Assembly: GCA_019113675.1 (NCBI GenBank)
Contig: DXHA01000017.1
Span: 1-59,365 of the forward strand
Reading direction: 5' to 3'
DNA: 59,365 nucleotides
Source of the DNA: Candidatus Yaniella excrementigallinarum
GTDB lineage: Bacteria > Actinomycetota > Actinomycetes > Actinomycetales > Micrococcaceae
Position 1 is the first letter of the stretch; each line of letters begins with the position of its first letter. This document shows, piece by piece, positions 1 through 59,365 of this stretch. Position numbers and translations under genes: made by a program. Below the pieces are notes generated by a model, which saw nothing but the letters and a program-made list of their open reading frames with translations, searched no databases and was not told where the DNA came from.

Positions 1-37
1 CTCACACCTCATTTAAGAGATGCCTGACCAGCTTTAT

Positions 38-238
38 CTACTCCGCCGCGTGAGCACCAGGTTTGGTGCCCCGCTCAGAGTTGAGGGCTGAGAATACGGA
101 CTGTGCCAGGCCGATAGCCACCACGATGGCCACTGTGAGGCTGATCCAGCTTTGGGCACCGTCCATCGAGAACAAGCTTGCCATGATCAGTGATGCCACA
201 ATACCGGCTAACATGACCACACAGGCTGCGACTAACAT
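38..238 (-). CDS. small two-helix membrane protein, unknown function
   Basis: This 66-residue ORF has two clear hydrophobic segments, about residues 2-24 and 31-51, and a short polar tail, so it should be an integral membrane protein. I do not recognise a family. It starts with ATG directly after the end of the recombinase remnant and has no strong ribosome binding site. It may be cargo of the former integrated element or itself a truncated gene; the window edge hides what lies downstream. Confidence 0.4.
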   Translation of the reverse strand: MLVAACVVMLAGIVASLIMASLFSMDGAQSWISLTVAIVVAIGLAQSVFSALNSERGTKPGAHAAE

Positions 239-908
239 TGAGGCCGCCGGGGAGCCAGTCTGTTTCGGCGCGCTGTCTCAGAATAGCAACGGCTCAGTCT
301 GGGATCATGACGTATCTGCGTGGCCGGCGAGACTTCGGTGCACCCAATCCCCGTTGTGAACCGCCCTTTCTTCCATGCCCGAACAATCGCCACAGTCTTT
401 GCTTGGAAATTAATATCACCAACCTGGGCGGCTTTGGCTTCACCAATGCGGCATCCTGTGACCAACATGAACGCCATCATAGGCTTGCAATAGTCGTGCA
501 TCATCTCATAGAAGCGACTCCATTCGTCGCGGCTGAAAATATGTTTTTCTTCGTCGACCTCATCTTTAGGTAACGGCACGCCTTGACTCTGTTTCGAGCA
601 ACGAAACCGGCTTCTAGGGCAGCGGACAAGACAGTATGAGTATTGCGCACAGACTTAACCCGTAACGGCTGCAACGGGGGTAGTGGGCGGCCTTCACGTT
701 CAGCTTTAGTGCGTGCGACTACTCAGCGCTGGTTTGGTTGTTTCACACACCAAGCAATGAACCCGATAACGTCCTGCCGGGTAATCATGTCTAGAGACAT
801 TTCTCGGAGACGGGGCAGGAACGTCCGGTCAGCGATTCTGCGATAATCGGACAAAATTCGGTAGGTGTTTATACAACTCTTTGTGGTGCGCGGCTGTATA
901 GTCGCCAT
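232..908 (-). pseudogene. decayed tyrosine recombinase (phage-type integrase)
   Basis: Two ORF pieces together resemble a tyrosine recombinase. The 5' piece (723-908) carries part of the SAM-like core-binding domain. An in-frame TGA at 723-725 interrupts it, and the reading frame continues to about 575. There a frameshift moves it into the piece at 232-579, which starts the catalytic domain and contains the TGCRIGEA motif with the first catalytic Arg. The later HxxR and Tyr motifs are absent; after about residue 75 of that piece the sequence no longer looks like an integrase. The remnant begins 106 bp past the 3' end of tRNA-Leu and runs in the same direction, the usual arrangement for an element integrated at a tRNA. 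It should be non-functional. Confidence 0.75.
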
Positions 909-911
909 GCT

Positions 912-936
912 GTTTGCCTCTCAAAATCAGGCAAAC
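912..936. repeat. inverted repeat upstream of recombinase remnant
   Basis: GTTTGCCT (912-919) and AGGCAAAC (929-936) form a perfect 8-bp dyad with a 9-nt loop, just before the ATG of the integrase remnant. It may be an operator or translational hairpin of the former integrase. No function can be assigned. Confidence 0.4.
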
Positions 937-979
937 ACTACCAGAATTACCACTGAACATTAGCGTGGAATGCTACTGG

Positions 980-1000
980 TGCGAACTTCGCATGTTCGCA
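980..1000. repeat. 7-bp inverted repeat between tRNA-Leu and integrase remnant
   Basis: TGCGAAC and GTTCGCA flank a 7-nt spacer. It lies just downstream of the tRNA-Leu 3' end, so it could be a processing or termination hairpin for the tRNA, or part of an attachment or operator site. There is no T-run. Confidence 0.35.
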
Positions 1001-1014
1001 ACGTTGTAGTCTGT

Positions 1015-1096
<82 letters not shown>

Positions 1097-1161
1097 TAAT
1101 CCGTTGTGATGGACCGAGGAATAATCTTAGCCCATCTGCAACGAATTGTATAATCGAGAAG

Positions 1162-1641
1162 TTAGACTGCGGCTAACCCCAAGTCACGGCGCAGTTTATC
1201 GACATGACCTTTTGCTCGAACATTATATTGGGCTTTGTCAACGGTACCGTTTTCATTGATCACAATGGTGGAACGGATGAGGCCTTCGTAGACTCGGCCA
1301 TAGTTCTTTTTCTCACCCCAGGCACCATAGGCTTCAGCTACCGCATGATCTTCATCGGACAGGACCGGGAAATTTAATTCGTCCTTATCGGTGAATTTTG
1401 CCAATTTTTCGACCGGGTCAGGGGAGATGCCTACAATGGCGTAACCATCGGCGACGAAGCGTTCCATTCGGTCACGGAAATCGCAGGCCTGGGTTGTACA
1501 TCCCGGGGTCATGGCCTTGGGATAGAAATATACGATAACTTTTTGTCCAGCGTAGTCGGCTAAGGAAACGGTGTTGCCTTGGGCATCCGGGAGGGAAAAA
1601 GCCGGGGCGGTATCGCCTGTGCTGAGACGATTAGTGGTCAT
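1162..1641 (-). CDS. bcp: thioredoxin-dependent peroxiredoxin (Bcp/PrxQ)
   Basis: The 159-residue protein has the full length and motifs of the Bcp/PrxQ class. The peroxidatic Cys48 lies in TPGCTTQACDF and the likely resolving Cys53 five residues later. It reduces hydroperoxides with thioredoxin in the cytoplasm. The ATG start follows a GAAAGGAAG ribosome binding site at normal spacing. It stands between tRNA-Leu and the metal ABC operon and is probably monocistronic. Confidence 0.95.
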   Translation of the reverse strand: MTTNRLSTGDTAPAFSLPDAQGNTVSLADYAGQKVIVYFYPKAMTPGCTTQACDFRDRMERFVADGYAIVGISPDPVEKLAKFTDKDELNFPVLSDEDHAVAEAYGAWGEKKNYGRVYEGLIRSTIVINENGTVDKAQYNVRAKGHVDKLRRDLGLAAV

Positions 1642-1677
1642 GAAGTCTTCCTTTCACAGATTTTGCTGCAGCTTAGT

Positions 1678-2607
1678 CTACTGGCTCAAGCCTTCTGAAA
1701 TATCGTTGAGGTTTTCTTCCAGAAACGATAGGTAGGTGTCACCGGGTTCGCCTTCGGGTGCCAGTTCATCTGAAAAGATCGTGGCATAGATATCTACACC
1801 GGTTTCCTCAGACACAGTCTCCATCGGATCGGGATTGACATTAGATTCGACAAACAGTGCCGGTGGATTGTGTTCTTTGACAAAGTCGATCGCTGAGATG
1901 GTTTGTTCGGGAGTGCCGATCTCATCGGTATCCACCGCCCAAATATAGCCTTCGGTCAGATCGTAGCGATCAGCCATGTATTGGTATGCCCGTTCAGAGG
2001 TCACAAGAATCCGGCGGTCCTCGTCCAGGTCCCCAATTTTTTCTTGATATTGCTGGTCCATGTCTTCCAACTCGTCTAAGTAGGCATCCAGGTTGTCTTG
2101 GTAGGTATCGGCGTTATCCGGGTCAACTTCACTAAGCCCGTTTGCAACATTTTCGGCCATGACCATCCCGACATTGGGATCCAAAAACGCGTGCGGGTTG
2201 ATGCTGTTGTCGGATTGCTCATCAGATAAATATTCGGGTTCAACACCCTCAGTGGTCTCATAGACGTGGTCTTGGTCAAAGTCCACAGATTCCACCATCC
2301 GTGCGGCCCAACCTTGTTCGCCGCCTTCAAGATTTAGACCGTTATAAAAATATGCGCTGGCATCCGCAAGGGCTTTGGTATCAGATGGAGTTGCTTCATA
2401 TTCGTGTGGATCATTGCCCACCGGAACGATATTATGCACCGCAACGTCTTCGCCGCCGACTTCCTCGACAATGTCAGACAGGATCGAAAAGGATGACACA
2501 ACGTGGAGCCGATCGTCGTCTGCCGCATCGTCTGTTGTGCCACAGCCGGTCAGTGTTAGTGCTCCTATGGCGGTAACTGCTGTAGCAGTAGGCCAAATTT
2601 TGGTCAT
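1678..2607 (-). CDS. manganese-type ABC transporter substrate-binding lipoprotein
   Basis: This 309-residue protein starts with a lipoprotein signal peptide ending in the lipobox LTGC (Cys22). The rest is a cluster 9 (ZnuA/PsaA) metal-binding fold. Likely ligands sit in DPHEY, NPHAF, the Glu of VTSERAYQY and the Asp of IFSDE. The Glu and Asp ligands and the PsaA-like segments YIWAVDTDEIGTPEQ and EGEPGDTYLSFL favour Mn2+ over Zn2+; a His-rich loop typical of ZnuA is missing. The ATG overlaps the stop of the permease gene by 4 nt, so translation is probably coupled. It is the third gene of an ATPase-permease-binding protein operon. Confidence 0.9.
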   Translation of the reverse strand: MTKIWPTATAVTAIGALTLTGCGTTDDAADDDRLHVVSSFSILSDIVEEVGGEDVAVHNIVPVGNDPHEYEATPSDTKALADASAYFYNGLNLEGGEQGWAARMVESVDFDQDHVYETTEGVEPEYLSDEQSDNSINPHAFLDPNVGMVMAENVANGLSEVDPDNADTYQDNLDAYLDELEDMDQQYQEKIGDLDEDRRILVTSERAYQYMADRYDLTEGYIWAVDTDEIGTPEQTISAIDFVKEHNPPALFVESNVNPDPMETVSEETGVDIYATIFSDELAPEGEPGDTYLSFLEENLNDISEGLSQ

Positions 2608-3494
2608 CTAAAGGTGCCTTCCTTGGTGCGTTCGGTGGTTGCGATGTTGTTACGCTCACGAGTTTTTTGTAATTGGGCCCAGACAAATCCTTGGGATGGG
2701 CCAAAGAAAAAAGCCAGCAAGAACATGGCGAAGGCCACCAGCACAATGGCAGGCCCGGATTGCAATTCCCAGGTATAGCTGCAGTACATGCCAGCAACAG
2801 AAGACAGCATGCCAAGAACTGCGGCGAGCCACATCATGGTGGAGAACTTTTTGACCAGTAAATATGCGGTAGCAGCCGGTGTGATGAGCATGGCCACCAC
2901 GAGGATGACACCAACCGTTTGTACAGCAGACACAGTCACTACGGCCAGACCGGTCAGTACGCCATAGTGTACGGCTTTGGTGGGAAAACCGAAGGCCTTA
3001 GCGACTTCGGCGTCCAGGGTGGTGATCAATAGTTGTTTATAGAACAAGACCACCAGGACCAGTATGACCACCGCGATGGCGATTGACTGCCACATTTGGG
3101 CTTTGCTGGTGGATAAAACATTGCCAAACAGCACGGATTCCAACGTCATTGCCGATTGGGTGCGAGCCCAGATGAGTACACCGCAGGCCAGAAATGCGGT
3201 GAATACAATTCCAATAGATGTGTCGCGTTTTAGCCGAGAATTGGTATTGACAAACCCAATGCCGGCTGCAGCTAGCAGTCCTGAAATCAGTGCACCAAGA
3301 AAAATATTGGATCCGAAAAGAAAAGCCATAGCGATACCGGGCATCACGGCGTGGGAAATAGCATCACCCATTAATGAAAGCCCACGCAGAATAATTATGG
3401 ATCCGACTACACCAGAAGCAATACCGATCACGATGGCGGTAATGGCAGCACGAGCCAGATGTGGGTAGTTGATGAGATCGAGTAAAAAATCCAC
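2604..3494 (-). CDS. metal ABC transporter permease (ZnuB/MntB family)
   Basis: This 296-residue protein has about eight or nine hydrophobic helices and the ABC-3 family hallmarks, such as GIASGVVGSIIILRGLSLMGDAISHAVMPGIA near the N terminus. It forms the channel for Mn2+ (or a related metal) together with the ATPase at 3498 and the lipoprotein at 1678. The C-terminal tail after the last helix is charged and cytoplasmic. Its start lies 3 nt after the ATPase stop, and its stop overlaps the start of the lipoprotein gene. Confidence 0.93.
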   Translation of the reverse strand: MDFLLDLINYPHLARAAITAIVIGIASGVVGSIIILRGLSLMGDAISHAVMPGIAMAFLFGSNIFLGALISGLLAAAGIGFVNTNSRLKRDTSIGIVFTAFLACGVLIWARTQSAMTLESVLFGNVLSTSKAQMWQSIAIAVVILVLVVLFYKQLLITTLDAEVAKAFGFPTKAVHYGVLTGLAVVTVSAVQTVGVILVVAMLITPAATAYLLVKKFSTMMWLAAVLGMLSSVAGMYCSYTWELQSGPAIVLVAFAMFLLAFFFGPSQGFVWAQLQKTRERNNIATTERTKEGTFR

Positions 3495-3497
3495 AGG

Positions 3498-4238
3498 CTA
3501 CTCCGTCGTGTCCGACAGGCCCAGCAGGTTCCCGCCGAAGGTCCGTTTGAGATTTTGGGGTGTTAGGGCTTCGGCTACCGGCCCCTGGGCAATGAGACGT
3601 TGATTGACCATGATGATGTAGTCAAAATACCGTTCAATATTTGAAAGGTCATGATGCACCATGACCACGGTTTTACCTTCATGACACAGTTCAGTCAGAA
3701 TCTGGATGATATTGGCTTCACTGAGTGCATCGATGCCCACCAACGGTTCATCCAGCAATAACAGATCAGCCTGTTGAGCCAGGGCTCGGGCAATAAATAC
3801 CCGCTGTTGTTGTCCGCCGGATAACTCCGAGATTTGCCGTTGGGCGTAGTCGGCCATATGTACCCGTTCCAGTGCCACGTGGGCAATATCTTTATGTCGG
3901 GCCTTTGGTCGTTCAAAAACCCCCAGATTGGGAAATGTTCCCAACAGGACGGTGTCAAAAACATTGATGGGAAAATCCCAGTCAGTAGTTGAGCGTTGCG
4001 GAACATAGGCAATGCGGTTGCGGACTTTTGCGACCGGTTTGTCAAAGAATTTCACTGTGCCGTGGGAAGCTTGGACGAGCCCCAGGGAGGCCTTCAACGT
4101 CGTAGATTTGCCGGAACCATTGGGTCCGACGATACAGGTCATCTGGCCGGTGGGTGCCTGCAGGCTCAAGCCGTCAATGGCTTTGACCCCGCGATAAGAC
4201 ACATGCAATTTTTCGATTCGCAGTACGTCGGTAGTCAT
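3498..4238 (-). CDS. metal ABC transporter ATP-binding protein
   Basis: This is a 246-residue ABC ATPase with Walker A GPNGSGKST, signature LSGGQQQRV, Walker B LLLLDEP and the switch His in MVHHD. It powers the metal importer encoded by the next two genes. The open frame extends upstream to a TTG at 4310, but the ATG at 4238 (MTTDVLRIEKL) gives the usual family length and is preferred; the extra 24 residues are not family-like. It is the first gene of the operon. Confidence 0.92.
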   Translation of the reverse strand: MTTDVLRIEKLHVSYRGVKAIDGLSLQAPTGQMTCIVGPNGSGKSTTLKASLGLVQASHGTVKFFDKPVAKVRNRIAYVPQRSTTDWDFPINVFDTVLLGTFPNLGVFERPKARHKDIAHVALERVHMADYAQRQISELSGGQQQRVFIARALAQQADLLLLDEPLVGIDALSEANIIQILTELCHEGKTVVMVHHDLSNIERYFDYIIMVNQRLIAQGPVAEALTPQNLKRTFGGNLLGLSDTTE

Positions 4239-4354
4239 GATCGGATCTTTCGCAACACTGGTGGCATGGACCGCATCAGATGGTTTCGGTACTTCGATCT
4301 TATGTAGCAATGCTGTATTCGCTAACTACTTGGTGGGTGATTACGTGAAAAGGC

Positions 4355-4388
4355 GATGTAAACAAACCTTATGTTCGTCTCAACGAAC
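4355..4388 (-). promoter_or_regulatory. promoter of the metal ABC operon with overlapping dyad
   Basis: On the minus strand a -35 TTGAGA (4378-4383) and a -10 TACATC (4355-4360) are separated by 17 bp. The -35 lies inside the dyad GTTCG-N6-CGAAC (4373-4388), which is well placed for a repressor. The dyad does not match known IdeR, Zur or MntR consensus sites that I can recall, so the regulator is unknown. Confidence 0.5.
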
Positions 4389-4502
4389 TTTCAAGTATGG
4401 CAGGCCGTATGCGTGAAATTGGGCGATGTCGGTTGCGGCGTCTTGACGCAAGTGTGAGATAGTATCGATCCTAGCGAATTACCCATATCACGGAGGTGCT
4501 AG

Positions 4503-5762
4503 GTGACCACCGGGCGGAATGATCTAGGTTCCCCTACAAAACAACCGTCGTTTACCGTATCGGGAATGTGGACCGACACAGTTGGCAGATTAGGGCTTCG
4601 CGCGTTGCAGGTGCTGCTGATCGGTACAGTCGTCGGGCTTGTGGTGGTGGCGCTACTGCGTGTGACACTGGTAGTGATACCGGTATTATTAGGCGTCATT
4701 TTGGCCTGTGCGCTATGGCCGGCAGTGCGTTTGTGTCGTCGAGTGATGTCACACATGCTCGCGGCCTGGACGGTATTTCTTGGTTCGCTGTTAGTCCTTG
4801 GCGGCATCGGCACCGGCCTAGTATTTTCCGTTATGAATGAATGGTCCACACTGGTGGAACAGGCTGTGCAAGGTTTCAATCAGCTGCGGTCTTGGGCAGA
4901 TAAGTCCATGAATGATCTGGGTATATCAGTGGATCAAGACCAGATCGATTCCTTGGTAGATACGGTCACTGATTTCTTAACATCGGCGCAATTTGGTGTC
5001 GGTGCGGTGACCACCATTAGTGCCGCGGGCACATTTGTGACCGGCCTTGTGCTGCTAATGGTCATTTTGTTTTTTATGCTCAAAGACGGCGATCGTATCT
5101 GGGCATTTGTGGTGTCTTGGTCACCGGATCATTTCCGGGATAAGTGGATTGCCTCTGGCGATCGCGCCCTGCGCACCTTTGGTGGCTATATTCGTGGTAC
5201 GGCAATCGTAGCGGCCGCAGATGCCGTGGGCATTACTTTGGCCCTGGTGATTCTGCAGGTCCCCTTGGCGCTGCCGATGGGCGTGATTGTGTTTCTTGGT
5301 GGGTTCATTCCAATGGTTGGTGCAACGGTTGCCGGTGTACTAGCCACCCTGGTGGCACTGGTGGCCAACGGACCGATCGTCGCGCTGATCGTGCTTGCTG
5401 CAGTCATCGCCGTCAACCAGCTGGAAGGCAACTTCCTACAACCAGTCGTGATGGCCCAAACCTTGAACCTGCATGCGTTGGTGATCTTGATGGCGCTGAC
5501 TGCCGGCACCGTACTGGCCGGCGTTATTGGCGCGGTGCTGTCAGTACCGTTGGTTGCGGTTGGCTGGAGCGTGCTAAAAGTTTGGACTGGTCGTGACGAA
5601 CCGCGCCAAACCGATCCCGTTGATGAAGCCCAAGAACAAATCGAAGCTGCCAGTCAGCAACGTGCCAAGTTTTTGAAAGAACAAAAACAGCAGCGCAAAG
5701 CCGATAAGAAAGCTCAGAAAACCGAGCAACAAGAAGCTAGCCAAGAAGTTACGGAAAAGTAA
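4503..5762 (+). CDS. AI-2E family transporter (UPF0118)
   Basis: This 419-residue membrane protein belongs to the AI-2E/TqsA/YdiK family. There are paired N-terminal helices (about 30-95), a soluble-looking segment (about 115-165), and then the conserved helices with GGFIPMVGATVAG and the NQLEGNFLQPVVM motif. After residue 370 comes a highly charged K/Q/E-rich cytoplasmic tail. Some family members export autoinducer-2 and others are Na+/H+ antiporters; the substrate cannot be told here. The GTG start follows GGAGGTGCTAG. It is convergent with the osmoprotectant operon, with only 3 bp between the stops. Confidence 0.88.
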   Translation: MTTGRNDLGSPTKQPSFTVSGMWTDTVGRLGLRALQVLLIGTVVGLVVVALLRVTLVVIPVLLGVILACALWPAVRLCRRVMSHMLAAWTVFLGSLLVLGGIGTGLVFSVMNEWSTLVEQAVQGFNQLRSWADKSMNDLGISVDQDQIDSLVDTVTDFLTSAQFGVGAVTTISAAGTFVTGLVLLMVILFFMLKDGDRIWAFVVSWSPDHFRDKWIASGDRALRTFGGYIRGTAIVAAADAVGITLALVILQVPLALPMGVIVFLGGFIPMVGATVAGVLATLVALVANGPIVALIVLAAVIAVNQLEGNFLQPVVMAQTLNLHALVILMALTAGTVLAGVIGAVLSVPLVAVGWSVLKVWTGRDEPRQTDPVDEAQEQIEAASQQRAKFLKEQKQQRKADKKAQKTEQQEASQEVTEK

Positions 5763-5765
5763 CCG

Positions 5766-6686
5766 CTAGTCGCGGTCTTCTAGCCACTGCGAGGCGATAT
5801 CGGAGGCTGAAGCTTCGTCTTCAACTGAACGAGTATTGAGTTGGATCAATTCGTCTAAGCTCAAATCCGCTTGGACATCATTGACGATATCGACGGCCTT
5901 ATCATCAAGTTCAGCACTGGCCACCGGAACGACATTTTGCGGCAAGATCAGATGCTCTGGGTCATCAAGAACCACGAGATCTTCTTCAGCGATGGACGGT
6001 GAGGATGTGTAAATATCGGCGACCTCAACATCGCCGTCCAGCAGAGCGCCCACGGTTAGTGGGCCACCGGAATCTTCAACTCCGACAACCTTGACGGTCA
6101 CCCCGTAAACATCGTCGGCACCATCGGGGCCGTATGGTCGCGATTCGAACTCCGAGTTGGCAGCCATTGAGACGCTATCACCAACGTCGCTGAGATCCCC
6201 GATACTCTCCAAGTCATATTTATCGGCGGTTTCGGATGTAACCGTGTAGGAGTCCTGGTCAGTGGCCTCGGCAAAGTCCAGCACCTGAAGCTCATCAGGC
6301 ATTGCCTCCTGGGCCTGTTGGTGCACTTCTTCTGGGCTGCCGGTATCGGCATCATCCTGGTAGTACTGCACAAGGTTGCCGGTGTAGTCGGGTAACAGAT
6401 CGAGCTCACCGTCTTCGAGTTCGGGCATATACACTTCGCGTTGGCCAATCTGAAACTCGCGTTCCACCTCAAAGCCTTCATCCTCAAGCACTTGGGCATA
6501 GATTTCGGCGATGATTTCATTGGAATAGTATGCCTGGGACCCAATAACAATGGAATCCGACGCGTTGGTATCCTCGCCGTTGTCATCCAACGGATCGGAA
6601 TCGGCACCGCAGGAGGTAAGCACTAGGGCGGCGGTAGCCATGGTGAACAAGATGGTTCGAAAAGGTTTTACACGGTATGAGCTCAT
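5766..6686 (-). CDS. osmoprotectant ABC transporter substrate-binding lipoprotein
   Basis: This 306-residue lipoprotein (lipobox LTSC, Cys26) belongs to the OpuAC/ProX family of glycine betaine/choline/carnitine binding proteins. Recognisable parts are the opening IVIGSQAYYSNEIIAEIY, PDYTGNLVQYY and the acidic linker after the signal peptide. It is the last gene of an ATPase-permease-permease-binding protein operon that should import compatible solutes. The very acidic mature protein would fit a moderately salt-tolerant organism. The substrate was not determined. Confidence 0.9.
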   Translation of the reverse strand: MSSYRVKPFRTILFTMATAALVLTSCGADSDPLDDNGEDTNASDSIVIGSQAYYSNEIIAEIYAQVLEDEGFEVEREFQIGQREVYMPELEDGELDLLPDYTGNLVQYYQDDADTGSPEEVHQQAQEAMPDELQVLDFAEATDQDSYTVTSETADKYDLESIGDLSDVGDSVSMAANSEFESRPYGPDGADDVYGVTVKVVGVEDSGGPLTVGALLDGDVEVADIYTSSPSIAEEDLVVLDDPEHLILPQNVVPVASAELDDKAVDIVNDVQADLSLDELIQLNTRSVEDEASASDIASQWLEDRD

Positions 6687-6731
6687 ACCGCTTTATCGTA
6701 CGGTTGGTGAATGGCTGGCGGCAACGGATTA

Positions 6732-7433
6732 TCAGCGACCGGCCTCAGAAGTCTGGAATCGAGCGGCCAAATGGCGAACGCCACTGGGGGTTGCCAACCG
6801 TTGAATTAGGCCAAATAGGGCATCTGCGACAATGACCAACACCATGATCCATACGGCAGCGCCCAGGGTCATCGGGGTGTTTTGGGTTTTGATGCCTAAG
6901 AAAATGAAGCGTCCCAGCCCGCCGGCCCCAACATAGGCGATCAGGATGGCCGTGGACATCACCTGAATAAATGCCGAGCGCAGTCCACCGATAATCATGG
7001 CCAACCCCAGGGGCAATTGGACGCGAGCCACCAGTTGCGGGGTGGTAAAGCCCTGGGCGCGAGCGGCGTCCTGAACTGCTGGGTCAATGGTTTGGATACC
7101 AGAGTATGTGCCGGCCAAAATGGATGGGATAGCCAGAATGACCAAGGCAATCATCGGTGGCAATAAACCAATGCCTAATAACAAACCAAAAAGTGTGATC
7201 AGTCCTAATGTCGGTAGGGCACGTGCAGCACCGGTGATGGCTACGACCAAGCCCGCAAATCTTCCAGTGTGGCCCATAGACCAGCCGGCAGGAATAGCTA
7301 TGACCGCGGCAATGGCTACAGCCATGCCACTGTATTGCAGGTGTTCCAGGCTACGACCCAACAGGTCATTACCCGCTTCATTCCAGGTGGAGCCACTGGT
7401 CAGCCAGGTGAAGGTTTCTTGGATAATATTCAT
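6732..7433 (-). CDS. osmoprotectant ABC transporter permease (second subunit)
   Basis: This is a 233-residue OpuBD/OpuCD-type inner-membrane permease with about five or six helices and the binding-protein-dependent transport motif around AARAQGFTTPQLVARVQLPLGL. The start at 7433 (MNIIQETF) is chosen over the ATG at 7451, because GGAGG lies 8 nt before it and it makes a 4-nt overlap with the stop of the upstream permease. Confidence 0.9.
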   Translation of the reverse strand: MNIIQETFTWLTSGSTWNEAGNDLLGRSLEHLQYSGMAVAIAAVIAIPAGWSMGHTGRFAGLVVAITGAARALPTLGLITLFGLLLGIGLLPPMIALVILAIPSILAGTYSGIQTIDPAVQDAARAQGFTTPQLVARVQLPLGLAMIIGGLRSAFIQVMSTAILIAYVGAGGLGRFIFLGIKTQNTPMTLGAAVWIMVLVIVADALFGLIQRLATPSGVRHLAARFQTSEAGR

Positions 7434-8068
7434 GCCACCTGCCTCCGCCATGGCATCAATAACTTACCTGCCAGAACCAGGATGCCATCGGTTGCCCCGG
7501 CCAGACCCAGCGTCAGGATAATACCGGTGAGAATTTCGGCGAGAATTTTGCGTTGAAATCCGTCGGTGAACAGTGTGCCAAGTGAGGGGATGCCCAATAC
7601 TGCACCGACGGTACATAGGGCAATTGTGGAGGCGGCCACCACACGTAAACCGGTCAGAATAACCGGTGCGGCCAATGGTAGCTCCACGGTGAATAGGCGT
7701 CGTAGCCACGAATACCCCAGTGCGGTGGCTGCCAACCGGGTTTCTGCAGTGATCGAGTTGAACCCATCGGCCACCGACCGGACTAACAGGGCGATGCCAT
7801 ATAGCGTCAGGGCGATGACGACATTGATGCCATCGCGCAATCCAGTACCGGTGATCACCGGCAAAATAATCAGCAAGGGCAGCGATGGGATGGCAAATAA
7901 TAGCCCGGAACCGGTGATGATTGGACCCGATAGCCGTGGAATACGATGGGCGAGCCAACCTAGAGGAATCGAACACACTAGCGCAGCCACCATTGCCGGC
8001 ACACTTAGGGCAATATGCCAGCCCAGAGCCCGAAAGATGAGCTCCATATTATTGGTCACCCAGGTCAT
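7430..8068 (-). CDS. osmoprotectant ABC transporter permease (first subunit)
   Basis: This 212-residue permease is of the OpuBB/OpuCB type and is homologous to the next gene's product. The coupling-helix region reads AATALGYSWLRRLFTVELPLA. The two permeases probably form a heterodimer. The start overlaps the stop of the ATPase gene by 4 nt, and the stop overlaps the start of the second permease by 4 nt, giving a tightly coupled operon. Confidence 0.9.
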   Translation of the reverse strand: MTWVTNNMELIFRALGWHIALSVPAMVAALVCSIPLGWLAHRIPRLSGPIITGSGLLFAIPSLPLLIILPVITGTGLRDGINVVIALTLYGIALLVRSVADGFNSITAETRLAATALGYSWLRRLFTVELPLAAPVILTGLRVVAASTIALCTVGAVLGIPSLGTLFTDGFQRKILAEILTGIILTLGLAGATDGILVLAGKLLMPWRRQVA

Positions 8069-8901
8069 GGCTGCTCCAGGTATCCGGCAGGACGACCGTG
8101 GGCATCCACCACCAGGGTGCGACCATCATCGGTGCTTCGAGTTTGCAGGTTCTCGTCTATGCCGTTGAGCCCCAGAAAATGTTCGACGAAATCGTTGGCG
8201 GGGTTGGCCACTAGTTCGGCCGGAGAATCCTGCTGTACGATGTGCCCGTGTTCGGCAAGCAAAATGATCTGGTGCCCAAGTCGTAATGCTTCGTTCATAT
8301 CGTGGGTAACAAACACGATCGTAGTATCGAGTTCTTGTTGGATGTCCAAGAGTTGTTGCTGCAACCCGGAACGCACCAGCGGATCTACCGCACCAAAGGG
8401 TTCGTCCATCAACAAAATATTTGGTTGATCGGCCAGCGCTCGCGCTACACCTACCCGCTGGGCCTGGCCACCAGAAAGTGCCGCTGGGTAGCGGTCGGCC
8501 ATCTGGCTGGGTAACTCCACCAGCTCCAACATTCGGCCCACGGCTTGCCGCGCGGCTGCTTTGGTGGCTCCGTTGAGCTGGGGGACCACCGCAATATTTT
8601 CAGCCACCGTCTTATGCGGTAACAGCCCGGCGTTTTGCATCACATAACCAATACTGCGGCGTAATTTGACGGGGTTCATTGTGCCAATGTCATCGCCGTC
8701 GATCCGAATGGTTCCCGATGTTGGCGTAACCATGCGATTGACCATCCGCAGCAGGGTGGTTTTACCACAGCCCGAAGAACCGGCAAGAACCATAATGGTC
8801 CGACTATCAATTGTGAACGTGGTGTCTTGCACAGCCACGACTTCGGGTGCACCACGGGTCGAACCCGGGTAGGTTTTTGTCACGGATTCAAAAGTAATCA
8901 T
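8065..8901 (-). CDS. osmoprotectant ABC transporter ATP-binding protein
   Basis: This is a 278-residue ATPase with Walker A GSSGCGKTT, signature LSGGQAQRV, Walker B ILLMDEP and VTHDMNEA. It is of the OpuCA/ProV family but appears to lack a full C-terminal CBS pair, so ionic-strength sensing may be absent or simplified. The ATG at 8901 follows GGAGGAACTACCAC; the longer open frame to 8934 has no such site. It is the first gene of the operon, divergent from the membrane protein at 8985. Confidence 0.92.
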   Translation of the reverse strand: MITFESVTKTYPGSTRGAPEVVAVQDTTFTIDSRTIMVLAGSSGCGKTTLLRMVNRMVTPTSGTIRIDGDDIGTMNPVKLRRSIGYVMQNAGLLPHKTVAENIAVVPQLNGATKAAARQAVGRMLELVELPSQMADRYPAALSGGQAQRVGVARALADQPNILLMDEPFGAVDPLVRSGLQQQLLDIQQELDTTIVFVTHDMNEALRLGHQIILLAEHGHIVQQDSPAELVANPANDFVEHFLGLNGIDENLQTRSTDDGRTLVVDAHGRPAGYLEQP

Positions 8902-8984
8902 GTGGTAGTTCCTCCGCAGACCCACCGTGGTCAAAATTGAAACTGTTATCGAGCCTATCGTGTTTGGCTGGGTACACTCTGGCT

Positions 8985-9677
8985 ATGGCAACATCCGATG
9001 AGCACCCAACCGGCGGTGCAGCTGAAATGAGCATGAAACACCCATTTATAAGCTGGTCGGCTGTGGCGGTTATCTTTCTGCTATTACGGCTTATGGCTGT
9101 ATCGCATTGGAATTGGAAAACAGTGTTCCAAATAGGCGACATCATAAACTTCAATGATGCCATTTCCATCGTGTTTGGCACACTATTTGCTGAACCGATG
9201 TACACCGGTTTGATCATCATGGTCTTATTACCATTGACGATCCTTCGCGTGGTCTGGCCTATGAGTTCCGATAGAACCCCGGTGGATCTTGTCGTCGGGA
9301 TCCTGTTACTTGTAGCAATCTTCACATGTACTATCGCTATGGTACTAACCTATCGTTACTGGTGGCTACTTGCTGGGGCAGTCATCATCGGGTTACTCGT
9401 GGTTGCCGGCAGGTTACTGTGGCATCGCGGTTACGGATACACCATTATCAGCTGGGTTCTGCGCCGAACCGCGGTGATCGCCGGTATTGGCGGGCTGCTG
9501 CTTGCCACCGTAGTCACTGACCCGTGGATGCCACTGGAATACATCGAAACCACTTCTGAAACCATTGAAGGCTACACACTCAAAGTCGATCCCGGTTATC
9601 TAAATGTACTGACCGAAGACGAGCGTGAAGTAGAAATCATTATGGGCGACGACGTTGTTTCTCGGACCACTCCGTAG
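8985..9677 (+). CDS. hypothetical membrane protein
   Basis: I recognise no family. The 230-residue protein has five or so hydrophobic helices (about 17-35, 68-86, 97-145, 152-170) followed by a soluble C-terminal domain of about 50 residues that would lie outside or inside the cell. The ATG at 8985 is preferred because a TACACT -10 hexamer ends 6 nt before it, which suggests a leaderless mRNA. An alternative ATG (MSMKHPF) lies at 9027. The unrelated membrane protein gene at 9750 follows. Confidence 0.6.
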   Translation: MATSDEHPTGGAAEMSMKHPFISWSAVAVIFLLLRLMAVSHWNWKTVFQIGDIINFNDAISIVFGTLFAEPMYTGLIIMVLLPLTILRVVWPMSSDRTPVDLVVGILLLVAIFTCTIAMVLTYRYWWLLAGAVIIGLLVVAGRLLWHRGYGYTIISWVLRRTAVIAGIGGLLLATVVTDPWMPLEYIETTSETIEGYTLKVDPGYLNVLTEDEREVEIIMGDDVVSRTTP

Positions 9678-9749
9678 TTGGGTACACTGCACAACGGTGG
9701 CACTTCGATATAAGTGCTGCAGTGTTGAAAGTTGAAGAAAGAGTACCCT

Positions 9750-10322
9750 ATGACTTTGAAACAAAATTTCGCCCCCCGAGCCACAAATGCTATCCGTATC
9801 GCATTGGGCACCAGCGGTGTGATCGCACTGATAGCCGGCTTGATCATTGTCATCTGGCCCGACAAATCTGCCATGGCCATCGCAGCAGTCTTTGCCGTGT
9901 ACATTCTGCTTAGCGGGCTGATTTATGCAGCGTCGGGAATCTTTTCCAAATACATCGGTGGTTGGGCCAGAGTTGGCCACATCATCCTCGGCGTGCTGCT
10001 GGTTATCGCCGGTATCGTAATGTTTTCCAGTCTGGGCATGACTGCAGCAAGCCTCGGGATCCTGCTGGGCATCCTGGTGGGTATCACCTGGATTTTTGAA
10101 GGTGTTGCCGCTTTCAGTACTACGCCGCTTACCAGATCAAAATTTTGGCCGGTCCTCTTTGGTGTTTTCAGTATCCTGGCAGGAATTATTTTGTTACTTT
10201 CACCGCTATTTGCCGGTCTTTTCATATTCTGGATGCTTGGGATTACCTTAGTTATTCAAGGCATTATCAATATTGTCCGAGCATTTACTTTCCACGGCGC
10301 TCAAGGTCGAAGCGAGTTTTAA
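9750..10322 (+). CDS. HdeD/DUF308 family membrane protein
   Basis: This 190-residue protein has six predicted helices in three repeated pairs, with the typical DUF308 phrasing LGTSGVIALIAGLIIVIWP and LGVLLVIAGIVM. E. coli HdeD acts in acid resistance, but most actinobacterial homologues are uncharacterised. The ATG at 9750 follows GAAGAAAGAG. The gene ends before a strong hairpin at 10342. Confidence 0.82.
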   Translation: MTLKQNFAPRATNAIRIALGTSGVIALIAGLIIVIWPDKSAMAIAAVFAVYILLSGLIYAASGIFSKYIGGWARVGHIILGVLLVIAGIVMFSSLGMTAASLGILLGILVGITWIFEGVAAFSTTPLTRSKFWPVLFGVFSILAGIILLLSPLFAGLFIFWMLGITLVIQGIINIVRAFTFHGAQGRSEF

Positions 10323-10341
10323 TTTAGTCTCTAAATGACTA

Positions 10342-10378
10342 AGGGCACGCCTACTGCTGTCGCATGTGGGCGTGCCCT
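10342..10378. terminator. hairpin between convergent genes
   Basis: AGGGCACGCC and GGCGTGCCCT form a perfect 10-bp stem around a 17-nt loop, between convergent genes ending at 10322 and 10399. It probably terminates both; the T-tract is weak on either side. Confidence 0.65.
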
Positions 10379-10398
10379 GTACATTTAAACTGTTTGTT

Positions 10399-11298
10399 CT
10401 AATCTATTTGGACAAACACGTCATCTTCGTCCCAGCCCGGGGTAATTTGTAAAACCCCATCGTCATCTTCGGGGATTTCAATCGCGAAGTTAGCGGTTTC
10501 GGTATCACCTTTATCCATGCGTCCGACTCCGAAAATGTCGTTGTCGGGTGCATCGACGAGCGAGTCAGAGTAATTTATGACATCGTCATCCTCGGTGACA
10601 TAAGCAAGCTCAATATCAAACCAGGGGTCTTCCGAGCCATCGCCGGTGTAGGTTAATTCAAGCTCGGCCACACCGTAGGTATAGCCGTCCTCTGGTTCTT
10701 CACCAACGATGTCTTCAGCTACCACCTCGTCGGTCATATCCGGATCGAAGTTTACGACCGTGACGTCCCATTCTTCGGAGTTAAATGTTGTTCCCATTGG
10801 AGCTGGGTTTTCTACCGATGTGTCTTCTCCAGAATGGGTTTCATTGGGCTCATCGGGTGCGCTGCTTTGCTCCGATGGGGGAGTGTCGCCTTCTTTACTG
10901 AATAGGTCGGCAAAAGCATTTAGCTGAACAACGGTAAAAACAATGACGCCAACGATGCAACCGACAATTGCGGTGATTAAGGCTGCAATCGATGTTCCCT
11001 TTGTCTTGCCTGACTGCGCCAGTCCAATAATGGAAAGGACTATCGCTGCTGCAAGGAGAACCCATCCGACGATAAATAGCAGCGGAATGCACGCACAAAT
11101 GAAACCAAGAATCGCTACGGATAAGGCGATGATGCCAATAATATTGCGCTCTTGGTCTTGTGGCCCGCCGGGAGGAGTTGGGTAGTACCAGTTCTCCGGT
11201 TGGTTGGGGTAAAACGAGCCACCCTGATCACCGGTTGGAGGCGGGGGTGGAGGAGGCTGAGGTGGTGTGAATGGAGAGTTCGGATCTGGACCAGTCAT
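10399..11298 (-). CDS. DUF4190-like membrane protein with extracytoplasmic domain
   Basis: This 299-residue protein starts with a Pro-rich cytoplasmic segment containing a run of seven Pro. Two helix pairs follow: about 50-95, matching the DUF4190 pattern IIGIIALSVAILGF, then about 105-130. A Ser/Glu/Asp-rich linker leads to a C-terminal acidic beta-rich domain of about 130 residues that resembles DUF4352-type domains. The open frame extends 65 residues further upstream, but ATG 11298 (MTGPDPNSPF) begins the family-like sequence and has GAAAGGAC upstream. Function is unknown; surface stress or envelope roles are typical guesses. Confidence 0.7.
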   Translation of the reverse strand: MTGPDPNSPFTPPQPPPPPPPTGDQGGSFYPNQPENWYYPTPPGGPQDQERNIIGIIALSVAILGFICACIPLLFIVGWVLLAAAIVLSIIGLAQSGKTKGTSIAALITAIVGCIVGVIVFTVVQLNAFADLFSKEGDTPPSEQSSAPDEPNETHSGEDTSVENPAPMGTTFNSEEWDVTVVNFDPDMTDEVVAEDIVGEEPEDGYTYGVAELELTYTGDGSEDPWFDIELAYVTEDDDVINYSDSLVDAPDNDIFGVGRMDKGDTETANFAIEIPEDDDGVLQITPGWDEDDVFVQID

Positions 11299-11413
11299 CT
11301 GCCGCTCTATGTGTCCTTTCAGTAAGCTCTTGAGTAATAAAACACTAACGTGCAGGCTAGGTTTAGAGCGTACAGTTACGGCTGTACCACTGGGTGATCG
11401 GAGCCTCAGGAGC

Positions 11414-11570
11414 CTAATGCGCGGCTCGCCATTGAGACGGCGATGTCCCGTAGGCTTGGCGTAAAGAGCGGGCAAAGTGTGCTGAGTCGGCAAAGTCCCA
11501 CTGTGTTGCCAGGGCAGCTATTGGCAGATTGTCTTGGCAGGGTCTGCTAACAGTTACCGGCAACGATCTG
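11414..11570 (-). pseudogene. AraC-family regulator, C-terminal remnant
   Basis: Reading the minus strand to a TAG at 11414-11416 gives the tail of an AraC/XylS DNA-binding domain: DNLPIAALATQWDFADSAHF followed by ARSLRQAYGTSPSQWRAAH. This is the second helix-turn-helix of the family. No start and no upstream domain are visible beyond about 11570, so it is a truncated remnant of about 45-50 residues. Confidence 0.7.
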
Positions 11571-11801
11571 AGGGGTGAAGACTTCGAAGGCTAGATTCTT
11601 TTTATAAACTTGAAGACTTCATCGCGCTGCGTTTTTCTAGTGCGCTCCATCGAACTATGAGGATGGGGAAAGTTCGTTTGCGATAACAGTCCAAAGTAGA
11701 TTGATAAGGATTTCCATCCTGCATACTACAGTGACGTACCTATATGATCTTGGGTTCTACTGCGATCGATTCGAAAGCAACACCCTGTAGCGCAGCCAAA
11801 A
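11571..11801. other. intergenic stretch without recognisable gene
   Basis: No convincing coding sequence, RNA gene or repeat is visible between the AraC remnant and the terminator of the ECF operon. It probably contains further decayed regulator sequence. Confidence 0.4.
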
Positions 11802-11839
11802 GGCCGGTTATAAGCTCAAGCTACCCCGATAAACCGGCC
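11802..11839 (-). terminator. terminator of the ECF operon
   Basis: GGCCGGTT (11802-11809) and AACCGGCC (11832-11839) form a stem that overlaps the last codons of ecfT. On the minus strand the stem is followed by TTTTGG. It is the likely rho-independent end of the 17.0-11.8 kb operon. Confidence 0.6.
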
Positions 11840-12650
11840 AGCTATCACCAACGACGAACGCCATAACGACACCTACCAGGGTGAGCGCCAAGACGGCGAT
11901 ATCCAGGCCGCGAATTTTGAGATAGGCCAATCGGATATCTCGACCTCGATTGTCCACCGTCGCATAGGTAAAGCCGCGGGTTTCTAACGCTTCCACTGTT
12001 GTTCGAACAGACTGTGCCGTATTCAAAAAGATTGGGTAAAAGGACCGAATCGTCATAGTCGCCCAATGCACAACAGTGTGGTATCCAAGGAAACCGGGCT
12101 TTTCGGGCGGGGCGGACCGCAGTCGATAGTTATCAAAGACTGTGTTAAATTCTTCTACCAGAATTGGTAGCATCCGATAACCGTAACTGACTGCAAACGC
12201 CAAGAGTGTCGGCGCTCGCAGCGCTAGCAGAGCGTCTGAAAGTTTTTCCGGATCCAATGATACAAATGCTGCCATGGAGGCCATCGAGATTGTACCCAGT
12301 TTTAGAGTCAGCTCGGTCAGTGCCACAATCGTGGTTAAGTCTCCGCCAAAAAATAAGGCTGCGATAAATATATAGATCGTTTCTGTCAGCAGTCCGAAGA
12401 CAAAGAGCCCGAGAATCAGGGGGCCAACTTTGGCAAGGGCTACAGATATGACTCCCAAGATAAAGAAAACACTCAGGACGGTGAGATTGTGGGTGAACCA
12501 GGGAGCGATAGCTAAAATAAGATACCATGCGAGCACCGCGCGAGGATCCATCTTGGAAAACAGACCGCCGCGAGTGGCATATGCGGTTCTAATGAGTTCA
12601 AGTTTGATCCATTCTATGCTCAGAACATCGTGCTGTTTTCGTGCCATCAA
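11808..12650 (-). CDS. ECF transporter transmembrane component (EcfT)
   Basis: This 280-residue membrane protein of the CbiQ/EcfT family has five or six helices. The cytoplasmic coupling region contains the family's ARG-like motifs: about residue 155 DNYRLRSAPPEKPG, and about 205 VEALETRGFTY. It should link the substrate-binding S protein to the double ATPase encoded just upstream. The start overlaps the ATPase stop by 4 nt. It is the last gene of the operon. Confidence 0.87.
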   Translation of the reverse strand: MMARKQHDVLSIEWIKLELIRTAYATRGGLFSKMDPRAVLAWYLILAIAPWFTHNLTVLSVFFILGVISVALAKVGPLILGLFVFGLLTETIYIFIAALFFGGDLTTIVALTELTLKLGTISMASMAAFVSLDPEKLSDALLALRAPTLLAFAVSYGYRMLPILVEEFNTVFDNYRLRSAPPEKPGFLGYHTVVHWATMTIRSFYPIFLNTAQSVRTTVEALETRGFTYATVDNRGRDIRLAYLKIRGLDIAVLALTLVGVVMAFVVGDSWPVYRGSLSL

Positions 12651-14383
12651 AACTCAGCTCCTAACGTTGTAGGACTGGCCAAAATAGCTGTGTCGTCTCG
12701 ACGGAACCTTGCGACGAATTCATCGACTGATAAGGGCGCAGGACTCATGCCGGCAGCTTGACCCAGTTGCGTGATTTGCGGTGGCACAAGATGTGCCTGC
12801 GCAAGCAAGTCGGGGTGGTCGAAGAGTTCCCGTGGTGTCAGGTCAGCGGCGACGGTCCCATTGCGTAAGACAATGACCCTGGTGGCCCATTCCGAGACCA
12901 AAGTCATGTCGTGGGTTGCGACCACCGAACAGGCAATCACATCCGACAGCTCATCGAGCATGCGGATCACAGCATCTCGACTGACAATGTCTAGCGAGGC
13001 CGTAGGCTCATCCAGCAGCAAAACGGACGGTCGCACCGCCAAACCGATAGCGAGTGTTGCCCGGCGTTGTTGACCGCCTGAAAGTGTTCGACCGTCACGG
13101 TCAGCAAACGCCGTCAAGCGCACCTTGTCGAGGGTGTCTCCGACAAGCTCTTGCCATCCGGATATTTTGCGTTCGCGGGGATACAGTGCAATATCGGATT
13201 GAATCGATTCCCTCAGGAACATTTGTTGGGGTTGTTGCCATAAATAGGCGGCGTGTTCTGCTAGACGGGCCGCTGAACGCGACCGGGTGTTGATGTCACA
13301 TATCTCTACTTCTCCTTCTCGTGGCACCATAATGCCCGCAAGGAGCTTTAGCAGCGTGGTTTTTCCTGATCCGTTGCCACCAACCAGCGCAATTCGGTCA
13401 TCACGATAAAAGGAGAGATCCACTCCGTGCAGTACCGGCTGAAGTTTCGATTTTACCGTCCGATAACCGTGGTGTACTGCTTTGGTTTGTGCCACCACAG
13501 GCTGTTGCGAACCGGTCTGAGAAACATCGCTACCGTGCTCTTGCACAGCAGTTGTAGGTATAGGTCCCAAGAGTGTGGCGGCTTCCTCAACGGTTCGTGG
13601 GGCATGTTCGTGACCGAGCCGTTGGGCAGCTTGAACGACCTGTGGGGCAGGGATGCCATGTTCAGCCAGTTCATGCGATCGGTTCACAGCGTCTTGAACT
13701 GGCAGATGCCACACGGGGCACCCCTGATGCATAAGAACCACGGAGCGCGCGAATTGGGCGATAAATTCTGCATGGTGCTCAATGGTCACCACCGTGATGC
13801 CGTGCTGTTGATTCAGTATCTCTAAGCGTTGATAAATTTCCAACGCTCGAGCCGGGTCAAGTTCGGCAACCGGTTCATCGACCACGATAATGTCTGGGCG
13901 CATCGCCAGTACTGACGCCAGCGCGGTCAGGTGGGCTTGGCCGCCTGAAAGCTGCCAAACGAAGCGATCTGATAATTCCGTGATGCGCAGCATTTCCATT
14001 GCTTCGGTCGTGCGCTGCCGATAGTCTGCCATGCCGAAATTGATGGGGCTAAATGAAATTTCATCGCGTACCGTGGGGCGAACGAGCTGATTCATAAAGT
14101 CCTGGTATACGTAGCCCACCCGAGACGATAGTTCAGCAACATTTGAGGTGAAGGTGTCAATGCCACAAACCTCGGCTACTCCGGCGAACTCGCCATTCCA
14201 GTAGTGGGGCACCAGCCCGTTGAAGGTTTTGCACAAAGTCGTCTTGGCCGAGCCGTTGCCGCCAACCACGGTGACAAAGTCGCCGGTATCGATGGTGAGA
14301 TTAACATTACGAAGCGTATCTTCGGTGGCGCCAGGGTAGCGGAAGGAAACATCGCGCAAGGAAATTGCAGGAGCGTTGGACAT
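12647..14383 (-). CDS. ECF transporter double ATPase (EcfA-EcfA' fusion)
   Basis: This 578-residue protein contains two ABC ATPase domains, about 5-240 and 300-535. The first has Walker A GGNGSAKTT, signature LSGGQ and Walker B IIVVDEP. The second has Walker A GGNGSGKTT, signature LSGGQQRRA and Walker B VLLLDEP. In the first Walker A the Gly just before the Lys is Ala, so this site may hydrolyse ATP less well. Fusion of the two ATPases is common in actinobacterial ECF systems. It abuts the S-component gene and overlaps ecfT. Confidence 0.92.
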   Translation of the reverse strand: MSNAPAISLRDVSFRYPGATEDTLRNVNLTIDTGDFVTVVGGNGSAKTTLCKTFNGLVPHYWNGEFAGVAEVCGIDTFTSNVAELSSRVGYVYQDFMNQLVRPTVRDEISFSPINFGMADYRQRTTEAMEMLRITELSDRFVWQLSGGQAHLTALASVLAMRPDIIVVDEPVAELDPARALEIYQRLEILNQQHGITVVTIEHHAEFIAQFARSVVLMHQGCPVWHLPVQDAVNRSHELAEHGIPAPQVVQAAQRLGHEHAPRTVEEAATLLGPIPTTAVQEHGSDVSQTGSQQPVVAQTKAVHHGYRTVKSKLQPVLHGVDLSFYRDDRIALVGGNGSGKTTLLKLLAGIMVPREGEVEICDINTRSRSAARLAEHAAYLWQQPQQMFLRESIQSDIALYPRERKISGWQELVGDTLDKVRLTAFADRDGRTLSGGQQRRATLAIGLAVRPSVLLLDEPTASLDIVSRDAVIRMLDELSDVIACSVVATHDMTLVSEWATRVIVLRNGTVAADLTPRELFDHPDLLAQAHLVPPQITQLGQAAGMSPAPLSVDEFVARFRRDDTAILASPTTLGAEF

Positions 14384-15298
14384 TTAGTTGTCAACTTTCT
14401 GATCGGCGTTGTGCTGGGCTTTACGGAAGAAAAGGATGGCCAGAGCGGTCACAATGACGATGGCGATGACCGAAATCCAGACGAAACCGTTGCCGTATTC
14501 TTCGAGGAATTCTGGTTGGAAGGCTCCAACGTTGACGTCCCAGGCTTCAAGGAATGCGAAGAAGAATGAAGCGATGGAAAGTAGCACGACCGCACCGATG
14601 AACAAACCAGATTTTGGTGCTCTGCCGGGGAATGGTTCGCCAGGTACACGAGGCCGCATCCCCATCAGCGGTTCAATCTTGCCGTGGAGTGCTGGGATCA
14701 GCCATAGTGCAGGTACTACCCCAAAGAGTACCCCCGACATGAGGATATCGATCCCAAAGCCTAAGCCTTCCAAGACCAGCATGGATTCGGGTAGCCCCTC
14801 AACGTATTCTGCTTCTTCAACACCGATCCAAACTTTGCCTAGATCAACAACCGCAGACAACAGTTTGTCGATGAAAACCACAAGCAGCGCACCCAGTACG
14901 ATTTGTGGGCGGCTGCGCGGGTTACGGATAACCGACCCTGCGATGTAGATTGCCAGAAACATTTGTAGGAAGCCTTCAATCTCTGACAGTCCAGAGAAGT
15001 CTCCCATGAGCAGATCAGTGAAAATGATTTCACCCAGCGGAGCGCCCAGGGCGGCCCAGAATGGGCTGAACAACGCCGCCATTGTCAGGGGTATGAAGAC
15101 GAAATACGAAACGGAAAAATCGATCGGCCCGATATGCACGTCCGGGACGATCTCTAACAGAATATTTGACAGTCCGAATAAGGCCATGGACAGTACAAAG
15201 ATCATCAACTTTTGAGGGGTACTAAGATCGTAGTGTTTACATGATCCATCGTTTCCTGCGCCCCGTAACTGACCGGTGCGTTCATTGGTGGTAGTCAT
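14384..15298 (-). CDS. ECF transporter substrate-binding (S) component, substrate unknown
   Basis: This 304-residue membrane protein has about six helices and a long polar N terminus. The region about 45-100 (PIDFSVSYFVFIPLTMAALF then GAPLGEIIFTD) has the layout of an ECF S component, and the gene sits directly between the HAD gene and the ECF ATPase. Similar actinobacterial proteins are often mislabelled as a cell division protein. A further helix pair (about 245-295) follows a Pro-rich loop, longer than the ~190-residue S units of the vitamin systems. The ligand cannot be read from the sequence. The ATG follows GAGGAAAAGC. Confidence 0.75.
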   Translation of the reverse strand: MTTTNERTGQLRGAGNDGSCKHYDLSTPQKLMIFVLSMALFGLSNILLEIVPDVHIGPIDFSVSYFVFIPLTMAALFSPFWAALGAPLGEIIFTDLLMGDFSGLSEIEGFLQMFLAIYIAGSVIRNPRSRPQIVLGALLVVFIDKLLSAVVDLGKVWIGVEEAEYVEGLPESMLVLEGLGFGIDILMSGVLFGVVPALWLIPALHGKIEPLMGMRPRVPGEPFPGRAPKSGLFIGAVVLLSIASFFFAFLEAWDVNVGAFQPEFLEEYGNGFVWISVIAIVIVTALAILFFRKAQHNADQKVDN

Positions 15299-15357
15299 AA
15301 AAAGCTTTTCCTCTGCAGTGAGTTTCGTGGGGGTAGAGATTACGAGCGGTTAGCCGT

Positions 15358-17031
15358 TCAAGAGTGTGCAGTTGAAAACTGCTGCATCAAAGTGAGTAGG
15401 TCACCAGGTTCGTCAATGAGATGAGTGGCGGTGCCGTCTGTGACGGCTGCCGCTAGTTCGGTATGACTGGTGGAGCCGCCTGCTACGAGTACTCGGTGGC
15501 CGATGCCGCACTGTGCTGCAGCGTATGCGTCGTTTTCTGGTTTATCGCCTAGAAAAAAGGCTGACTGCGGTGCGGTATCTGCGATAGCCAAAGCGGTACG
15601 CACAATATCTGGATGAGGTTTGCGCAGACCAAATTCATCAGAGGCCACCACGGCGGTGATGTAGTCGGCAATACCGTGATCTGTTAACTGAGTTCGGACC
15701 GAAGCGCCTGAGACAGTGTTGGAAACAACAACAACCGGATAGTTGCGGTCGGCGCACCAGTGCAGCAGTTCGGGGATACCACTACGTATGACTCGACGCG
15801 ACTTGGCCTTCCCCCAACTTCGCATGAGTCGATGTGCCTGGGATCGCAGCAGCGCGGTGACTTGCGCGTTCTGTCCGGTGGCCCCGTAGGTACCCCAGAA
15901 GACCAACGGTGTCACCTCCACGTGGTCGTTGGCATCACAGCGTGTAGCTTTAGCGGCTTTGTGACCGGCAATCGCATTGTCCAAGACCTGTTGGGCGATG
16001 TCGGCTGGATTGTCATCGTTGACCGCAGGTCGCAGAAGCTCGGCCAGTTGGTGAAGAAAGCCTTGGTGTGCGACAGGGTCGTGCTCAGAGGTGGAAATCA
16101 CACCGCCGTGATCAATCAATAGCGCTATCTGCTGTGAATTAGCTGCACCGGCAGTGACCTGGTCTTTGAACGGTGAATCGGAGGACGCAACCGGGTCTTG
16201 GGTGTATTCCAGCAGCTTGACGATACCGGCAGGTGTATCAAACACAGCATCGGGGCGATCACGAACCGCAAATGGGGGAGTGTCCGTGTGATGACAGCGT
16301 GTTAAAATAACTGCTCCGACCTGACTGCGGCGTCCGGCGATGACATCTCGGTCTTGAGTGTCACCGACATACCAGCAGTGTTCTGGGCTGACTCCTAATG
16401 CATCGGCGGCCAGGTGAATCATGCCCGGATGTGGCTTCCTGATTTCAACCTCATCAGAATAGATTTGGACATCGAAGGCCTCGTGCAAGCCATGCTGCTG
16501 GAGGATTTCACGATGGCTGGCTCCCGAGTGAGCATTGGAAACGATCCCCAGCGAGATGTTCTGCTCTTGGCATTTGGCCACGAGTTTGCGGATACCGGGT
16601 CGAAGCTCATGCCCGGAAATCAAAAGGTTCTGTTGTTTCACCAATTCTGCAGCGTGTGTGGCCAGGAGTTCACGGGGCCCGTCGGGCAGATCTGAGACCA
16701 TAAAGTCGGCGATAACCTCGCGTTGACTTAGCTCTCGCGGCCGCAGCCTGCGGCTCGAAGCATTTTTCCAATGTTTCAAAGCGGTAAGACCAGCGTCGAT
16801 ACTTTCCCGCAGTCGCATCGCACAGATATTAAAGCCTGCAGCATTGAGGAGCTGTTCATAGAGTTGCGCCAGCCGGTCGCGCCCATTGGCGTGTTTTGAA
16901 GTTTGGAAGATTACACCGCCAAAATCTAAGAGTATGGCGTGCGGGGCGGAGAGACGCGGTAGCGATTCAGATATCGGAAGGGCTGTCCCAGTGGTGTTGG
17001 GAGCGCGGAGTGAAGTGGTCAATGAACTCAT
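15358..17031 (-). CDS. tandem HAD-family hydrolase (two phosphatase domains)
   Basis: This 557-residue protein carries two complete HAD hydrolase domains, about 30-285 and 300-555. Domain 1 has motif I LLDFGGVI, motif II IVSNA, motif III Lys in RKPHPG and motif IV YVGDTQDRDV. Domain 2 has LIDHGGVI, VVSNT, RKPHPD and FLGDKPENDA. In both the second Asp of the classic DxD is Gly, as in YihX-like sugar-phosphate phosphatases. It is the first gene of the ECF operon, so it may dephosphorylate the imported molecule or a related metabolite. The open frame reaches 17157, but ATG 17031 is preferred because the upstream part covers the operators. Confidence 0.82.
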   Translation of the reverse strand: MSSLTTSLRAPNTTGTALPISESLPRLSAPHAILLDFGGVIFQTSKHANGRDRLAQLYEQLLNAAGFNICAMRLRESIDAGLTALKHWKNASSRRLRPRELSQREVIADFMVSDLPDGPRELLATHAAELVKQQNLLISGHELRPGIRKLVAKCQEQNISLGIVSNAHSGASHREILQQHGLHEAFDVQIYSDEVEIRKPHPGMIHLAADALGVSPEHCWYVGDTQDRDVIAGRRSQVGAVILTRCHHTDTPPFAVRDRPDAVFDTPAGIVKLLEYTQDPVASSDSPFKDQVTAGAANSQQIALLIDHGGVISTSEHDPVAHQGFLHQLAELLRPAVNDDNPADIAQQVLDNAIAGHKAAKATRCDANDHVEVTPLVFWGTYGATGQNAQVTALLRSQAHRLMRSWGKAKSRRVIRSGIPELLHWCADRNYPVVVVSNTVSGASVRTQLTDHGIADYITAVVASDEFGLRKPHPDIVRTALAIADTAPQSAFFLGDKPENDAYAAAQCGIGHRVLVAGGSTSHTELAAAVTDGTATHLIDEPGDLLTLMQQFSTAHS

Positions 17032-17086
17032 AGCTTCGAACCTAGAAGCCGATGTTGACGCGAGGATTTCCGAAAGGTGAACACTT

Positions 17087-17132
17087 TGGAACGTTCCAGA
17101 TACATTTTGGAACGTTCCAAAACCTTCTCCAA
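17087..17132. promoter_or_regulatory. twin LacI-type operators and ECF operon promoter
   Basis: Two identical perfect palindromes TGGAACGTTCCA lie at 17087-17098 and 17108-17119, 21 bp centre to centre, so on the same DNA face. On the minus strand a -35 TTGGAG (17127-17132) and -10 CAAAAT (17104-17109) with a 17-bp spacer enclose the second copy, and the first copy covers the expected transcription start. A central CG palindrome is typical of LacI-family operators, and the LacI gene starts 68 bp away. Confidence 0.82.
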
Positions 17133-17186
17133 GATTGGACATTGTTCCGCATAGCACAGGGTTGTGGGAGTGCTAAAATCTGGGCT

Positions 17187-18236
17187 ATGGAGCCCAACTC
17201 AGCGAGACGTTATTCGCGGCCCACGATTATCGATGTTGCCCGTGCCGCGGGTGTCTCAAAATCTCTGGTGTCATTGGCCCTATCAGGTAAGTCCGGGGTG
17301 AGTGACGCTTCGCAACAGAAAATCTTTCAAGCGGCAGCAGACCTTGGGTACACCTCCAACGTGTGGGCTCGGTCATTGGTACGGGGTCGGACGCGGCTCA
17401 TCGGGGTAGTAACCACTGATATTGCCAGTGCTTATAACTCCGATGTGGTGATCGGTCTTGAAGATGCGGCCGCTATGGACAACTACGAAGTGTTGTTGGC
17501 TCACGGTCGGCGCGATCCGGATCATCTCATGCGCGGTGTGCAACGCATGCTTGAACTAGGGGTTGATGGACTGGTCGTTGTCTCGTCGAAGGTGCCTCAG
17601 ACTGTTCTTGACGACGCGGCACGCCGTAGGCCTGTAGTGGTGGTTGGGCGACCTAGTGCAGCTGGCGATCTTTTGGATGTGATCCATAATGATGATGAGC
17701 TGGGCGGAACACTGGCGGTCGAGCATCTCATTGATGCAGGCCACCGGCAGGTTGGATTTGTCGCGACCTCATCGCGTGCCGCTGTACAGACACGCCGCGA
17801 AGCATATGAGCGTGTTATGCAGCAGGCGGGGATCGATTATCGCTGGATAGTTTCGGCGGCAGATCAGTCACGGGAAGACTTTCCACATCATATGATTAGA
17901 GCGTTCACCTCAGCCTGTGCAACTGTGAACCAGCGTCTGCCCACGGCACTATTTGTGGCTATCGATCGAATTGCCGTGGATATAATGGGAGCTGCCTGGG
18001 ATGCTGGTCTACGAGTTCCCGAAGATATCGCCTTGGTAGGATATAACAATTCCCGGCTCTCTGAGTCGATACGTCCAGGACTGACCAGTGTGAATCAGCC
18101 ACGAAATGCCATGGGGCAGTTGGCGATGCAATTCCTGACAGAACGGTTCGAAGGGCGCACTCAGCCACGCAGAGAAGTAATGACCCCGGAACTTGTGATT
18201 CGTTCCTCCTCTGGTTTTGAGCCTTCCTCAATGTAG
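17187..18236 (+). CDS. LacI-family transcriptional regulator
   Basis: This 349-residue repressor has the N-terminal helix-turn-helix at about 10-55 (PTIIDVARAAGVSKSLVSLA, then hinge-region KSGVS) and a periplasmic-binding-protein-like sensor domain (about 65-340). It starts at ATG 17187, where a TAAAAT -10 ends 7 nt upstream, so the mRNA is probably leaderless; the longer open frame from 17052 runs through the operators and is not used. It most likely controls the divergent tandem-HAD/ECF operon via the twin palindromes. The inducer is unknown. Confidence 0.9.
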   Translation: MEPNSARRYSRPTIIDVARAAGVSKSLVSLALSGKSGVSDASQQKIFQAAADLGYTSNVWARSLVRGRTRLIGVVTTDIASAYNSDVVIGLEDAAAMDNYEVLLAHGRRDPDHLMRGVQRMLELGVDGLVVVSSKVPQTVLDDAARRRPVVVVGRPSAAGDLLDVIHNDDELGGTLAVEHLIDAGHRQVGFVATSSRAAVQTRREAYERVMQQAGIDYRWIVSAADQSREDFPHHMIRAFTSACATVNQRLPTALFVAIDRIAVDIMGAAWDAGLRVPEDIALVGYNNSRLSESIRPGLTSVNQPRNAMGQLAMQFLTERFEGRTQPRREVMTPELVIRSSSGFEPSSM

Positions 18237-18243
18237 CAGTAAA

Positions 18244-19626
18244 TCAACTGCGGCGGAACCGTGCGCCTTGGTGGTCAGCGGCAAGGTGAGCTTTGGCCCC
18301 CGTCATAGTCTCACGCAGTGTTGTGGGCGTGTCTGGGCGCTGCAGTAGTAGTCCGCGGCGTTTCAGTTCCGGGGTGAGATAGTGCGCCACTCGCTGAAGA
18401 TCTGCTGGTCGCACGGCTGCGGAGACGTTGAACCCATCCAAATCGGCTTCGGTTTGCCAGCGTACTAGTTCGTCAGCGACCGTGGATGCAGAGCCGATTA
18501 GGACGGGACCGCGCCCACCGATGGCAACGAACTCAGCAAGATCACGCACCGTCCAGGTCTTGGCACCGGCGAGCTTGGTCATGGATTCTAGTGCGGAGCG
18601 GTTGGCCTCGGTGGTGACGTACTCGATCGGTGAGTCCGGGTCGGTACCTGCCAGGTCTACGCCGGTCCAGCCGCCGAAAAGGGTGAGTGCAGATTCGGTG
18701 TCCACGTACTGTGCGTAACTGTCCAAGCGTTGTTGGGCTTCGTCATCGGTGTCGGCGACAACGATGGTAACCATGGCAAAAATCTTGATCGCGTAGCGGT
18801 CACGGCCGCGGGCTTCGAGCCCATTGCGTATTTGGTCCACCCAATGGCGCACCAGGCGTGGAGAGCTGCCGGTTACAAAGATCGCCTCGGCGTGATCCAG
18901 GGCGAATTGTTGGCCACGCGGTGAGGCTCCGGCTTGGAAGAGGAAAGGCGTGCGTTGTGGACCGGGGTGGGTCAGTGCCGCTCCCGGGACGGTGAAAAAT
19001 TCTCCCGAGTGGTTAATCGGATGGACTTTGGTGGCGTCTAGGAAGGTCGCGTTTGTGCGGTCGGCCAGTACTGCGCCTTCTTCGAATGATGATTCAAACA
19101 GCGAGTACATGACGTCCATGTACTCGTCAGCGCGATCGTAGCGCGCATCGTGTGGGATCTGCTGGGCTAGACCCATATTGCGGGCGGCCGAGTCCTGGTA
19201 CGAGGTGACGATGTTCCAAGCCAGCCGACCTTTGGTCAGATGGTCCAGAGAGCTGAGCCGTCTGGCGAGCAGAAAGGGGTGCTCGTATGAGACCGATGCG
19301 GTCACCCCGAAGCCGAGATGGTTGGTGACCGCTGCCATGGCAGAAACGGCCGAAAGGGGATCCAACAGTGGGTATTGCACGCCCCCGCGGTAGGCGCCGG
19401 CCGGTCCAGCTCCGTACACGTCATAGACTCCGAGCACATCGGCCAGGAATAGTGACGAGAATCCGGCGTCGTCGAGAGTTGACGCTAGCGAGGTCCAATA
19501 TTCGAGGGTGTCGAACTCATCGGCTCGGGACTCCGGATGCCGCCACAGGCCGGGGGACTGGTGGACCGGTACCATCATGTCGAATGCATTGAGCAAGATG
19601 GGACGTTGCGGGGCTGCAGGGGTCAT
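18244..19626 (-). CDS. FMN-dependent monooxygenase, NtaA/SnaA/DszA family
   Basis: This 460-residue flavin-dependent monooxygenase has the luciferase-like TIM barrel. Family features include LLNAFDMMVPVHQSPGLWRH at the N terminus, NIVTSYQDSAARNMG near 145 and PFLFQAGASPRGQQFA near 230. Relatives (DszA, SnaA, NtaA, SoxA) oxidise sulfones, chelators or other organics with FMNH2 from a separate reductase; no reductase gene is present here. ATG 19626 follows AAGGAGAC and overlaps the MFS stop by 4 nt, so it is preferred to the longer frame from 19767. It is the last gene of the SAM-riboswitch operon. Confidence 0.88.
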   Translation of the reverse strand: MTPAAPQRPILLNAFDMMVPVHQSPGLWRHPESRADEFDTLEYWTSLASTLDDAGFSSLFLADVLGVYDVYGAGPAGAYRGGVQYPLLDPLSAVSAMAAVTNHLGFGVTASVSYEHPFLLARRLSSLDHLTKGRLAWNIVTSYQDSAARNMGLAQQIPHDARYDRADEYMDVMYSLFESSFEEGAVLADRTNATFLDATKVHPINHSGEFFTVPGAALTHPGPQRTPFLFQAGASPRGQQFALDHAEAIFVTGSSPRLVRHWVDQIRNGLEARGRDRYAIKIFAMVTIVVADTDDEAQQRLDSYAQYVDTESALTLFGGWTGVDLAGTDPDSPIEYVTTEANRSALESMTKLAGAKTWTVRDLAEFVAIGGRGPVLIGSASTVADELVRWQTEADLDGFNVSAAVRPADLQRVAHYLTPELKRRGLLLQRPDTPTTLRETMTGAKAHLAADHQGARFRRS

Positions 19627-21011
19627 AGCGTCTCCTTGGTTTGTACTGAGGGGGCCTGAGATTCCAGCCGGTATTGTCGAGCTGCTGCCCGAGCAGGATC
19701 GCGTGCCGCCAGCGCGGCTATGAGCGAGATTGTGCATAACAGAGTCAAGTAGCCACAAATCAGCCACGGTGTCCCGCCGCCGGCGGCGTAGAGCAGGGTA
19801 GCTATCATGGGCATGATGCCGCCGCCGATGACGGTACCGATTTGATATCCCATATTAACCCCGGAATAGCGAACCGCTAGCGGAAACTGCTCGGCGAACC
19901 AGGCGGCCTGCGGGCCATAGACGGCGTCGTGAGCCAGACTCATGCCTATGATGACGATCACCGGCAAGAATACCAGCGGTCCAGCATCGAGGTAAGCGAA
20001 GAAGATCCAGCCAAAGACCGCGGTGGCCACACAGCCGAACACTGTAACGGGGCGGCGCCCGACCTTGTCCGAGAGCCATCCCCAGGCGGGTCCGGAGAAA
20101 AGACTCACGGCCGAGGCGATCATGACCGCGATGACACCGGCAGAGTCATCGCCGCGTTGGGCGATCAAATAACTCAGCATATACACGGTAATCAGGTAGT
20201 AGATGCTGGTTTGTGCCAACCGCATGCAGATGGTGACCAATAGGGCTCGCTGGTGTTGGGTCACGACGGTCCAAATTGGTTTATCCGCCACGTTGCCCGC
20301 ATCTTTGAGCTCTTGGAACTCAGGTGCGTCGGTGACCCCGAGCCGAATCCACAGGCCCAGGGCGACCAGTACAGCTGAGGCTATAAATGGGATACGCCAT
20401 CCGAAGTTGGCAAACTGTTCATCTGTGGTCAGCAGCTGGACGAGGAAGAACGCCCCGGTAGCTAGCAGCATGCCCGCGGCAGACCCAATCTGGGTGAAGG
20501 ATCCGAAGAATCCGCGGCTGTGAGCCGGGGCGTGTTCGACCGACAGTAGTGCCGAGCCGCCCCATTCGGCGCCGGCGGAGAGGCCTTGAACGATGCGCAG
20601 TCCGACCAGACTTGCAGGTGCCCACCAACCGATCGCGGCAAAGTTTGGCAGCAAGCCGATCATGGTGGAGGCGGCGCCCATGACCACCAGTGACACCACC
20701 AAAAGCGCCTTGCGCCCGATGCGGTCGCCCAGGTGTCCGGCGATTATGCCACCGAGAGGACGGGCGAGGAACCCAACGGCCAAGGTGGCGAAGGAAGCCA
20801 GTGTGTTGCCAAGTTCTGAACCGGACGGGAAAAACTGCACATTGAAGATCAGTGCTGCGGCTGTGCCGTAGAGGTAAAAGTCATACCACTCGATGGTGGT
20901 GCCGGCGAAGGCTGAAGCGAGCACGCGCTTTTTGGCTCGCCACCCCAAACCCTGCGAGGTCGTTTCGGACTGATCTGTGCGGTTGTCAAGCAGCGTGCTG
21001 ATGGTGTTCAT
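19623..21011 (-). CDS. MFS transporter, metabolite:H+ symporter type
   Basis: This is a 462-residue major facilitator protein with twelve helices. The conserved cytoplasmic loop GHLGDRIGRK lies near 95 and the partner loop LSDKVGRRPV near 310. N-terminal AFAGTTIEWYDFYLYG is diagnostic of the MHS (ProP/ShiA) branch. In this operon it probably imports the organosulfur compound handled by the two monooxygenases. Both ends overlap neighbouring genes by 4 nt, giving tight coupling. Confidence 0.9.
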   Translation of the reverse strand: MNTISTLLDNRTDQSETTSQGLGWRAKKRVLASAFAGTTIEWYDFYLYGTAAALIFNVQFFPSGSELGNTLASFATLAVGFLARPLGGIIAGHLGDRIGRKALLVVSLVVMGAASTMIGLLPNFAAIGWWAPASLVGLRIVQGLSAGAEWGGSALLSVEHAPAHSRGFFGSFTQIGSAAGMLLATGAFFLVQLLTTDEQFANFGWRIPFIASAVLVALGLWIRLGVTDAPEFQELKDAGNVADKPIWTVVTQHQRALLVTICMRLAQTSIYYLITVYMLSYLIAQRGDDSAGVIAVMIASAVSLFSGPAWGWLSDKVGRRPVTVFGCVATAVFGWIFFAYLDAGPLVFLPVIVIIGMSLAHDAVYGPQAAWFAEQFPLAVRYSGVNMGYQIGTVIGGGIMPMIATLLYAAGGGTPWLICGYLTLLCTISLIAALAARDPARAAARQYRLESQAPSVQTKETL

Positions 21012-22372
21012 CGAGTAGCGACCCGGTCTTGGTTCGTTGCGGAGGACCCTTCTGCAGAGGCCTCATCCGATGACCCGGTTTTGGCATCACCAATGGCATT
21101 AAGCCCTTCGGGTAGGGTGCCGTTGACGTAGTAATCGCCGATGGTGCGGGCACGGAAGACAATCGGGTTGTGGGTGGACACGGTTTGAGCGTTTCGCCAG
21201 TGTCGGTCTAAGCCCTTTTTGACCGCGGTGTTGGACGCCCCACCGGTCAAAAATAACTCGGAGGCCACGCGCACCGTCTCCTCGGGCACGGTGACTTGTG
21301 CCTGTTCAACCGCGATCTCGGCCTCAAACATCGCAGACGGTAGTTCGCCGTCGTATTCTGGACGCTCTGCTCCGGCGGCGACGGCGGCATCAAGTGAGCG
21401 GTCCAGGGTGGCAGCAGCATGCAGGGTGGTAGCTTCGACAGAAAAGGCGGTGGCCGCGATGCGCCCAACGGTTTCCTGGATGAGTGGGTCCTGACGGTAT
21501 GGCAGGCCCAGGCCGGTGTTGAACGTGCGTTTACGTACGCGAACACCGGCTGCTGCATCGTCGCGGACCGCGCGGGCGATACCGGCCAGCACAGCCAGCA
21601 GCACCTCTTGAAAGAATGCGGCTTCATGAACGGCCTCAGCCGAGCCCGGAGTGCGTGGCAGCACGGCGATCGAATCCACTGAAACGTTGCGGAACCGTGC
21701 TGTGCCAGTGGCGGTGAGTTTCTGGCCGAAACCATCCCAGTCGTCTTCAAGCTCAACGCCCTCAGCGTCGACAGGGACTACAGCGAAGGACCGCCCCGGG
21801 GCTACGTTGCCTTCGGCATCCTGCAGCGAGGCCGAGACGCGGGTGTGTGTGGAGTATAGCGAACCGGTGGCGTAATATTTTTCGCCATCGATAGTCCAGT
21901 TGGTGGGTTCCCCGTCGACAGCTGGTGTGGACGGACGCAGCTGAGTGTTCAGCGTCCCCAACGCGTTGTTCCCGATCTCTGTCGAGGCATTGCCGACAGT
22001 CGTGCCCTGCAGCACCTCGCGGTACCAGTATTCTTTGCGCTTGGTGTCGGCGAACCGTAGGGCCTCGAGAAACCCATAGTGTGAGCGGTACTGGTGGGCG
22101 ATGTTGGAGTCGGCTGCGGCCAGATCGATCAGTAACCGGATGAAGGTATGCACACTGGCCCCAGGACCCCCGTACTCCTTTGGCACCCGCAGTACTGAGA
22201 AGCCGGCGGCGTTGAGCTGCTCAATTTGGTCGACGGGTCGTTGGCCGTTGAGTTCTCGGTCCTTGGCTCCGGAAGCGATCTCGTCAAAGATCGGTTGGAA
22301 GTGTGCTTTGAGGTCCTCATATTCTGCTGTGGTGGGAACCTGAGGCTGACAACGTGCAACAAGCAAAGTCAT
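21008..22372 (-). CDS. acyl-CoA dehydrogenase-fold monooxygenase (DszC/SfnB-like)
   Basis: This 454-residue flavoprotein has the acyl-CoA dehydrogenase fold, with LRVPKEYGGPGAS near 60, the FMN/FAD region GNASTEIGNN, WTIDGEKYYATGS near 165 and a C-terminal TGGASNTAVKKGLDRHWRNAQT helix bundle. The catalytic Glu of true acyl-CoA dehydrogenases is not evident. Together with the SAM riboswitch and the DszA-like partner, this places it among organosulfur monooxygenases such as DszC and SfnB. The tail beyond residue 425 is Ser/Glu rich. It is the first gene of the operon; AAAGGATAT precedes the ATG. Confidence 0.87.
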   Translation of the reverse strand: MTLLVARCQPQVPTTAEYEDLKAHFQPIFDEIASGAKDRELNGQRPVDQIEQLNAAGFSVLRVPKEYGGPGASVHTFIRLLIDLAAADSNIAHQYRSHYGFLEALRFADTKRKEYWYREVLQGTTVGNASTEIGNNALGTLNTQLRPSTPAVDGEPTNWTIDGEKYYATGSLYSTHTRVSASLQDAEGNVAPGRSFAVVPVDAEGVELEDDWDGFGQKLTATGTARFRNVSVDSIAVLPRTPGSAEAVHEAAFFQEVLLAVLAGIARAVRDDAAAGVRVRKRTFNTGLGLPYRQDPLIQETVGRIAATAFSVEATTLHAAATLDRSLDAAVAAGAERPEYDGELPSAMFEAEIAVEQAQVTVPEETVRVASELFLTGGASNTAVKKGLDRHWRNAQTVSTHNPIVFRARTIGDYYVNGTLPEGLNAIGDAKTGSSDEASAEGSSATNQDRVATR

Positions 22373-22381
22373 ATATCCTTT

Positions 22382-22470
22382 CCATCGATACTGGCGGTAG
22401 CACCTGTTTGACCTGTGGTCTCCGGTTGCTGCGGCGTCAACGAGCCAGTTCTCTCGGCCACTCTAGATGG
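22382..22470 (-). ncRNA. S-adenosylmethionine riboswitch (SAM-I/IV clan)
   Basis: The minus strand contains the SAM-I core in order: GAGAGAACTGGCTCG, then GACGCCGCAGCAACC, a variable hairpin, then CAGGTGCTACCGCC, and a P1 closing stem CCATC (22466-22470) with GATGG (22382-22386). It lies immediately upstream of the DszC/MFS/DszA-like operon. The 3' strand of P1 is only a few nt before the AAAGG ribosome binding site and ATG at 22372, so ligand binding probably blocks translation initiation rather than making a terminator. High SAM would turn off organosulfur scavenging. Confidence 0.88.
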
Positions 22471-22480
22471 GTACGTGCAA

Positions 22481-22496
22481 AGGCTAGCAGTAGCCT
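22481..22496. repeat. short inverted repeat upstream of the SAM riboswitch
   Basis: AGGCTA-GCAG-TAGCCT forms a 6-bp dyad just 5' of the riboswitch on the minus strand. It may be an operator near the promoter or a 5' hairpin of the transcript. No regulator can be named. Confidence 0.35.
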
Positions 22497-22674
22497 GACG
22501 CATGGCACAATCTAGCGTCACGATAATGGCGTACATCACAAGCAGCGGGGGTAGGTCTGACCCGGTTATTGTTCTCAAGGCGTGGATAGCGGCTACACCG
22601 TCATCGCGGGGCAAAGCCCGCTGTGAAATTAGACTCAAAACCTTGAATAATCACGTTCATGTGACCAAAATAGG

Positions 22675-22693
22675 TAAGGTAAGCCTAACTTAG
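22675..22693 (+). promoter_or_regulatory. IdeR/DtxR iron box
   Basis: TAAGGTAAGCCTAACTTAG matches the 19-bp DtxR/IdeR consensus (TTAGGTTAGSCTAACCTAA) at about 15 of 19 positions, including the central palindrome. It lies 45-50 bp upstream of the MmgE/PrpD gene start, in its promoter region. The downstream pair should be repressed when iron is plentiful. Confidence 0.82.
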
Positions 22694-22737
22694 GTTTGTA
22701 TTTGAGTCGCGCGGTCTGTAGCCGTGCTGAGAGTGAG

Positions 22738-24132
22738 ATGCCGATGTCAGAGTTTCACGAGCAAACAGAAGTTCAACAACTTGCGGAGTTTATTGCACGA
22801 GCCGATATTCAAGACATAAGCCCCGAAGCGCTATGGCAATTGAAAATCCGCGTCCTGGACACTCTAGGAGTAGCCATCGGAGCCCTAGAAGCAGAACCAA
22901 TTATCGCTATCAAAGGCTTACTTGAAGATCTTGGCGGTACTCCACAATCCACGATGATCGGTGGAGGCAAAACCTCACCGGAACGTGCAGCCTTTTATAA
23001 TTCTGCGCTGAGTAGGTACCTCGATTTTATGGATTCGTACTTGGCAAAAGGCGAAACGAATCACCCATCCGATAACTTCGGTGCAGTTCTGGCCGCTGCG
23101 GAGTCGCAAGATGCCGATGGAACAGTTTTGCTAACTGCATTCGCAATTGCCTATCAGGTGCACACCCGACTTTCTGATGTCGCACCTGTTCGAGCCAAAG
23201 GCTTCGACCACACAACGCAGGGCGTCTATGCTGCAGCAGCGGCCGCAGCCAAAGCTTTTGGTCTCAACCAAGATCAAATTGCCAATGCGATTGCAATCGC
23301 TGGGACCGCCAATAACGCCTTACGTGTTACACGTACTGGCGACCTGAGCAACTGGAAGGGATTGGCCTACCCACAGGTTGCAAAAGAAGGCACCTGGAGT
23401 GCGTTACTTGCCGGTCGCGGGATAACAGGCCCGACCGAAGTCTTCGAAGGCAATAAAGGGTTCAAAGAATCCATCGCCGGTGATTTCGAGCTGGACTGGT
23501 CAGCAGAAGATTTGGAAATGGTGCGCAAAAGCATCATCAAAAAACACAACGCTGAGATCCATTCGCAGTCAGCACTGGATGCGGCCCTGGACGTCCGTGG
23601 CCAACACGGTTTCGATGTCTCCCAGATTCGCGATATTCAGCTGAAAACCTTCGATGTCGCCTATTCCATTATTGGAGGTGGTGAAGAAGGGGATAAACGC
23701 AATATCCAGACCAAGGAGGAGGCAGACCACTCACTGCCATGGATGCTGGCTGCAATACTGCTCGATGGTGAACTCACCCCCGAGCAGTATGAACCACACC
23801 GGATCGTTGCAAGTGATGTCCAAACCCTGATGCAAAAAGTCAGCATCATCCCTGATGCAGCGTTCAGCGACCGATTCCCGGACGCTATGCCAGCAGAACT
23901 TACCGTCACGTTGGAAAACGGCACAATTTTGAAAGCCACCAGGGACAGCTACGAAGGCTTCCACGACAACCCTTTGACCTGGGATGGCGCTCGCAAGAAA
24001 TTTGATCGCTTAGCCACCCCATACGCAAACGACGAGCTTCGGGATCAGATCGCCGAGATAGTACGAAACCTCGAAGAACATAAGGTCGCAGAGCTAACCG
24101 GGCTACTTCAACACGTCGGCGCAGAGCGCTAA
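22738..24132 (+). CDS. MmgE/PrpD family protein
   Basis: This 464-residue protein belongs to the MmgE/PrpD family (2-methylcitrate dehydratase, cis-aconitate decarboxylase and others). It has the all-helical N-terminal domain with RVLDTLGVAIGA near 35, SRYLDFMDSYLAKGETNHPSDN near 95 and HTTQGVYAAAAAAAKAFGL near 155, then KKHNAEIHSQSALDAAL near 270 and the small C-terminal domain. Members dehydrate or decarboxylate di- and tricarboxylates. There are two candidate ATGs, 22738 and 22744. No prpB/prpC neighbours exist, so a methylcitrate-cycle role is unlikely. It pairs with the phosphosulfolactate-synthase-like gene under an iron box. Confidence 0.85.
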   Translation: MPMSEFHEQTEVQQLAEFIARADIQDISPEALWQLKIRVLDTLGVAIGALEAEPIIAIKGLLEDLGGTPQSTMIGGGKTSPERAAFYNSALSRYLDFMDSYLAKGETNHPSDNFGAVLAAAESQDADGTVLLTAFAIAYQVHTRLSDVAPVRAKGFDHTTQGVYAAAAAAAKAFGLNQDQIANAIAIAGTANNALRVTRTGDLSNWKGLAYPQVAKEGTWSALLAGRGITGPTEVFEGNKGFKESIAGDFELDWSAEDLEMVRKSIIKKHNAEIHSQSALDAALDVRGQHGFDVSQIRDIQLKTFDVAYSIIGGGEEGDKRNIQTKEEADHSLPWMLAAILLDGELTPEQYEPHRIVASDVQTLMQKVSIIPDAAFSDRFPDAMPAELTVTLENGTILKATRDSYEGFHDNPLTWDGARKKFDRLATPYANDELRDQIAEIVRNLEEHKVAELTGLLQHVGAER

Positions 24133-24196
24133 CACCTGTCCGCACGTGACACCAACAGATTTATCATTTCAGCGACTGACCACAGAAAGGAAAGTC

Positions 24197-25033
24197 ATGA
24201 CCAACGCAACCGAACACAATGTTTCCTTTAACTTTATTCCACGCGCATACCGGCCACAGAAGCCTCGTACAGTAGGCTTGACTGAGATCCGAGCCCCACA
24301 CTATGCCGCCTATGGAACCCGACACATGCAAGATGTCTTTGATCTTGCAGGACAGTGGGTTGACGGTATCAAATGGGCTGGTGGCTCCTTTGCTCTGGCA
24401 CCAACTGAACAAGTTAAAGCCATCAATGACATCGCCCATGAAAATGGCTCTTATGTTTCATCGGGAGGCTGGATTGAAACCGTGCTTCGCTACGGTGACG
24501 ATGCGGTAGATCAGTATCTGAAGGAAGCAAAAGAAGTCGGATTCGATATCATCGAAATTTCCACCGGCTTCATCATGCTCCCAACTTCAGGGCTGCAGCG
24601 TTTGATCGAGAAAGTAAATAAAGCCGGATTAAAAGCTAAACCCGAGCTAGGCATCCAGATCGGCTCCGGTGGTGATACTGCTGAAGAGGAACTTGCCGCC
24701 GAAGGCGCCAAGGACATTGGCGACCTGATCGACCGCGGTAAGAAATCCCTGGAAGCCGGTGCTGAGATCATCATGATCGAATCAGAAGGTATCACCGAAA
24801 ACGTTAAAGAATGGAAGACTAGCGCGGCCGCTTCAATTATGAATGGTCTGGGCATGGAGAACGTCATGTTTGAAGCCGCTGACCCATTAGTTTTCGAATG
24901 GTACATCAAGAACTACGGGAACGAAGTGAACTTATTTGTTGACCATTCACAGATCCTTCAACTAGAAGGTATGCGCCAGAATATCTGGGGTAATAAGACC
25001 ACCTGGGGCCGAATCATAAATCCCGGTCACTAA
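24197..25033 (+). CDS. phosphosulfolactate synthase-like protein (ComA family)
   Basis: This 278-residue TIM-barrel protein matches the ComA family over its whole length: GLTEIRAPHY near 27, DLAGQWVDGIKWAGGSFAL near 50, SSGGWIETVLRYG near 90, IEISTGFIMLP near 115, KPELGIQIGSGG near 150, IMIESEGITENV near 195 and NLFVDHSQILQLEG near 250. Archaeal ComA adds sulfite to phosphoenolpyruvate. Bacterial and plant (HSA32) relatives are less defined, so the reaction here is unproven. ATG 24197 follows AAAGGAAAG; the longer frame from 24146 is not supported. It lies 64 bp after the MmgE/PrpD gene and before a strong terminator. Confidence 0.87.
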   Translation: MTNATEHNVSFNFIPRAYRPQKPRTVGLTEIRAPHYAAYGTRHMQDVFDLAGQWVDGIKWAGGSFALAPTEQVKAINDIAHENGSYVSSGGWIETVLRYGDDAVDQYLKEAKEVGFDIIEISTGFIMLPTSGLQRLIEKVNKAGLKAKPELGIQIGSGGDTAEEELAAEGAKDIGDLIDRGKKSLEAGAEIIMIESEGITENVKEWKTSAAASIMNGLGMENVMFEAADPLVFEWYIKNYGNEVNLFVDHSQILQLEGMRQNIWGNKTTWGRIINPGH

Positions 25034-25049
25034 TCTCTGGTAGCTCATC

Positions 25050-25096
25050 GCGCTTCTGACCAGCCCATATTTGGCAGGTCAGAAGCGCAACTGTTT
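25050..25096 (+). terminator. rho-independent terminator after the ComA-like gene
   Basis: GCGCTTCTGACC (25050-25061) pairs perfectly with GGTCAGAAGCGC (25077-25088), and CTGTTTTTC follows. It ends the iron-box operon. Confidence 0.88.
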
Positions 25097-25161
25097 TTCT
25101 ACGGCTTTTAGATACTAGAGCGACACTGCGATGTGCACATATCGGGTCGCCTAAATAGAAG

Positions 25162-25190
25162 GGCCATGTCCTGCTGTGTAGGACATGGCC
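25162..25190 (-). terminator. terminator of tRNA-Lys
   Basis: GGCCATGTCCT and AGGACATGGCC form an 11-bp perfect stem with a 7-nt loop, 7 nt beyond the 3' end of tRNA-Lys on the minus strand. A weak pyrimidine-rich tract (CTTCTATTT) follows. Confidence 0.75.
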
Positions 25191-25196
25191 GAAGCG

Positions 25197-25269
25197 TGCT
25201 CCCCGCCGGACTCGAACCGGCAACCTACTGATTAAGAGTCAGGTGCTCTACCAATTGAGCTAGAGGAGC
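25197..25269 (-). tRNA. tRNA-Lys (anticodon CUU)
   Basis: Minus-strand cloverleaf with acceptor stem GCTCCTC/GGGGAGC, D-arm AGCTCAATTGGTAGAGC, anticodon loop CTCTTAA (anticodon CTT) and T-arm CCGGTTCGAGTCCGG. It is 73 nt long with no encoded CCA. Confidence 0.95.
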
Positions 25270-25427
25270 CTATTGCTTTTGGGCAACGAAGTAAAACTTT
25301 ATCAAAGAAATACCTCGGGGCAAAATCGAAATAGCCGGTGTTCGTGGCCACCGTAACGACTAGTGCTGTCTCAGACACGAACGGTCACGTGAAGTTTTGT
25401 GGAGCACGAGATCAGTAGGATTTGACT

Positions 25428-27149
25428 ATGACGTCTAAAAACCCCGAAATTGACATGAAGCCGCGTTCGCGCGATGTAACTGATGGCTACGAACGGGCTC
25501 CGGCCCGTGGAATGCTGCGTGCGGTTGGCATGGGCGATGAGGATTGGGATAAGCCGCAGGTAGGTATCGCATCGTCCTGGAATGAAATCACACCGTGCAA
25601 CCTTTCACTCGACCGATTGGCTGAAGCCGCCAAAACCGGTGTACATGCGGCCGGCGGCTACCCGCTGGAGTTCGGCACTATTTCGGTATCCGATGGTATT
25701 TCCATGGGGCACGACGGCATGCACTTCTCGCTGGTCTCACGCGAGGTGATTGCTGACTCGGTAGAAACCGTGATGATGGCAGAGCGTCTGGACGGCTCAG
25801 TTCTGTTGGCTGGCTGTGATAAGTCACTACCGGGGATGCTCATGTCAGCCGCTCGGTTGGATTTGGCATCAGTGTTTGTCTACGCCGGTTCGATCATGCC
25901 TGGCTATGCCACGCTATCTGACGGTGTGGAACGTCAGGTCACACTGATTGATGCTTTCGAAGCGGTTGGCGCTTGTGCCCGCGGGACCATGTCATTAGAA
26001 GATTTGGACTCCATTGAACGTGCGATCTGCCCGGGCGAAGGTGCCTGCGGTGGTATGTACACGGCCAACTCCATGGCATCAGTGGGGGAGGCCTTGGGTA
26101 TGTCTCTGCCGGGTTCGGCTGCCCCGCCATCGGCAGATCGTCGTCGTGATTATGATGCACGTAGGGCCGGTGAGGCTGTGGTTAACATGTTGGCCAAGGG
26201 TATTACTGCCCGCGATGTGCTAACCAAGAAGGCGTTTGAAAATGCTATCGCTGTAATGATGGCATTTGGTGGGTCATCCAATACTGTGCTGCACTTGCTG
26301 GCCATTGCCAATGAGGCTGGCGTGGATCTGACCCTGCACGACTTCAACCGTATTGGGGATAAGATCCCACATATTGCAGATATGAAACCATTTGGTCAAT
26401 ACGTTATGACTGATCTGGACCGCATCGGTGGTGTACCAGTGGTCATGCAGGCGCTGCTGGATGAAGGCCTGCTGCACGGTGACGCATTGACGGTAACCGG
26501 TAAGACCGTTGCTGAAAACCTGGCAGAGCTGAAGCCAGCCAAACTTGATGGCGCGGTACTGCGTACCATGGATGATCCTATCCACGCCACAGGTGGTCTG
26601 ACGATTCTGCACGGTTCGATGGCACCGGAAGGCGCGGTTGTGAAATCAGCTGGTTTTGATGCCGAAGTCTTTGAAGGCACCGCACGAGTATTTGAACGCG
26701 AACAACAGGCCATGGATGCACTGGCTGCCAACGAGCTGAAAAAAGGCGACGTCGTGGTGATCCGCTACGAAGGACCAAAGGGAGGTCCGGGCATGCGCGA
26801 AATGTTAGCCATCACCGGTGCAATTAAAGGTGCCGGTCTTGGTACCGATGTGCTGTTGTTAACCGATGGTCGTTTCTCTGGTGGTACCACCGGGTTGTGC
26901 ATCGGTCATATCGCCCCGGAAGCTGCTGTTGGTGGACCGATTGGATTAGTCGAAGACGGCGACAGTATTCGCGTTGATATTGCTAACCGCACTATCGATC
27001 TTGACGTCAGCGAAGAAGAACTGGCTACCCGGAAACAAAACTGGAAGCCAATTGCACCAAAATTTACCACCGGTGTGCTTGGAAAATTTGCCACGCTTGT
27101 GCAGTCAGCGGCAGAAGGCGCTCACTGCAACGTCGAGGTAGAGCTCTAA
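25428..27149 (+). CDS. ilvD: dihydroxy-acid dehydratase
   Basis: This 573-residue IlvD catalyses the third step of valine/isoleucine synthesis, dehydrating dihydroxy acids with an iron-sulfur cluster. Cluster and active-site motifs are visible: GCDKSLPGM near 125, [18 protein letters not shown] near 200 and GRFSGGTTG near 485. The ATG at 25428 is preferred over the TTG two codons earlier. AGTAGGAT upstream could act as ribosome binding site or as a -10 (TAGGAT, 6 nt before ATG). It precedes the ilvBNC attenuator. Confidence 0.96.
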
Positions 27150-27172
27150 GCACTGTTTGCTCGGGGCCCGAT

Positions 27173-27330
27173 TTGACAATTTCGGGCAAAACGACGAGTA
27201 TGAGGGCATGTCGAAGACCCTACTAGTCGTTATTTAGCAGCGCATGGACTGAAGAATATTTCAGTTGGCGACACCGCCGTCCATGCGCTGAACCCCGAGC
27301 AGGCATACCCGCCGTAGCCGGGGTTTTTTT
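27173..27330 (+). promoter_or_regulatory. ilvBNC promoter and transcription attenuator
   Basis: The promoter is -35 TTGACA (27173-27178), a 17-bp spacer and -10 GAGTAT (27196-27201), putting the start at or near the A of the leader-peptide ATG at 27208. After the leader stop codon, AGCGCATGGAC (27239-27249) pairs with GTCCATGCGCT (27279-27289), enclosing smaller hairpins. Then AACCCCG (27291-27297) pairs with CGGGGTT (27319-27325), followed by a run of T to 27330, forming the terminator. This is the layout of a leader-peptide attenuator sensing branched-chain aminoacyl-tRNA. Confidence 0.85.
27208..27237 (+). CDS. ilv operon leader peptide (MSKTLLVVI)
   Basis: This 9-codon ORF ends in Leu-Leu-Val-Val-Ile and stops 1 nt before the first attenuator hairpin. 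All three regulated amino acids are represented, which is the signature of an ilv leader peptide. It appears to be translated leaderless, because the -10 ends 6 nt before the ATG. Confidence 0.85.
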   Translation: MSKTLLVVI

Positions 27331-27423
27331 GTGGGTATCGCGACACCGCGCAGCACCCTACGACGCGAACGACGTCGACAGTACTAAAAACTGCACATCT
27401 TACGACTGATCGAGGCATATTCC

Positions 27424-29292
27424 ATGAGTTCTGGATCAAATATCACCCCGTCGGTGATGCCATCTCACCCGCCGCAGCGGGAAAAATCTGCACACGACTC
27501 TGATACCCAGGCCGTCCCAGGACCAAACCGGGTGGTGCCACCTGTCAGCATGACCGGCGCCCAGGCCATTGTTCGTTCGCTTGAAGAACTCGACGTCACC
27601 GATGTCTTCGGCCTACCAGGCGGCGCTATTCTGCCCACCTACGACCCACTCATGGATACCTCGCGGATTCGTCACATTCTCGTGCGTCACGAGCAAGGTG
27701 CCGGCCACGCCGCACAGGGCTATTACCTGGCCACCGGCAAAACTGGGGTAGCCATTGCCACCTCTGGCCCCGGGGCAACCAACCTGGTCACTGCCATTGC
27801 CGATGCCAACATGGATTCTGAAGCCGTAGTCTTTATTACCGGCCAGGTCGGGTCCAAACTCATTGGCTCCGATGCTTTCCAAGAAGCCGACATCGTGGGT
27901 ATCACCATGCCCATCACCAAACACTCATTTCTGGTGCGCCGCGCCGAAGACGTTCCACAGGCTCTGGCCGAAGCGTTCTACATCGCCAATACCGGTCGTC
28001 CCGGCCCGGTGTTAGTTGATGTCACCAAGGATGCCCAGGAATCCGAAATGCAATTCTCCTGGCCACCGGTCATGGACCTGCCAGGCTACCGTCCTGTGAC
28101 CCGTGGACACTCCCGCCAGGTGCGCGAGGCTGCCAAACTCATCCAAGAAGCCAAACGTCCGGTGCTTTATGTTGGTGGCGGCACCATGCGTGCCCAAGCC
28201 GCCACAGAACTGACCGAACTGGCCAAAACCACCGGCGCACCGGTGGTCACCACGCTCAATGCTCGCGGGGTCTTTCCGGATCATGACCGCCAAAACTTGG
28301 GTATGCCCGGCATGCACGGTACGGTTTCGGCAGTATCCGCCCTGCAAATGTCAGACCTGCTGATCACCCTGGGGGCACGCTTTGATGACCGGGTCACAGG
28401 CCAACTGGCCTCATTTGCTCCACAGGCTAAGGTCATCCACGCCGATATCGACCCGGCTGAGATCTCCAAAAACCGGGCAGCTGATGTTCCCATCGTTGGT
28501 GATGTCAAAGCCATCCTGCCGGAACTGACTCAGCAAGTGCGCAATAGCTTTGATACCCATGGCACCCCGGATCTTACCGAATGGTGGGACATCATCAATC
28601 GCACCCGGGCCACCTACCCACTGGGCTACACCCCAACCGATGATGGACTGATGGCACCACAAAAAGTCATCGAGACTCTTTCTGAAATTGCCGGTCCCGA
28701 AGCCATCTATGTAGCAGGTGTGGGCCAACACCAAATGTGGGGTGCACAATTTGTCGGCTACCAGCGGCCAAACCAATGGATGAACTCCGCTGGACTTGGC
28801 ACCATGGGCTTTGCCATCCCAGCGGCCATGGGCGCCCAAGTGGCCGAACCCGACCGTGCGGTCTGGGCCATCGATGGGGATGGTTGCTTCCAGATGACCA
28901 ACCAAGAACTTGCTACCTGCGTTATTAACCAAATCCCCATCAAAATCGCCCTCATTAATAACTCCTCGTTGGGCATGGTCCGTCAATGGCAGACCCTGTT
29001 CTACGACTCCCGGTATTCCAACACCGATCTGAACACCGGTGCCAACAGCATTCGGGTCCCAGACTTCGTCAAACTCGCTGAAGCCTACGGTGCCGTAGGC
29101 ATTCGGGTAGAAGAAGAAGCCGATGTTGCCCCGGCCATCGAACGGGCTATGGAAATCAACGACCGCCCCGTCCTTGTTGATTTCGTGGTCTCGGCCGACT
29201 CCATGGTCTGGCCCATGGTCCCATCGGGAGTTTCCAACGATGAAATTCAAGTAGCCCGGGACATGACCCCGGATTGGGACGAGGAGGACTAA
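27424..29292 (+). CDS. ilvB: acetolactate synthase, large subunit
   Basis: This 622-residue thiamine-diphosphate enzyme has three domains. The first has the catalytic Glu in [14 protein letters not shown] near 85, the central FAD domain has [12 protein letters not shown], and the last has the GDG...N diphosphate motif ([12 protein letters not shown] through NNSSLGM) near 480-520. It makes acetolactate or acetohydroxybutyrate from pyruvate. A polar N-terminal extension of about 35 residues is typical of actinobacteria. It stands downstream of the attenuator; ilvN starts 1 nt after its stop. Confidence 0.97.
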
Positions 29293-29293
29293 C

Positions 29294-30860
<1,567 letters not shown>

Positions 30861-30872
30861 GTCTGCTTAATC

Positions 30873-30911
30873 AACGGGGTATCGGAACTAAACCGATACC
30901 CCGTTGTTGTG
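30873..30911 (+). terminator. ilvBNC terminator (shared with convergent lipoprotein gene)
   Basis: AACGGGGTATCGG (30873-30885) and CCGATACCCCGTT (30893-30905) form a perfect 13-bp stem with a 7-nt loop, followed by GTTGTGT. It lies between the convergent ends of ilvC and the lipoprotein gene. Confidence 0.88.
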
Positions 30912-30922
30912 TCTAGATAAAA

Positions 30923-31375
30923 CTATTCGGAGACTTCGGCTCCTGTTACTGCATAAGGCTGGCCATCGCTGGCCAATTCATCGTTGACTTCTAGTTCAAG
31001 AACCGTGCCATACGTTGCTTCTTCATAGGTCACCATGACTATACCGTCTTCAGAGGCACTATCAGAGTCACTTTCGGTTTGCTCCCAGTCCGTATTGTCG
31101 GGCATGGCGTAACTTTCTAGCGTGTCAACAGCTTGAGGGGCGGCGAGGTCCTTCATAGCTGGCTCATCACCGTCACCCCAGGCCTCCACCAGCGCGTCGG
31201 CATAGTCTTCAGCGTTTGTTGGAAAGTCAATGTCAGACTGTGACTCTGATGCAGTCGTTTCCGGGTCACCAGTCTCTTCGGGAGGAGGAACTGTAGAATC
31301 ATCACAGCCTGTGACTGCAAGTCCTGCTATAAAGAGCAGTGCTACAGATGAACTGATGGGTGCTTTCGTGAACAT
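30923..31375 (-). CDS. lipoprotein of unknown function, paralogue 1
   Basis: This 150-residue protein has a lipoprotein signal peptide (lipobox VTGC, Cys24), a Pro/Thr/Glu-rich linker and a C-terminal domain of about 90 residues. The domain shares the frame DFPTNAxDYADALVxAWGxGDE and the GQPxAV ending with the protein at 33075. I do not know the family. GGGAGG lies before the ATG. An 18-bp promoter element (31398-31415) is shared with the paralogue. Confidence 0.75.
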   Translation of the reverse strand: MFTKAPISSSVALLFIAGLAVTGCDDSTVPPPEETGDPETTASESQSDIDFPTNAEDYADALVEAWGDGDEPAMKDLAAPQAVDTLESYAMPDNTDWEQTESDSDSASEDGIVMVTYEEATYGTVLELEVNDELASDGQPYAVTGAEVSE

Positions 31376-31684
31376 TGTACCTCCCGCGACGATCGCGCCA
31401 GTGTCATAAGCCTGGCTGGCCCGTACGATGAACTCATACGCACCACAACTCCATTGTCGTCCGAGTCACATAAGCCTGGCAACCAATTATGATCGCTAGT
31501 GTCTAGCTACCGGAGGCAAGGATTGGATCCGCCAAGCCCCAAGGACATGACACCCGAGCTAGGTTTGACAGTGATCCAGATGATGGTCGTGAGCCTCGAA
31601 ATGGTCTGGTGGTACAACGACCCCCGAAGCAGGCACGCTTCTGGCAGATGAAGGGTGTGTGGATGTCAACATGTTCCGGCGGCC
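31376..31684. other. intergenic region with repeated CATAAGCCTGGC
   Basis: No convincing gene is seen. The promoter of the lipoprotein gene lies at its left end. The 12-mer CATAAGCCTGGC occurs twice as a direct repeat (31405-31416 and 31469-31480). A 34-codon plus-strand ORF near 31538 has no homology I recognise. Confidence 0.4.
31398..31415 (-). promoter_or_regulatory. shared promoter element of lipoprotein paralogue 1
   Basis: On the minus strand the element reads CCAGGCTTATGACACTGG. It matches the element before paralogue 2 at 16 of 18 positions and contains a TATGAC that could be the -10. CCAG and CTGG ends give it a partial dyad. Confidence 0.5.
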
Positions 31685-32161
31685 CTAAAAAAGAAGCGAT
31701 TCTTGGCTAAATACTGCAACTACCACAGCGCTGCTTATAAAAAGTATTTGCATGATGGTGCGTAGGGCTAGTCCCGTGTGGGGAGAAGCGGGATGTCGAT
31801 GATCTTGTGCAGCATATACATTAGCTGGAAACATGACCACCATCAGTGCAGCAAGAGCCAGAGCTGAGATCGTCCGAACGCCAACCGCCCAAGATGGGGG
31901 AATAACCAGTCCTACGACTCCAAGGACTTCCAGCACGCCCGTAATTGTCACCAAAAGCGCTGGATGGGGCAGTTTGGGCGGAATAATTGCAATGAGTCCA
32001 GCACGGCGAGGCTGTGTGAAATGCGCGCTAGCGGTGAGTAGAAACATTGCCGCTAATCCGATTGCAAGGGCTTTTGGCCAAGTGTTAAGGTACCCAATTC
32101 CGGCCAAACCAAGTAGGCGTGCCATACCGCTAGTAATGATGAAAGTAATCAGGGGTGCCAT
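31685..32161 (-). CDS. DoxX-family membrane protein
   Basis: This 158-residue protein has four hydrophobic helices with intervening FTQPRRAG and GVLEVLGVVGLVIP, typical of the DoxX/DoxD family of small quinone- or redox-linked membrane proteins. Function in this subfamily is not established. GGGGAAATTCA precedes the ATG. It is divergent from a TetR regulator, and two near-identical operators lie between them. Confidence 0.82.
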   Translation of the reverse strand: MAPLITFIITSGMARLLGLAGIGYLNTWPKALAIGLAAMFLLTASAHFTQPRRAGLIAIIPPKLPHPALLVTITGVLEVLGVVGLVIPPSWAVGVRTISALALAALMVVMFPANVYAAQDHRHPASPHTGLALRTIMQILFISSAVVVAVFSQESLLF

Positions 32162-32175
32162 TGAATTTCCCCAAT

Positions 32176-32249
32176 CTAGACAGTGGCTAGTTGTGAATAA
32201 GCCTAGCTTATGGTTGTAATCTAGTCAATGTCTAGTTATCTGTTATGCT
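32176..32249. promoter_or_regulatory. divergent promoters with two TetR operators
   Basis: CTAGACAGTGGCTAG (32176-32190) and, inverted, CTAGACATTGACTAG (32221-32235) agree at 13 of 15 positions and each is a partial palindrome. For doxX (minus) a -35 TTGACT (32223-32228) lies in the second operator, and a -10 TAGGCT (32200-32205) follows with a 17-bp spacer. For the TetR gene a -10 TATGCT (32244-32249) ends 6 nt before the ATG. Binding would repress both genes. Confidence 0.75.
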
Positions 32250-32255
32250 GGTGCT

Positions 32256-32819
32256 ATGGCAACGAAGTATCATCACGGCAACCTCCGGCAAGAGGTGCTG
32301 GCCGCTGCCGCTGATTTGATAGCAAGCCGGGGAGTCGACGCACTATCCATGCGCGATCTAGCGCGTCAAGCCGGAGTCTCCCATGGTGCGCCCGCACATC
32401 ATTTTGGTGAACGCCGGGGCTTACTAACCGCACTTGCTACCGACGGGTTCCAGCGCCTCGCGACAATTCTGGAACCGTCGGTGACTGCGGAGCATTTCGA
32501 CCAGACGGCCGTTGCTTATGTTCGCTTCGCTGCCACGCATCCTGGGCACTTCGATGTGATGTTTCGTTCAGAGTGTCTTGATCTTCAAGACCGAGATCTG
32601 CGTGCGGCCCAGCAGCGTACCTCGCAGCTTTTGGCCGTGGGGGTCGATTTAATTGACGACGACCGCCTGGTGATTGATCGGCCAGATGCCCGCCATGCGG
32701 CCTGGTCATTGGTACACGGTTTGGCCGCACTGTGGCTCAATGGAGTGCTGGAGGGCAACGACCTCGAGGGCTTAACGCTGGCGGCCGCTCATCAGTTATT
32801 CGGCCCACCGTTGCTTTAG
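32256..32819 (+). CDS. TetR-family transcriptional regulator
   Basis: This 187-residue repressor has an N-terminal helix-turn-helix at about 8-55 (LRQEVLAAAADLIASRGVDA, then MRDLARQAGVSHGAPAHHFG). The C-terminal ligand domain (about 75-180) resembles the TetR_C_33/WHG group. It is probably translated from a leaderless mRNA. It likely represses itself and the divergent doxX gene; the ligand is unknown. Confidence 0.9.
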   Translation: MATKYHHGNLRQEVLAAAADLIASRGVDALSMRDLARQAGVSHGAPAHHFGERRGLLTALATDGFQRLATILEPSVTAEHFDQTAVAYVRFAATHPGHFDVMFRSECLDLQDRDLRAAQQRTSQLLAVGVDLIDDDRLVIDRPDARHAAWSLVHGLAALWLNGVLEGNDLEGLTLAAAHQLFGPPLL

Positions 32820-33074
32820 CCCATCTCGCCGGCGCGATCTCCGACTCGCAGCAAACCAACCGCCGCAGCACTGGAAAATCCTGCACAGGTCGTAAGACGT
32901 TAGCCACCATGGGACAACGCAGTGGCAGAAAGCAAATCAACAGGGTGGCTGTGGTGCTGACGAAATAAGACCAAGAGCCAATCGTCCGCGTGGCTTAGAC
33001 GCAGTAGTATGCAAACCGGTATCTACTGCACGGTGGCAAAATCGTTGAGAATCAAACCATAGTGGGATCACAAA

Positions 33075-33644
33075 TTATTCGGTGAATTTTGCTTCCTTTA
33101 CGGCTTGGGGCTGGCCATTACTGGCAGCTTCGTTTCCGATTCGTAGTTCAACTTTTGTACCATCATCAGCGTTTTCGTAGGTGACAAAGGTTGAACCAGC
33201 ACCCGAATCACATTCGGTCTGCTTCCAACTAGAACCACCCGGCATGCCGTAATCCTTCAGGGCGTCAACGGTCTGTTGTTCAGCAAAGTCGTTCATGGCT
33301 GATTCATCGCCTTCACCCCAAGCGACCACTAGAGCGTCGGCATAGTCTAAGGCGTTGGTTGGAAAATCCGTGTCTTGGTCTTCATCCGGGGCCGAACTGT
33401 CATCTTCGGGTGCTGAGGTATTCTGCTTCGGTGTTGAATCGTCATCAGCCTCCTCTGTGGATAATCCGTTGTCCTGTGATGGCTGTTCTTCAACGGTTTC
33501 TGATTCCGTGACAGTGACTTCCGGTTCAGATGCTTTAGGGCTAGCTTCGGATGTGTCGTCAGTCGAATTGCCGCATCCTGTGATTGCTAGCCCCGCGGCA
33601 AATACCAATGCGGCGAAAGGCTTTGTTGGCGTTTTGGTAGACAT
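33075..33644 (-). CDS. lipoprotein of unknown function, paralogue 2
   Basis: This 189-residue paralogue of the lipoprotein at 30923 has lipobox ITGC (Cys24), a longer Ser/Thr/Asp/Glu-rich linker (about 27-95) and the same C-terminal domain (DFPTNALDYADALV, YGMPGGSSWKQTE, VTYENA, GQPQAV). GGGGAGGC precedes the ATG. The two genes differ mainly in linker length. Function unknown; a surface-exposed binding or sensing role is only a guess. Confidence 0.75.
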   Translation of the reverse strand: MSTKTPTKPFAALVFAAGLAITGCGNSTDDTSEASPKASEPEVTVTESETVEEQPSQDNGLSTEEADDDSTPKQNTSAPEDDSSAPDEDQDTDFPTNALDYADALVVAWGEGDESAMNDFAEQQTVDALKDYGMPGGSSWKQTECDSGAGSTFVTYENADDGTKVELRIGNEAASNGQPQAVKEAKFTE

Positions 33645-33668
33645 TGCTGCCTCCCCACGACGGTGTTA

Positions 33669-33686
33669 CCAGTGTTATCAGCCTGG
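33669..33686 (-). promoter_or_regulatory. shared promoter element of lipoprotein paralogue 2
   Basis: Minus strand reads CCAGGCTGATAACACTGG, 16 of 18 positions identical to the element at 31398-31415 before paralogue 1, at nearly the same distance from the start codon. It probably carries the -10 and a common regulator site. Confidence 0.5.
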
Positions 33687-33785
33687 TCGGTCCGCAGGGT
33701 AAGCCCGTACGGGCCATAGCTCCATTGTCCCCCTTAAGAATCAGGCGTTGCAACCAGCTTCCGTCAGTAGCCGTGCTGCTGCGCA

Positions 33786-34157
33786 TTAGTCCTCGAAGGC
33801 AGTTTTCATGCACCGCATAGCGGCAAGGGTCTTTGGCACGCCGATATAGGGGAGAAGGTGCACGAAGCATTCAGCGACTTCCTCTTTGGTCATGCCAGCC
33901 ACATCGACGGCAGTCTTAATGTGACCAGTTAGTTGTGGTTCGGTACCGCCCATGGCAGCCAGTGCAGCCATATTCAGCATCTGCCGGTCACGCAGTTCAA
34001 GCCCTTCACGCTGGTAGGTTCCACCAAAAACAGCGCCAACTACCCAGTCTGAAGCGCCGGGTGCAAATTCGTCCAGCTGTTGTTTCCATGCAGCAGCGCT
34101 TTCTGGTGACTGGGTTTCTGCAACGAACTGATTGCCTTTATCCATGCTGAGTTCCAA
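33786..34157 (-). CDS. carboxymuconolactone decarboxylase family protein
   Basis: This 123-residue protein of the CMD/AhpD-like family has the helical core VGAVFGGTYQREGLELRDRQ through GGTEPQLTGHIKTAVDVAGM and EVAECFVHLLPYIGVPKT. It lacks the AhpD CxxC motif, so it is more like the gamma-carboxymuconolactone decarboxylase branch; no aromatic catabolism genes are nearby. The TTG at 34157 is chosen because GAGGAGG lies about 6 nt before it, while the ATG at 34145 would be too far away. A truncated copy lies at 35862. Confidence 0.8.
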   Translation of the reverse strand: MELSMDKGNQFVAETQSPESAAAWKQQLDEFAPGASDWVVGAVFGGTYQREGLELRDRQMLNMAALAAMGGTEPQLTGHIKTAVDVAGMTKEEVAECFVHLLPYIGVPKTLAAMRCMKTAFED

Positions 34158-34345
34158 AATATCCTCCTCAAATGAGATGAACGTTCAGCAGGCTATCATC
34201 TGTTGGACTTTTCAGCGGGAGGTGACGCTGACCGTCAGTGGCTAGCTTGATTAGCTCATTGATTTGGACTGAGCGGACAAAACACCTTCGTAGCATCGTG
34301 CTATCGGTATCGTAATATGGTTCACAATTTTAGTACGCTTGGCCC

Positions 34346-35854
34346 ATGGAAACCTTCGAGAATCTCAACTCTTGGCTCAATAATGCTGAAGAATGGCTTT
34401 GGACTTGGGTCGGTACTGGCATTGTGGCGATCGTGGCACTGTACTTCACGTTCCGCACCGGTGCTGTTCAAATTCGGATGATTCCGAACATGCTCCGTTC
34501 CATCACCGAAAGGACTCAGAAGGATGAATCTGCACCAGACCGACGTAAGTCATTATCGTCATTCCAAGCATTTACGGTATCTGCAGCAGCTCGGGTAGGG
34601 ACAGGTAATATCTCCGGTGTTGCTGGGGCGATATTCCTTGGTGGACCCGGGGCGGTTGTCTGGATGTGGGTCATGGCGATCTTTACATCCGCCGCGAGTT
34701 TCATTGAATCAACACTGGCCCAGCTCTATAAGGCCCGCAGGGCGGATACTTACAAAGGTGGCCCAGCGTTCTACATCCATAGGGGCCTGGGTAGCCGTGT
34801 GTTCGGCGGGATTTTCGCGGTGCTATTCATTTTCTGTTTTGCTTTAGCATTCACCTCGCTGCAGGCTAATACTATCGTTGATGCCGTTGATGGAGCGGTT
34901 GCTGTCTATACTGATCCGGAAGCTCTGCCGTGGCTGCCGATTGTGATAGGGGCTATCTTGGCAGCATTCACCGCCTTCATTGTGATCGGTGGCATGCGAC
35001 GGGTGGCCACGGTCGCTCAAAATTTGGTGCCACTGATGGCGTTGATCTACCTGGTACTTGGTCTGATTATCGTTTTGACTAACGCCGAGGAGCTGCCTCG
35101 CGTGATCAGCCAGCTGTTTACAGGTGCTTTTGACTTCCAGGCAGTCGGCGGTGGTGCGGTCGGTACTGCGATCATGCACGGTGTGCAGCGCGGTATGCTC
35201 TCCAACGAGGCTGGAATGGGTTCTGTGCCAAATGTTGCTGCGACTTCTTCGATCAGTCACCCGGTTAAGCAAGGACTGGTGCAAACACTGGGCGTCTACT
35301 TTGACACCCTGTTGGTTTGTTCTATCACGGCCTTCATTGTGCTGGTCGCGTTCCCGGACGTCTCAGCCGGTGGCGAGGGACTAGTAATGGTCCAGGAATC
35401 ATTGACATCCAGCTTTGGCGCTCTGGGTGCAGTGGCGCTTGCTGCTATCATGTTTTTGTTAGCGTTCACCTCAGTTCTGGGGAACTATTCTTACGGTGAA
35501 GCAAATATGAACTATCTCACCCGTAGCAGAGGTTGGCTCCAGGCATTTGGGTGGGCTGTGACGCTGATGGTGTTTATCGGATCGGTTATCAGCGTCGAGC
35601 TAGCATGGTCCATTGCAGGTGTTTCGATGATTGTCATAGCCGTCATCAACCTGGTGGTCATCACCTTATTGAGCAAGCCGGCATTGATATTGTTCCACCA
35701 TTATCAGACTGAGAGAAAAGCCGGCCGCAACCCCATTTTTCTTGCATCGGACCTGCCTGAAATCGAAAACGTTGAATGTTGGGAGAAAGAAGACGTCCAA
35801 GATTACCTCGATGCGCGAGATGGTCAGCGCGAGGTTTTGGGCGGTCCGAACTAA
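34346..35854 (+). CDS. alanine/glycine:sodium symporter (AGCS family)
   Basis: This 502-residue membrane protein has about eleven helices and the AGCS signature GTGNISGVAGAIFLGGPGAVVWMW near 85. It also has the conserved VQRGMLSNEAGMGSVPNVAA near 275 and LGNYSYGEANMNYL near 380. It imports alanine, glycine or a related amino acid with Na+. No clear ribosome binding site precedes ATG 34346. It stands between the CMD gene and its broken copy. Confidence 0.92.
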   Translation: METFENLNSWLNNAEEWLWTWVGTGIVAIVALYFTFRTGAVQIRMIPNMLRSITERTQKDESAPDRRKSLSSFQAFTVSAAARVGTGNISGVAGAIFLGGPGAVVWMWVMAIFTSAASFIESTLAQLYKARRADTYKGGPAFYIHRGLGSRVFGGIFAVLFIFCFALAFTSLQANTIVDAVDGAVAVYTDPEALPWLPIVIGAILAAFTAFIVIGGMRRVATVAQNLVPLMALIYLVLGLIIVLTNAEELPRVISQLFTGAFDFQAVGGGAVGTAIMHGVQRGMLSNEAGMGSVPNVAATSSISHPVKQGLVQTLGVYFDTLLVCSITAFIVLVAFPDVSAGGEGLVMVQESLTSSFGALGAVALAAIMFLLAFTSVLGNYSYGEANMNYLTRSRGWLQAFGWAVTLMVFIGSVISVELAWSIAGVSMIVIAVINLVVITLLSKPALILFHHYQTERKAGRNPIFLASDLPEIENVECWEKEDVQDYLDARDGQREVLGGPN

Positions 35855-35861
35855 ATCGGCT

Positions 35862-36090
35862 CTAGGGGAGAAGTTGCACGAAGCATTCAGCGACTTCTTC
35901 TTTGGCCATGCCAGCCACATCGACGGCGGTCTTATTGTGACCGGTTAGTTGTGGCTGGGTGCCGCACATGGCAGCCAGTGCAGCCATAGGCAGCATCTGA
36001 TGGTCACGTAGGTCAAACCCTTCACGCTGGTAGGCTCTACCAAAGACAGCGTCGACTACCCGGTCAGAAGCGCCCGGTGCAACTTTATCT
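35862..36090 (-). pseudogene. truncated copy of the carboxymuconolactone decarboxylase gene
   Basis: The minus strand encodes, without a start codon, APGASDRVVDAVFGRAYQRE and continues colinearly with the protein at 33786 (about 75% identity by eye over 70 residues) to AECFVQLLP, where a TAG replaces the last 14 codons. The 5' end of the homology coincides with the stop of the SRPBCC gene. It should be a non-functional duplicate fragment. Confidence 0.85.
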
Positions 36091-36538
36091 AGGCGAGGTA
36101 TTCCTCCAATACATCTAGGGCTTCATCCCAGCCATCATAGAAGAATCCATCGCCGGGTTGGCCTGAAACCCCGCGCAGTTCAAAGATTATGCGCGTCCCG
36201 TTTTCCTCGGGTTCAAGCGTTATGGTCACCACCGGTGTCTTTTTAGGATCTGCCCCTGGCTCGCCCCAAGTAAACACCAGCCGCTCATAGGGCGCCACTT
36301 CTTTATACACGCCACCGGTTACTACGCGTTCGCCGGTGTCATCATTGACCATGGTGTATCGGTAATGCCCGCCCACTCGAACATCTACTTTCACCTCTTC
36401 TCGTGGGGTGCTGGTATTGCGCGGATGCCACCAATCAGCAATCGCATCAGGGTCAGTCCAGGCATGCCATACCTGTTGGGCAGTGGCATTCAGGCTGCGG
36501 GTGATAGTAAAGGCTTTGGCCATATCAGTTGTAATCAC
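36089..36538 (-). CDS. SRPBCC/AHSA1-domain protein
   Basis: This 149-residue START-like protein (Aha1 C-terminal-like) has VWHAWTDPDAIADWWHP near 25, HYRYTMVNDDTGERVVTGG near 60 and GDGFFYDGWDEALDVLEEYL at the end. These small ligand-binding proteins often pair with ArsR regulators. The GTG at 36538 fits AAGGAG at 7 nt better than the ATG at 36523. It overlaps the arsR-type gene by 14 nt, so the two are co-translated. Confidence 0.88.
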   Translation of the reverse strand: MITTDMAKAFTITRSLNATAQQVWHAWTDPDAIADWWHPRNTSTPREEVKVDVRVGGHYRYTMVNDDTGERVVTGGVYKEVAPYERLVFTWGEPGADPKKTPVVTITLEPEENGTRIIFELRGVSGQPGDGFFYDGWDEALDVLEEYLA

Positions 36539-36863
36539 GGGGTTTCTCCTTCGCGAGGTAATCCTCGAGTCGATCGAAACGCTCGTTCCAAGCTGTGCGC
36601 TGCTGTTCTATCCATGCGGCAATCTCATTGAGGCTGTCTTGTGCTAGAGAACATTCATTCCACTGTGCCCGGCGATTGCGTTCGACTAGTCCAGCTTTCT
36701 CTAACACTGCTAGATGCTGTGAAACAGCTGGGCGGCTCATGGCGTAATAGGTAGCAAGTTCGCTGACCGTTAGCGGCCCGTTGCGTAAACGCAGCAGAAT
36801 ATCTCTGCGCGTTGGGTCCGCCAAGGCGGCGAATGAGGAACTGAGACGATCTTCTGTTGCCAT
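36525..36863 (-). CDS. ArsR-family transcriptional regulator
   Basis: This 112-residue winged-helix regulator has the recognition region ATYYAMSRPAVSQHLAVLEKAG at about 36-58 and begins SSSFAALADPTRRDILLRL. No Cys-rich metal site is visible, so it is of the non-metal ArsR type that occurs with SRPBCC partners. GAGGTTACTTAC precedes the ATG. It likely autoregulates the two-gene operon. Confidence 0.9.
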   Translation of the reverse strand: MATEDRLSSSFAALADPTRRDILLRLRNGPLTVSELATYYAMSRPAVSQHLAVLEKAGLVERNRRAQWNECSLAQDSLNEIAAWIEQQRTAWNERFDRLEDYLAKEKPRDYN

Positions 36864-37092
36864 GTAAGTAACCTCTTACGTAAGCGATGGCTAACATACT
36901 ACAGTTTTGTGAGATAGAACACAATAGTCGTTCAGATGTGACCGGAATCGACCATGCCAGAGCGATTTTGCGGTCTACCGGCTTTTGCGGACTTTTCCTT
37001 ACCCAAATTCTGAGTTCACCCTGCGTGTCGAACAGGCTTCACTGAACGTCCCAGTGCAAAAAGCACGGTTTAGGCACACTAAGATGAATGCG

Positions 37093-37128
37093 GTGAGCAG
37101 TGCGCTCACGACAAAGTTTTCCTATATT
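37093..37128 (+). promoter_or_regulatory. serA promoter with palindromic operator
   Basis: A -10 TATATT (37123-37128) lies 6 nt before the in-frame GTG at 37135. The perfect dyad GTGAGC-N5-GCTCAC (37093-37109) covers where the -35 should be, suggesting a repressor or activator site. No regulator gene is adjacent. Confidence 0.5.
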
Positions 37129-37134
37129 GAAAGT

Positions 37135-38745
37135 GTGTCGTTCGTGTCCAAACCAGTAGTGCTAATCGCAGAAGAACTCTCTCCGGCTACCATGGATGCC
37201 CTTGGGACCGACTTCGAGATTCGCCACACCGATGGTTCCGACCGTGACCAGCTGCTACCAGCGCTTGCTGAGGCTGAAGCCGTGTTGATTCGTTCAGCAA
37301 CCAACATGGATGCCGAAGCAATCGGGGCTGCAAAAAATCTCAAAGTCATCGCACGTGCTGGCGTTGGCCTGGATAACGTTGACACACAAGCCGCTACCGA
37401 AGCCGGGGTCATGGTGGTTAATGCGCCAACCTCAAATATCATTTCGGCAGCAGAACTGACCTGTGGACATATACTTGCTGGAGCTCGCAATATAGCACCG
37501 GCTAATGCTTCACTTAAGGATGGCCAGTGGAAACGCTCGGCCTATAAAGGTATCGAGCTGTACCAAAAAACCCTGGGTATTATCGGACTGGGACGTATCG
37601 GCTCGCTGGTTGCCGAACGCATGAAGTCCTTTGGGATGAACATTGTCGCTTATGACCCCTACGTCACGGCTGCACGGGCTCAGCAACTCGATGCCAAGCT
37701 ACTAAGCCTGGGCGAATTATTAGAAGTCTCTGACTTTGTCACCATTCATATGCCTCGCACCCCAGAGACCCTGGGCATGATCTCCGATGAGCAGTTCAAG
37801 CTCATGAAAGACACCTCATATGTGATCAACGTTGCCCGCGGTGGTCTCATTGATGAAGACGCCTTGGGCCGGGCTTTGGAAAGTGACCTCATTGCTGGTG
37901 CAGGTATCGACGTCTTCGTCAACGAACCAGCAAAAGACTTACCGTTTTTCGAACACGATTCCGCCACTGTGACCCCACACCTGGGTGCCTCCACCGAGGA
38001 AGCCCAAGAAAAAGCCGGTGTAGCCGTAGCCAAATCAGTCCGTCTTGCCCTTGCCGGTGAATTAGTACCCGACGCCGTCAACGTGGCCGGAGGCGTAATC
38101 GACCCGTACGTGCGCCCTGGCATCCCGCTGACCGAAAAACTGGGCCGGATCCTCTCAGCGGTAATGAAAGGCGTTTCCGTTTCAGCCATCGAGGTCGAAG
38201 TCGCCGGTGAGCTTGCCGAAAAAAACGTCGACTCACTGAAACTGGCGGCACTAAAAGGGATCTTCACCGACGTCGTCTCCGGCCAGGTGTCCTATGTCAA
38301 CGCGCCGGTATTGGCGGAAGGCCGGGGCATCGAAACTCGGCTGTCTACCACGGCAGACTCCCCGCACTACCGCAACACCATTACGGTCAAAGGCATCTCG
38401 GCCGATGGCCAAGCATTCAATGTAACCGGTACCTTGACCGGACCGCAGCAAGTTGAAAAGCTAGTCGGTATTAACGACTACGAATTCGAAGTGGCCGTGG
38501 CCGATCACATGCTGGTGCTGGAATATCAGGATCGCCCCGGTGTAATCGGTACCATGGGTATGCAACTGGGGGATCGTGGCATCAACATTGCCACCATGGA
38601 TGTGGCTCTGCGCGCCGATGGTGCCAAGGCACTTGCCGTGCTCACCCTTGATTCGACACTGCCATCCGGTCTGCTTGACCAGGTTGGCACGGCCATTCAT
38701 GCAGAACAAACCGCCGAGGTTGATTTGGAGGAAACTGTCCGGTGA
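37135..38745 (+). CDS. serA: D-3-phosphoglycerate dehydrogenase
   Basis: This protein of about 536 residues does the first step of serine synthesis. It has the substrate/NAD domains with [20 protein letters not shown] near 150, the catalytic Arg/Glu/His in INVARGG, VNEPAK and VTPHLGAST, an intervening (ASB) domain near 320-450 and a C-terminal ACT domain (about 460-530) for serine feedback. The open frame runs to 36985, but family length favours GTG 37135 or 37144; the -10 position favours 37135 as a leaderless start. The stop overlaps the metG start. Confidence 0.95.
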
Positions 38746-40337
38746 ACACCTACTACCTGACAACGGCGATTGCCTACCCAAACGGCGAACCCCACATCGG
38801 GCACGCCTACGAATACATCGCCACCGATGTCATGGCGCGGTTCAAGCGCCTGGACGGTTATGATGTCCGCTACCTCACCGGCACCGATGAGCACGGCCAA
38901 AAAATGCAGCAAACGGCCATTCAAGAAGGCATCGAGCCCATGGAATTGGCTACCCGCAATGCCAATATGTTCCAACGAATGGACGATGAGGTCTTGGGTA
39001 TTTCCTATGACCGGTTCATTCGCACCACTGATAACGACCACTATGCCTCCTCACGGGAAATCTGGCGTCGGATGGAAGCCAACGGGGACATCTACCTGGA
39101 CACCTATGCGGGCTGGTACTCGGTACGAGATGAACGCTTCTTCGCCGATGACGAGGTTCACACCAACGACGACGGCGTCCGAGTGGCCACCGAAACCGGC
39201 ACCGAGGTTACCTGGACCGAAGAAGAATCCTATTTCTTCCGACTGTCGGCCTACGCGGATAAACTGCTAGCCCACTATAAGGACAACCCTGACTTTATTG
39301 CCCCGCAAAGCCGCGCCAATGAAGTTATCCGGTTTGTTGAAGGCGGACTGGAAGACCTCTCGATTTCGCGTACCTCTTTTGACTGGGGGATCCCGGTACC
39401 TGAACCCACCAACCCGGAATTGGCCACCGATAAAAACCACGTCATGTACGTCTGGGTTGATGCCCTGACCAATTACATCACCGGTGCAGGCTTCCCGGAT
39501 GACAACAGCGAATTGAAACGCTACTGGCCGGCGGATCTTCATGTGATCGGCAAAGACATCTCCCGGTTCCACTGCATTTTCTGGCCAGCGTTTCTTATGT
39601 CGGCGGGCATTGAATTGCCCAAACGAGTCATGATCCACGGCTTTTTGCACCATGATGGCGAAAAAATGTCCAAGTCGGTAGGCAATGTTGTACACCCGGC
39701 AGACTGGGTAGAACGCTATGGCCTGGACACCGTACGGTTCTTCTTGCTGCGTGAATTCCCGTTTGGTTCCGATGGGTCCTATTCCTATGACGCCGTGGTG
39801 CGCCGCAAAAACGCTGACCTGTCCAATAATCTGGGCAACCTGGCACAGCGCAGCTTATCCATGGTGTACAAAAACTTGGACGCCCAAGTGCCACAACCAG
39901 ACGAACTGACCGATAAAGATCAGAACATTCTTGCCGAAGCCGCCCAGCTGTTGGGCACATGGCAGAAACATTTTGAAACCCAAGACTTCTACCGCGCACT
40001 GATTGCTGCATGGAAAGTCTTAGACGATACCAATAGCTACTTCGCCGACCAGCAACCCTGGGTGCTGCGCAAAACCGATGAAGCACGGATGAAAACCGTT
40101 TTGTGGGTCACCCTGGAAGTCGTCCGCCGCATCGGGCTACTCATTCAGGCGGTCATGCCGGACTCGGCAACCAAACTACTTGATGCCCTGGGCATTGCAG
40201 CCTCCGGTGACGCCGGTGAAACCAATGCCTCCGGTACCGGTGCACGCTCCTATGCAGCCTGGGACGATCAACTGGCACCAGGCACTCCGATCGCTAAACC
40301 CTCCCCGGTATTCCCACGCCACGAAGAAGACGAGTAA
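38742..40337 (+). CDS. metG: methionyl-tRNA synthetase
   Basis: This 531-residue class I synthetase has the HIGH motif in [12 protein letters not shown] near 20 and KMSKS in [11 protein letters not shown] near 310. It lacks the zinc-knuckle cysteines and the C-terminal dimerisation domain found in longer MetG forms. It overlaps the serA stop by 4 nt (GTGA), so serA and metG are coupled, which is an unusual pairing. Confidence 0.96.
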
Positions 40338-40350
40338 GTAAGGTAGAGCA

Positions 40351-41397
40351 GTGAGCAATAACGCATTAGATCTGGCACTGATCCCAGGCGATGGTATTGG
40401 ACCAGAAGTCACCGCCGAAGCACTCAAAGTACTCAAAGCCGCCATCGGGGATGACGCCGTACACACCACCGAATACGGTCTGGGTGCCGAACATTGGCTG
40501 GCCACCGGCGAAACACTTACCGATGACACGTTGCAAGCCCTTCGTGGCCATCAAGCCATCCTGTTTGGGGCAGTTGGGGCAGCACCAAATGATACCCGCA
40601 TTCCCTCGGGGTTATTAGAACGCGAAATCCTCCTGAAGCTGCGCTTCGCTTTTGACCATGCGGTGAATTTCCGGCCTTCGGTGCTCTACCCGGGAACTAC
40701 CTCACCACTGGCCAATCCGGGCAATATCGATTTTGTGGTCTTTCGGGAAGGTACCGAAGGACTCTATGTTGGCAACGGTGGTTCCATGCGCACTGGAACC
40801 AACCAGGAGATCGCCAACGAAACCTCCGTCAATACCGCCTACGGTGTTGAACGCGTTGTGCGCAAAGCCTTCGAATACGCCCAGCACCGGCAACGACAGC
40901 ATGTCACCCTGGTGCATAAACACAATGTATTGGTCCACGCCGGGCACCTGTGGAATCGCATCGTCAACGAGGTTGCCGAAGAATATCCCGACGTCACCCA
41001 CGACTATCTACACATTGATGCCGCCACAATCTTTATGACCACCGATCCGGGCCGCTTTGATGTGATCCTGACCGACAACATGTTCGGCGATATTATCACC
41101 GACCTGGCCGCCGCCGTCACCGGTGGTATTGGCCTGGCCGCATCTGGCAACCTGAACATTTCCGGTACCGCACCATCAATGTATGAACCAGTCCACGGTT
41201 CTGCCCCGGATATTGCCGGTACCCAACAGGCAGATCCTACCGCGGCTATCCTGTCGGCGGCTATCCTGTTGGAACAAGAAGGTCATGCCGATGCCGCAGT
41301 ACGGGTACAAAAAGCCGTCTGGGAAGATCTTGCTGCACGTGATACCACGGCGCGTACCACCGCCGCGATCGGCGATGCGATCGCACAACAGGTTTAA
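40351..41397 (+). CDS. leuB: 3-isopropylmalate dehydrogenase
   Basis: This 348-residue beta-decarboxylating dehydrogenase of leucine synthesis has [17 protein letters not shown] near 12, [13 protein letters not shown] near 95, catalytic [18 protein letters not shown] near 237 and [13 protein letters not shown] near 275. It starts with GTG and lies 13 bp after metG, in the metG-leuB-ilvE run. Confidence 0.95.
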
Positions 41398-41409
41398 GAA
41401 AGGTCAATC

Positions 41410-42537
41410 ATGGAATTTCGGTTAGAACCCAATCAGAACCCCCTATCTGATGGCCAACGCGCACAAATCTTAGCCAACCCAGGATTCGGCGAGTACTTTA
41501 GCGACCACATGGTGACCATCGACTGGACCGCGGACCTGCAAGGCCAAGCTAAAGCCGTCGAGGCTGGCAACTACCTAGAAATGGTGGGCGACTGGTCTGA
41601 TGCCCGGGTGGAACCCTATGGTCCACTGTCCATGAGCCCGGCAGCCGCCGTCCTACACTATGCCCAAGAAGTCTTCGAAGGCCTGAAAGCCTACCGCCAC
41701 GACGACGGCTCCATCTGGACCTTCCGCCCCTACGCAAATGCAGCACGCATGAACCGGTCGGCCTACCGGATGGCCATGCCACAACTGCCCGAAGACGTCT
41801 TCGTCAACGCATTAGAACAACTCATGGCCCAAGACGCCGCCTGGGTACCAAATGGCTCCGGCCAGTCCCTGTACCTGCGGCCCTTTATGATCGCCACCGA
41901 AGAGTTTCTTGGTGTCCGCCCGGCACACACCTTCAGTTTCCACGTCATTGCTTCACCGGCTGGTAACTACTTCGGTGGGGAACTGAAACCAGTAAGCATC
42001 TGGGTCTCTCGCGAGTTTGCCCGCGCTGGACAAGGCGGTACCGGTTCGGCGAAATTTGGCGGCAACTATGCCGCCTCGCTGGCAGGCCAACTCCAAGGTG
42101 CCGCACGCGGCCACGACCAAGTCATCTTCTTGGACCGTAGCCCCGATGACACACTAGAAGAACTCGGCGGGATGAACGTTTTCTTTGTCACCAACGACAA
42201 TAAACTCATCACCCCGAAACTTACCGGCACCATCCTGGAAGGCATCACCCGAGATTCCATTCTCAAACTGGGGACCGAACAAGGCCTAGATGTAGAAGAA
42301 CGTCACATCACCTTTGACGAATGGAAAGACGGGGTTGCTACCGGCCAGATCGACGAGGTGTTTGCCTGCGGTACAGCAGCCGTGATCACACCGATTGGCC
42401 AAGTGGCTGACGAGGACGAAACTTATCAGACCCCATCAACCGACTTCCCGGTGGCCAATGCACTGCGCAACCGCCTGGTCGGCATCCAGACCGGTGCCGA
42501 AGAAGACACTTACGGATGGATGCACCGCCTAGCCTAA
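41410..42537 (+). CDS. ilvE: branched-chain amino acid aminotransferase
   Basis: This 375-residue fold-type IV PLP enzyme has YAQEVFEGLKAYRHDDG near 85, RPFMIATEEFLGVRPA near 155, the PLP Lys in SAKFGGNYAASLAGQ near 217 and CGTAAVITPIG near 320. It performs the last step for Leu, Ile and Val. AAGAAAGGTC precedes the ATG, 12 bp after leuB. Confidence 0.96.
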   Translation: MEFRLEPNQNPLSDGQRAQILANPGFGEYFSDHMVTIDWTADLQGQAKAVEAGNYLEMVGDWSDARVEPYGPLSMSPAAAVLHYAQEVFEGLKAYRHDDGSIWTFRPYANAARMNRSAYRMAMPQLPEDVFVNALEQLMAQDAAWVPNGSGQSLYLRPFMIATEEFLGVRPAHTFSFHVIASPAGNYFGGELKPVSIWVSREFARAGQGGTGSAKFGGNYAASLAGQLQGAARGHDQVIFLDRSPDDTLEELGGMNVFFVTNDNKLITPKLTGTILEGITRDSILKLGTEQGLDVEERHITFDEWKDGVATGQIDEVFACGTAAVITPIGQVADEDETYQTPSTDFPVANALRNRLVGIQTGAEEDTYGWMHRLA

Positions 42538-42560
42538 AACGCCAGCAGAAAGGGCCCACT

Positions 42561-43334
42561 ATGCGCATCGCACGCTTTGTATACCGCGACGATTTCCACT
42601 ACGGCGTCGTCGAGGACGACACCATTACTGTGCTGGCCAATGACCCGCTTTATGCCGGGATCGTACCGACCACCGAAACCCTACAATTATCCGATGTACG
42701 GTTGGTCACCCCCGTGCTACCACGATCCAAAGTGGTCGGGGTGGGGCGCAACTGGCAGGCCCACGCCGAAGAACTTGGCAACGAGGTGCCCACCTCACCG
42801 CTGTTATTCTTCAAACCCAATACCGCCGTGGTGGGCCCAGATGAACCCGTTCTGCTGCCAGATTGGACCGAAGAGGTCTCGTATGAGGCAGAACTTGCCG
42901 TGGTGATCGGCCGGATCGCTAAAGACGTGCCCATCGACCGGGTTGATGAAGTCGTATTCGGCTACACCGTGGGCAATGACCTCACGGCACGCGATACCCA
43001 ACGCGCCGAAGACCAATGGGCCCGAGCCAAAGGCTTTGACGGTTCTTGCCCGCTGGGGCCCTGGATTGAAACAGAACTGGAACCCGATGAGCTGCAAATC
43101 CGCTCATGGGTTGATGGTGACCTGCGCCAGGACGGTAATACCCAAGACATGATTTTTGATGTCCGCACCCTGGTGTCTTATATTTCTGAAGCCTTCACCC
43201 TGTTACCCGGTGATGTGATACTTACCGGCACTCCAGCCGGAGTCGGTCACATCGAAGATGGCCAAATCGTAGAATGCGAAATTGAAGGCATTGGCACATT
43301 ATCAACCACTGTGCGCCGTCCCACCGTTGGCTAA
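42561..43334 (+). CDS. fumarylacetoacetate hydrolase family protein
   Basis: This 257-residue FAH-family protein has the C-terminal catalytic domain with VGRNWQAHAEE near 62, YEAELAVVIGR with metal-binding Glu near 112, GYTVGNDLTARD near 135 and LTGTPAGVGH near 220. Members hydrolyse or decarboxylate 2-keto acids; oxaloacetate decarboxylase or acylpyruvase activity is common. ATG 42561 follows AGAAAGGG; the frame from 42516 overlaps ilvE and is less likely. Confidence 0.9.
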   Translation: MRIARFVYRDDFHYGVVEDDTITVLANDPLYAGIVPTTETLQLSDVRLVTPVLPRSKVVGVGRNWQAHAEELGNEVPTSPLLFFKPNTAVVGPDEPVLLPDWTEEVSYEAELAVVIGRIAKDVPIDRVDEVVFGYTVGNDLTARDTQRAEDQWARAKGFDGSCPLGPWIETELEPDELQIRSWVDGDLRQDGNTQDMIFDVRTLVSYISEAFTLLPGDVILTGTPAGVGHIEDGQIVECEIEGIGTLSTTVRRPTVG

Positions 43335-43395
43335 CGGCTAGAAACACGGTCACGAGAATACCGCAACACCGCCAGTGGGGCTAGACTTGACCACC

Positions 43396-44907
43396 ATGAG
43401 CCAGCTTCGTAATCCTGACGATATCCCTGCAGTTTCACCAGATACCGATGTTCGCGTACGTTTTGCGCCGTCACCAACCGGAACCCCACACGTTGGGCTA
43501 ATCCGTACCGCCCTGTTCAACTGGGGCTGGGCCCGCCACACCGGTGGCAAAGTCGTCTTCCGCGTGGAAGATACCGATGCAAAACGCGACTCCGAAGAGT
43601 CCTACCAACAGTTGCTTGAAGCCATGCAATGGTTGGGCATCGACTGGGATGAGGGTGTCGAGGTCGGCGGACCACATGAACCCTACCGGCAGTCCCAGCG
43701 CGGGGAAATCTACCAAGACGTCATCGAACGGCTCAAAGCAGGCGGATTCATTTACCCGTCCTACACCACCGCAGCAGAAACTGAAGCACGCCACCTTGAA
43801 GCCGGACGGGACCAGAAACTAGGTTACGACGGTTATGACCGGCATTTAACCGAAGAACAAATCGCCGCCTATGAAGCCGAAGGTCGCAAACCAGTCTGGC
43901 GACTACGCATGCCAGACCACGACCTGTCATTCACCGATACTATACGCGGCACCATCACCTTCAGCGCCGGATCCGTGGCAGACTTTGTTGTTGTCCGCGC
44001 CGATGGCTCACCGCTATACACCTTGGTGAACCCCGTCGACGACGCTCTAATGGGCATCACCCATGTGCTGCGCGGCGAAGATCTACTATCTTCCACCCCG
44101 CGTCAAATTGCGCTCTACCGTGCCCTGTACGCCATTGGGGTTGCCGAGTTTCAACCAGAATTTGGCCACCTGCCATATGTGATGGGCCAGGGCAATAAAA
44201 AACTCTCCAAACGTGACCCGCAATCCAACCTATTTCACCACCGCGATAACGGATTCATCCGCGAAGGTCTACTCAACTACCTGGCACTACTGGGCTGGTC
44301 ACTCTCACCAGACGAAGACATTTTCACCCCCGAAGAGTTTGTCGAAAACTTTGACATTCACAACGTATTGGCAAACCCGGCACGTTTCGATGAGAAAAAA
44401 GCCATTGCCATCAACGGCACCCACATCCGCCGTCTGGAACCACTGGATTTTCGTGACCGGTTGATCCCATACCTGCAAGCTCGCGGGCTGGTGGGCGAAG
44501 AGTTGACCTCAACCGAAATGGATATTGTCACCCAGGCGGCACCGCTGGTCCAGGAACGTGTGCACCTGCTGGGCGAAGCAGCCGACATGCTGGCTTTCTT
44601 GTTTACCGATACTATTGAGGTAGAAAAAGCTGCCCTGAAAGGCATGCCAAAAAACCTTGCCGAAGTACTCACTGCTGCCGAACATACCCTGTCGGAATTA
44701 GAAACCTGGGACCTGGACTCCATCGAACCGGCCCTGCGCACCGCATTGATCGATGAGCTGGAGCTCAAGCCACGCCACGCGTTTGGTCCGGTGCGTACCG
44801 CGGTGTCTGGCCGCAAGGTATCGCCACCATTATTTGAGTCGCTAGTGATACTGGGACAAGAGACCACCCTGGATCGTATCGCAGAGTTTAAGGCCGCCCA
44901 ATCGTAG
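43396..44907 (+). CDS. gltX: glutamyl-tRNA synthetase
   Basis: This 503-residue class I synthetase has the HIGH-equivalent [19 protein letters not shown] near 25 and KLSKR near 265, and the C-terminal all-helical anticodon-binding domain. Many actinobacteria use it also to charge tRNA-Gln before amidation; tRNA-Gln and tRNA-Glu lie 0.8 kb downstream. A TAGACT -10 ends 8 nt before ATG 43396, suggesting leaderless translation. Confidence 0.96.
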
Positions 44908-45620
44908 TTCAAGCAGTACTTTTCGACGTTGATGACACCTTAGTCAACCTTGCCGGGGCTCAACATATCGCGTTTCGCACACAGTTAGCCCAGCAATTTG
45001 GTGACCACGTATCATCCCATCCTGCCTTTGATGTTGCCGCAGAAGCCTTCGTACACGACTCGAAGGACTTTTATAACGCCTATATCAACGGCAAAATGTC
45101 CTTCGTTGAGCAGCGGCTGTCCAGGGTTGTCGATGCCATGGAGATCTTACAGCTGCAAGGCGCACCCGATGAAGAACTGTGGGTGGTCGGATACGAAGAT
45201 GTGGTATCCAAGCACTGGGCGGCCTTTGATGATGTACCTCCACTACTAGCCGCACTGGATGAACGAGGTATCGCCTATGGGGCGGCCACAAATAATTTCA
45301 CCGACTATCAGCGGGTTAAACTCGAACAAGCCGGCCTGGCATTTAATGTAGTGATCGGCACCGATATCACAGGCAAACCCAAACCAGATCAATCAATGTT
45401 TCTTGAAGGAGCCCGACAACTAGGGGTCACTCCAGAAAACACCCTGATGATCGGTGATGATGTTATCAATGATGGTTTGGGCGCACGCGATGCGGGCCTA
45501 ATTTCATTGTTGGTCGATCGCCGAAACATGTTGAAAAATCCAGATCGAGTTTATAAAGTCGGCTCACTGAGTGACGTTATGCACATTGACTCCCTGCATT
45601 TTGACAACGGACCGAATTAG
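44901..45620 (+). CDS. HAD-family hydrolase without a canonical start codon
   Basis: The frame that encodes this HAD phosphatase begins at the gltX stop. Its motif [14 protein letters not shown] is complete from about 44916, and motif II TNNF, the motif III Lys of GKPKPD and motif [19 protein letters not shown] follow. In this frame there is no ATG, GTG or TTG between the upstream TAA (44889) and the ATG at 45096, which would remove motif I. Initiation at ATC 44901 (overlapping the gltX TAG at 44905-44907) gives a 239-residue, family-sized protein. Translation is presumably coupled to gltX. Confidence 0.72.
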
Positions 45621-45660
45621 GGTAAAGTTGTCTCTCGTTGCGCTCGGCGCGACAAACCCA

Positions 45661-45732
45661 TGGGGTATGGTGTAATCGGCAACACAACGGTTTCTGGTAC
45701 CGTCATTCTAGGTTCGAGTCCTGGTACCCCAG
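45661..45732 (+). tRNA. tRNA-Gln (anticodon CUG)
   Basis: Cloverleaf with acceptor stem TGGGGTA/TACCCCA, anticodon stem ACGGT/ACCGT with loop TTCTGGT (anticodon CTG) and T-arm CTAGGTTCGAGTCCTGG. 72 nt, no encoded CCA. It is followed 48 nt later by tRNA-Glu. Confidence 0.95.
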
Positions 45733-45780
45733 CGAAATTCCCGATCAGGGAATCTCAAACCACTACTTTCTGGTAGTGCG

Positions 45781-45851
45781 GCCCCATCGTATAGCGGCCT
45801 AGTACGCCGCCCTCTCACGGCGGTAGCACGGGTTCGAATCCCGTTGGGGTC
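45781..45851 (+). tRNA. tRNA-Glu (anticodon CUC)
   Basis: Acceptor stem starts GCCCCA and ends TGGGGT (G1-U72 wobble). Anticodon stem CCGCC/GGCGG encloses CTCTCAC (anticodon CTC), and the T-arm is CGGGTTCGAATCCCG. The 3' end is uncertain by 1 nt. Confidence 0.94.
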
Positions 45852-45859
45852 ACAGTTTG

Positions 45860-45896
45860 ATCGGTATGCATTGTTGACAGTGCATACCGATTTTTG
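45860..45896 (+). terminator. terminator of the tRNA-Gln/tRNA-Glu transcript
   Basis: ATCGGTATGCA (45860-45870) and TGCATACCGAT (45881-45891) form a perfect 11-bp stem with a 10-nt loop, followed by TTTTTG. Confidence 0.9.
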
Positions 45897-45997
45897 TTTC
45901 GCCGGTGATTTCACTTCCAAGAGACTTAAGGTAAGCAAACCCCTCATAACCTAATGACGTGCACGGTGCCACTGGCTTATTGAGTATCCTGGACAGC

Positions 45998-46993
45998 ATG
46001 TCTTCAACGTTGCATCCCTCATCCAAGACCACTGTTGGTGAACTTGGTGAGGCTGGGATTCTTGCCCTGCTGGAACACAGTTATGCCGGTTTTACTACCA
46101 AACAAGGCGTGATCGGTCCTGGCGATGATGCAGCCGTTATTCCGGCTACCAACGGCCATTTCGTAATCGCCACAGACGCGATGAATGAAGGCCACCATTT
46201 TTTGCGTCACTGGCCATCGGGTGTCGTGGATAATGGGTACTCCACCGGCTGGAAATTAGTAGCCCAAAACATTTCGGATATGAACGCCATGGGTGCCATC
46301 ACCTCGGCGATTAATATTTCTCTTGCGATGCCAAAAAATACCCCGGCCCACTGGGTATGGCATTTTGGTCGTGGCATAGCCAATGCGTGTTACTGGCTGG
46401 GAGCACAACAAATTGTCATCTCCGGGGGAGATCTGACCAGGGCAGATTCTATAGCCACAGCAATTACCACAACGGGCGATCTTCTTGGCGAACCTGTGCT
46501 ACGAAAAGCAGCTGGCCATGTGGATGGGTTTTTGCTGATACATACCGGCAACGTTGGCACTGCTGCAGCAGGTTTTGTAGTCGCTACAGAAGGACAAGCC
46601 AATAATCTAACCCGCGATGAACTTGGTGTGCTGAGATTATTTTTGCGTCCCCGCCCACCGCTGGCAGCGGGCCCTGAAGTAGTCGGTACAGTTGCGGCGA
46701 TGATGGATGTCTCGGATAGCATTCTCACCGATGCCGACCGAATCGCGGCAGCAAACGGGCTACACGCCGAAATTGATCAGAACTGGGTTGAGGCACAAGC
46801 TGCAGGTCTACAAACGGTGGCTGATATTTATGCTGCTGATCCACAACAATGGGTACTGACCGGGGGAGAGGATTACGGGCTATTAGCCGTACTTGATCCG
46901 CAAGTCACAGTACCAATGGGCTGGCAGGTTATTGGCAAATTGACTGATACACCACAACCGCGCCCAGACGTCACCGGCTGGGATCATTTCTAA
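45998..46993 (+). CDS. thiL: thiamine-monophosphate kinase
   Basis: This 331-residue enzyme phosphorylates thiamine monophosphate to the diphosphate. The N-terminal metal/nucleotide motif GPGDDAAVIPA is near 38. AQNISDMNAMGA is near 95, ISGGDLTRADS near 145, MDVSDSILTDADRIA near 240 and TGGEDYGLLAVL near 290. A TATCCT -10 ends 7 nt before the ATG. In related genomes, as I recall them, thiL sits after ddl/DUF3515, so its position here next to the PKS cluster looks rearranged. Confidence 0.93.
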   Translation: MSSTLHPSSKTTVGELGEAGILALLEHSYAGFTTKQGVIGPGDDAAVIPATNGHFVIATDAMNEGHHFLRHWPSGVVDNGYSTGWKLVAQNISDMNAMGAITSAINISLAMPKNTPAHWVWHFGRGIANACYWLGAQQIVISGGDLTRADSIATAITTTGDLLGEPVLRKAAGHVDGFLLIHTGNVGTAAAGFVVATEGQANNLTRDELGVLRLFLRPRPPLAAGPEVVGTVAAMMDVSDSILTDADRIAAANGLHAEIDQNWVEAQAAGLQTVADIYAADPQQWVLTGGEDYGLLAVLDPQVTVPMGWQVIGKLTDTPQPRPDVTGWDHF

Positions 46994-47000
46994 TCTGCTG

Positions 47001-47029
47001 TTGTTGTCTCTGTCACTGGGTGAGACAAT
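47001..47029 (+). promoter_or_regulatory. type III PKS promoter with inverted repeat
   Basis: A -35 TTGTTG (47001-47006) and -10 GACAAT (47024-47029), 17 bp apart, put transcription start at about the ATG at 47035. The inverted repeat TTGTCTC (47004-47010) and GAGACAA (47022-47028) overlaps both boxes, so a dimeric regulator could block the promoter. Confidence 0.55.
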
Positions 47030-47034
47030 GAATC

Positions 47035-48171
47035 ATGGCAGTTACCTTAAGATCACTTGAAGTTGCCGTCCCCGAAACCGTCTTGGTGCAAGACGAAGTC
47101 CGCGACGTATTCGCATCCCAGCCAGGCATCAGCCGACTGGCCACACGCTTAGTAAGTGCCTCCTTCGACTCTTCTGGTATCGAGCGTCGACATAGCGCAG
47201 TAGCCGAAATGAACCTGCAAGAACCCCAAGAAGGCACCCCGCAATTCTTTGACTCCACCACCCGGCAGATCCTCAACCCAACTACCGGGGTACGAAACGA
47301 GGTCTATGTTCAAGAGGCCATCCAACTGTATGTCGATGCTGCTGCAGCCGCATTAGAAGCCAGTGACGACATCAACAATGCCGATGTCACCCACGTCATC
47401 ACGGTATCTTGTACCGGGTTCTTCTCACCGGGACCGGATTACCACATTGTTCGCCAGCTTGACCTGAGCCCGTCTGTGCAGCGCTACCACCTAGGGTTTA
47501 TGGGTTGCTATGCTGCCTTCCCCGCACTGCGACAAGCCAAAACAATCTGTGAGGCAGAACCAGATGCCGTGGTATTAGTAGTCAGTGCTGAACTGTGCAG
47601 CATCCACGTACGGGTTTCTGACGACCCGGATACCATTCTTGGGTCATCGTTGTTTGGTGACGGTGCCGCCGCAGCTATTATTACCGGCCGTGACCTAGAT
47701 GGCGGACGTGCTTTGCAACTGGACCACTTTGAAACTGTGCTCACCCCCGTGGGTGAAGAAGCGATGGCCTGGAATATCGGCGACAACGGTTTTGAGATGG
47801 TCCTTGGCACCTATGTACCAAAGATCATTGACGACCACATTGTTGATGCGCTAGAACCGCTATTGGCTCACGATAAGTCACTAACCCAGCGCGAATATCG
47901 TCAGATTGAACACTGGGCGATTCACCCCGGTGGCAGAAGCATCCTGGACAAGGTCGAATCCAAGCTCGACCTAAAAGAAAACCAGTTGGCCCCGTCACGC
48001 AACGTGCTTCGCAATTTCGGCAACATGAGCAGTGCCACGGTACTGTTCGTGCTCAAAGAGATCTTGGAACAACCCGGATCTGCTGATGGCGAGCGCATCT
48101 GCGGTATGGCCTTTGGCCCCGGCCTGACCGTGGAAACCGGGCTGTTTACCACTATTGGGAATAATCCGTGA
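47035..48171 (+). CDS. type III polyketide synthase
   Basis: This 378-residue chalcone/stilbene-synthase-fold enzyme has the full catalytic triad: Cys158 in GFMGCYAAF, His297 in IHPGG and Asn330 in GNMSSAT. The C-terminal FGPGLTVETGLF is also present. It condenses acyl-CoA with malonyl-CoA to resorcinols, pyrones or similar. The next two genes encode a methyltransferase and a flavin monooxygenase, paralleling the logic of the Streptomyces srsABC phenolic-lipid pathway. The starter and product are unknown. Its stop overlaps the methyltransferase start by 4 nt. Confidence 0.95.
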   Translation: MAVTLRSLEVAVPETVLVQDEVRDVFASQPGISRLATRLVSASFDSSGIERRHSAVAEMNLQEPQEGTPQFFDSTTRQILNPTTGVRNEVYVQEAIQLYVDAAAAALEASDDINNADVTHVITVSCTGFFSPGPDYHIVRQLDLSPSVQRYHLGFMGCYAAFPALRQAKTICEAEPDAVVLVVSAELCSIHVRVSDDPDTILGSSLFGDGAAAAIITGRDLDGGRALQLDHFETVLTPVGEEAMAWNIGDNGFEMVLGTYVPKIIDDHIVDALEPLLAHDKSLTQREYRQIEHWAIHPGGRSILDKVESKLDLKENQLAPSRNVLRNFGNMSSATVLFVLKEILEQPGSADGERICGMAFGPGLTVETGLFTTIGNNP

Positions 48172-48893
48172 CAGCCCGTGGTATAGCCAAATTCAAGCAT
48201 CGGGATCGATGCGCTACCGAGTATATGGATGACCCAGACTGTGATCTGGCTAAGCTGTACCGCACCTATGCGCAGTTCAAAGTTGTCAACCGTGTTGTCG
48301 CCGGTTGGCAACAGACCTATCGAACGTATGTGCGCCCGTTGCTACACCAAGACAAAACCAACACACTGCTCGACATCGGTGCAGGCGGGGCAGACGTAAC
48401 CCGAGCGATCGCACACTGGGCACGCCGAGACGGTTTGGTACTACACATCACCGCCGCAGATCCAGACGATCGTGCCTATACTTGGGCAATGCACCACCAG
48501 CCTGATGATGGACTACAGTACGTGCAAGCGCTGAGCTCGGATTTGGTAGCCCAGGGGGATACTTACCATGTGGTCATTTCCAACCACCTGGTACACCATC
48601 TGAACGATGACGCACTGCAAGGCTTACTACGTGATTCACAGCAATTAGCCACAAGACGAGCAATCCACAGTGACATTCGGCGCAGCCGTGTGGCATACAC
48701 CTTATTCTCCATCGGCACCTGGCCGTTTTTCCCTGGATCATTTATTCGCCAAGATGGTCTAACCTCCATTCGACGCAGTTATACCGCCGCCGAATTGCGG
48801 GCAGTCGCCGCCTTCGGTTGGCGGGTCATCCCACAGCGGCCATGGCGCAACCTACTGCTCTATGATGCCATTGACCATGAAAACTCCAGCTGA
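48168..48893 (+). CDS. class I SAM-dependent methyltransferase
   Basis: This 241-residue protein has a soluble Rossmann methyltransferase core. SAM-binding motif I LLDIGAGGADVT is near 63, an acidic loop TAADPDDRAYTWAM near 95 and the post-motif SNHLVHHL near 140. It differs from the membrane-bound SrsB-type methyltransferase of Streptomyces phenolic lipids. It probably methylates the polyketide made by the preceding gene. GTG start, 4-nt overlap with the PKS gene; the FAD monooxygenase starts 2 nt after its stop. Confidence 0.9.
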   Translation: MTARGIAKFKHRDRCATEYMDDPDCDLAKLYRTYAQFKVVNRVVAGWQQTYRTYVRPLLHQDKTNTLLDIGAGGADVTRAIAHWARRDGLVLHITAADPDDRAYTWAMHHQPDDGLQYVQALSSDLVAQGDTYHVVISNHLVHHLNDDALQGLLRDSQQLATRRAIHSDIRRSRVAYTLFSIGTWPFFPGSFIRQDGLTSIRRSYTAAELRAVAAFGWRVIPQRPWRNLLLYDAIDHENSS

Positions 48894-48895
48894 CC

Positions 48896-50140
48896 ATGCA
48901 ACATCATTGCCAAGTACTTATCGTTGGTGGCGGCCCGGCAGGACTGGTGCTGGGCTGCCTACTTGCTATGCGTGGGGTGGAGGTGGTCGTACTGGAACGC
49001 CGCAGCTACCCAAGACAATACTCGCGTGCCATCGGACTTCACCCACCGGCACTGGCGGTAATGAAGGCACTGGGAGTGGAAACCGCAGCGCTTGCAGAAG
49101 GTACCCGTGTCCAAGCAGGCACCGCATATCGTGGAGGCCGTCCACTGGGCAGCCTGAGCTTTGAACAAGCGTGGCCGGAACGTCCCTTCGTATTGACGCT
49201 GCCACAAAATCGCACCGAAGCGTTGTTAGCTCAACGACTGTGCCAATTGGCCCCGGGAGCACTTCACCGAGGATGGGAAGTCACTAAGATCACTGACCCG
49301 GTCGCTGACAGTACGACGCCGCAGTTGGGTGTCCAGGTGATGGCACGAAACATCAGCGATGGGCCAGATGTCGGATCTGCACGCAGCTGGCAAGCAGATA
49401 TCGTCGTGGGCGCTGATGGTCCACACAGTCTGGTCCGCCAGACAGCCGGTATCGGCACCCGCACCCGAAATCTACAAGACACCTATTTGATGGGGGACTT
49501 GGCACACCACACCACCGGTGCGGTTCACCCTTGGCCTACAACGGCAGCAATCTTTTTAGAAACCACCGGCGTTATCGAATCGTTTCCACTACCGGGCAGG
49601 ATGCGCCGCTGGGTCGCCCACACTGGCACCCAACTCACAGAAGAATGCCCCCGAGTACTCACGGAACTGATCACTGAGCGCACCGGTGAACAACTTGATT
49701 CAACCACCTCGACAATGATCAGCGCATTTCACGTGCGCCGTAGAATAGCACAGCGCATGACCGCCGGACGGTGTGTGATCCTCGGGGATGCCGCCCATGA
49801 AGTCAGCCCGATTGGCGGACAGGGTATGACCCTGGGCTGGCTCGACGCCATCGACCTAGCGCCACTGCTGGCCCAAGTGGTGACTAGCCACAACCCGGCA
49901 CCACTAGACCAAATGGCAAGCTTTCAGCACTTGGAACGAACCCGGCTGGCCGCGGCACGAGCAGCTGCTCGACAAGCAGAGCTGAACATGGTTTTAGGAC
50001 GACCGATGCCAACCTTCGCTGCAGTTTTGCGAGATGCCGGGCTCAAAACCGTATTGGCTACCGGGATGCGTCACCGACTGGCCAAAGCCTTTACCATGCG
50101 TAAACCATTGGGCGGGGCAGAAGTTCAAGTGCCCCAATGA
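48896..50140 (+). CDS. FAD-dependent aromatic-ring monooxygenase
   Basis: This 414-residue flavoprotein of the PHBH/PheA fold has N-terminal FAD motif IVGGGPAGLVLGCLLAMRG, ADGPHSLVR near 180 and the C-terminal GDAAHEVSPIGGQGMTLGW near 295. It likely hydroxylates the aromatic polyketide, possibly toward a quinone as SrsC does. It is the last gene of the three-gene cluster and ends 5 bp from the convergent IclR gene. Confidence 0.92.
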   Translation: MQHHCQVLIVGGGPAGLVLGCLLAMRGVEVVVLERRSYPRQYSRAIGLHPPALAVMKALGVETAALAEGTRVQAGTAYRGGRPLGSLSFEQAWPERPFVLTLPQNRTEALLAQRLCQLAPGALHRGWEVTKITDPVADSTTPQLGVQVMARNISDGPDVGSARSWQADIVVGADGPHSLVRQTAGIGTRTRNLQDTYLMGDLAHHTTGAVHPWPTTAAIFLETTGVIESFPLPGRMRRWVAHTGTQLTEECPRVLTELITERTGEQLDSTTSTMISAFHVRRRIAQRMTAGRCVILGDAAHEVSPIGGQGMTLGWLDAIDLAPLLAQVVTSHNPAPLDQMASFQHLERTRLAAARAAARQAELNMVLGRPMPTFAAVLRDAGLKTVLATGMRHRLAKAFTMRKPLGGAEVQVPQ

Positions 50141-50144
50141 ATCA

Positions 50145-50861
50145 TTAGGCTTCGTGCTCGAGGATCCTGCTGAGCCGTGAAGCCGCTGTCACCACGGTGG
50201 AACCGTGATAACGGCCAGGATTTCGCGTCAAACGCTCCACTGGACCGGAAATGGAAATCGCAGCAAGCACCGGACCCGAACCATTGCGCACCGGCGCCGA
50301 CACCGAGGCCACACCAGCTTCGCGCTCGCCGACTGATTGGGCCCAACCACGACGCCGCACGGAAGCTAAGGTCGCAGAAGAAAACGCGGCATCGTGCAGT
50401 CCACCGGCAACAGACAGATGGTCCTGCCAGGCCAATAGGACCTGAGCGGCAGAACCGGCCTTCATCGAAAACTCGGTGCCCACCGGGATGGAATCGCGCA
50501 GCCCAATTGGGCGTTCCACTGAGGCCACACATACCCGTGCTTGGCCGTAGGCCCGAAAGATCTGGGCGGATTCTCCGGTGGTCTCACGCAACCAATTCAG
50601 TACCGGTTCGGCCAATGTGGTTAGCCGGTCGGCACCGGCCGCGGTGGCAAACTCATGGAGTCGTTTGCCTAAGATATACCGTGAATTGTCATCTCGGGCC
50701 ACAATGCGATGGTGCATCAATGCTGCGGCCAATCGGTGCACTGTTGGGCGAGAAATGCCCGTGGCGTCAACGAGCTGCAATAGCGTAGCGGGGCCTTCTT
50801 CTAGTCGTTCTAGGATTTTCACCGAGCGGTCAATGACCCCCACACCTGATGCAGTGTCCAC
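50145..50861 (-). CDS. ndgR: IclR-family regulator of leuCD (NdgR/LtbR)
   Basis: This 238-residue regulator has a winged helix at about 8-65 (GVGVIDRSVKILERLEEG through SRPTVHRLAAALMHH). The IclR effector domain (about 80-235) has ERPIGLRDSIPVGTEFSMKAGSAAQVLLAW. Its divergent position next to leuC and its sequence fit the NdgR/LtbR group, which controls leucine and other amino acid genes in actinobacteria. It starts with GTG, with GAGGATAATTC upstream. Confidence 0.88.
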   Translation of the reverse strand: MDTASGVGVIDRSVKILERLEEGPATLLQLVDATGISRPTVHRLAAALMHHRIVARDDNSRYILGKRLHEFATAAGADRLTTLAEPVLNWLRETTGESAQIFRAYGQARVCVASVERPIGLRDSIPVGTEFSMKAGSAAQVLLAWQDHLSVAGGLHDAAFSSATLASVRRRGWAQSVGEREAGVASVSAPVRNGSGPVLAAISISGPVERLTRNPGRYHGSTVVTAASRLSRILEHEA

Positions 50862-50911
50862 GAATTATCCTCTTCCAAAAAGCCACAAATATTTCAGACT
50901 GTGATATCGTC

Positions 50912-50928
50912 GTCTCATCTATTGAGAC
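50912..50928. promoter_or_regulatory. candidate NdgR operator between ndgR and leuC
   Basis: GTCTCATCTATTGAGAC is a perfect 6-bp dyad with a 5-nt spacer in the divergent intergenic region, 51 bp from the ndgR start and 88 bp from leuC. Its position suggests binding by the IclR regulator. Confidence 0.55.
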
Positions 50929-51016
50929 ACATTTGACGTCTGCTTGGCAAATTCTTCGCTTAGGTGCGAGATTAATAAGGCGAGTACATTGATCGGAAGA
51001 AAGTAGGAACAACTCC

Positions 51017-52465
51017 ATGAGTACGCCACGGACATTGGCTGAAAAAGTGTGGGCAGATCACACTGTTGTTGAAGGTGAAAAACAAGGTGACGTTCAGACA
51101 CCTGACCTGCTCTACATTGACCTACACATGGTGCATGAAGTTACCTCCCCGCAGGCCTTTGAAGGTCTACGGTTGGCAGGCCGTCCGGTGCGCCGCCCCG
51201 ATCTGACCATCGGCGTTGAAGACCATAATGTCCCGACCATGAACATCAACGAAATGATCGCCGAACCCACCTCGCGTAAACAAGTTGATGCCTTACGCGA
51301 TAACGCCGAAGAATTCGGTATCCGGCTGCACTCGCTGGGCGATGCTGAACAAGGTATCGTCCACGTAGTTGGTCCACAGCTTGGCCTGACCCAACCGGGC
51401 ACCACCGTGGTGTGTGGCGACTCGCATACCTCAACGCACGGCGCCTTTGGCGCTCTGGCCTTTGGTATCGGCACCTCTGAGGTTGAGCATGTACTGGCCA
51501 CCCAAACTCTACCGATGATGCCGTTCAAAACCATGGCCATCAATATTGAAGGCACCCTGAAACCCGGGGTGTCCTCCAAAGACATTATCTTGGCCGTTAT
51601 CGCCAAAATTGGCACCGGTGGCGGTCAAGGCTACGTGCTGGAATATCGTGGTGAAGCCATCGAACAGTTATCGATGGAAGCCCGTATGACCATCTGCAAT
51701 ATGTCCATTGAAGCCGGTGCTCGCGCCGGGATGATTGCCCCGGATGAAAGGACCTTCGCTTATCTGAAAGGGCGGCCGCACGCTCCCAAAGGCGAACAGT
51801 GGGATGCTGCTGTTGAATACTGGAAATCCCTGCGCACCGATGAGGATGCAACCTTTGATGCCGAGATCACTATCGACGGCGATGCCCTGGAGCCCTTTGT
51901 GACCTGGGGGACCAACCCGGGCCAAGGTGTATTCCTCTCCGATGCCATTCCGGCACCGGAATCCTTTGATGATCCGGCCGAAAAAGCCGCGGCCGAACGC
52001 GCTTTGGAATACATGGATCTGCAAGCCGGTACACCAATGAAAGACATCGCGGTCGATACCGTGTTCTTAGGTTCCTGCACCAATGCCCGAATAGAAGATC
52101 TGCGTATGGCAGCCGCAGTGCTACAAGGACGCGAAAAAGCCGATAATGTCCGCATGATGGTAGTACCCGGTTCGATGCAGGTACGTTTACAGGCTGAAGA
52201 AGAAGGTCTGGATAAAATCTTCAAAGAATTCGGGGCCGATTGGCGCTTTGCAGGTTGTTCCATGTGCCTGGGGATGAACCCGGACCAGCTGGAGCCAGGT
52301 GAGCGGGCTGCATCCACCTCGAACCGCAATTTTGAAGGACGTCAGGGCAAAGGTGGTCGAACCCACCTGGTCTCACCGGTTGTCGCAGCCGCCACCGCGG
52401 TACGTGGAACCCTAGCTTCGCCATCAGATCTTGGCATGACCGACTATATTGTCGCACCGAACTAA
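51017..52465 (+). CDS. leuC: 3-isopropylmalate dehydratase, large subunit
   Basis: This 482-residue aconitase-family enzyme has [20 protein letters not shown] near 133 and the three cluster cysteines in FLGSCTNAR near 353 and [12 protein letters not shown] near 415. With LeuD it isomerises isopropylmalate. No strong ribosome binding site precedes the ATG; GGAAC is nearest. It is divergent from ndgR. Confidence 0.96.
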
Positions 52466-52498
52466 CCCACATCAACGATACGAAAAGAGGCACAACAC

Positions 52499-53113
52499 AT
52501 GTCATTGGAAAAATTCGTAACGCACACCGGTGTGGGCGTTCCACTGCGCGAATCCAACGTAGATACCGACCAGATCATCCCGGCACACTTTTTGAAGCGC
52601 ATCACCAAAACCGGGTTCGAAGACGCGCTGTTCTCTCGTTGGCGTAGCAATGACGATTTCATTTTGAACCAAGAGCCATACTCACAAGGCACCGTGTTAG
52701 TGACCGGTCCTGACTTTGGAACCGGATCTTCACGCGAACACGCCGTATGGGCCTTACGTGACTATGGTTTCAAAGCGATTATTTCCGCACGCTTTGGTGA
52801 TATTTTCCGTTCCAATGCCGGAAAACAAGGATTAGTCGCAGCACAAATCGATCAGTCAGACATCGAATTAATCTGGAAAGAACTGGAAAATAATCCAGGA
52901 GCTGAAGTCACTGTTGACTTGGAGAATCGTGTTGTGGAGTGCGGTGCAATATCAACACGCTTTCAGATCGATGACTACACACGTTGGCGGTTGATGGAAG
53001 GCCTTGATGATATCGGGCTGACCTTGCGTAGCGCCGATGCCATCGATGCATTCGAAGCCTCCCGTCCAGACATTAAACCAACCACGCTGCCTGCCAAACT
53101 CTCAGACGTCTAG
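52499..53113 (+). CDS. leuD: 3-isopropylmalate dehydratase, small subunit
   Basis: This 204-residue swivelling domain has [20 protein letters not shown] near 15 and [17 protein letters not shown] near 73. AAAAGAGG precedes the ATG. It lies 33 bp after leuC in the same operon. Confidence 0.96.
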
Positions 53114-53212
53114 ATTTCGTCGCCTACAATAGGGACATTGCCAATTTGTCAGCGCAACACGATCGGTGTGAGCAACAAGCGTGCTGCGCGGTGTGGAAGG
53201 TAGAAAACATCT

Positions 53213-54535
53213 ATGTCTAACGTGTTGACCATTCACGGAGGAAAACCTCTTGTAGGTTCTGTTTCCGTCCGTGGCGCCAAGAACCTGGTTCCCAAAGCCA
53301 TGGTTGCTGCCTTGCTGGGTTCCAAACCATCCGTGATCCGTAACGTCCCAGAAATTAAGGATGTTGATGTGGTCACCGGGCTGCTTCGGTTACACGGCGT
53401 AGTGGTTGAACACGATTGTGATTCTGGTGAAATCTACATGGATCCCACCGGTGTGAAAACCGCCAATAATGCAGAAATTGATGCATTCGCTGGCGACTCA
53501 CGCATTCCGATCCTGTTTTGTGGCCCCCTGATGCATGCTGTAGGTGCAGCATTTATCCCGGATCTTGGGGGCTGCAAAATTGGTGACCGCCCCATCGATT
53601 TCCACCTGGAAGTGCTGCGTCAATTTGGCGCTGAAATCTCCAAAGAGCCTACCGGCACCTACATTCGTGCACCGCGCCGACTCACCGGGGCCAAACTGGA
53701 ATTACCCTACCCATCCGTAGGTGCCACTGAACAGGTATTGCTGACGGCGGTGAAAGCCGATGGCATTACCGAACTCAAAGGTGCAGCCGTAGAACCAGAG
53801 ATCCATGATCTAATTCACGTGCTGCAAAAAATGGGTGCCGTCATCACCGTCCAGACCGACCGCACCATCCGCATTGAGGGCGTGCCAGAATTGGGCGGCT
53901 ATAATCACGTGGCACTCAATGACCGCAATGAATCAGCCTCGTGGGCCAGTGCCGCACTGGTAACCAACGGGGATATTTTTGTTGAAGGCGCTACCCAACG
54001 TGATCTGACCGCGTTTTTGAATGTTTACCGCAAAATTGGTGGTGACTTCGATGTCCGCGACTCAGGTATCCGATTTTGGCGTGGGGGAGACACACTCAAC
54101 CCGTTGGTCTTGGAAACAGATGTGCACCCGGGCTTTATGACCGACTGGCAACAACCACTGGTAGTTGCTCTCACCCAGGCCCAAGGCGTTTCGATCGTTC
54201 ACGAGACCGTTTACGAAAATCGTTTTGGTTTCACCGATGCGCTCATTCGGATGGGAGCCTCAATCCAATTGCACCGGGAATGTTTGGGCTCAGTTCCGTG
54301 TCGTTTTGGACAGCGCAACTTCTTACACTCCGCTGTCATCTCGGGCCCAGCAAAACTAACCGGCACAAACTTTAATATTCCGGATCTGCGCGGCGGATTC
54401 TCACACGTGCTGGCCGCATTAGCGGCCGAAGGTACCTCGGTGGCCACCGGTATGGCCGTCATTAATCGTGGCTATGAGAAGTTCTTTGACAAGCTTGAAG
54501 GACTCGGTGCCGATATAGAAATCTCAGAGAACTAA
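53213..54535 (+). CDS. murA: UDP-N-acetylglucosamine 1-carboxyvinyltransferase
   Basis: This 440-residue enzyme transfers enolpyruvate to UDP-GlcNAc, the first committed step of peptidoglycan synthesis. The catalytic Cys121 is in LGGCKIGDRP, so the enzyme should be fosfomycin-sensitive rather than the Asp variant. N-terminal VRGAKNLVPKAMVAALL and central PSVGATEQVL are family motifs. GGAAGGTAG precedes the ATG, and TACAAT at about 53137 may be its -10. Confidence 0.96.
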   Translation: MSNVLTIHGGKPLVGSVSVRGAKNLVPKAMVAALLGSKPSVIRNVPEIKDVDVVTGLLRLHGVVVEHDCDSGEIYMDPTGVKTANNAEIDAFAGDSRIPILFCGPLMHAVGAAFIPDLGGCKIGDRPIDFHLEVLRQFGAEISKEPTGTYIRAPRRLTGAKLELPYPSVGATEQVLLTAVKADGITELKGAAVEPEIHDLIHVLQKMGAVITVQTDRTIRIEGVPELGGYNHVALNDRNESASWASAALVTNGDIFVEGATQRDLTAFLNVYRKIGGDFDVRDSGIRFWRGGDTLNPLVLETDVHPGFMTDWQQPLVVALTQAQGVSIVHETVYENRFGFTDALIRMGASIQLHRECLGSVPCRFGQRNFLHSAVISGPAKLTGTNFNIPDLRGGFSHVLAALAAEGTSVATGMAVINRGYEKFFDKLEGLGADIEISEN

Positions 54536-54555
54536 CACCTGGAGTATTTCACAAA

Positions 54556-55266
54556 GTGTCGTCCTATTCTCTAGGTCAACGCGCCATGTATTTCGGTGCG
54601 GCAGCAATCGTGCGTCCGTTCAATATGGTGTTGATGCGTCGTGACTGGCAGGGCCAAGAAAACCTGCCAGAGTCCGGCATGATCTTGGCGGTCAACCACA
54701 TTTCCGAGATCGATCCGCTCTACATTGGCCACCTGATCTACTCCAGCGGGCGAATCCCACACTTTATGGCCAAAAAAGAGCTTTTCGAAGCCCCACTGAT
54801 CGGCAAAGCACTCTACGCACTACAACAAATCCCGGTGGATCGTGCCGGACGCAGTATTGCTTCGCTTGAAATGGCCGAAGAAGTCCTGTCACAGCAAGGT
54901 GTAATTATTATCTATCCGGAAGGCACGACCACAAAAGACCCGGATATGTGGCCCCAAATTGGTAGGCTCGGCATGATACGCCTTGCATTATCCACTGGCG
55001 CACCGGTCATCCCGGTCGGCCAGTGGGGTGTGCACCAAACACTGCCCAAAGGGGACAAACTCCCCAAAGTGTTCCCACGGCGTACCTCGACAATCCGAAT
55101 TGGTACCGAATCCGATTTGGACTGGATCCGTCAGTTAGACCACCCACTACCTAAGGATCTGACAGCCGCCACCGAACAGGTCATGTCCGACATTACCGAC
55201 CTGATGGTTCCTCTACGTGAGGGCACCCCTCCGAAAACACGATATAACCCAGCAAAACCCCACTAA
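54556..55266 (+). CDS. 1-acyl-sn-glycerol-3-phosphate acyltransferase
   Basis: This 236-residue PlsC-family acyltransferase has the NHISEIDP motif (NHx4D) near 52 and IYPEGTTTKDP near 120. It acylates lysophosphatidate in membrane lipid synthesis. GTG start; CTGGAG lies upstream. It is in the murA-plsC-gpsA-ddl operon. Confidence 0.93.
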   Translation: MSSYSLGQRAMYFGAAAIVRPFNMVLMRRDWQGQENLPESGMILAVNHISEIDPLYIGHLIYSSGRIPHFMAKKELFEAPLIGKALYALQQIPVDRAGRSIASLEMAEEVLSQQGVIIIYPEGTTTKDPDMWPQIGRLGMIRLALSTGAPVIPVGQWGVHQTLPKGDKLPKVFPRRTSTIRIGTESDLDWIRQLDHPLPKDLTAATEQVMSDITDLMVPLREGTPPKTRYNPAKPH

Positions 55267-55275
55267 GGAGACCCC

Positions 55276-56310
55276 ATGACTACCGATCAAGTAACCGTGG
55301 CCATCCTTGGTGGAGGCTCATGGGGCACCACGTTCGCCAAAGTCTTAGCCGAGGCAGCCCAAGGTCGCAACGAGTCCATCACCATTCGCTTATGGGCTCG
55401 CCGACCAGAAGTCGCCGAGGATATCAACACCAACCACACCAATAGCGAATACCTTGAAGACATCCAACTACCCTCCAGCATCACCGCTACCACAGATCCG
55501 GTAGCAGCCGTAACCGGAGCCGAGATGGTTGTGGTGGCCGTACCAGCCCAACAGGCCCGGACCACACTGGCACAGGTGGCCGATGCCATCGATGATCAAG
55601 CCATCCTGGTCTCTTTGATCAAGGGGCTGGAACAATCCACCCAGTCGTTCATGTCAGAAGTCTTCACCGAAGAACTCAACCTACCGGCTGAACAATTCGT
55701 TGTGGTCTCCGGACCGAATCTGGCCAAGGAAATCGCCCGCCAGGAACCCACCGCTACCGTGGTGGCCTGCGCCTATGAGCCCACCGCCGAATGGGTGGCA
55801 GCGATGACGGCTTCCAGCTATTTCCGGCCCTACCGCAATACCGATGTGCGCGGGGTTGAAATTGGCGGAGTGGTAAAAAACATCATCGCCTTAGCCGTGG
55901 GGCTTACCGACGGACGCGGTTACGGCGACAATTCCAAAGCCTCCCTTATCACTCGGGGGCTCACGGAAACAACACGCCTGGCAACCGCCATGGGCGCTAA
56001 CCCTGACACCCTGGCCGGATTAGCCGGCCTGGGCGATCTGGTTGCAACCTGTGCCTCACCGCTGTCACGCAACCGCACCGCCGGGCGACTCTATGGACAA
56101 GGCCACACCACTGAAGAAGTCATCTCACAGATGCGTCAAACAGCCGAAAGCATCAAATCTGTGGCCGCTGTGGTGACCCTGGCCCATACCGTCGAGGTAG
56201 AAATGCCCATTGCTGAAGCTATCAACGCTGTAGTTGCCGGCACCATTGATATTAACGACATCGCCTCGCTGCTGCTAGGCCGTGACCTGAAACCGGAGGC
56301 ACGACTATGA
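55276..56310 (+). CDS. gpsA: NAD(P)H-dependent glycerol-3-phosphate dehydrogenase
   Basis: This 344-residue enzyme has the N-terminal GGGSWGTTFAKVLAEAA, SGPNLAKEIAR near 147 and the catalytic Lys in GGVVKNIIALAVGL near 200. It makes sn-glycerol 3-phosphate for phospholipids and complements the adjacent PlsC step. AAGGAG precedes the ATG. Its stop overlaps the ddl ATG by 4 nt. Confidence 0.96.
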   Translation: MTTDQVTVAILGGGSWGTTFAKVLAEAAQGRNESITIRLWARRPEVAEDINTNHTNSEYLEDIQLPSSITATTDPVAAVTGAEMVVVAVPAQQARTTLAQVADAIDDQAILVSLIKGLEQSTQSFMSEVFTEELNLPAEQFVVVSGPNLAKEIARQEPTATVVACAYEPTAEWVAAMTASSYFRPYRNTDVRGVEIGGVVKNIIALAVGLTDGRGYGDNSKASLITRGLTETTRLATAMGANPDTLAGLAGLGDLVATCASPLSRNRTAGRLYGQGHTTEEVISQMRQTAESIKSVAAVVTLAHTVEVEMPIAEAINAVVAGTIDINDIASLLLGRDLKPEARL

Positions 56311-57446
56311 CCAAAAATGTGCTCATTCTTTTTGGCGGCCAATCGCCAGAACACCCTGTATCTATTGTCACCGCGGTCGGGGTACTCAACGCCCTGGACA
56401 CCAGCCAATATAATCCCATCCCCGTAGGCATCAATGCCGAAGGTGACTGGGTGCTGGCCGGCAGCCACCAGCCAGCAGATACACCATGGTCAGTGTCCAC
56501 ACTAATCAACCAACAGCCTGCGGAAACCAGCCACACTACGGCTCTATCCGATCAGCTGCCTGAAGTGCCCACAACTCAAACCCCGGTGGCACTGCGCAAA
56601 GTGAACTCGGCAACCCAGCTGATCGACATCACAGGCAACGTTATTGCCGATATCGATGTCGCCTTCCCACTGCTGCACGGACCTAATGGCGAAGACGGCA
56701 CCGTCCAAGGCCTCTTCGAAACTCTTAGCGTCCCATACGTAGGCGCCGGGGTATTGGCCTCAGCGGTGGGTATGGATAAGCATTTCATGAAAATCGCCTT
56801 CCAACACGCCGGCCTGACCGTGGGCCCCTGGGTCACTATCACCGATCGGCAGTGGCACATGGACCGCAACGCTGCGTTGCAACGCGTGGCCGCACTGGAT
56901 CTACCGCTGTTTGTAAAACCGGCTCGTGGCGGCTCATCGTTGGGGATCAAACGCATCACCATGCTCTCGGAGCTTGAAGAGGCCATTGAACACGCACGTG
57001 ACTACGACACCAAAGTTGTAGTCGAACAGGGCATCCTGGGCCGCGAAATTGAATGCGGGGTCCTCGATGGTGCCAACGGCACACGCCCGCAAGCCTCATA
57101 CCCGGGTGAAATTGTGGTCACCGGAGAAGATAACGCCGAATTTCAGTTCTACGATTTTGAATCCAAATATCAATCAGCTGATAGCGCAGAGCTTTCTTGT
57201 CCAGCAGATCTGCCAGACGATGCCACCCAACTGGTACGCCAGCAAGCCGTACAGGCTTTTGAAGCCGTGGATGCCACAGGGCTATCCCGGGTCGATTTCT
57301 TCTATACCGACGACGGCGAACTGGTCATCAACGAAATCAACACCATGCCAGGCTTCACGCCCATATCCATGTACCCACAAATGTGGCAGCGCACCGGCAT
57401 TGAATACCCGCAACTGATCAATAACTTATTGCAACTTGCCCAATAA
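56307..57446 (+). CDS. ddl: D-alanine-D-alanine ligase
   Basis: This 379-residue ATP-grasp enzyme has FGGQSPEHPVSIVTA near 8, HGPNGEDGTVQGLFE near 128, FVKPARGGSSLGI near 200 and the C-terminal metal motif INEINTMPGFT near 345. It makes the D-Ala-D-Ala of the peptidoglycan stem. It ends the murA-plsC-gpsA-ddl run. Confidence 0.96.
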   Translation: MTKNVLILFGGQSPEHPVSIVTAVGVLNALDTSQYNPIPVGINAEGDWVLAGSHQPADTPWSVSTLINQQPAETSHTTALSDQLPEVPTTQTPVALRKVNSATQLIDITGNVIADIDVAFPLLHGPNGEDGTVQGLFETLSVPYVGAGVLASAVGMDKHFMKIAFQHAGLTVGPWVTITDRQWHMDRNAALQRVAALDLPLFVKPARGGSSLGIKRITMLSELEEAIEHARDYDTKVVVEQGILGREIECGVLDGANGTRPQASYPGEIVVTGEDNAEFQFYDFESKYQSADSAELSCPADLPDDATQLVRQQAVQAFEAVDATGLSRVDFFYTDDGELVINEINTMPGFTPISMYPQMWQRTGIEYPQLINNLLQLAQ

Positions 57447-57464
57447 CCACCGGTTGCATCAACA

Positions 57465-58016
57465 TTACGGGCTAACCGTCTGGTCTTCTGGCACAACGCC
57501 TTCGGGAAGCTCGTCAGCGCCCTGCTCCTGGTCTTCGGGGATTTCTTCGGAGTCCTCCGGATCAGTGCATCCGCCTTCAGCGGGAATACGCCGCGCCGCG
57601 TTACCAATATCCACCATCACTGAAGATGACGAAATACGCTCCCCGTCAAACAGCACCTCCATGGCAGGGTCACGGCCATAGGTGGTGATCCGCCAATTAC
57701 TGCCTTCTTCGTGAGCAACCCAGTCCACCCCATTGGCCTCAACACACTCATCAGTGGTCGGCTCGGGGACTGGCACGCCACACCGGAACACCGCCACGGC
57801 AGGTTCACCCCAAGCGGCAGTGGACTGGCTATCGGTACGACGCCGCTCGTGACCAGCAATCTCCTCGGGCAAGGCCACCATCGCCTCCGCGCATTCCGGA
57901 TTGGTAGCATCCGGAGCCACCTCAATGTCTGCAACTAAAGACGTACAAGAGGTCAGCGTTAACCCACCGGCAGCGCAAAGGGCAGCGGCACGGATTACGC
58001 GTGAAGATTTAGCCAT
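57465..58016 (-). CDS. DUF3515 family lipoprotein
   Basis: This 183-residue protein has a lipoprotein signal (lipobox LTSC, Cys24). The DUF3515 core has CAEAMVALPEEIAG near 43, WGEPAVAVFRCGVP near 70 and a WRITTYGRDPAMEVLFD segment near 115. An acidic C-terminal tail follows. It is conserved in actinobacteria next to ddl, often before thiL; the function is unknown. Confidence 0.87.
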   Translation of the reverse strand: MAKSSRVIRAAALCAAGGLTLTSCTSLVADIEVAPDATNPECAEAMVALPEEIAGHERRRTDSQSTAAWGEPAVAVFRCGVPVPEPTTDECVEANGVDWVAHEEGSNWRITTYGRDPAMEVLFDGERISSSSVMVDIGNAARRIPAEGGCTDPEDSEEIPEDQEQGADELPEGVVPEDQTVSP

Positions 58017-58109
58017 ACTGTTACACTAAAACAATTGCTATACCGGGCCTAAACCGTTTCGCCGCAGGCGGGCATTTGCAACACCACTATCGACCCCGAA
58101 AGGACGACA

Positions 58110-58547
58110 TTGTACAATTCCGCCAACGTCAGTGAAGAAATCACGCAAAAGATCCATGACAGCTTCGCAGCACAAGGCCTAATGAAAAGCCTAGGAGCTC
58201 GATTGGGTCGGATCGAATCGGGCAAAGTTCATATCCATTTGCCCATGAGTGATGCCGTCACACAACAACACGGATATTTTCATGCCGGTGCAACCAGTGC
58301 CATAGTCGATTCGGCAGGTGGGTATGCAGGTCTGACAAAATTCAATGCCGATTCCGAAGTGCTCACCGTTGAATACAAGATCAACCTTATCTCGCCTGGA
58401 ATTGGAGATGAGCTGGAAGCTATCGGCACGGTGATTAAACCTGGCAGTACCTTAACCGTGTGCAAACTCGAAGTATTCGCCCATGCGGATGGTCAGCAAA
58501 AATTGATCGCACATGGCCAGCAAACTCTCATTCAAATTCGGTCCTAA
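58110..58547 (+). CDS. PaaI-family hotdog thioesterase
   Basis: This 145-residue hotdog-fold protein has the PaaI/YdiI motif QHGYFHAGATSAIVDSAGGYAG near 50, with the His-Gly and Asp (position ~64) expected for CoA-thioester hydrolysis. The TTG at 58110 is preferred because AAAGGA lies 7 nt upstream. The acyl-CoA substrate is unknown. Confidence 0.87.
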   Translation: MYNSANVSEEITQKIHDSFAAQGLMKSLGARLGRIESGKVHIHLPMSDAVTQQHGYFHAGATSAIVDSAGGYAGLTKFNADSEVLTVEYKINLISPGIGDELEAIGTVIKPGSTLTVCKLEVFAHADGQQKLIAHGQQTLIQIRS

Positions 58548-58693
58548 GTTCAACAATTTTTGGACAAGAGTTGAACGCTACCAGCGATATTTTATTGCGG
58601 ATATTTGCTTGCCAAACGTGACACAGTGATTAGGCGATACTATGGTGGCAATGTGATGTAAGCCCTTTGCGGGTAGACTCGAAAAGAACCAAT

Positions 58694-59365
58694 ATGACTG
58701 AAGTGACGCAACAACATCCAAGTACCCATCCAAGTACCGGTGCTCCAACGGACCATGGGTCAGCCAAGCTTATCTTCAATTGGTTAAAGCTTGCCGAATC
58801 TGCACTCGGCAATAACTCCGATCGGCTCAATGCCATCAATATCTTTCCAGTACCCGACGGTGATACCGGATCGAACCTGTACCACACCGTGGCTGCGGCA
58901 ACCCGTGCCTTAGAAGACGTCGATGAAGACGCCTGCGTAGGCCAAGCATTAGCCGTGGCAGCCACCGCAGCCCTGGACCATGCGCAAGGTAACTCTGGCA
59001 CCCTGATCGCCGTGATGCTCAATGCATTGGCGGAACCATTAGAGCACGCCCCGCGCCTGACTGCACCGCTACTGTCACAAGGCTTACAACGTGCCCGTGC
59101 TGCAGCCTGGGCCGCACTGTCAGATCCCCAAGAAGGCACCATGTTGACCATCTTGGATACCGCTGCAGCTACCGCCGGCAACTACCGTGGCTCAATCACC
59201 GAGCTACCCGAAGACTCCCAAAACTCCCGCAAAACACTGGGCGAAATGGCCTCACGCATTGTTGAAACCGCCTGGTTGGCCGTAGAAGAAACCGAAAACC
59301 AACTCGATCAACTCAGCCAGGCCCAAGTGGTTGATGCCGGCGCCACCGGGCTGTTGTTGGTTTTT
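58694..59365 (+). CDS. DAK2-domain protein, N-terminal part (cut by window edge)
   Basis: The frame opens at ATG 58694 and runs off the end. It encodes a DAK2 domain with INIFPVPDGDTGSNLYHTV near 48, DHAQGNSGTLIAVML near 95 and DAGATGLLLV near 215. This is the N-terminal domain of the YloV/FakA-like proteins; FakA is a fatty-acid kinase subunit and actinobacterial members lie beside recG. No recognisable rpmB lies directly upstream, where many relatives have it. Confidence 0.88.
   Translation, partial: MTEVTQQHPSTHPSTGAPTDHGSAKLIFNWLKLAESALGNNSDRLNAINIFPVPDGDTGSNLYHTVAAATRALEDVDEDACVGQALAVAATAALDHAQGNSGTLIAVMLNALAEPLEHAPRLTAPLLSQGLQRARAAAWAALSDPQEGTMLTILDTAAATAGNYRGSITELPEDSQNSRKTLGEMASRIVETAWLAVEETENQLDQLSQAQVVDAGATGLLLVF

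Follow-up and report, generated by a model that had tools for sequence, protein, structure and literature searches.

The window, i.e., the whole stretch of DNA analysed here, comprises 59,365 nucleotides and is a single contig of a 2.56-Mb genome. The features considered in this work are the following.

22670..22693, no strand assigned: two overlapping IdeR/DtxR (iron) boxes with an offset of 5 bp, weight-matrix scores 18.3 and 19.0
22738..24132, plus strand: MmgE/PrpD-like protein of 464 aa (PF03972/PF19305), a distinct subfamily with a GGGEEGDKR insertion
24197..25033, plus strand: ComA (PF02679)-like TIM-barrel protein of 278 aa, assigned from PF02679, alignments and fold
25050..25098, plus strand: intrinsic terminator with a 12-bp stem and a 3 bp extension, then a T run, assigned from fold energy
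25196..25269, minus strand: tRNA-Lys(CTT) at the edge of the species-variable segment containing the pair, assigned from ARAGORN and sister-locus homology
18247..22372, minus strand: divergent genes for an NtaA/DmoA FMN monooxygenase, an MFS symporter and an SfnB-like oxidoreductase, given as context

The box pair ends 44 nt before the ATG of the MmgE/PrpD-like gene, and 64 nt separate the stop codon of this gene from the ATG of the ComA-like gene. Pfam scores were 241.8 bits for PF03972, 153.6 for PF19305 and 243.2 for PF02679, all far above the Pfam cut-offs. The initial annotation had described a two-gene unit which ends at a strong terminator, and this was borne out, as the hairpin at 25050-25088 has a folding energy of -31.1 kcal/mol (z -5.92) and is followed by the T run. 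Our promoter and terminator scan omits this hairpin, since only loops of 3-8 nt are allowed in it; promoter-like sites in the same scan numbered one, with 2.7 expected, so that none is assigned as the promoter of the unit. The divergent genes matched TIGR03860 over its cut-off (491 bits) and TIGR04022 (SfnB) below its cut-off of 431 (248 bits). These genes serve as context only.

A 19-bp palindromic site of the IdeR/DtxR type lies directly upstream of the first gene. The sequence TAAGGTAAGCCTAACTTAG (22675-22693) agrees with TTAGGTTAGGCTAACCTAA at 15 of 19 positions, just as initially annotated, and is overlapped with a 5 bp shift by a second box at 22670-22688. With a weight matrix trained on 22 C. 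glutamicum DtxR sites taken from the literature, cg2796 being excluded, the two boxes scored 19.0 and 18.3, respectively, while the next-best site in the window scored 11.3. Scores in 400 Markov sequences, each of 200 nt, went no higher than 13.8, so that 19.0 was reached in none. The IUPAC pattern with at most 3 mismatches was found at 5 places in the whole genome versus 4 for the backwards-read control, so this count by itself proves little. The window box, with 2 mismatches, ties for the best in the genome. Judged by eye, two of the other four places (L173, L175) precede siderophore-binding-protein-like genes followed by a permease, and L176 and L177, the last two, have no iron genes beside them. 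The genome also contains two matches over cut-off to PF02742, the DtxR-family repressor.

A total of 414 ComA-like relatives was found in genome contigs, and the nearest 80 were taken, a sample which favours close relatives. At 72 of these 80 loci a PrpD-like match was located just upstream on the same strand, with a gap of 13-157 nt. The other eight (L058, L074, L088, L089-L092, and L104) had no PrpD-like match in the flank examined, and no replacement for PrpD was seen beside the solo ComA-like gene in the five of them that were read. Within the family, seven of 245 genomes carried the ComA-like gene, six at full length (78-100% identity, with the own genome among them) and one in broken form (G012, where the PrpD-like frame is open), besides two weak matches at 27-32%. 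The matching PrpD subfamily (790-823 bits) was found in exactly the same seven genomes, and the other PrpDs listed there scored at most 215 bits. In one Corynebacterium genome (G815) both genes were in pieces. The divergence of the two proteins correlates over 39 pairs (Mantel r 0.85, matched in 0 of 2000 permutations), with r falling to 0.68 when Salinibacter and two haloarchaea are left out. Across Actinobacteria, Proteobacteria, Salinibacter, and haloarchaea the two genes behave as a single heritable unit.

The pair is rare. The ComA-like gene was found in one of nine genus genomes, in 14 of 201 Corynebacterium genomes and in three of 394 class genomes, where the two copies besides that of the own genome were more distant and had no PrpD-like match within 7-8 kb. 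Betaproteobacterial copies share 78-80% identity with the ComA-like protein of the window, which points to transfer between phyla. Among 32 plasmid records with a ComA-like match, 20 were at 46% identity or more, and 12 of those 20 were examined. The two genes were linked in 11 of the 12, being adjacent in seven and 1.7-5 kb apart on the same strand in four from haloarchaea; the twelfth had no annotated PrpD within 6 kb, the annotation being incomplete. A scan of viral contigs with a single protein, which detects close relatives only, gave no match. In the genome of the window the pair is at the margin of a segment that stops at the tRNA-Lys. The ilvD-side homology in seven sister loci begins at 25196 in six of them and at 25159 in the seventh. 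None of eight window proteins to the left of the tRNA-Lys was found in the 3.8-10 kb of these loci, all seven of which contained ilvD, used as the control. Beyond the two genes of the pair, no further gene is shared widely: the PrpD-like cluster covers 42 genus labels and the ComA-like cluster 41, but the next cluster, ABC ATPases, covers 9; two steps should therefore suffice.

A conserved-neighbourhood search for such pairs with upstream iron boxes had been proposed as a check, and boxes were found as well as the pairing. The 63 deduplicated actinobacterial loci included 61 that could be scored; L058 lacks a PrpD-like gene and L139 has pieces only. A DtxR-type box scoring no lower than the lowest training site (11.4) was located no more than 200 nt from the start of PrpD in 37 of these 61 pairs, which are nearest relatives and include non-independent species of the same genus (e.g., 12 of Brevibacterium), versus four of 3408 control windows from the same loci. 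At a threshold of 9 the numbers were 47 of 61 and 12 of 3408. Twenty-four pairs thus scored below 11.4, 14 of them below 9, and L059, L071, L078, and L133 were clearly without a DtxR box. No DtxR box was found before the 21 proteobacterial pairs. Fur-like sites, scored as a match of at least 12/19 to a Fur consensus, preceded five of these 21 pairs versus 46 of 1125 control windows. All five fell in eight beta/gamma-type loci (one of which is an unplaced Proteobacteria MAG), and for this subset, which was picked post hoc, the ratio was 5/8 against 20/385 in controls (Fisher P 3e-5). Alphaproteobacterial pairs had neither a DtxR box nor, at 12/19, a Fur box. The Salinibacter pair and the two haloarchaeal pairs tried were scored for the DtxR motif only, and gave no box. 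Betaproteobacterial relatives beyond these loci were sought in 268 genomes, of which two had the gene, one being the seed and the other having a too short upstream stretch. Iron-type regulation, as predicted from these sites, is well supported, and the pair would be under two unrelated iron repressors, DtxR-type and Fur-type. With the pair in several phyla and two such repressors predicted, a general function in iron starvation is likely.

Iron control of such a pair is already known from C. glutamicum and is not new. The initial annotation held that neither gene is a usual IdeR target; this was corrected, as cg2796-cg2797, encoding MmgE/PrpD and ComA, is a DtxR target with published binding and mutant response (PMC1382209). 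Of the outcomes initially named as refutation none was encountered, since the two genes do co-occur in other genomes and DtxR binding and response are on record for the C. glutamicum counterpart. In the table of Brune 2006 (PMC1382209) the cg2796 row gives the site GAAGGCAAGCCAAACTTAA and the values 18, +5.3, and +1610, which we interpret as the distance and, for the dtxR mutant, the log2 ratio on the array and the ratio by RT-PCR, respectively; +1610 ranks among the largest values in the table portion examined. The cg2796 site was among those in the DtxR band-shift tests, where nearly all of 31 motifs were shifted in vitro, with cg1120 as the named exception (PMC1382209). Acid pH raises cg2797, for which a CoM role was guessed, in a DtxR-repressed operon with cg2796 (PMC2627906), and both genes appear in a list of pH-responsive genes with DtxR as the regulator (PMC2807442). 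Indole raised cg2796 and cg2797 strongly (log2 6.87 and 6.29, respectively), while their deletion or overexpression left indole tolerance unchanged and did not reveal any product of indole conversion (PMC7764795). An expression table gives 11.01 for cg2796, i.e., 11-fold up, with acn and sdh genes down (PMC9491836), and a study of SigB gives m-values near 1.2 for both genes (PMC1779776). The portions of open-licence literature examined describe neither a function of cg2796-cg2797 nor a spread to other phyla, and no open-licence paper was found that combines phosphosulfolactate synthase with PrpD, or phosphosulfolactate with MmgE. Of the undescribed iron-starvation system initially suggested, the conserved unit and its unassigned role stand, whereas the published DtxR target takes away its novelty as an iron target. 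The Corynebacterium relative L134 has the pair, with the box GAAGGCAAGCCTAACTTAA at -13, one base off the published cg2796 site. Against this, the exact site was present in none of 242 Corynebacterium genomes, and the PF02679 profile gave no match in the C. glutamicum control genome.

The model of the ComA-like protein had a pLDDT of 75 and a pTM of 0.77, and Foldseek placed 1qwg (TM 0.69/0.76) and 1u83 among its top three. The protein scored 76.1 bits to TIGR03849 with a cut-off of 280; the model is archaeal and the test is thus strict. Four canonical homologues were compared, namely M. jannaschii 1qwg, B. subtilis 1u83, Xanthobacter XcbA, and the Methylocystis CoM-type enzyme, and all four keep RESG and the Lys of G(K/S)K, the latter being the proposed catalytic acid of ComA. 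In the window subfamily both were replaced in 42 of 42 rows, by Q154 and by E195-S/A-E-G-I-T-E201. Residues Q154, E195, E197, G198, I199, T200, and E201 were identical in every row, as were K148-P-E150, G156, G158, and G159. Because residues common to the four canonical enzymes are replaced, the PEP and sulfite chemistry initially considered for the protein appears unlikely, and the label "phosphosulfolactate synthase" appears doubtful for this subfamily. The distant paralogues L144 and L145 keep the Lys and not RESG. L145 is part of a plasmid operon, MmgE/PrpD - PrpF-type isomerase - ComA-like, beside a tricarboxylate transporter component, and therefore represents a second, distant version of the partnership. 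The plant heat-stress protein HSA32 is presumably a PSL-synthase-like protein resembling the window subfamily.

The model of the PrpD-like protein (pLDDT 89, pTM 0.90) had cis-aconitate decarboxylases as the nearest folds by Foldseek E-value, with similar TM-scores for 2-methylcitrate dehydratases (PrpD/MmgE). Four of its positions, D96, H109, K207, and K268, line up with putatively catalytic residues of the decarboxylase. Of the IRG1 residues D93, H103, H159, and K207, regarded as catalytic, the D, H, and K align, but the H158 region, opposite IRG1 H159, reads PrpD-like (GFDH). Scores to the three matching NCBIfam PrpD models were 139, 123, and 100 bits, below the respective cut-offs of 950, 575, and 458. 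The second PrpD of the same genome is of the canonical type; it gave 750.7 bits to NF042438 (cut-off 950) with a partial protein scored. Inspection by eye of the ORFs of at least 120 aa at 15-35 kb revealed no prpB or prpC beside the PrpD-like gene, nor were CoM-pathway partners seen by eye among the ORFs around the ComA-like gene, in line with the initial remark that methylcitrate and coenzyme M genes are missing nearby.

Genes of a sulfur-transporter family were found in divergent orientation at nine Brevibacterium pairs, and one Bradyrhizobium pair has such a gene downstream, the assignment being checked with PF04143 for L027. DsrE genes lie near the Salinibacter pair, and a sulfurtransferase and DoxD near haloarchaeal pairs. 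All these sulfur-type counts are raw and have no background rate. Succinate dehydrogenase genes occur near the pair in several lineages, likewise as a raw count with no background rate. SdhB was over cut-off in L015, L018, and L081, and the flavoproteins of L055 and L065 were below the cut-offs shown; with these sub-cut-off matches and no background rate, succinate dehydrogenase was dropped as a functional clue. NDH-2 beside the Candidimonas and Castellaniella pairs was rejected as well, the matches being only of the general Pyr_redox type.

We propose as the best explanation of the whole an iron-repressed module in which alkene formation by the PrpD-like enzyme would be followed by nucleophile addition by the ComA-like enzyme. 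This reading is tentative and has, in our judgement, somewhat short of an even chance, and the same judgement covers, jointly with the chemistry, the view of the pair as a mobile two-enzyme module; its distribution is wide but patchy. IdeR with Fe(II) would block the promoter of the pair, and iron starvation would open it. The PrpD-like enzyme may then handle a citrate-like polycarboxylate, which would accumulate once aconitase and succinate dehydrogenase have been lowered; PrpD-family enzymes work without an Fe-S cluster. Its product could be an unsaturated acid, aconitate- or itaconate-like, and itaconate closely resembles PEP in shape, its CH2COO- taking the place of the phosphate. To this acid, and not to PEP, the ComA-like enzyme with its changed pocket might add a nucleophile, most plausibly sulfite. 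Enzymes of the ComA family add sulfite to the double bond of PEP, and sulfite reductase needs iron; sulfite is favoured because of this family chemistry, this iron need and, weakly, the sulfur neighbours, among which the SfnB-like and NtaA/DmoA genes of the window are counted. Conceivably the pair supplies a metallophore precursor or acts as a sulfite sink, as initially suggested. The more exact version, in which the ComA-like enzyme would join sulfite with itaconate or aconitate from the PrpD-like enzyme, is decidedly unlikely; the product would be a sulfonated polycarboxylate not described before, namely 2-(sulfomethyl)succinate or sulfotricarballylate, which would be a sink for sulfite and might also bind iron. 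If true, the sink would act when iron-dependent sulfite reductase and aconitase fail, and control of the DtxR and Fur types would have been recruited independently in different phyla.

Alternatively, the PrpD-like enzyme might replace aconitase (citrate to aconitate/isocitrate) and the ComA-like enzyme might be a lyase releasing succinate and a small keto acid, so that carbon would flow through an iron-free bypass of the citrate arm without the aconitase cluster. In favour of a lyase, Foldseek gives PrpB and dimethylmalate-lyase barrels for the ComA-like model, although far below ComA; lyases are not known among ComA relatives. Enzymes of the PrpD family need no cluster, as a bypass would demand, and several lineages have succinate dehydrogenase genes in the vicinity of the pair, but this enzyme is itself iron-rich and its neighbourhood has no control rate. 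The 11-fold rise of cg2796 while acn and sdh go down (PMC9491836) would fit, and on the whole we regard the bypass as unlikely. A small polycarboxylate iron chelator secreted under iron starvation agrees with an iron control like that of the siderophore-uptake genes elsewhere in this genome, but the conserved neighbourhood of the pair includes neither an exporter nor a receptor, and such a metallophore seems very improbable.

Two other readings concern the sulfur chemistry. A true phosphosulfolactate synthase would start the synthesis of a CoM-like compound or sulfolactate from PEP and sulfite, as suggested for cg2797 (PMC2627906) and as annotated in plasmid records. The Pfam ComA score of 243 bits is consistent with this, but TIGR03849, albeit an archaeal model, gave 76 bits against 280, and the conserved Lys and RESG are lost. 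The Xanthobacter and Methylocystis CoM-type enzymes adjoin CoM-pathway partners, none of which was seen by eye around the window gene, and we find this reading very unlikely. The pair could also run in reverse for degradation or detoxification, the ComA-like enzyme eliminating sulfite or another group from an acid that is sulfonated or otherwise substituted and the PrpD-like enzyme hydrating the alkene, with carbon or sulfur salvaged in stress. The divergent SfnB-like and NtaA/DmoA genes of the window, the sulfur-transporter family beside nine Brevibacterium pairs (PF04143 checked for one) and the distant ComA relative in a transporter operon would suit such a role. Iron repression does not predict a catabolic function, however, and the unit itself lacks a transporter, which leaves this alternative distinctly unlikely.

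Taken as a whole, the initial annotation stood in its iron-type unit and in the co-occurrence of the two genes, and was corrected as to its novelty as an iron target and as to the PEP chemistry, which is unlikely. The apparent counterpart cg2796 has +1610 in the DtxR table (PMC1382209), yet the literature examined describes no function for it, and a unit of two genes is small enough for direct assay.

Compared with ComA, XcbA, and YitD, the window ComA-like protein belongs to the same Pfam family, has the same TIM-barrel fold, the KPR motif near the N-terminus and several Glu and Lys sites in common, at 27% identity to XcbA and 23% to the Methylocystis CoM-type enzyme. It differs in the invariant E-S/A-EGITE and KPE...Q.G.GG of its subfamily, where the canonical enzymes have RESG and G(K/S)K, and in having a PrpD-like enzyme as partner. 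With PrpD/MmgE and cis-aconitate decarboxylase the window PrpD-like protein shares the fold and aligns at some of the likely catalytic residues, at about 22-24% identity over the fold, and GGGEEGDKR is an insertion relative to the solved sequences of both groups. Among the closest known systems is also cg2796-cg2797, whose status as counterpart rests on published names and near relatives, and which, like the window pair, combines MmgE/PrpD and ComA with an upstream DtxR site.

Compared at the same place, the sister genome G006 lacks the approximately 16 kb found to the left of tRNA-Lys in the window (window 8900-25196), and the 3' end of this tRNA gene looks like a variable insertion spot within the genus. 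Branched-chain amino acid (ilv) genes, as read by eye, lie near the pair of MmgE/PrpD-like and ComA-like genes in three Corynebacterium loci (L037, L041, and L044) and in the window (25422-30860).

In Brevibacterium, a gene of a sulfur-transporter family is divergent from the pair at nine loci, including L027 (ten by another count), with the iron-box region common to both; membership in PF04143 was tested for L027 alone. A relative of this gene was found in Bradyrhizobium.
L027:3221-4408, sulfur-transporter family gene, divergent from the pair, Brevibacterium
L101:9362-10597, its relative, downstream of a Bradyrhizobium pair

In Candidimonas and Castellaniella, a Fur-like box is located upstream of a stretch comprising the ComA-like gene and a flavoprotein gene, whose product is possibly an NDH-2.
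L070:4566-5888 and L072:6857-8257, Pyr_redox_2 flavoprotein genes, directly 3' of the ComA-like gene

In several unrelated lineages, succinate dehydrogenase genes are no more than some 5 kb away from the pair (L015, L018, L081, and possibly L055, L065, and L070). SdhB profile scores exceeded the cut-off in the first three; L055 and L065 contain SdhA-like flavoproteins scoring below the cut-offs, and the assignment in L070 comes from BLAST clustering only.

A PF02679 search of the C. glutamicum control genome gave no match, although published descriptions call cg2797 ComA-like. Distant ComA relatives occur on two plasmids.
L144:3986-8130, ComA relative and neighbours, Arthrobacter plasmid
L145:1337-4765, operon of MmgE/PrpD, PrpF-type tautomerase/isomerase and ComA-like genes, Bradyrhizobium plasmid
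The former lies next to genes for an ABC transporter, a CocE/NonD hydrolase, thioredoxin and a UGSC protein, a group which possibly represents a sulfonate pathway. The latter adjoins a tricarboxylate transporter component gene and is a second, distant case of PrpD-ComA pairing.
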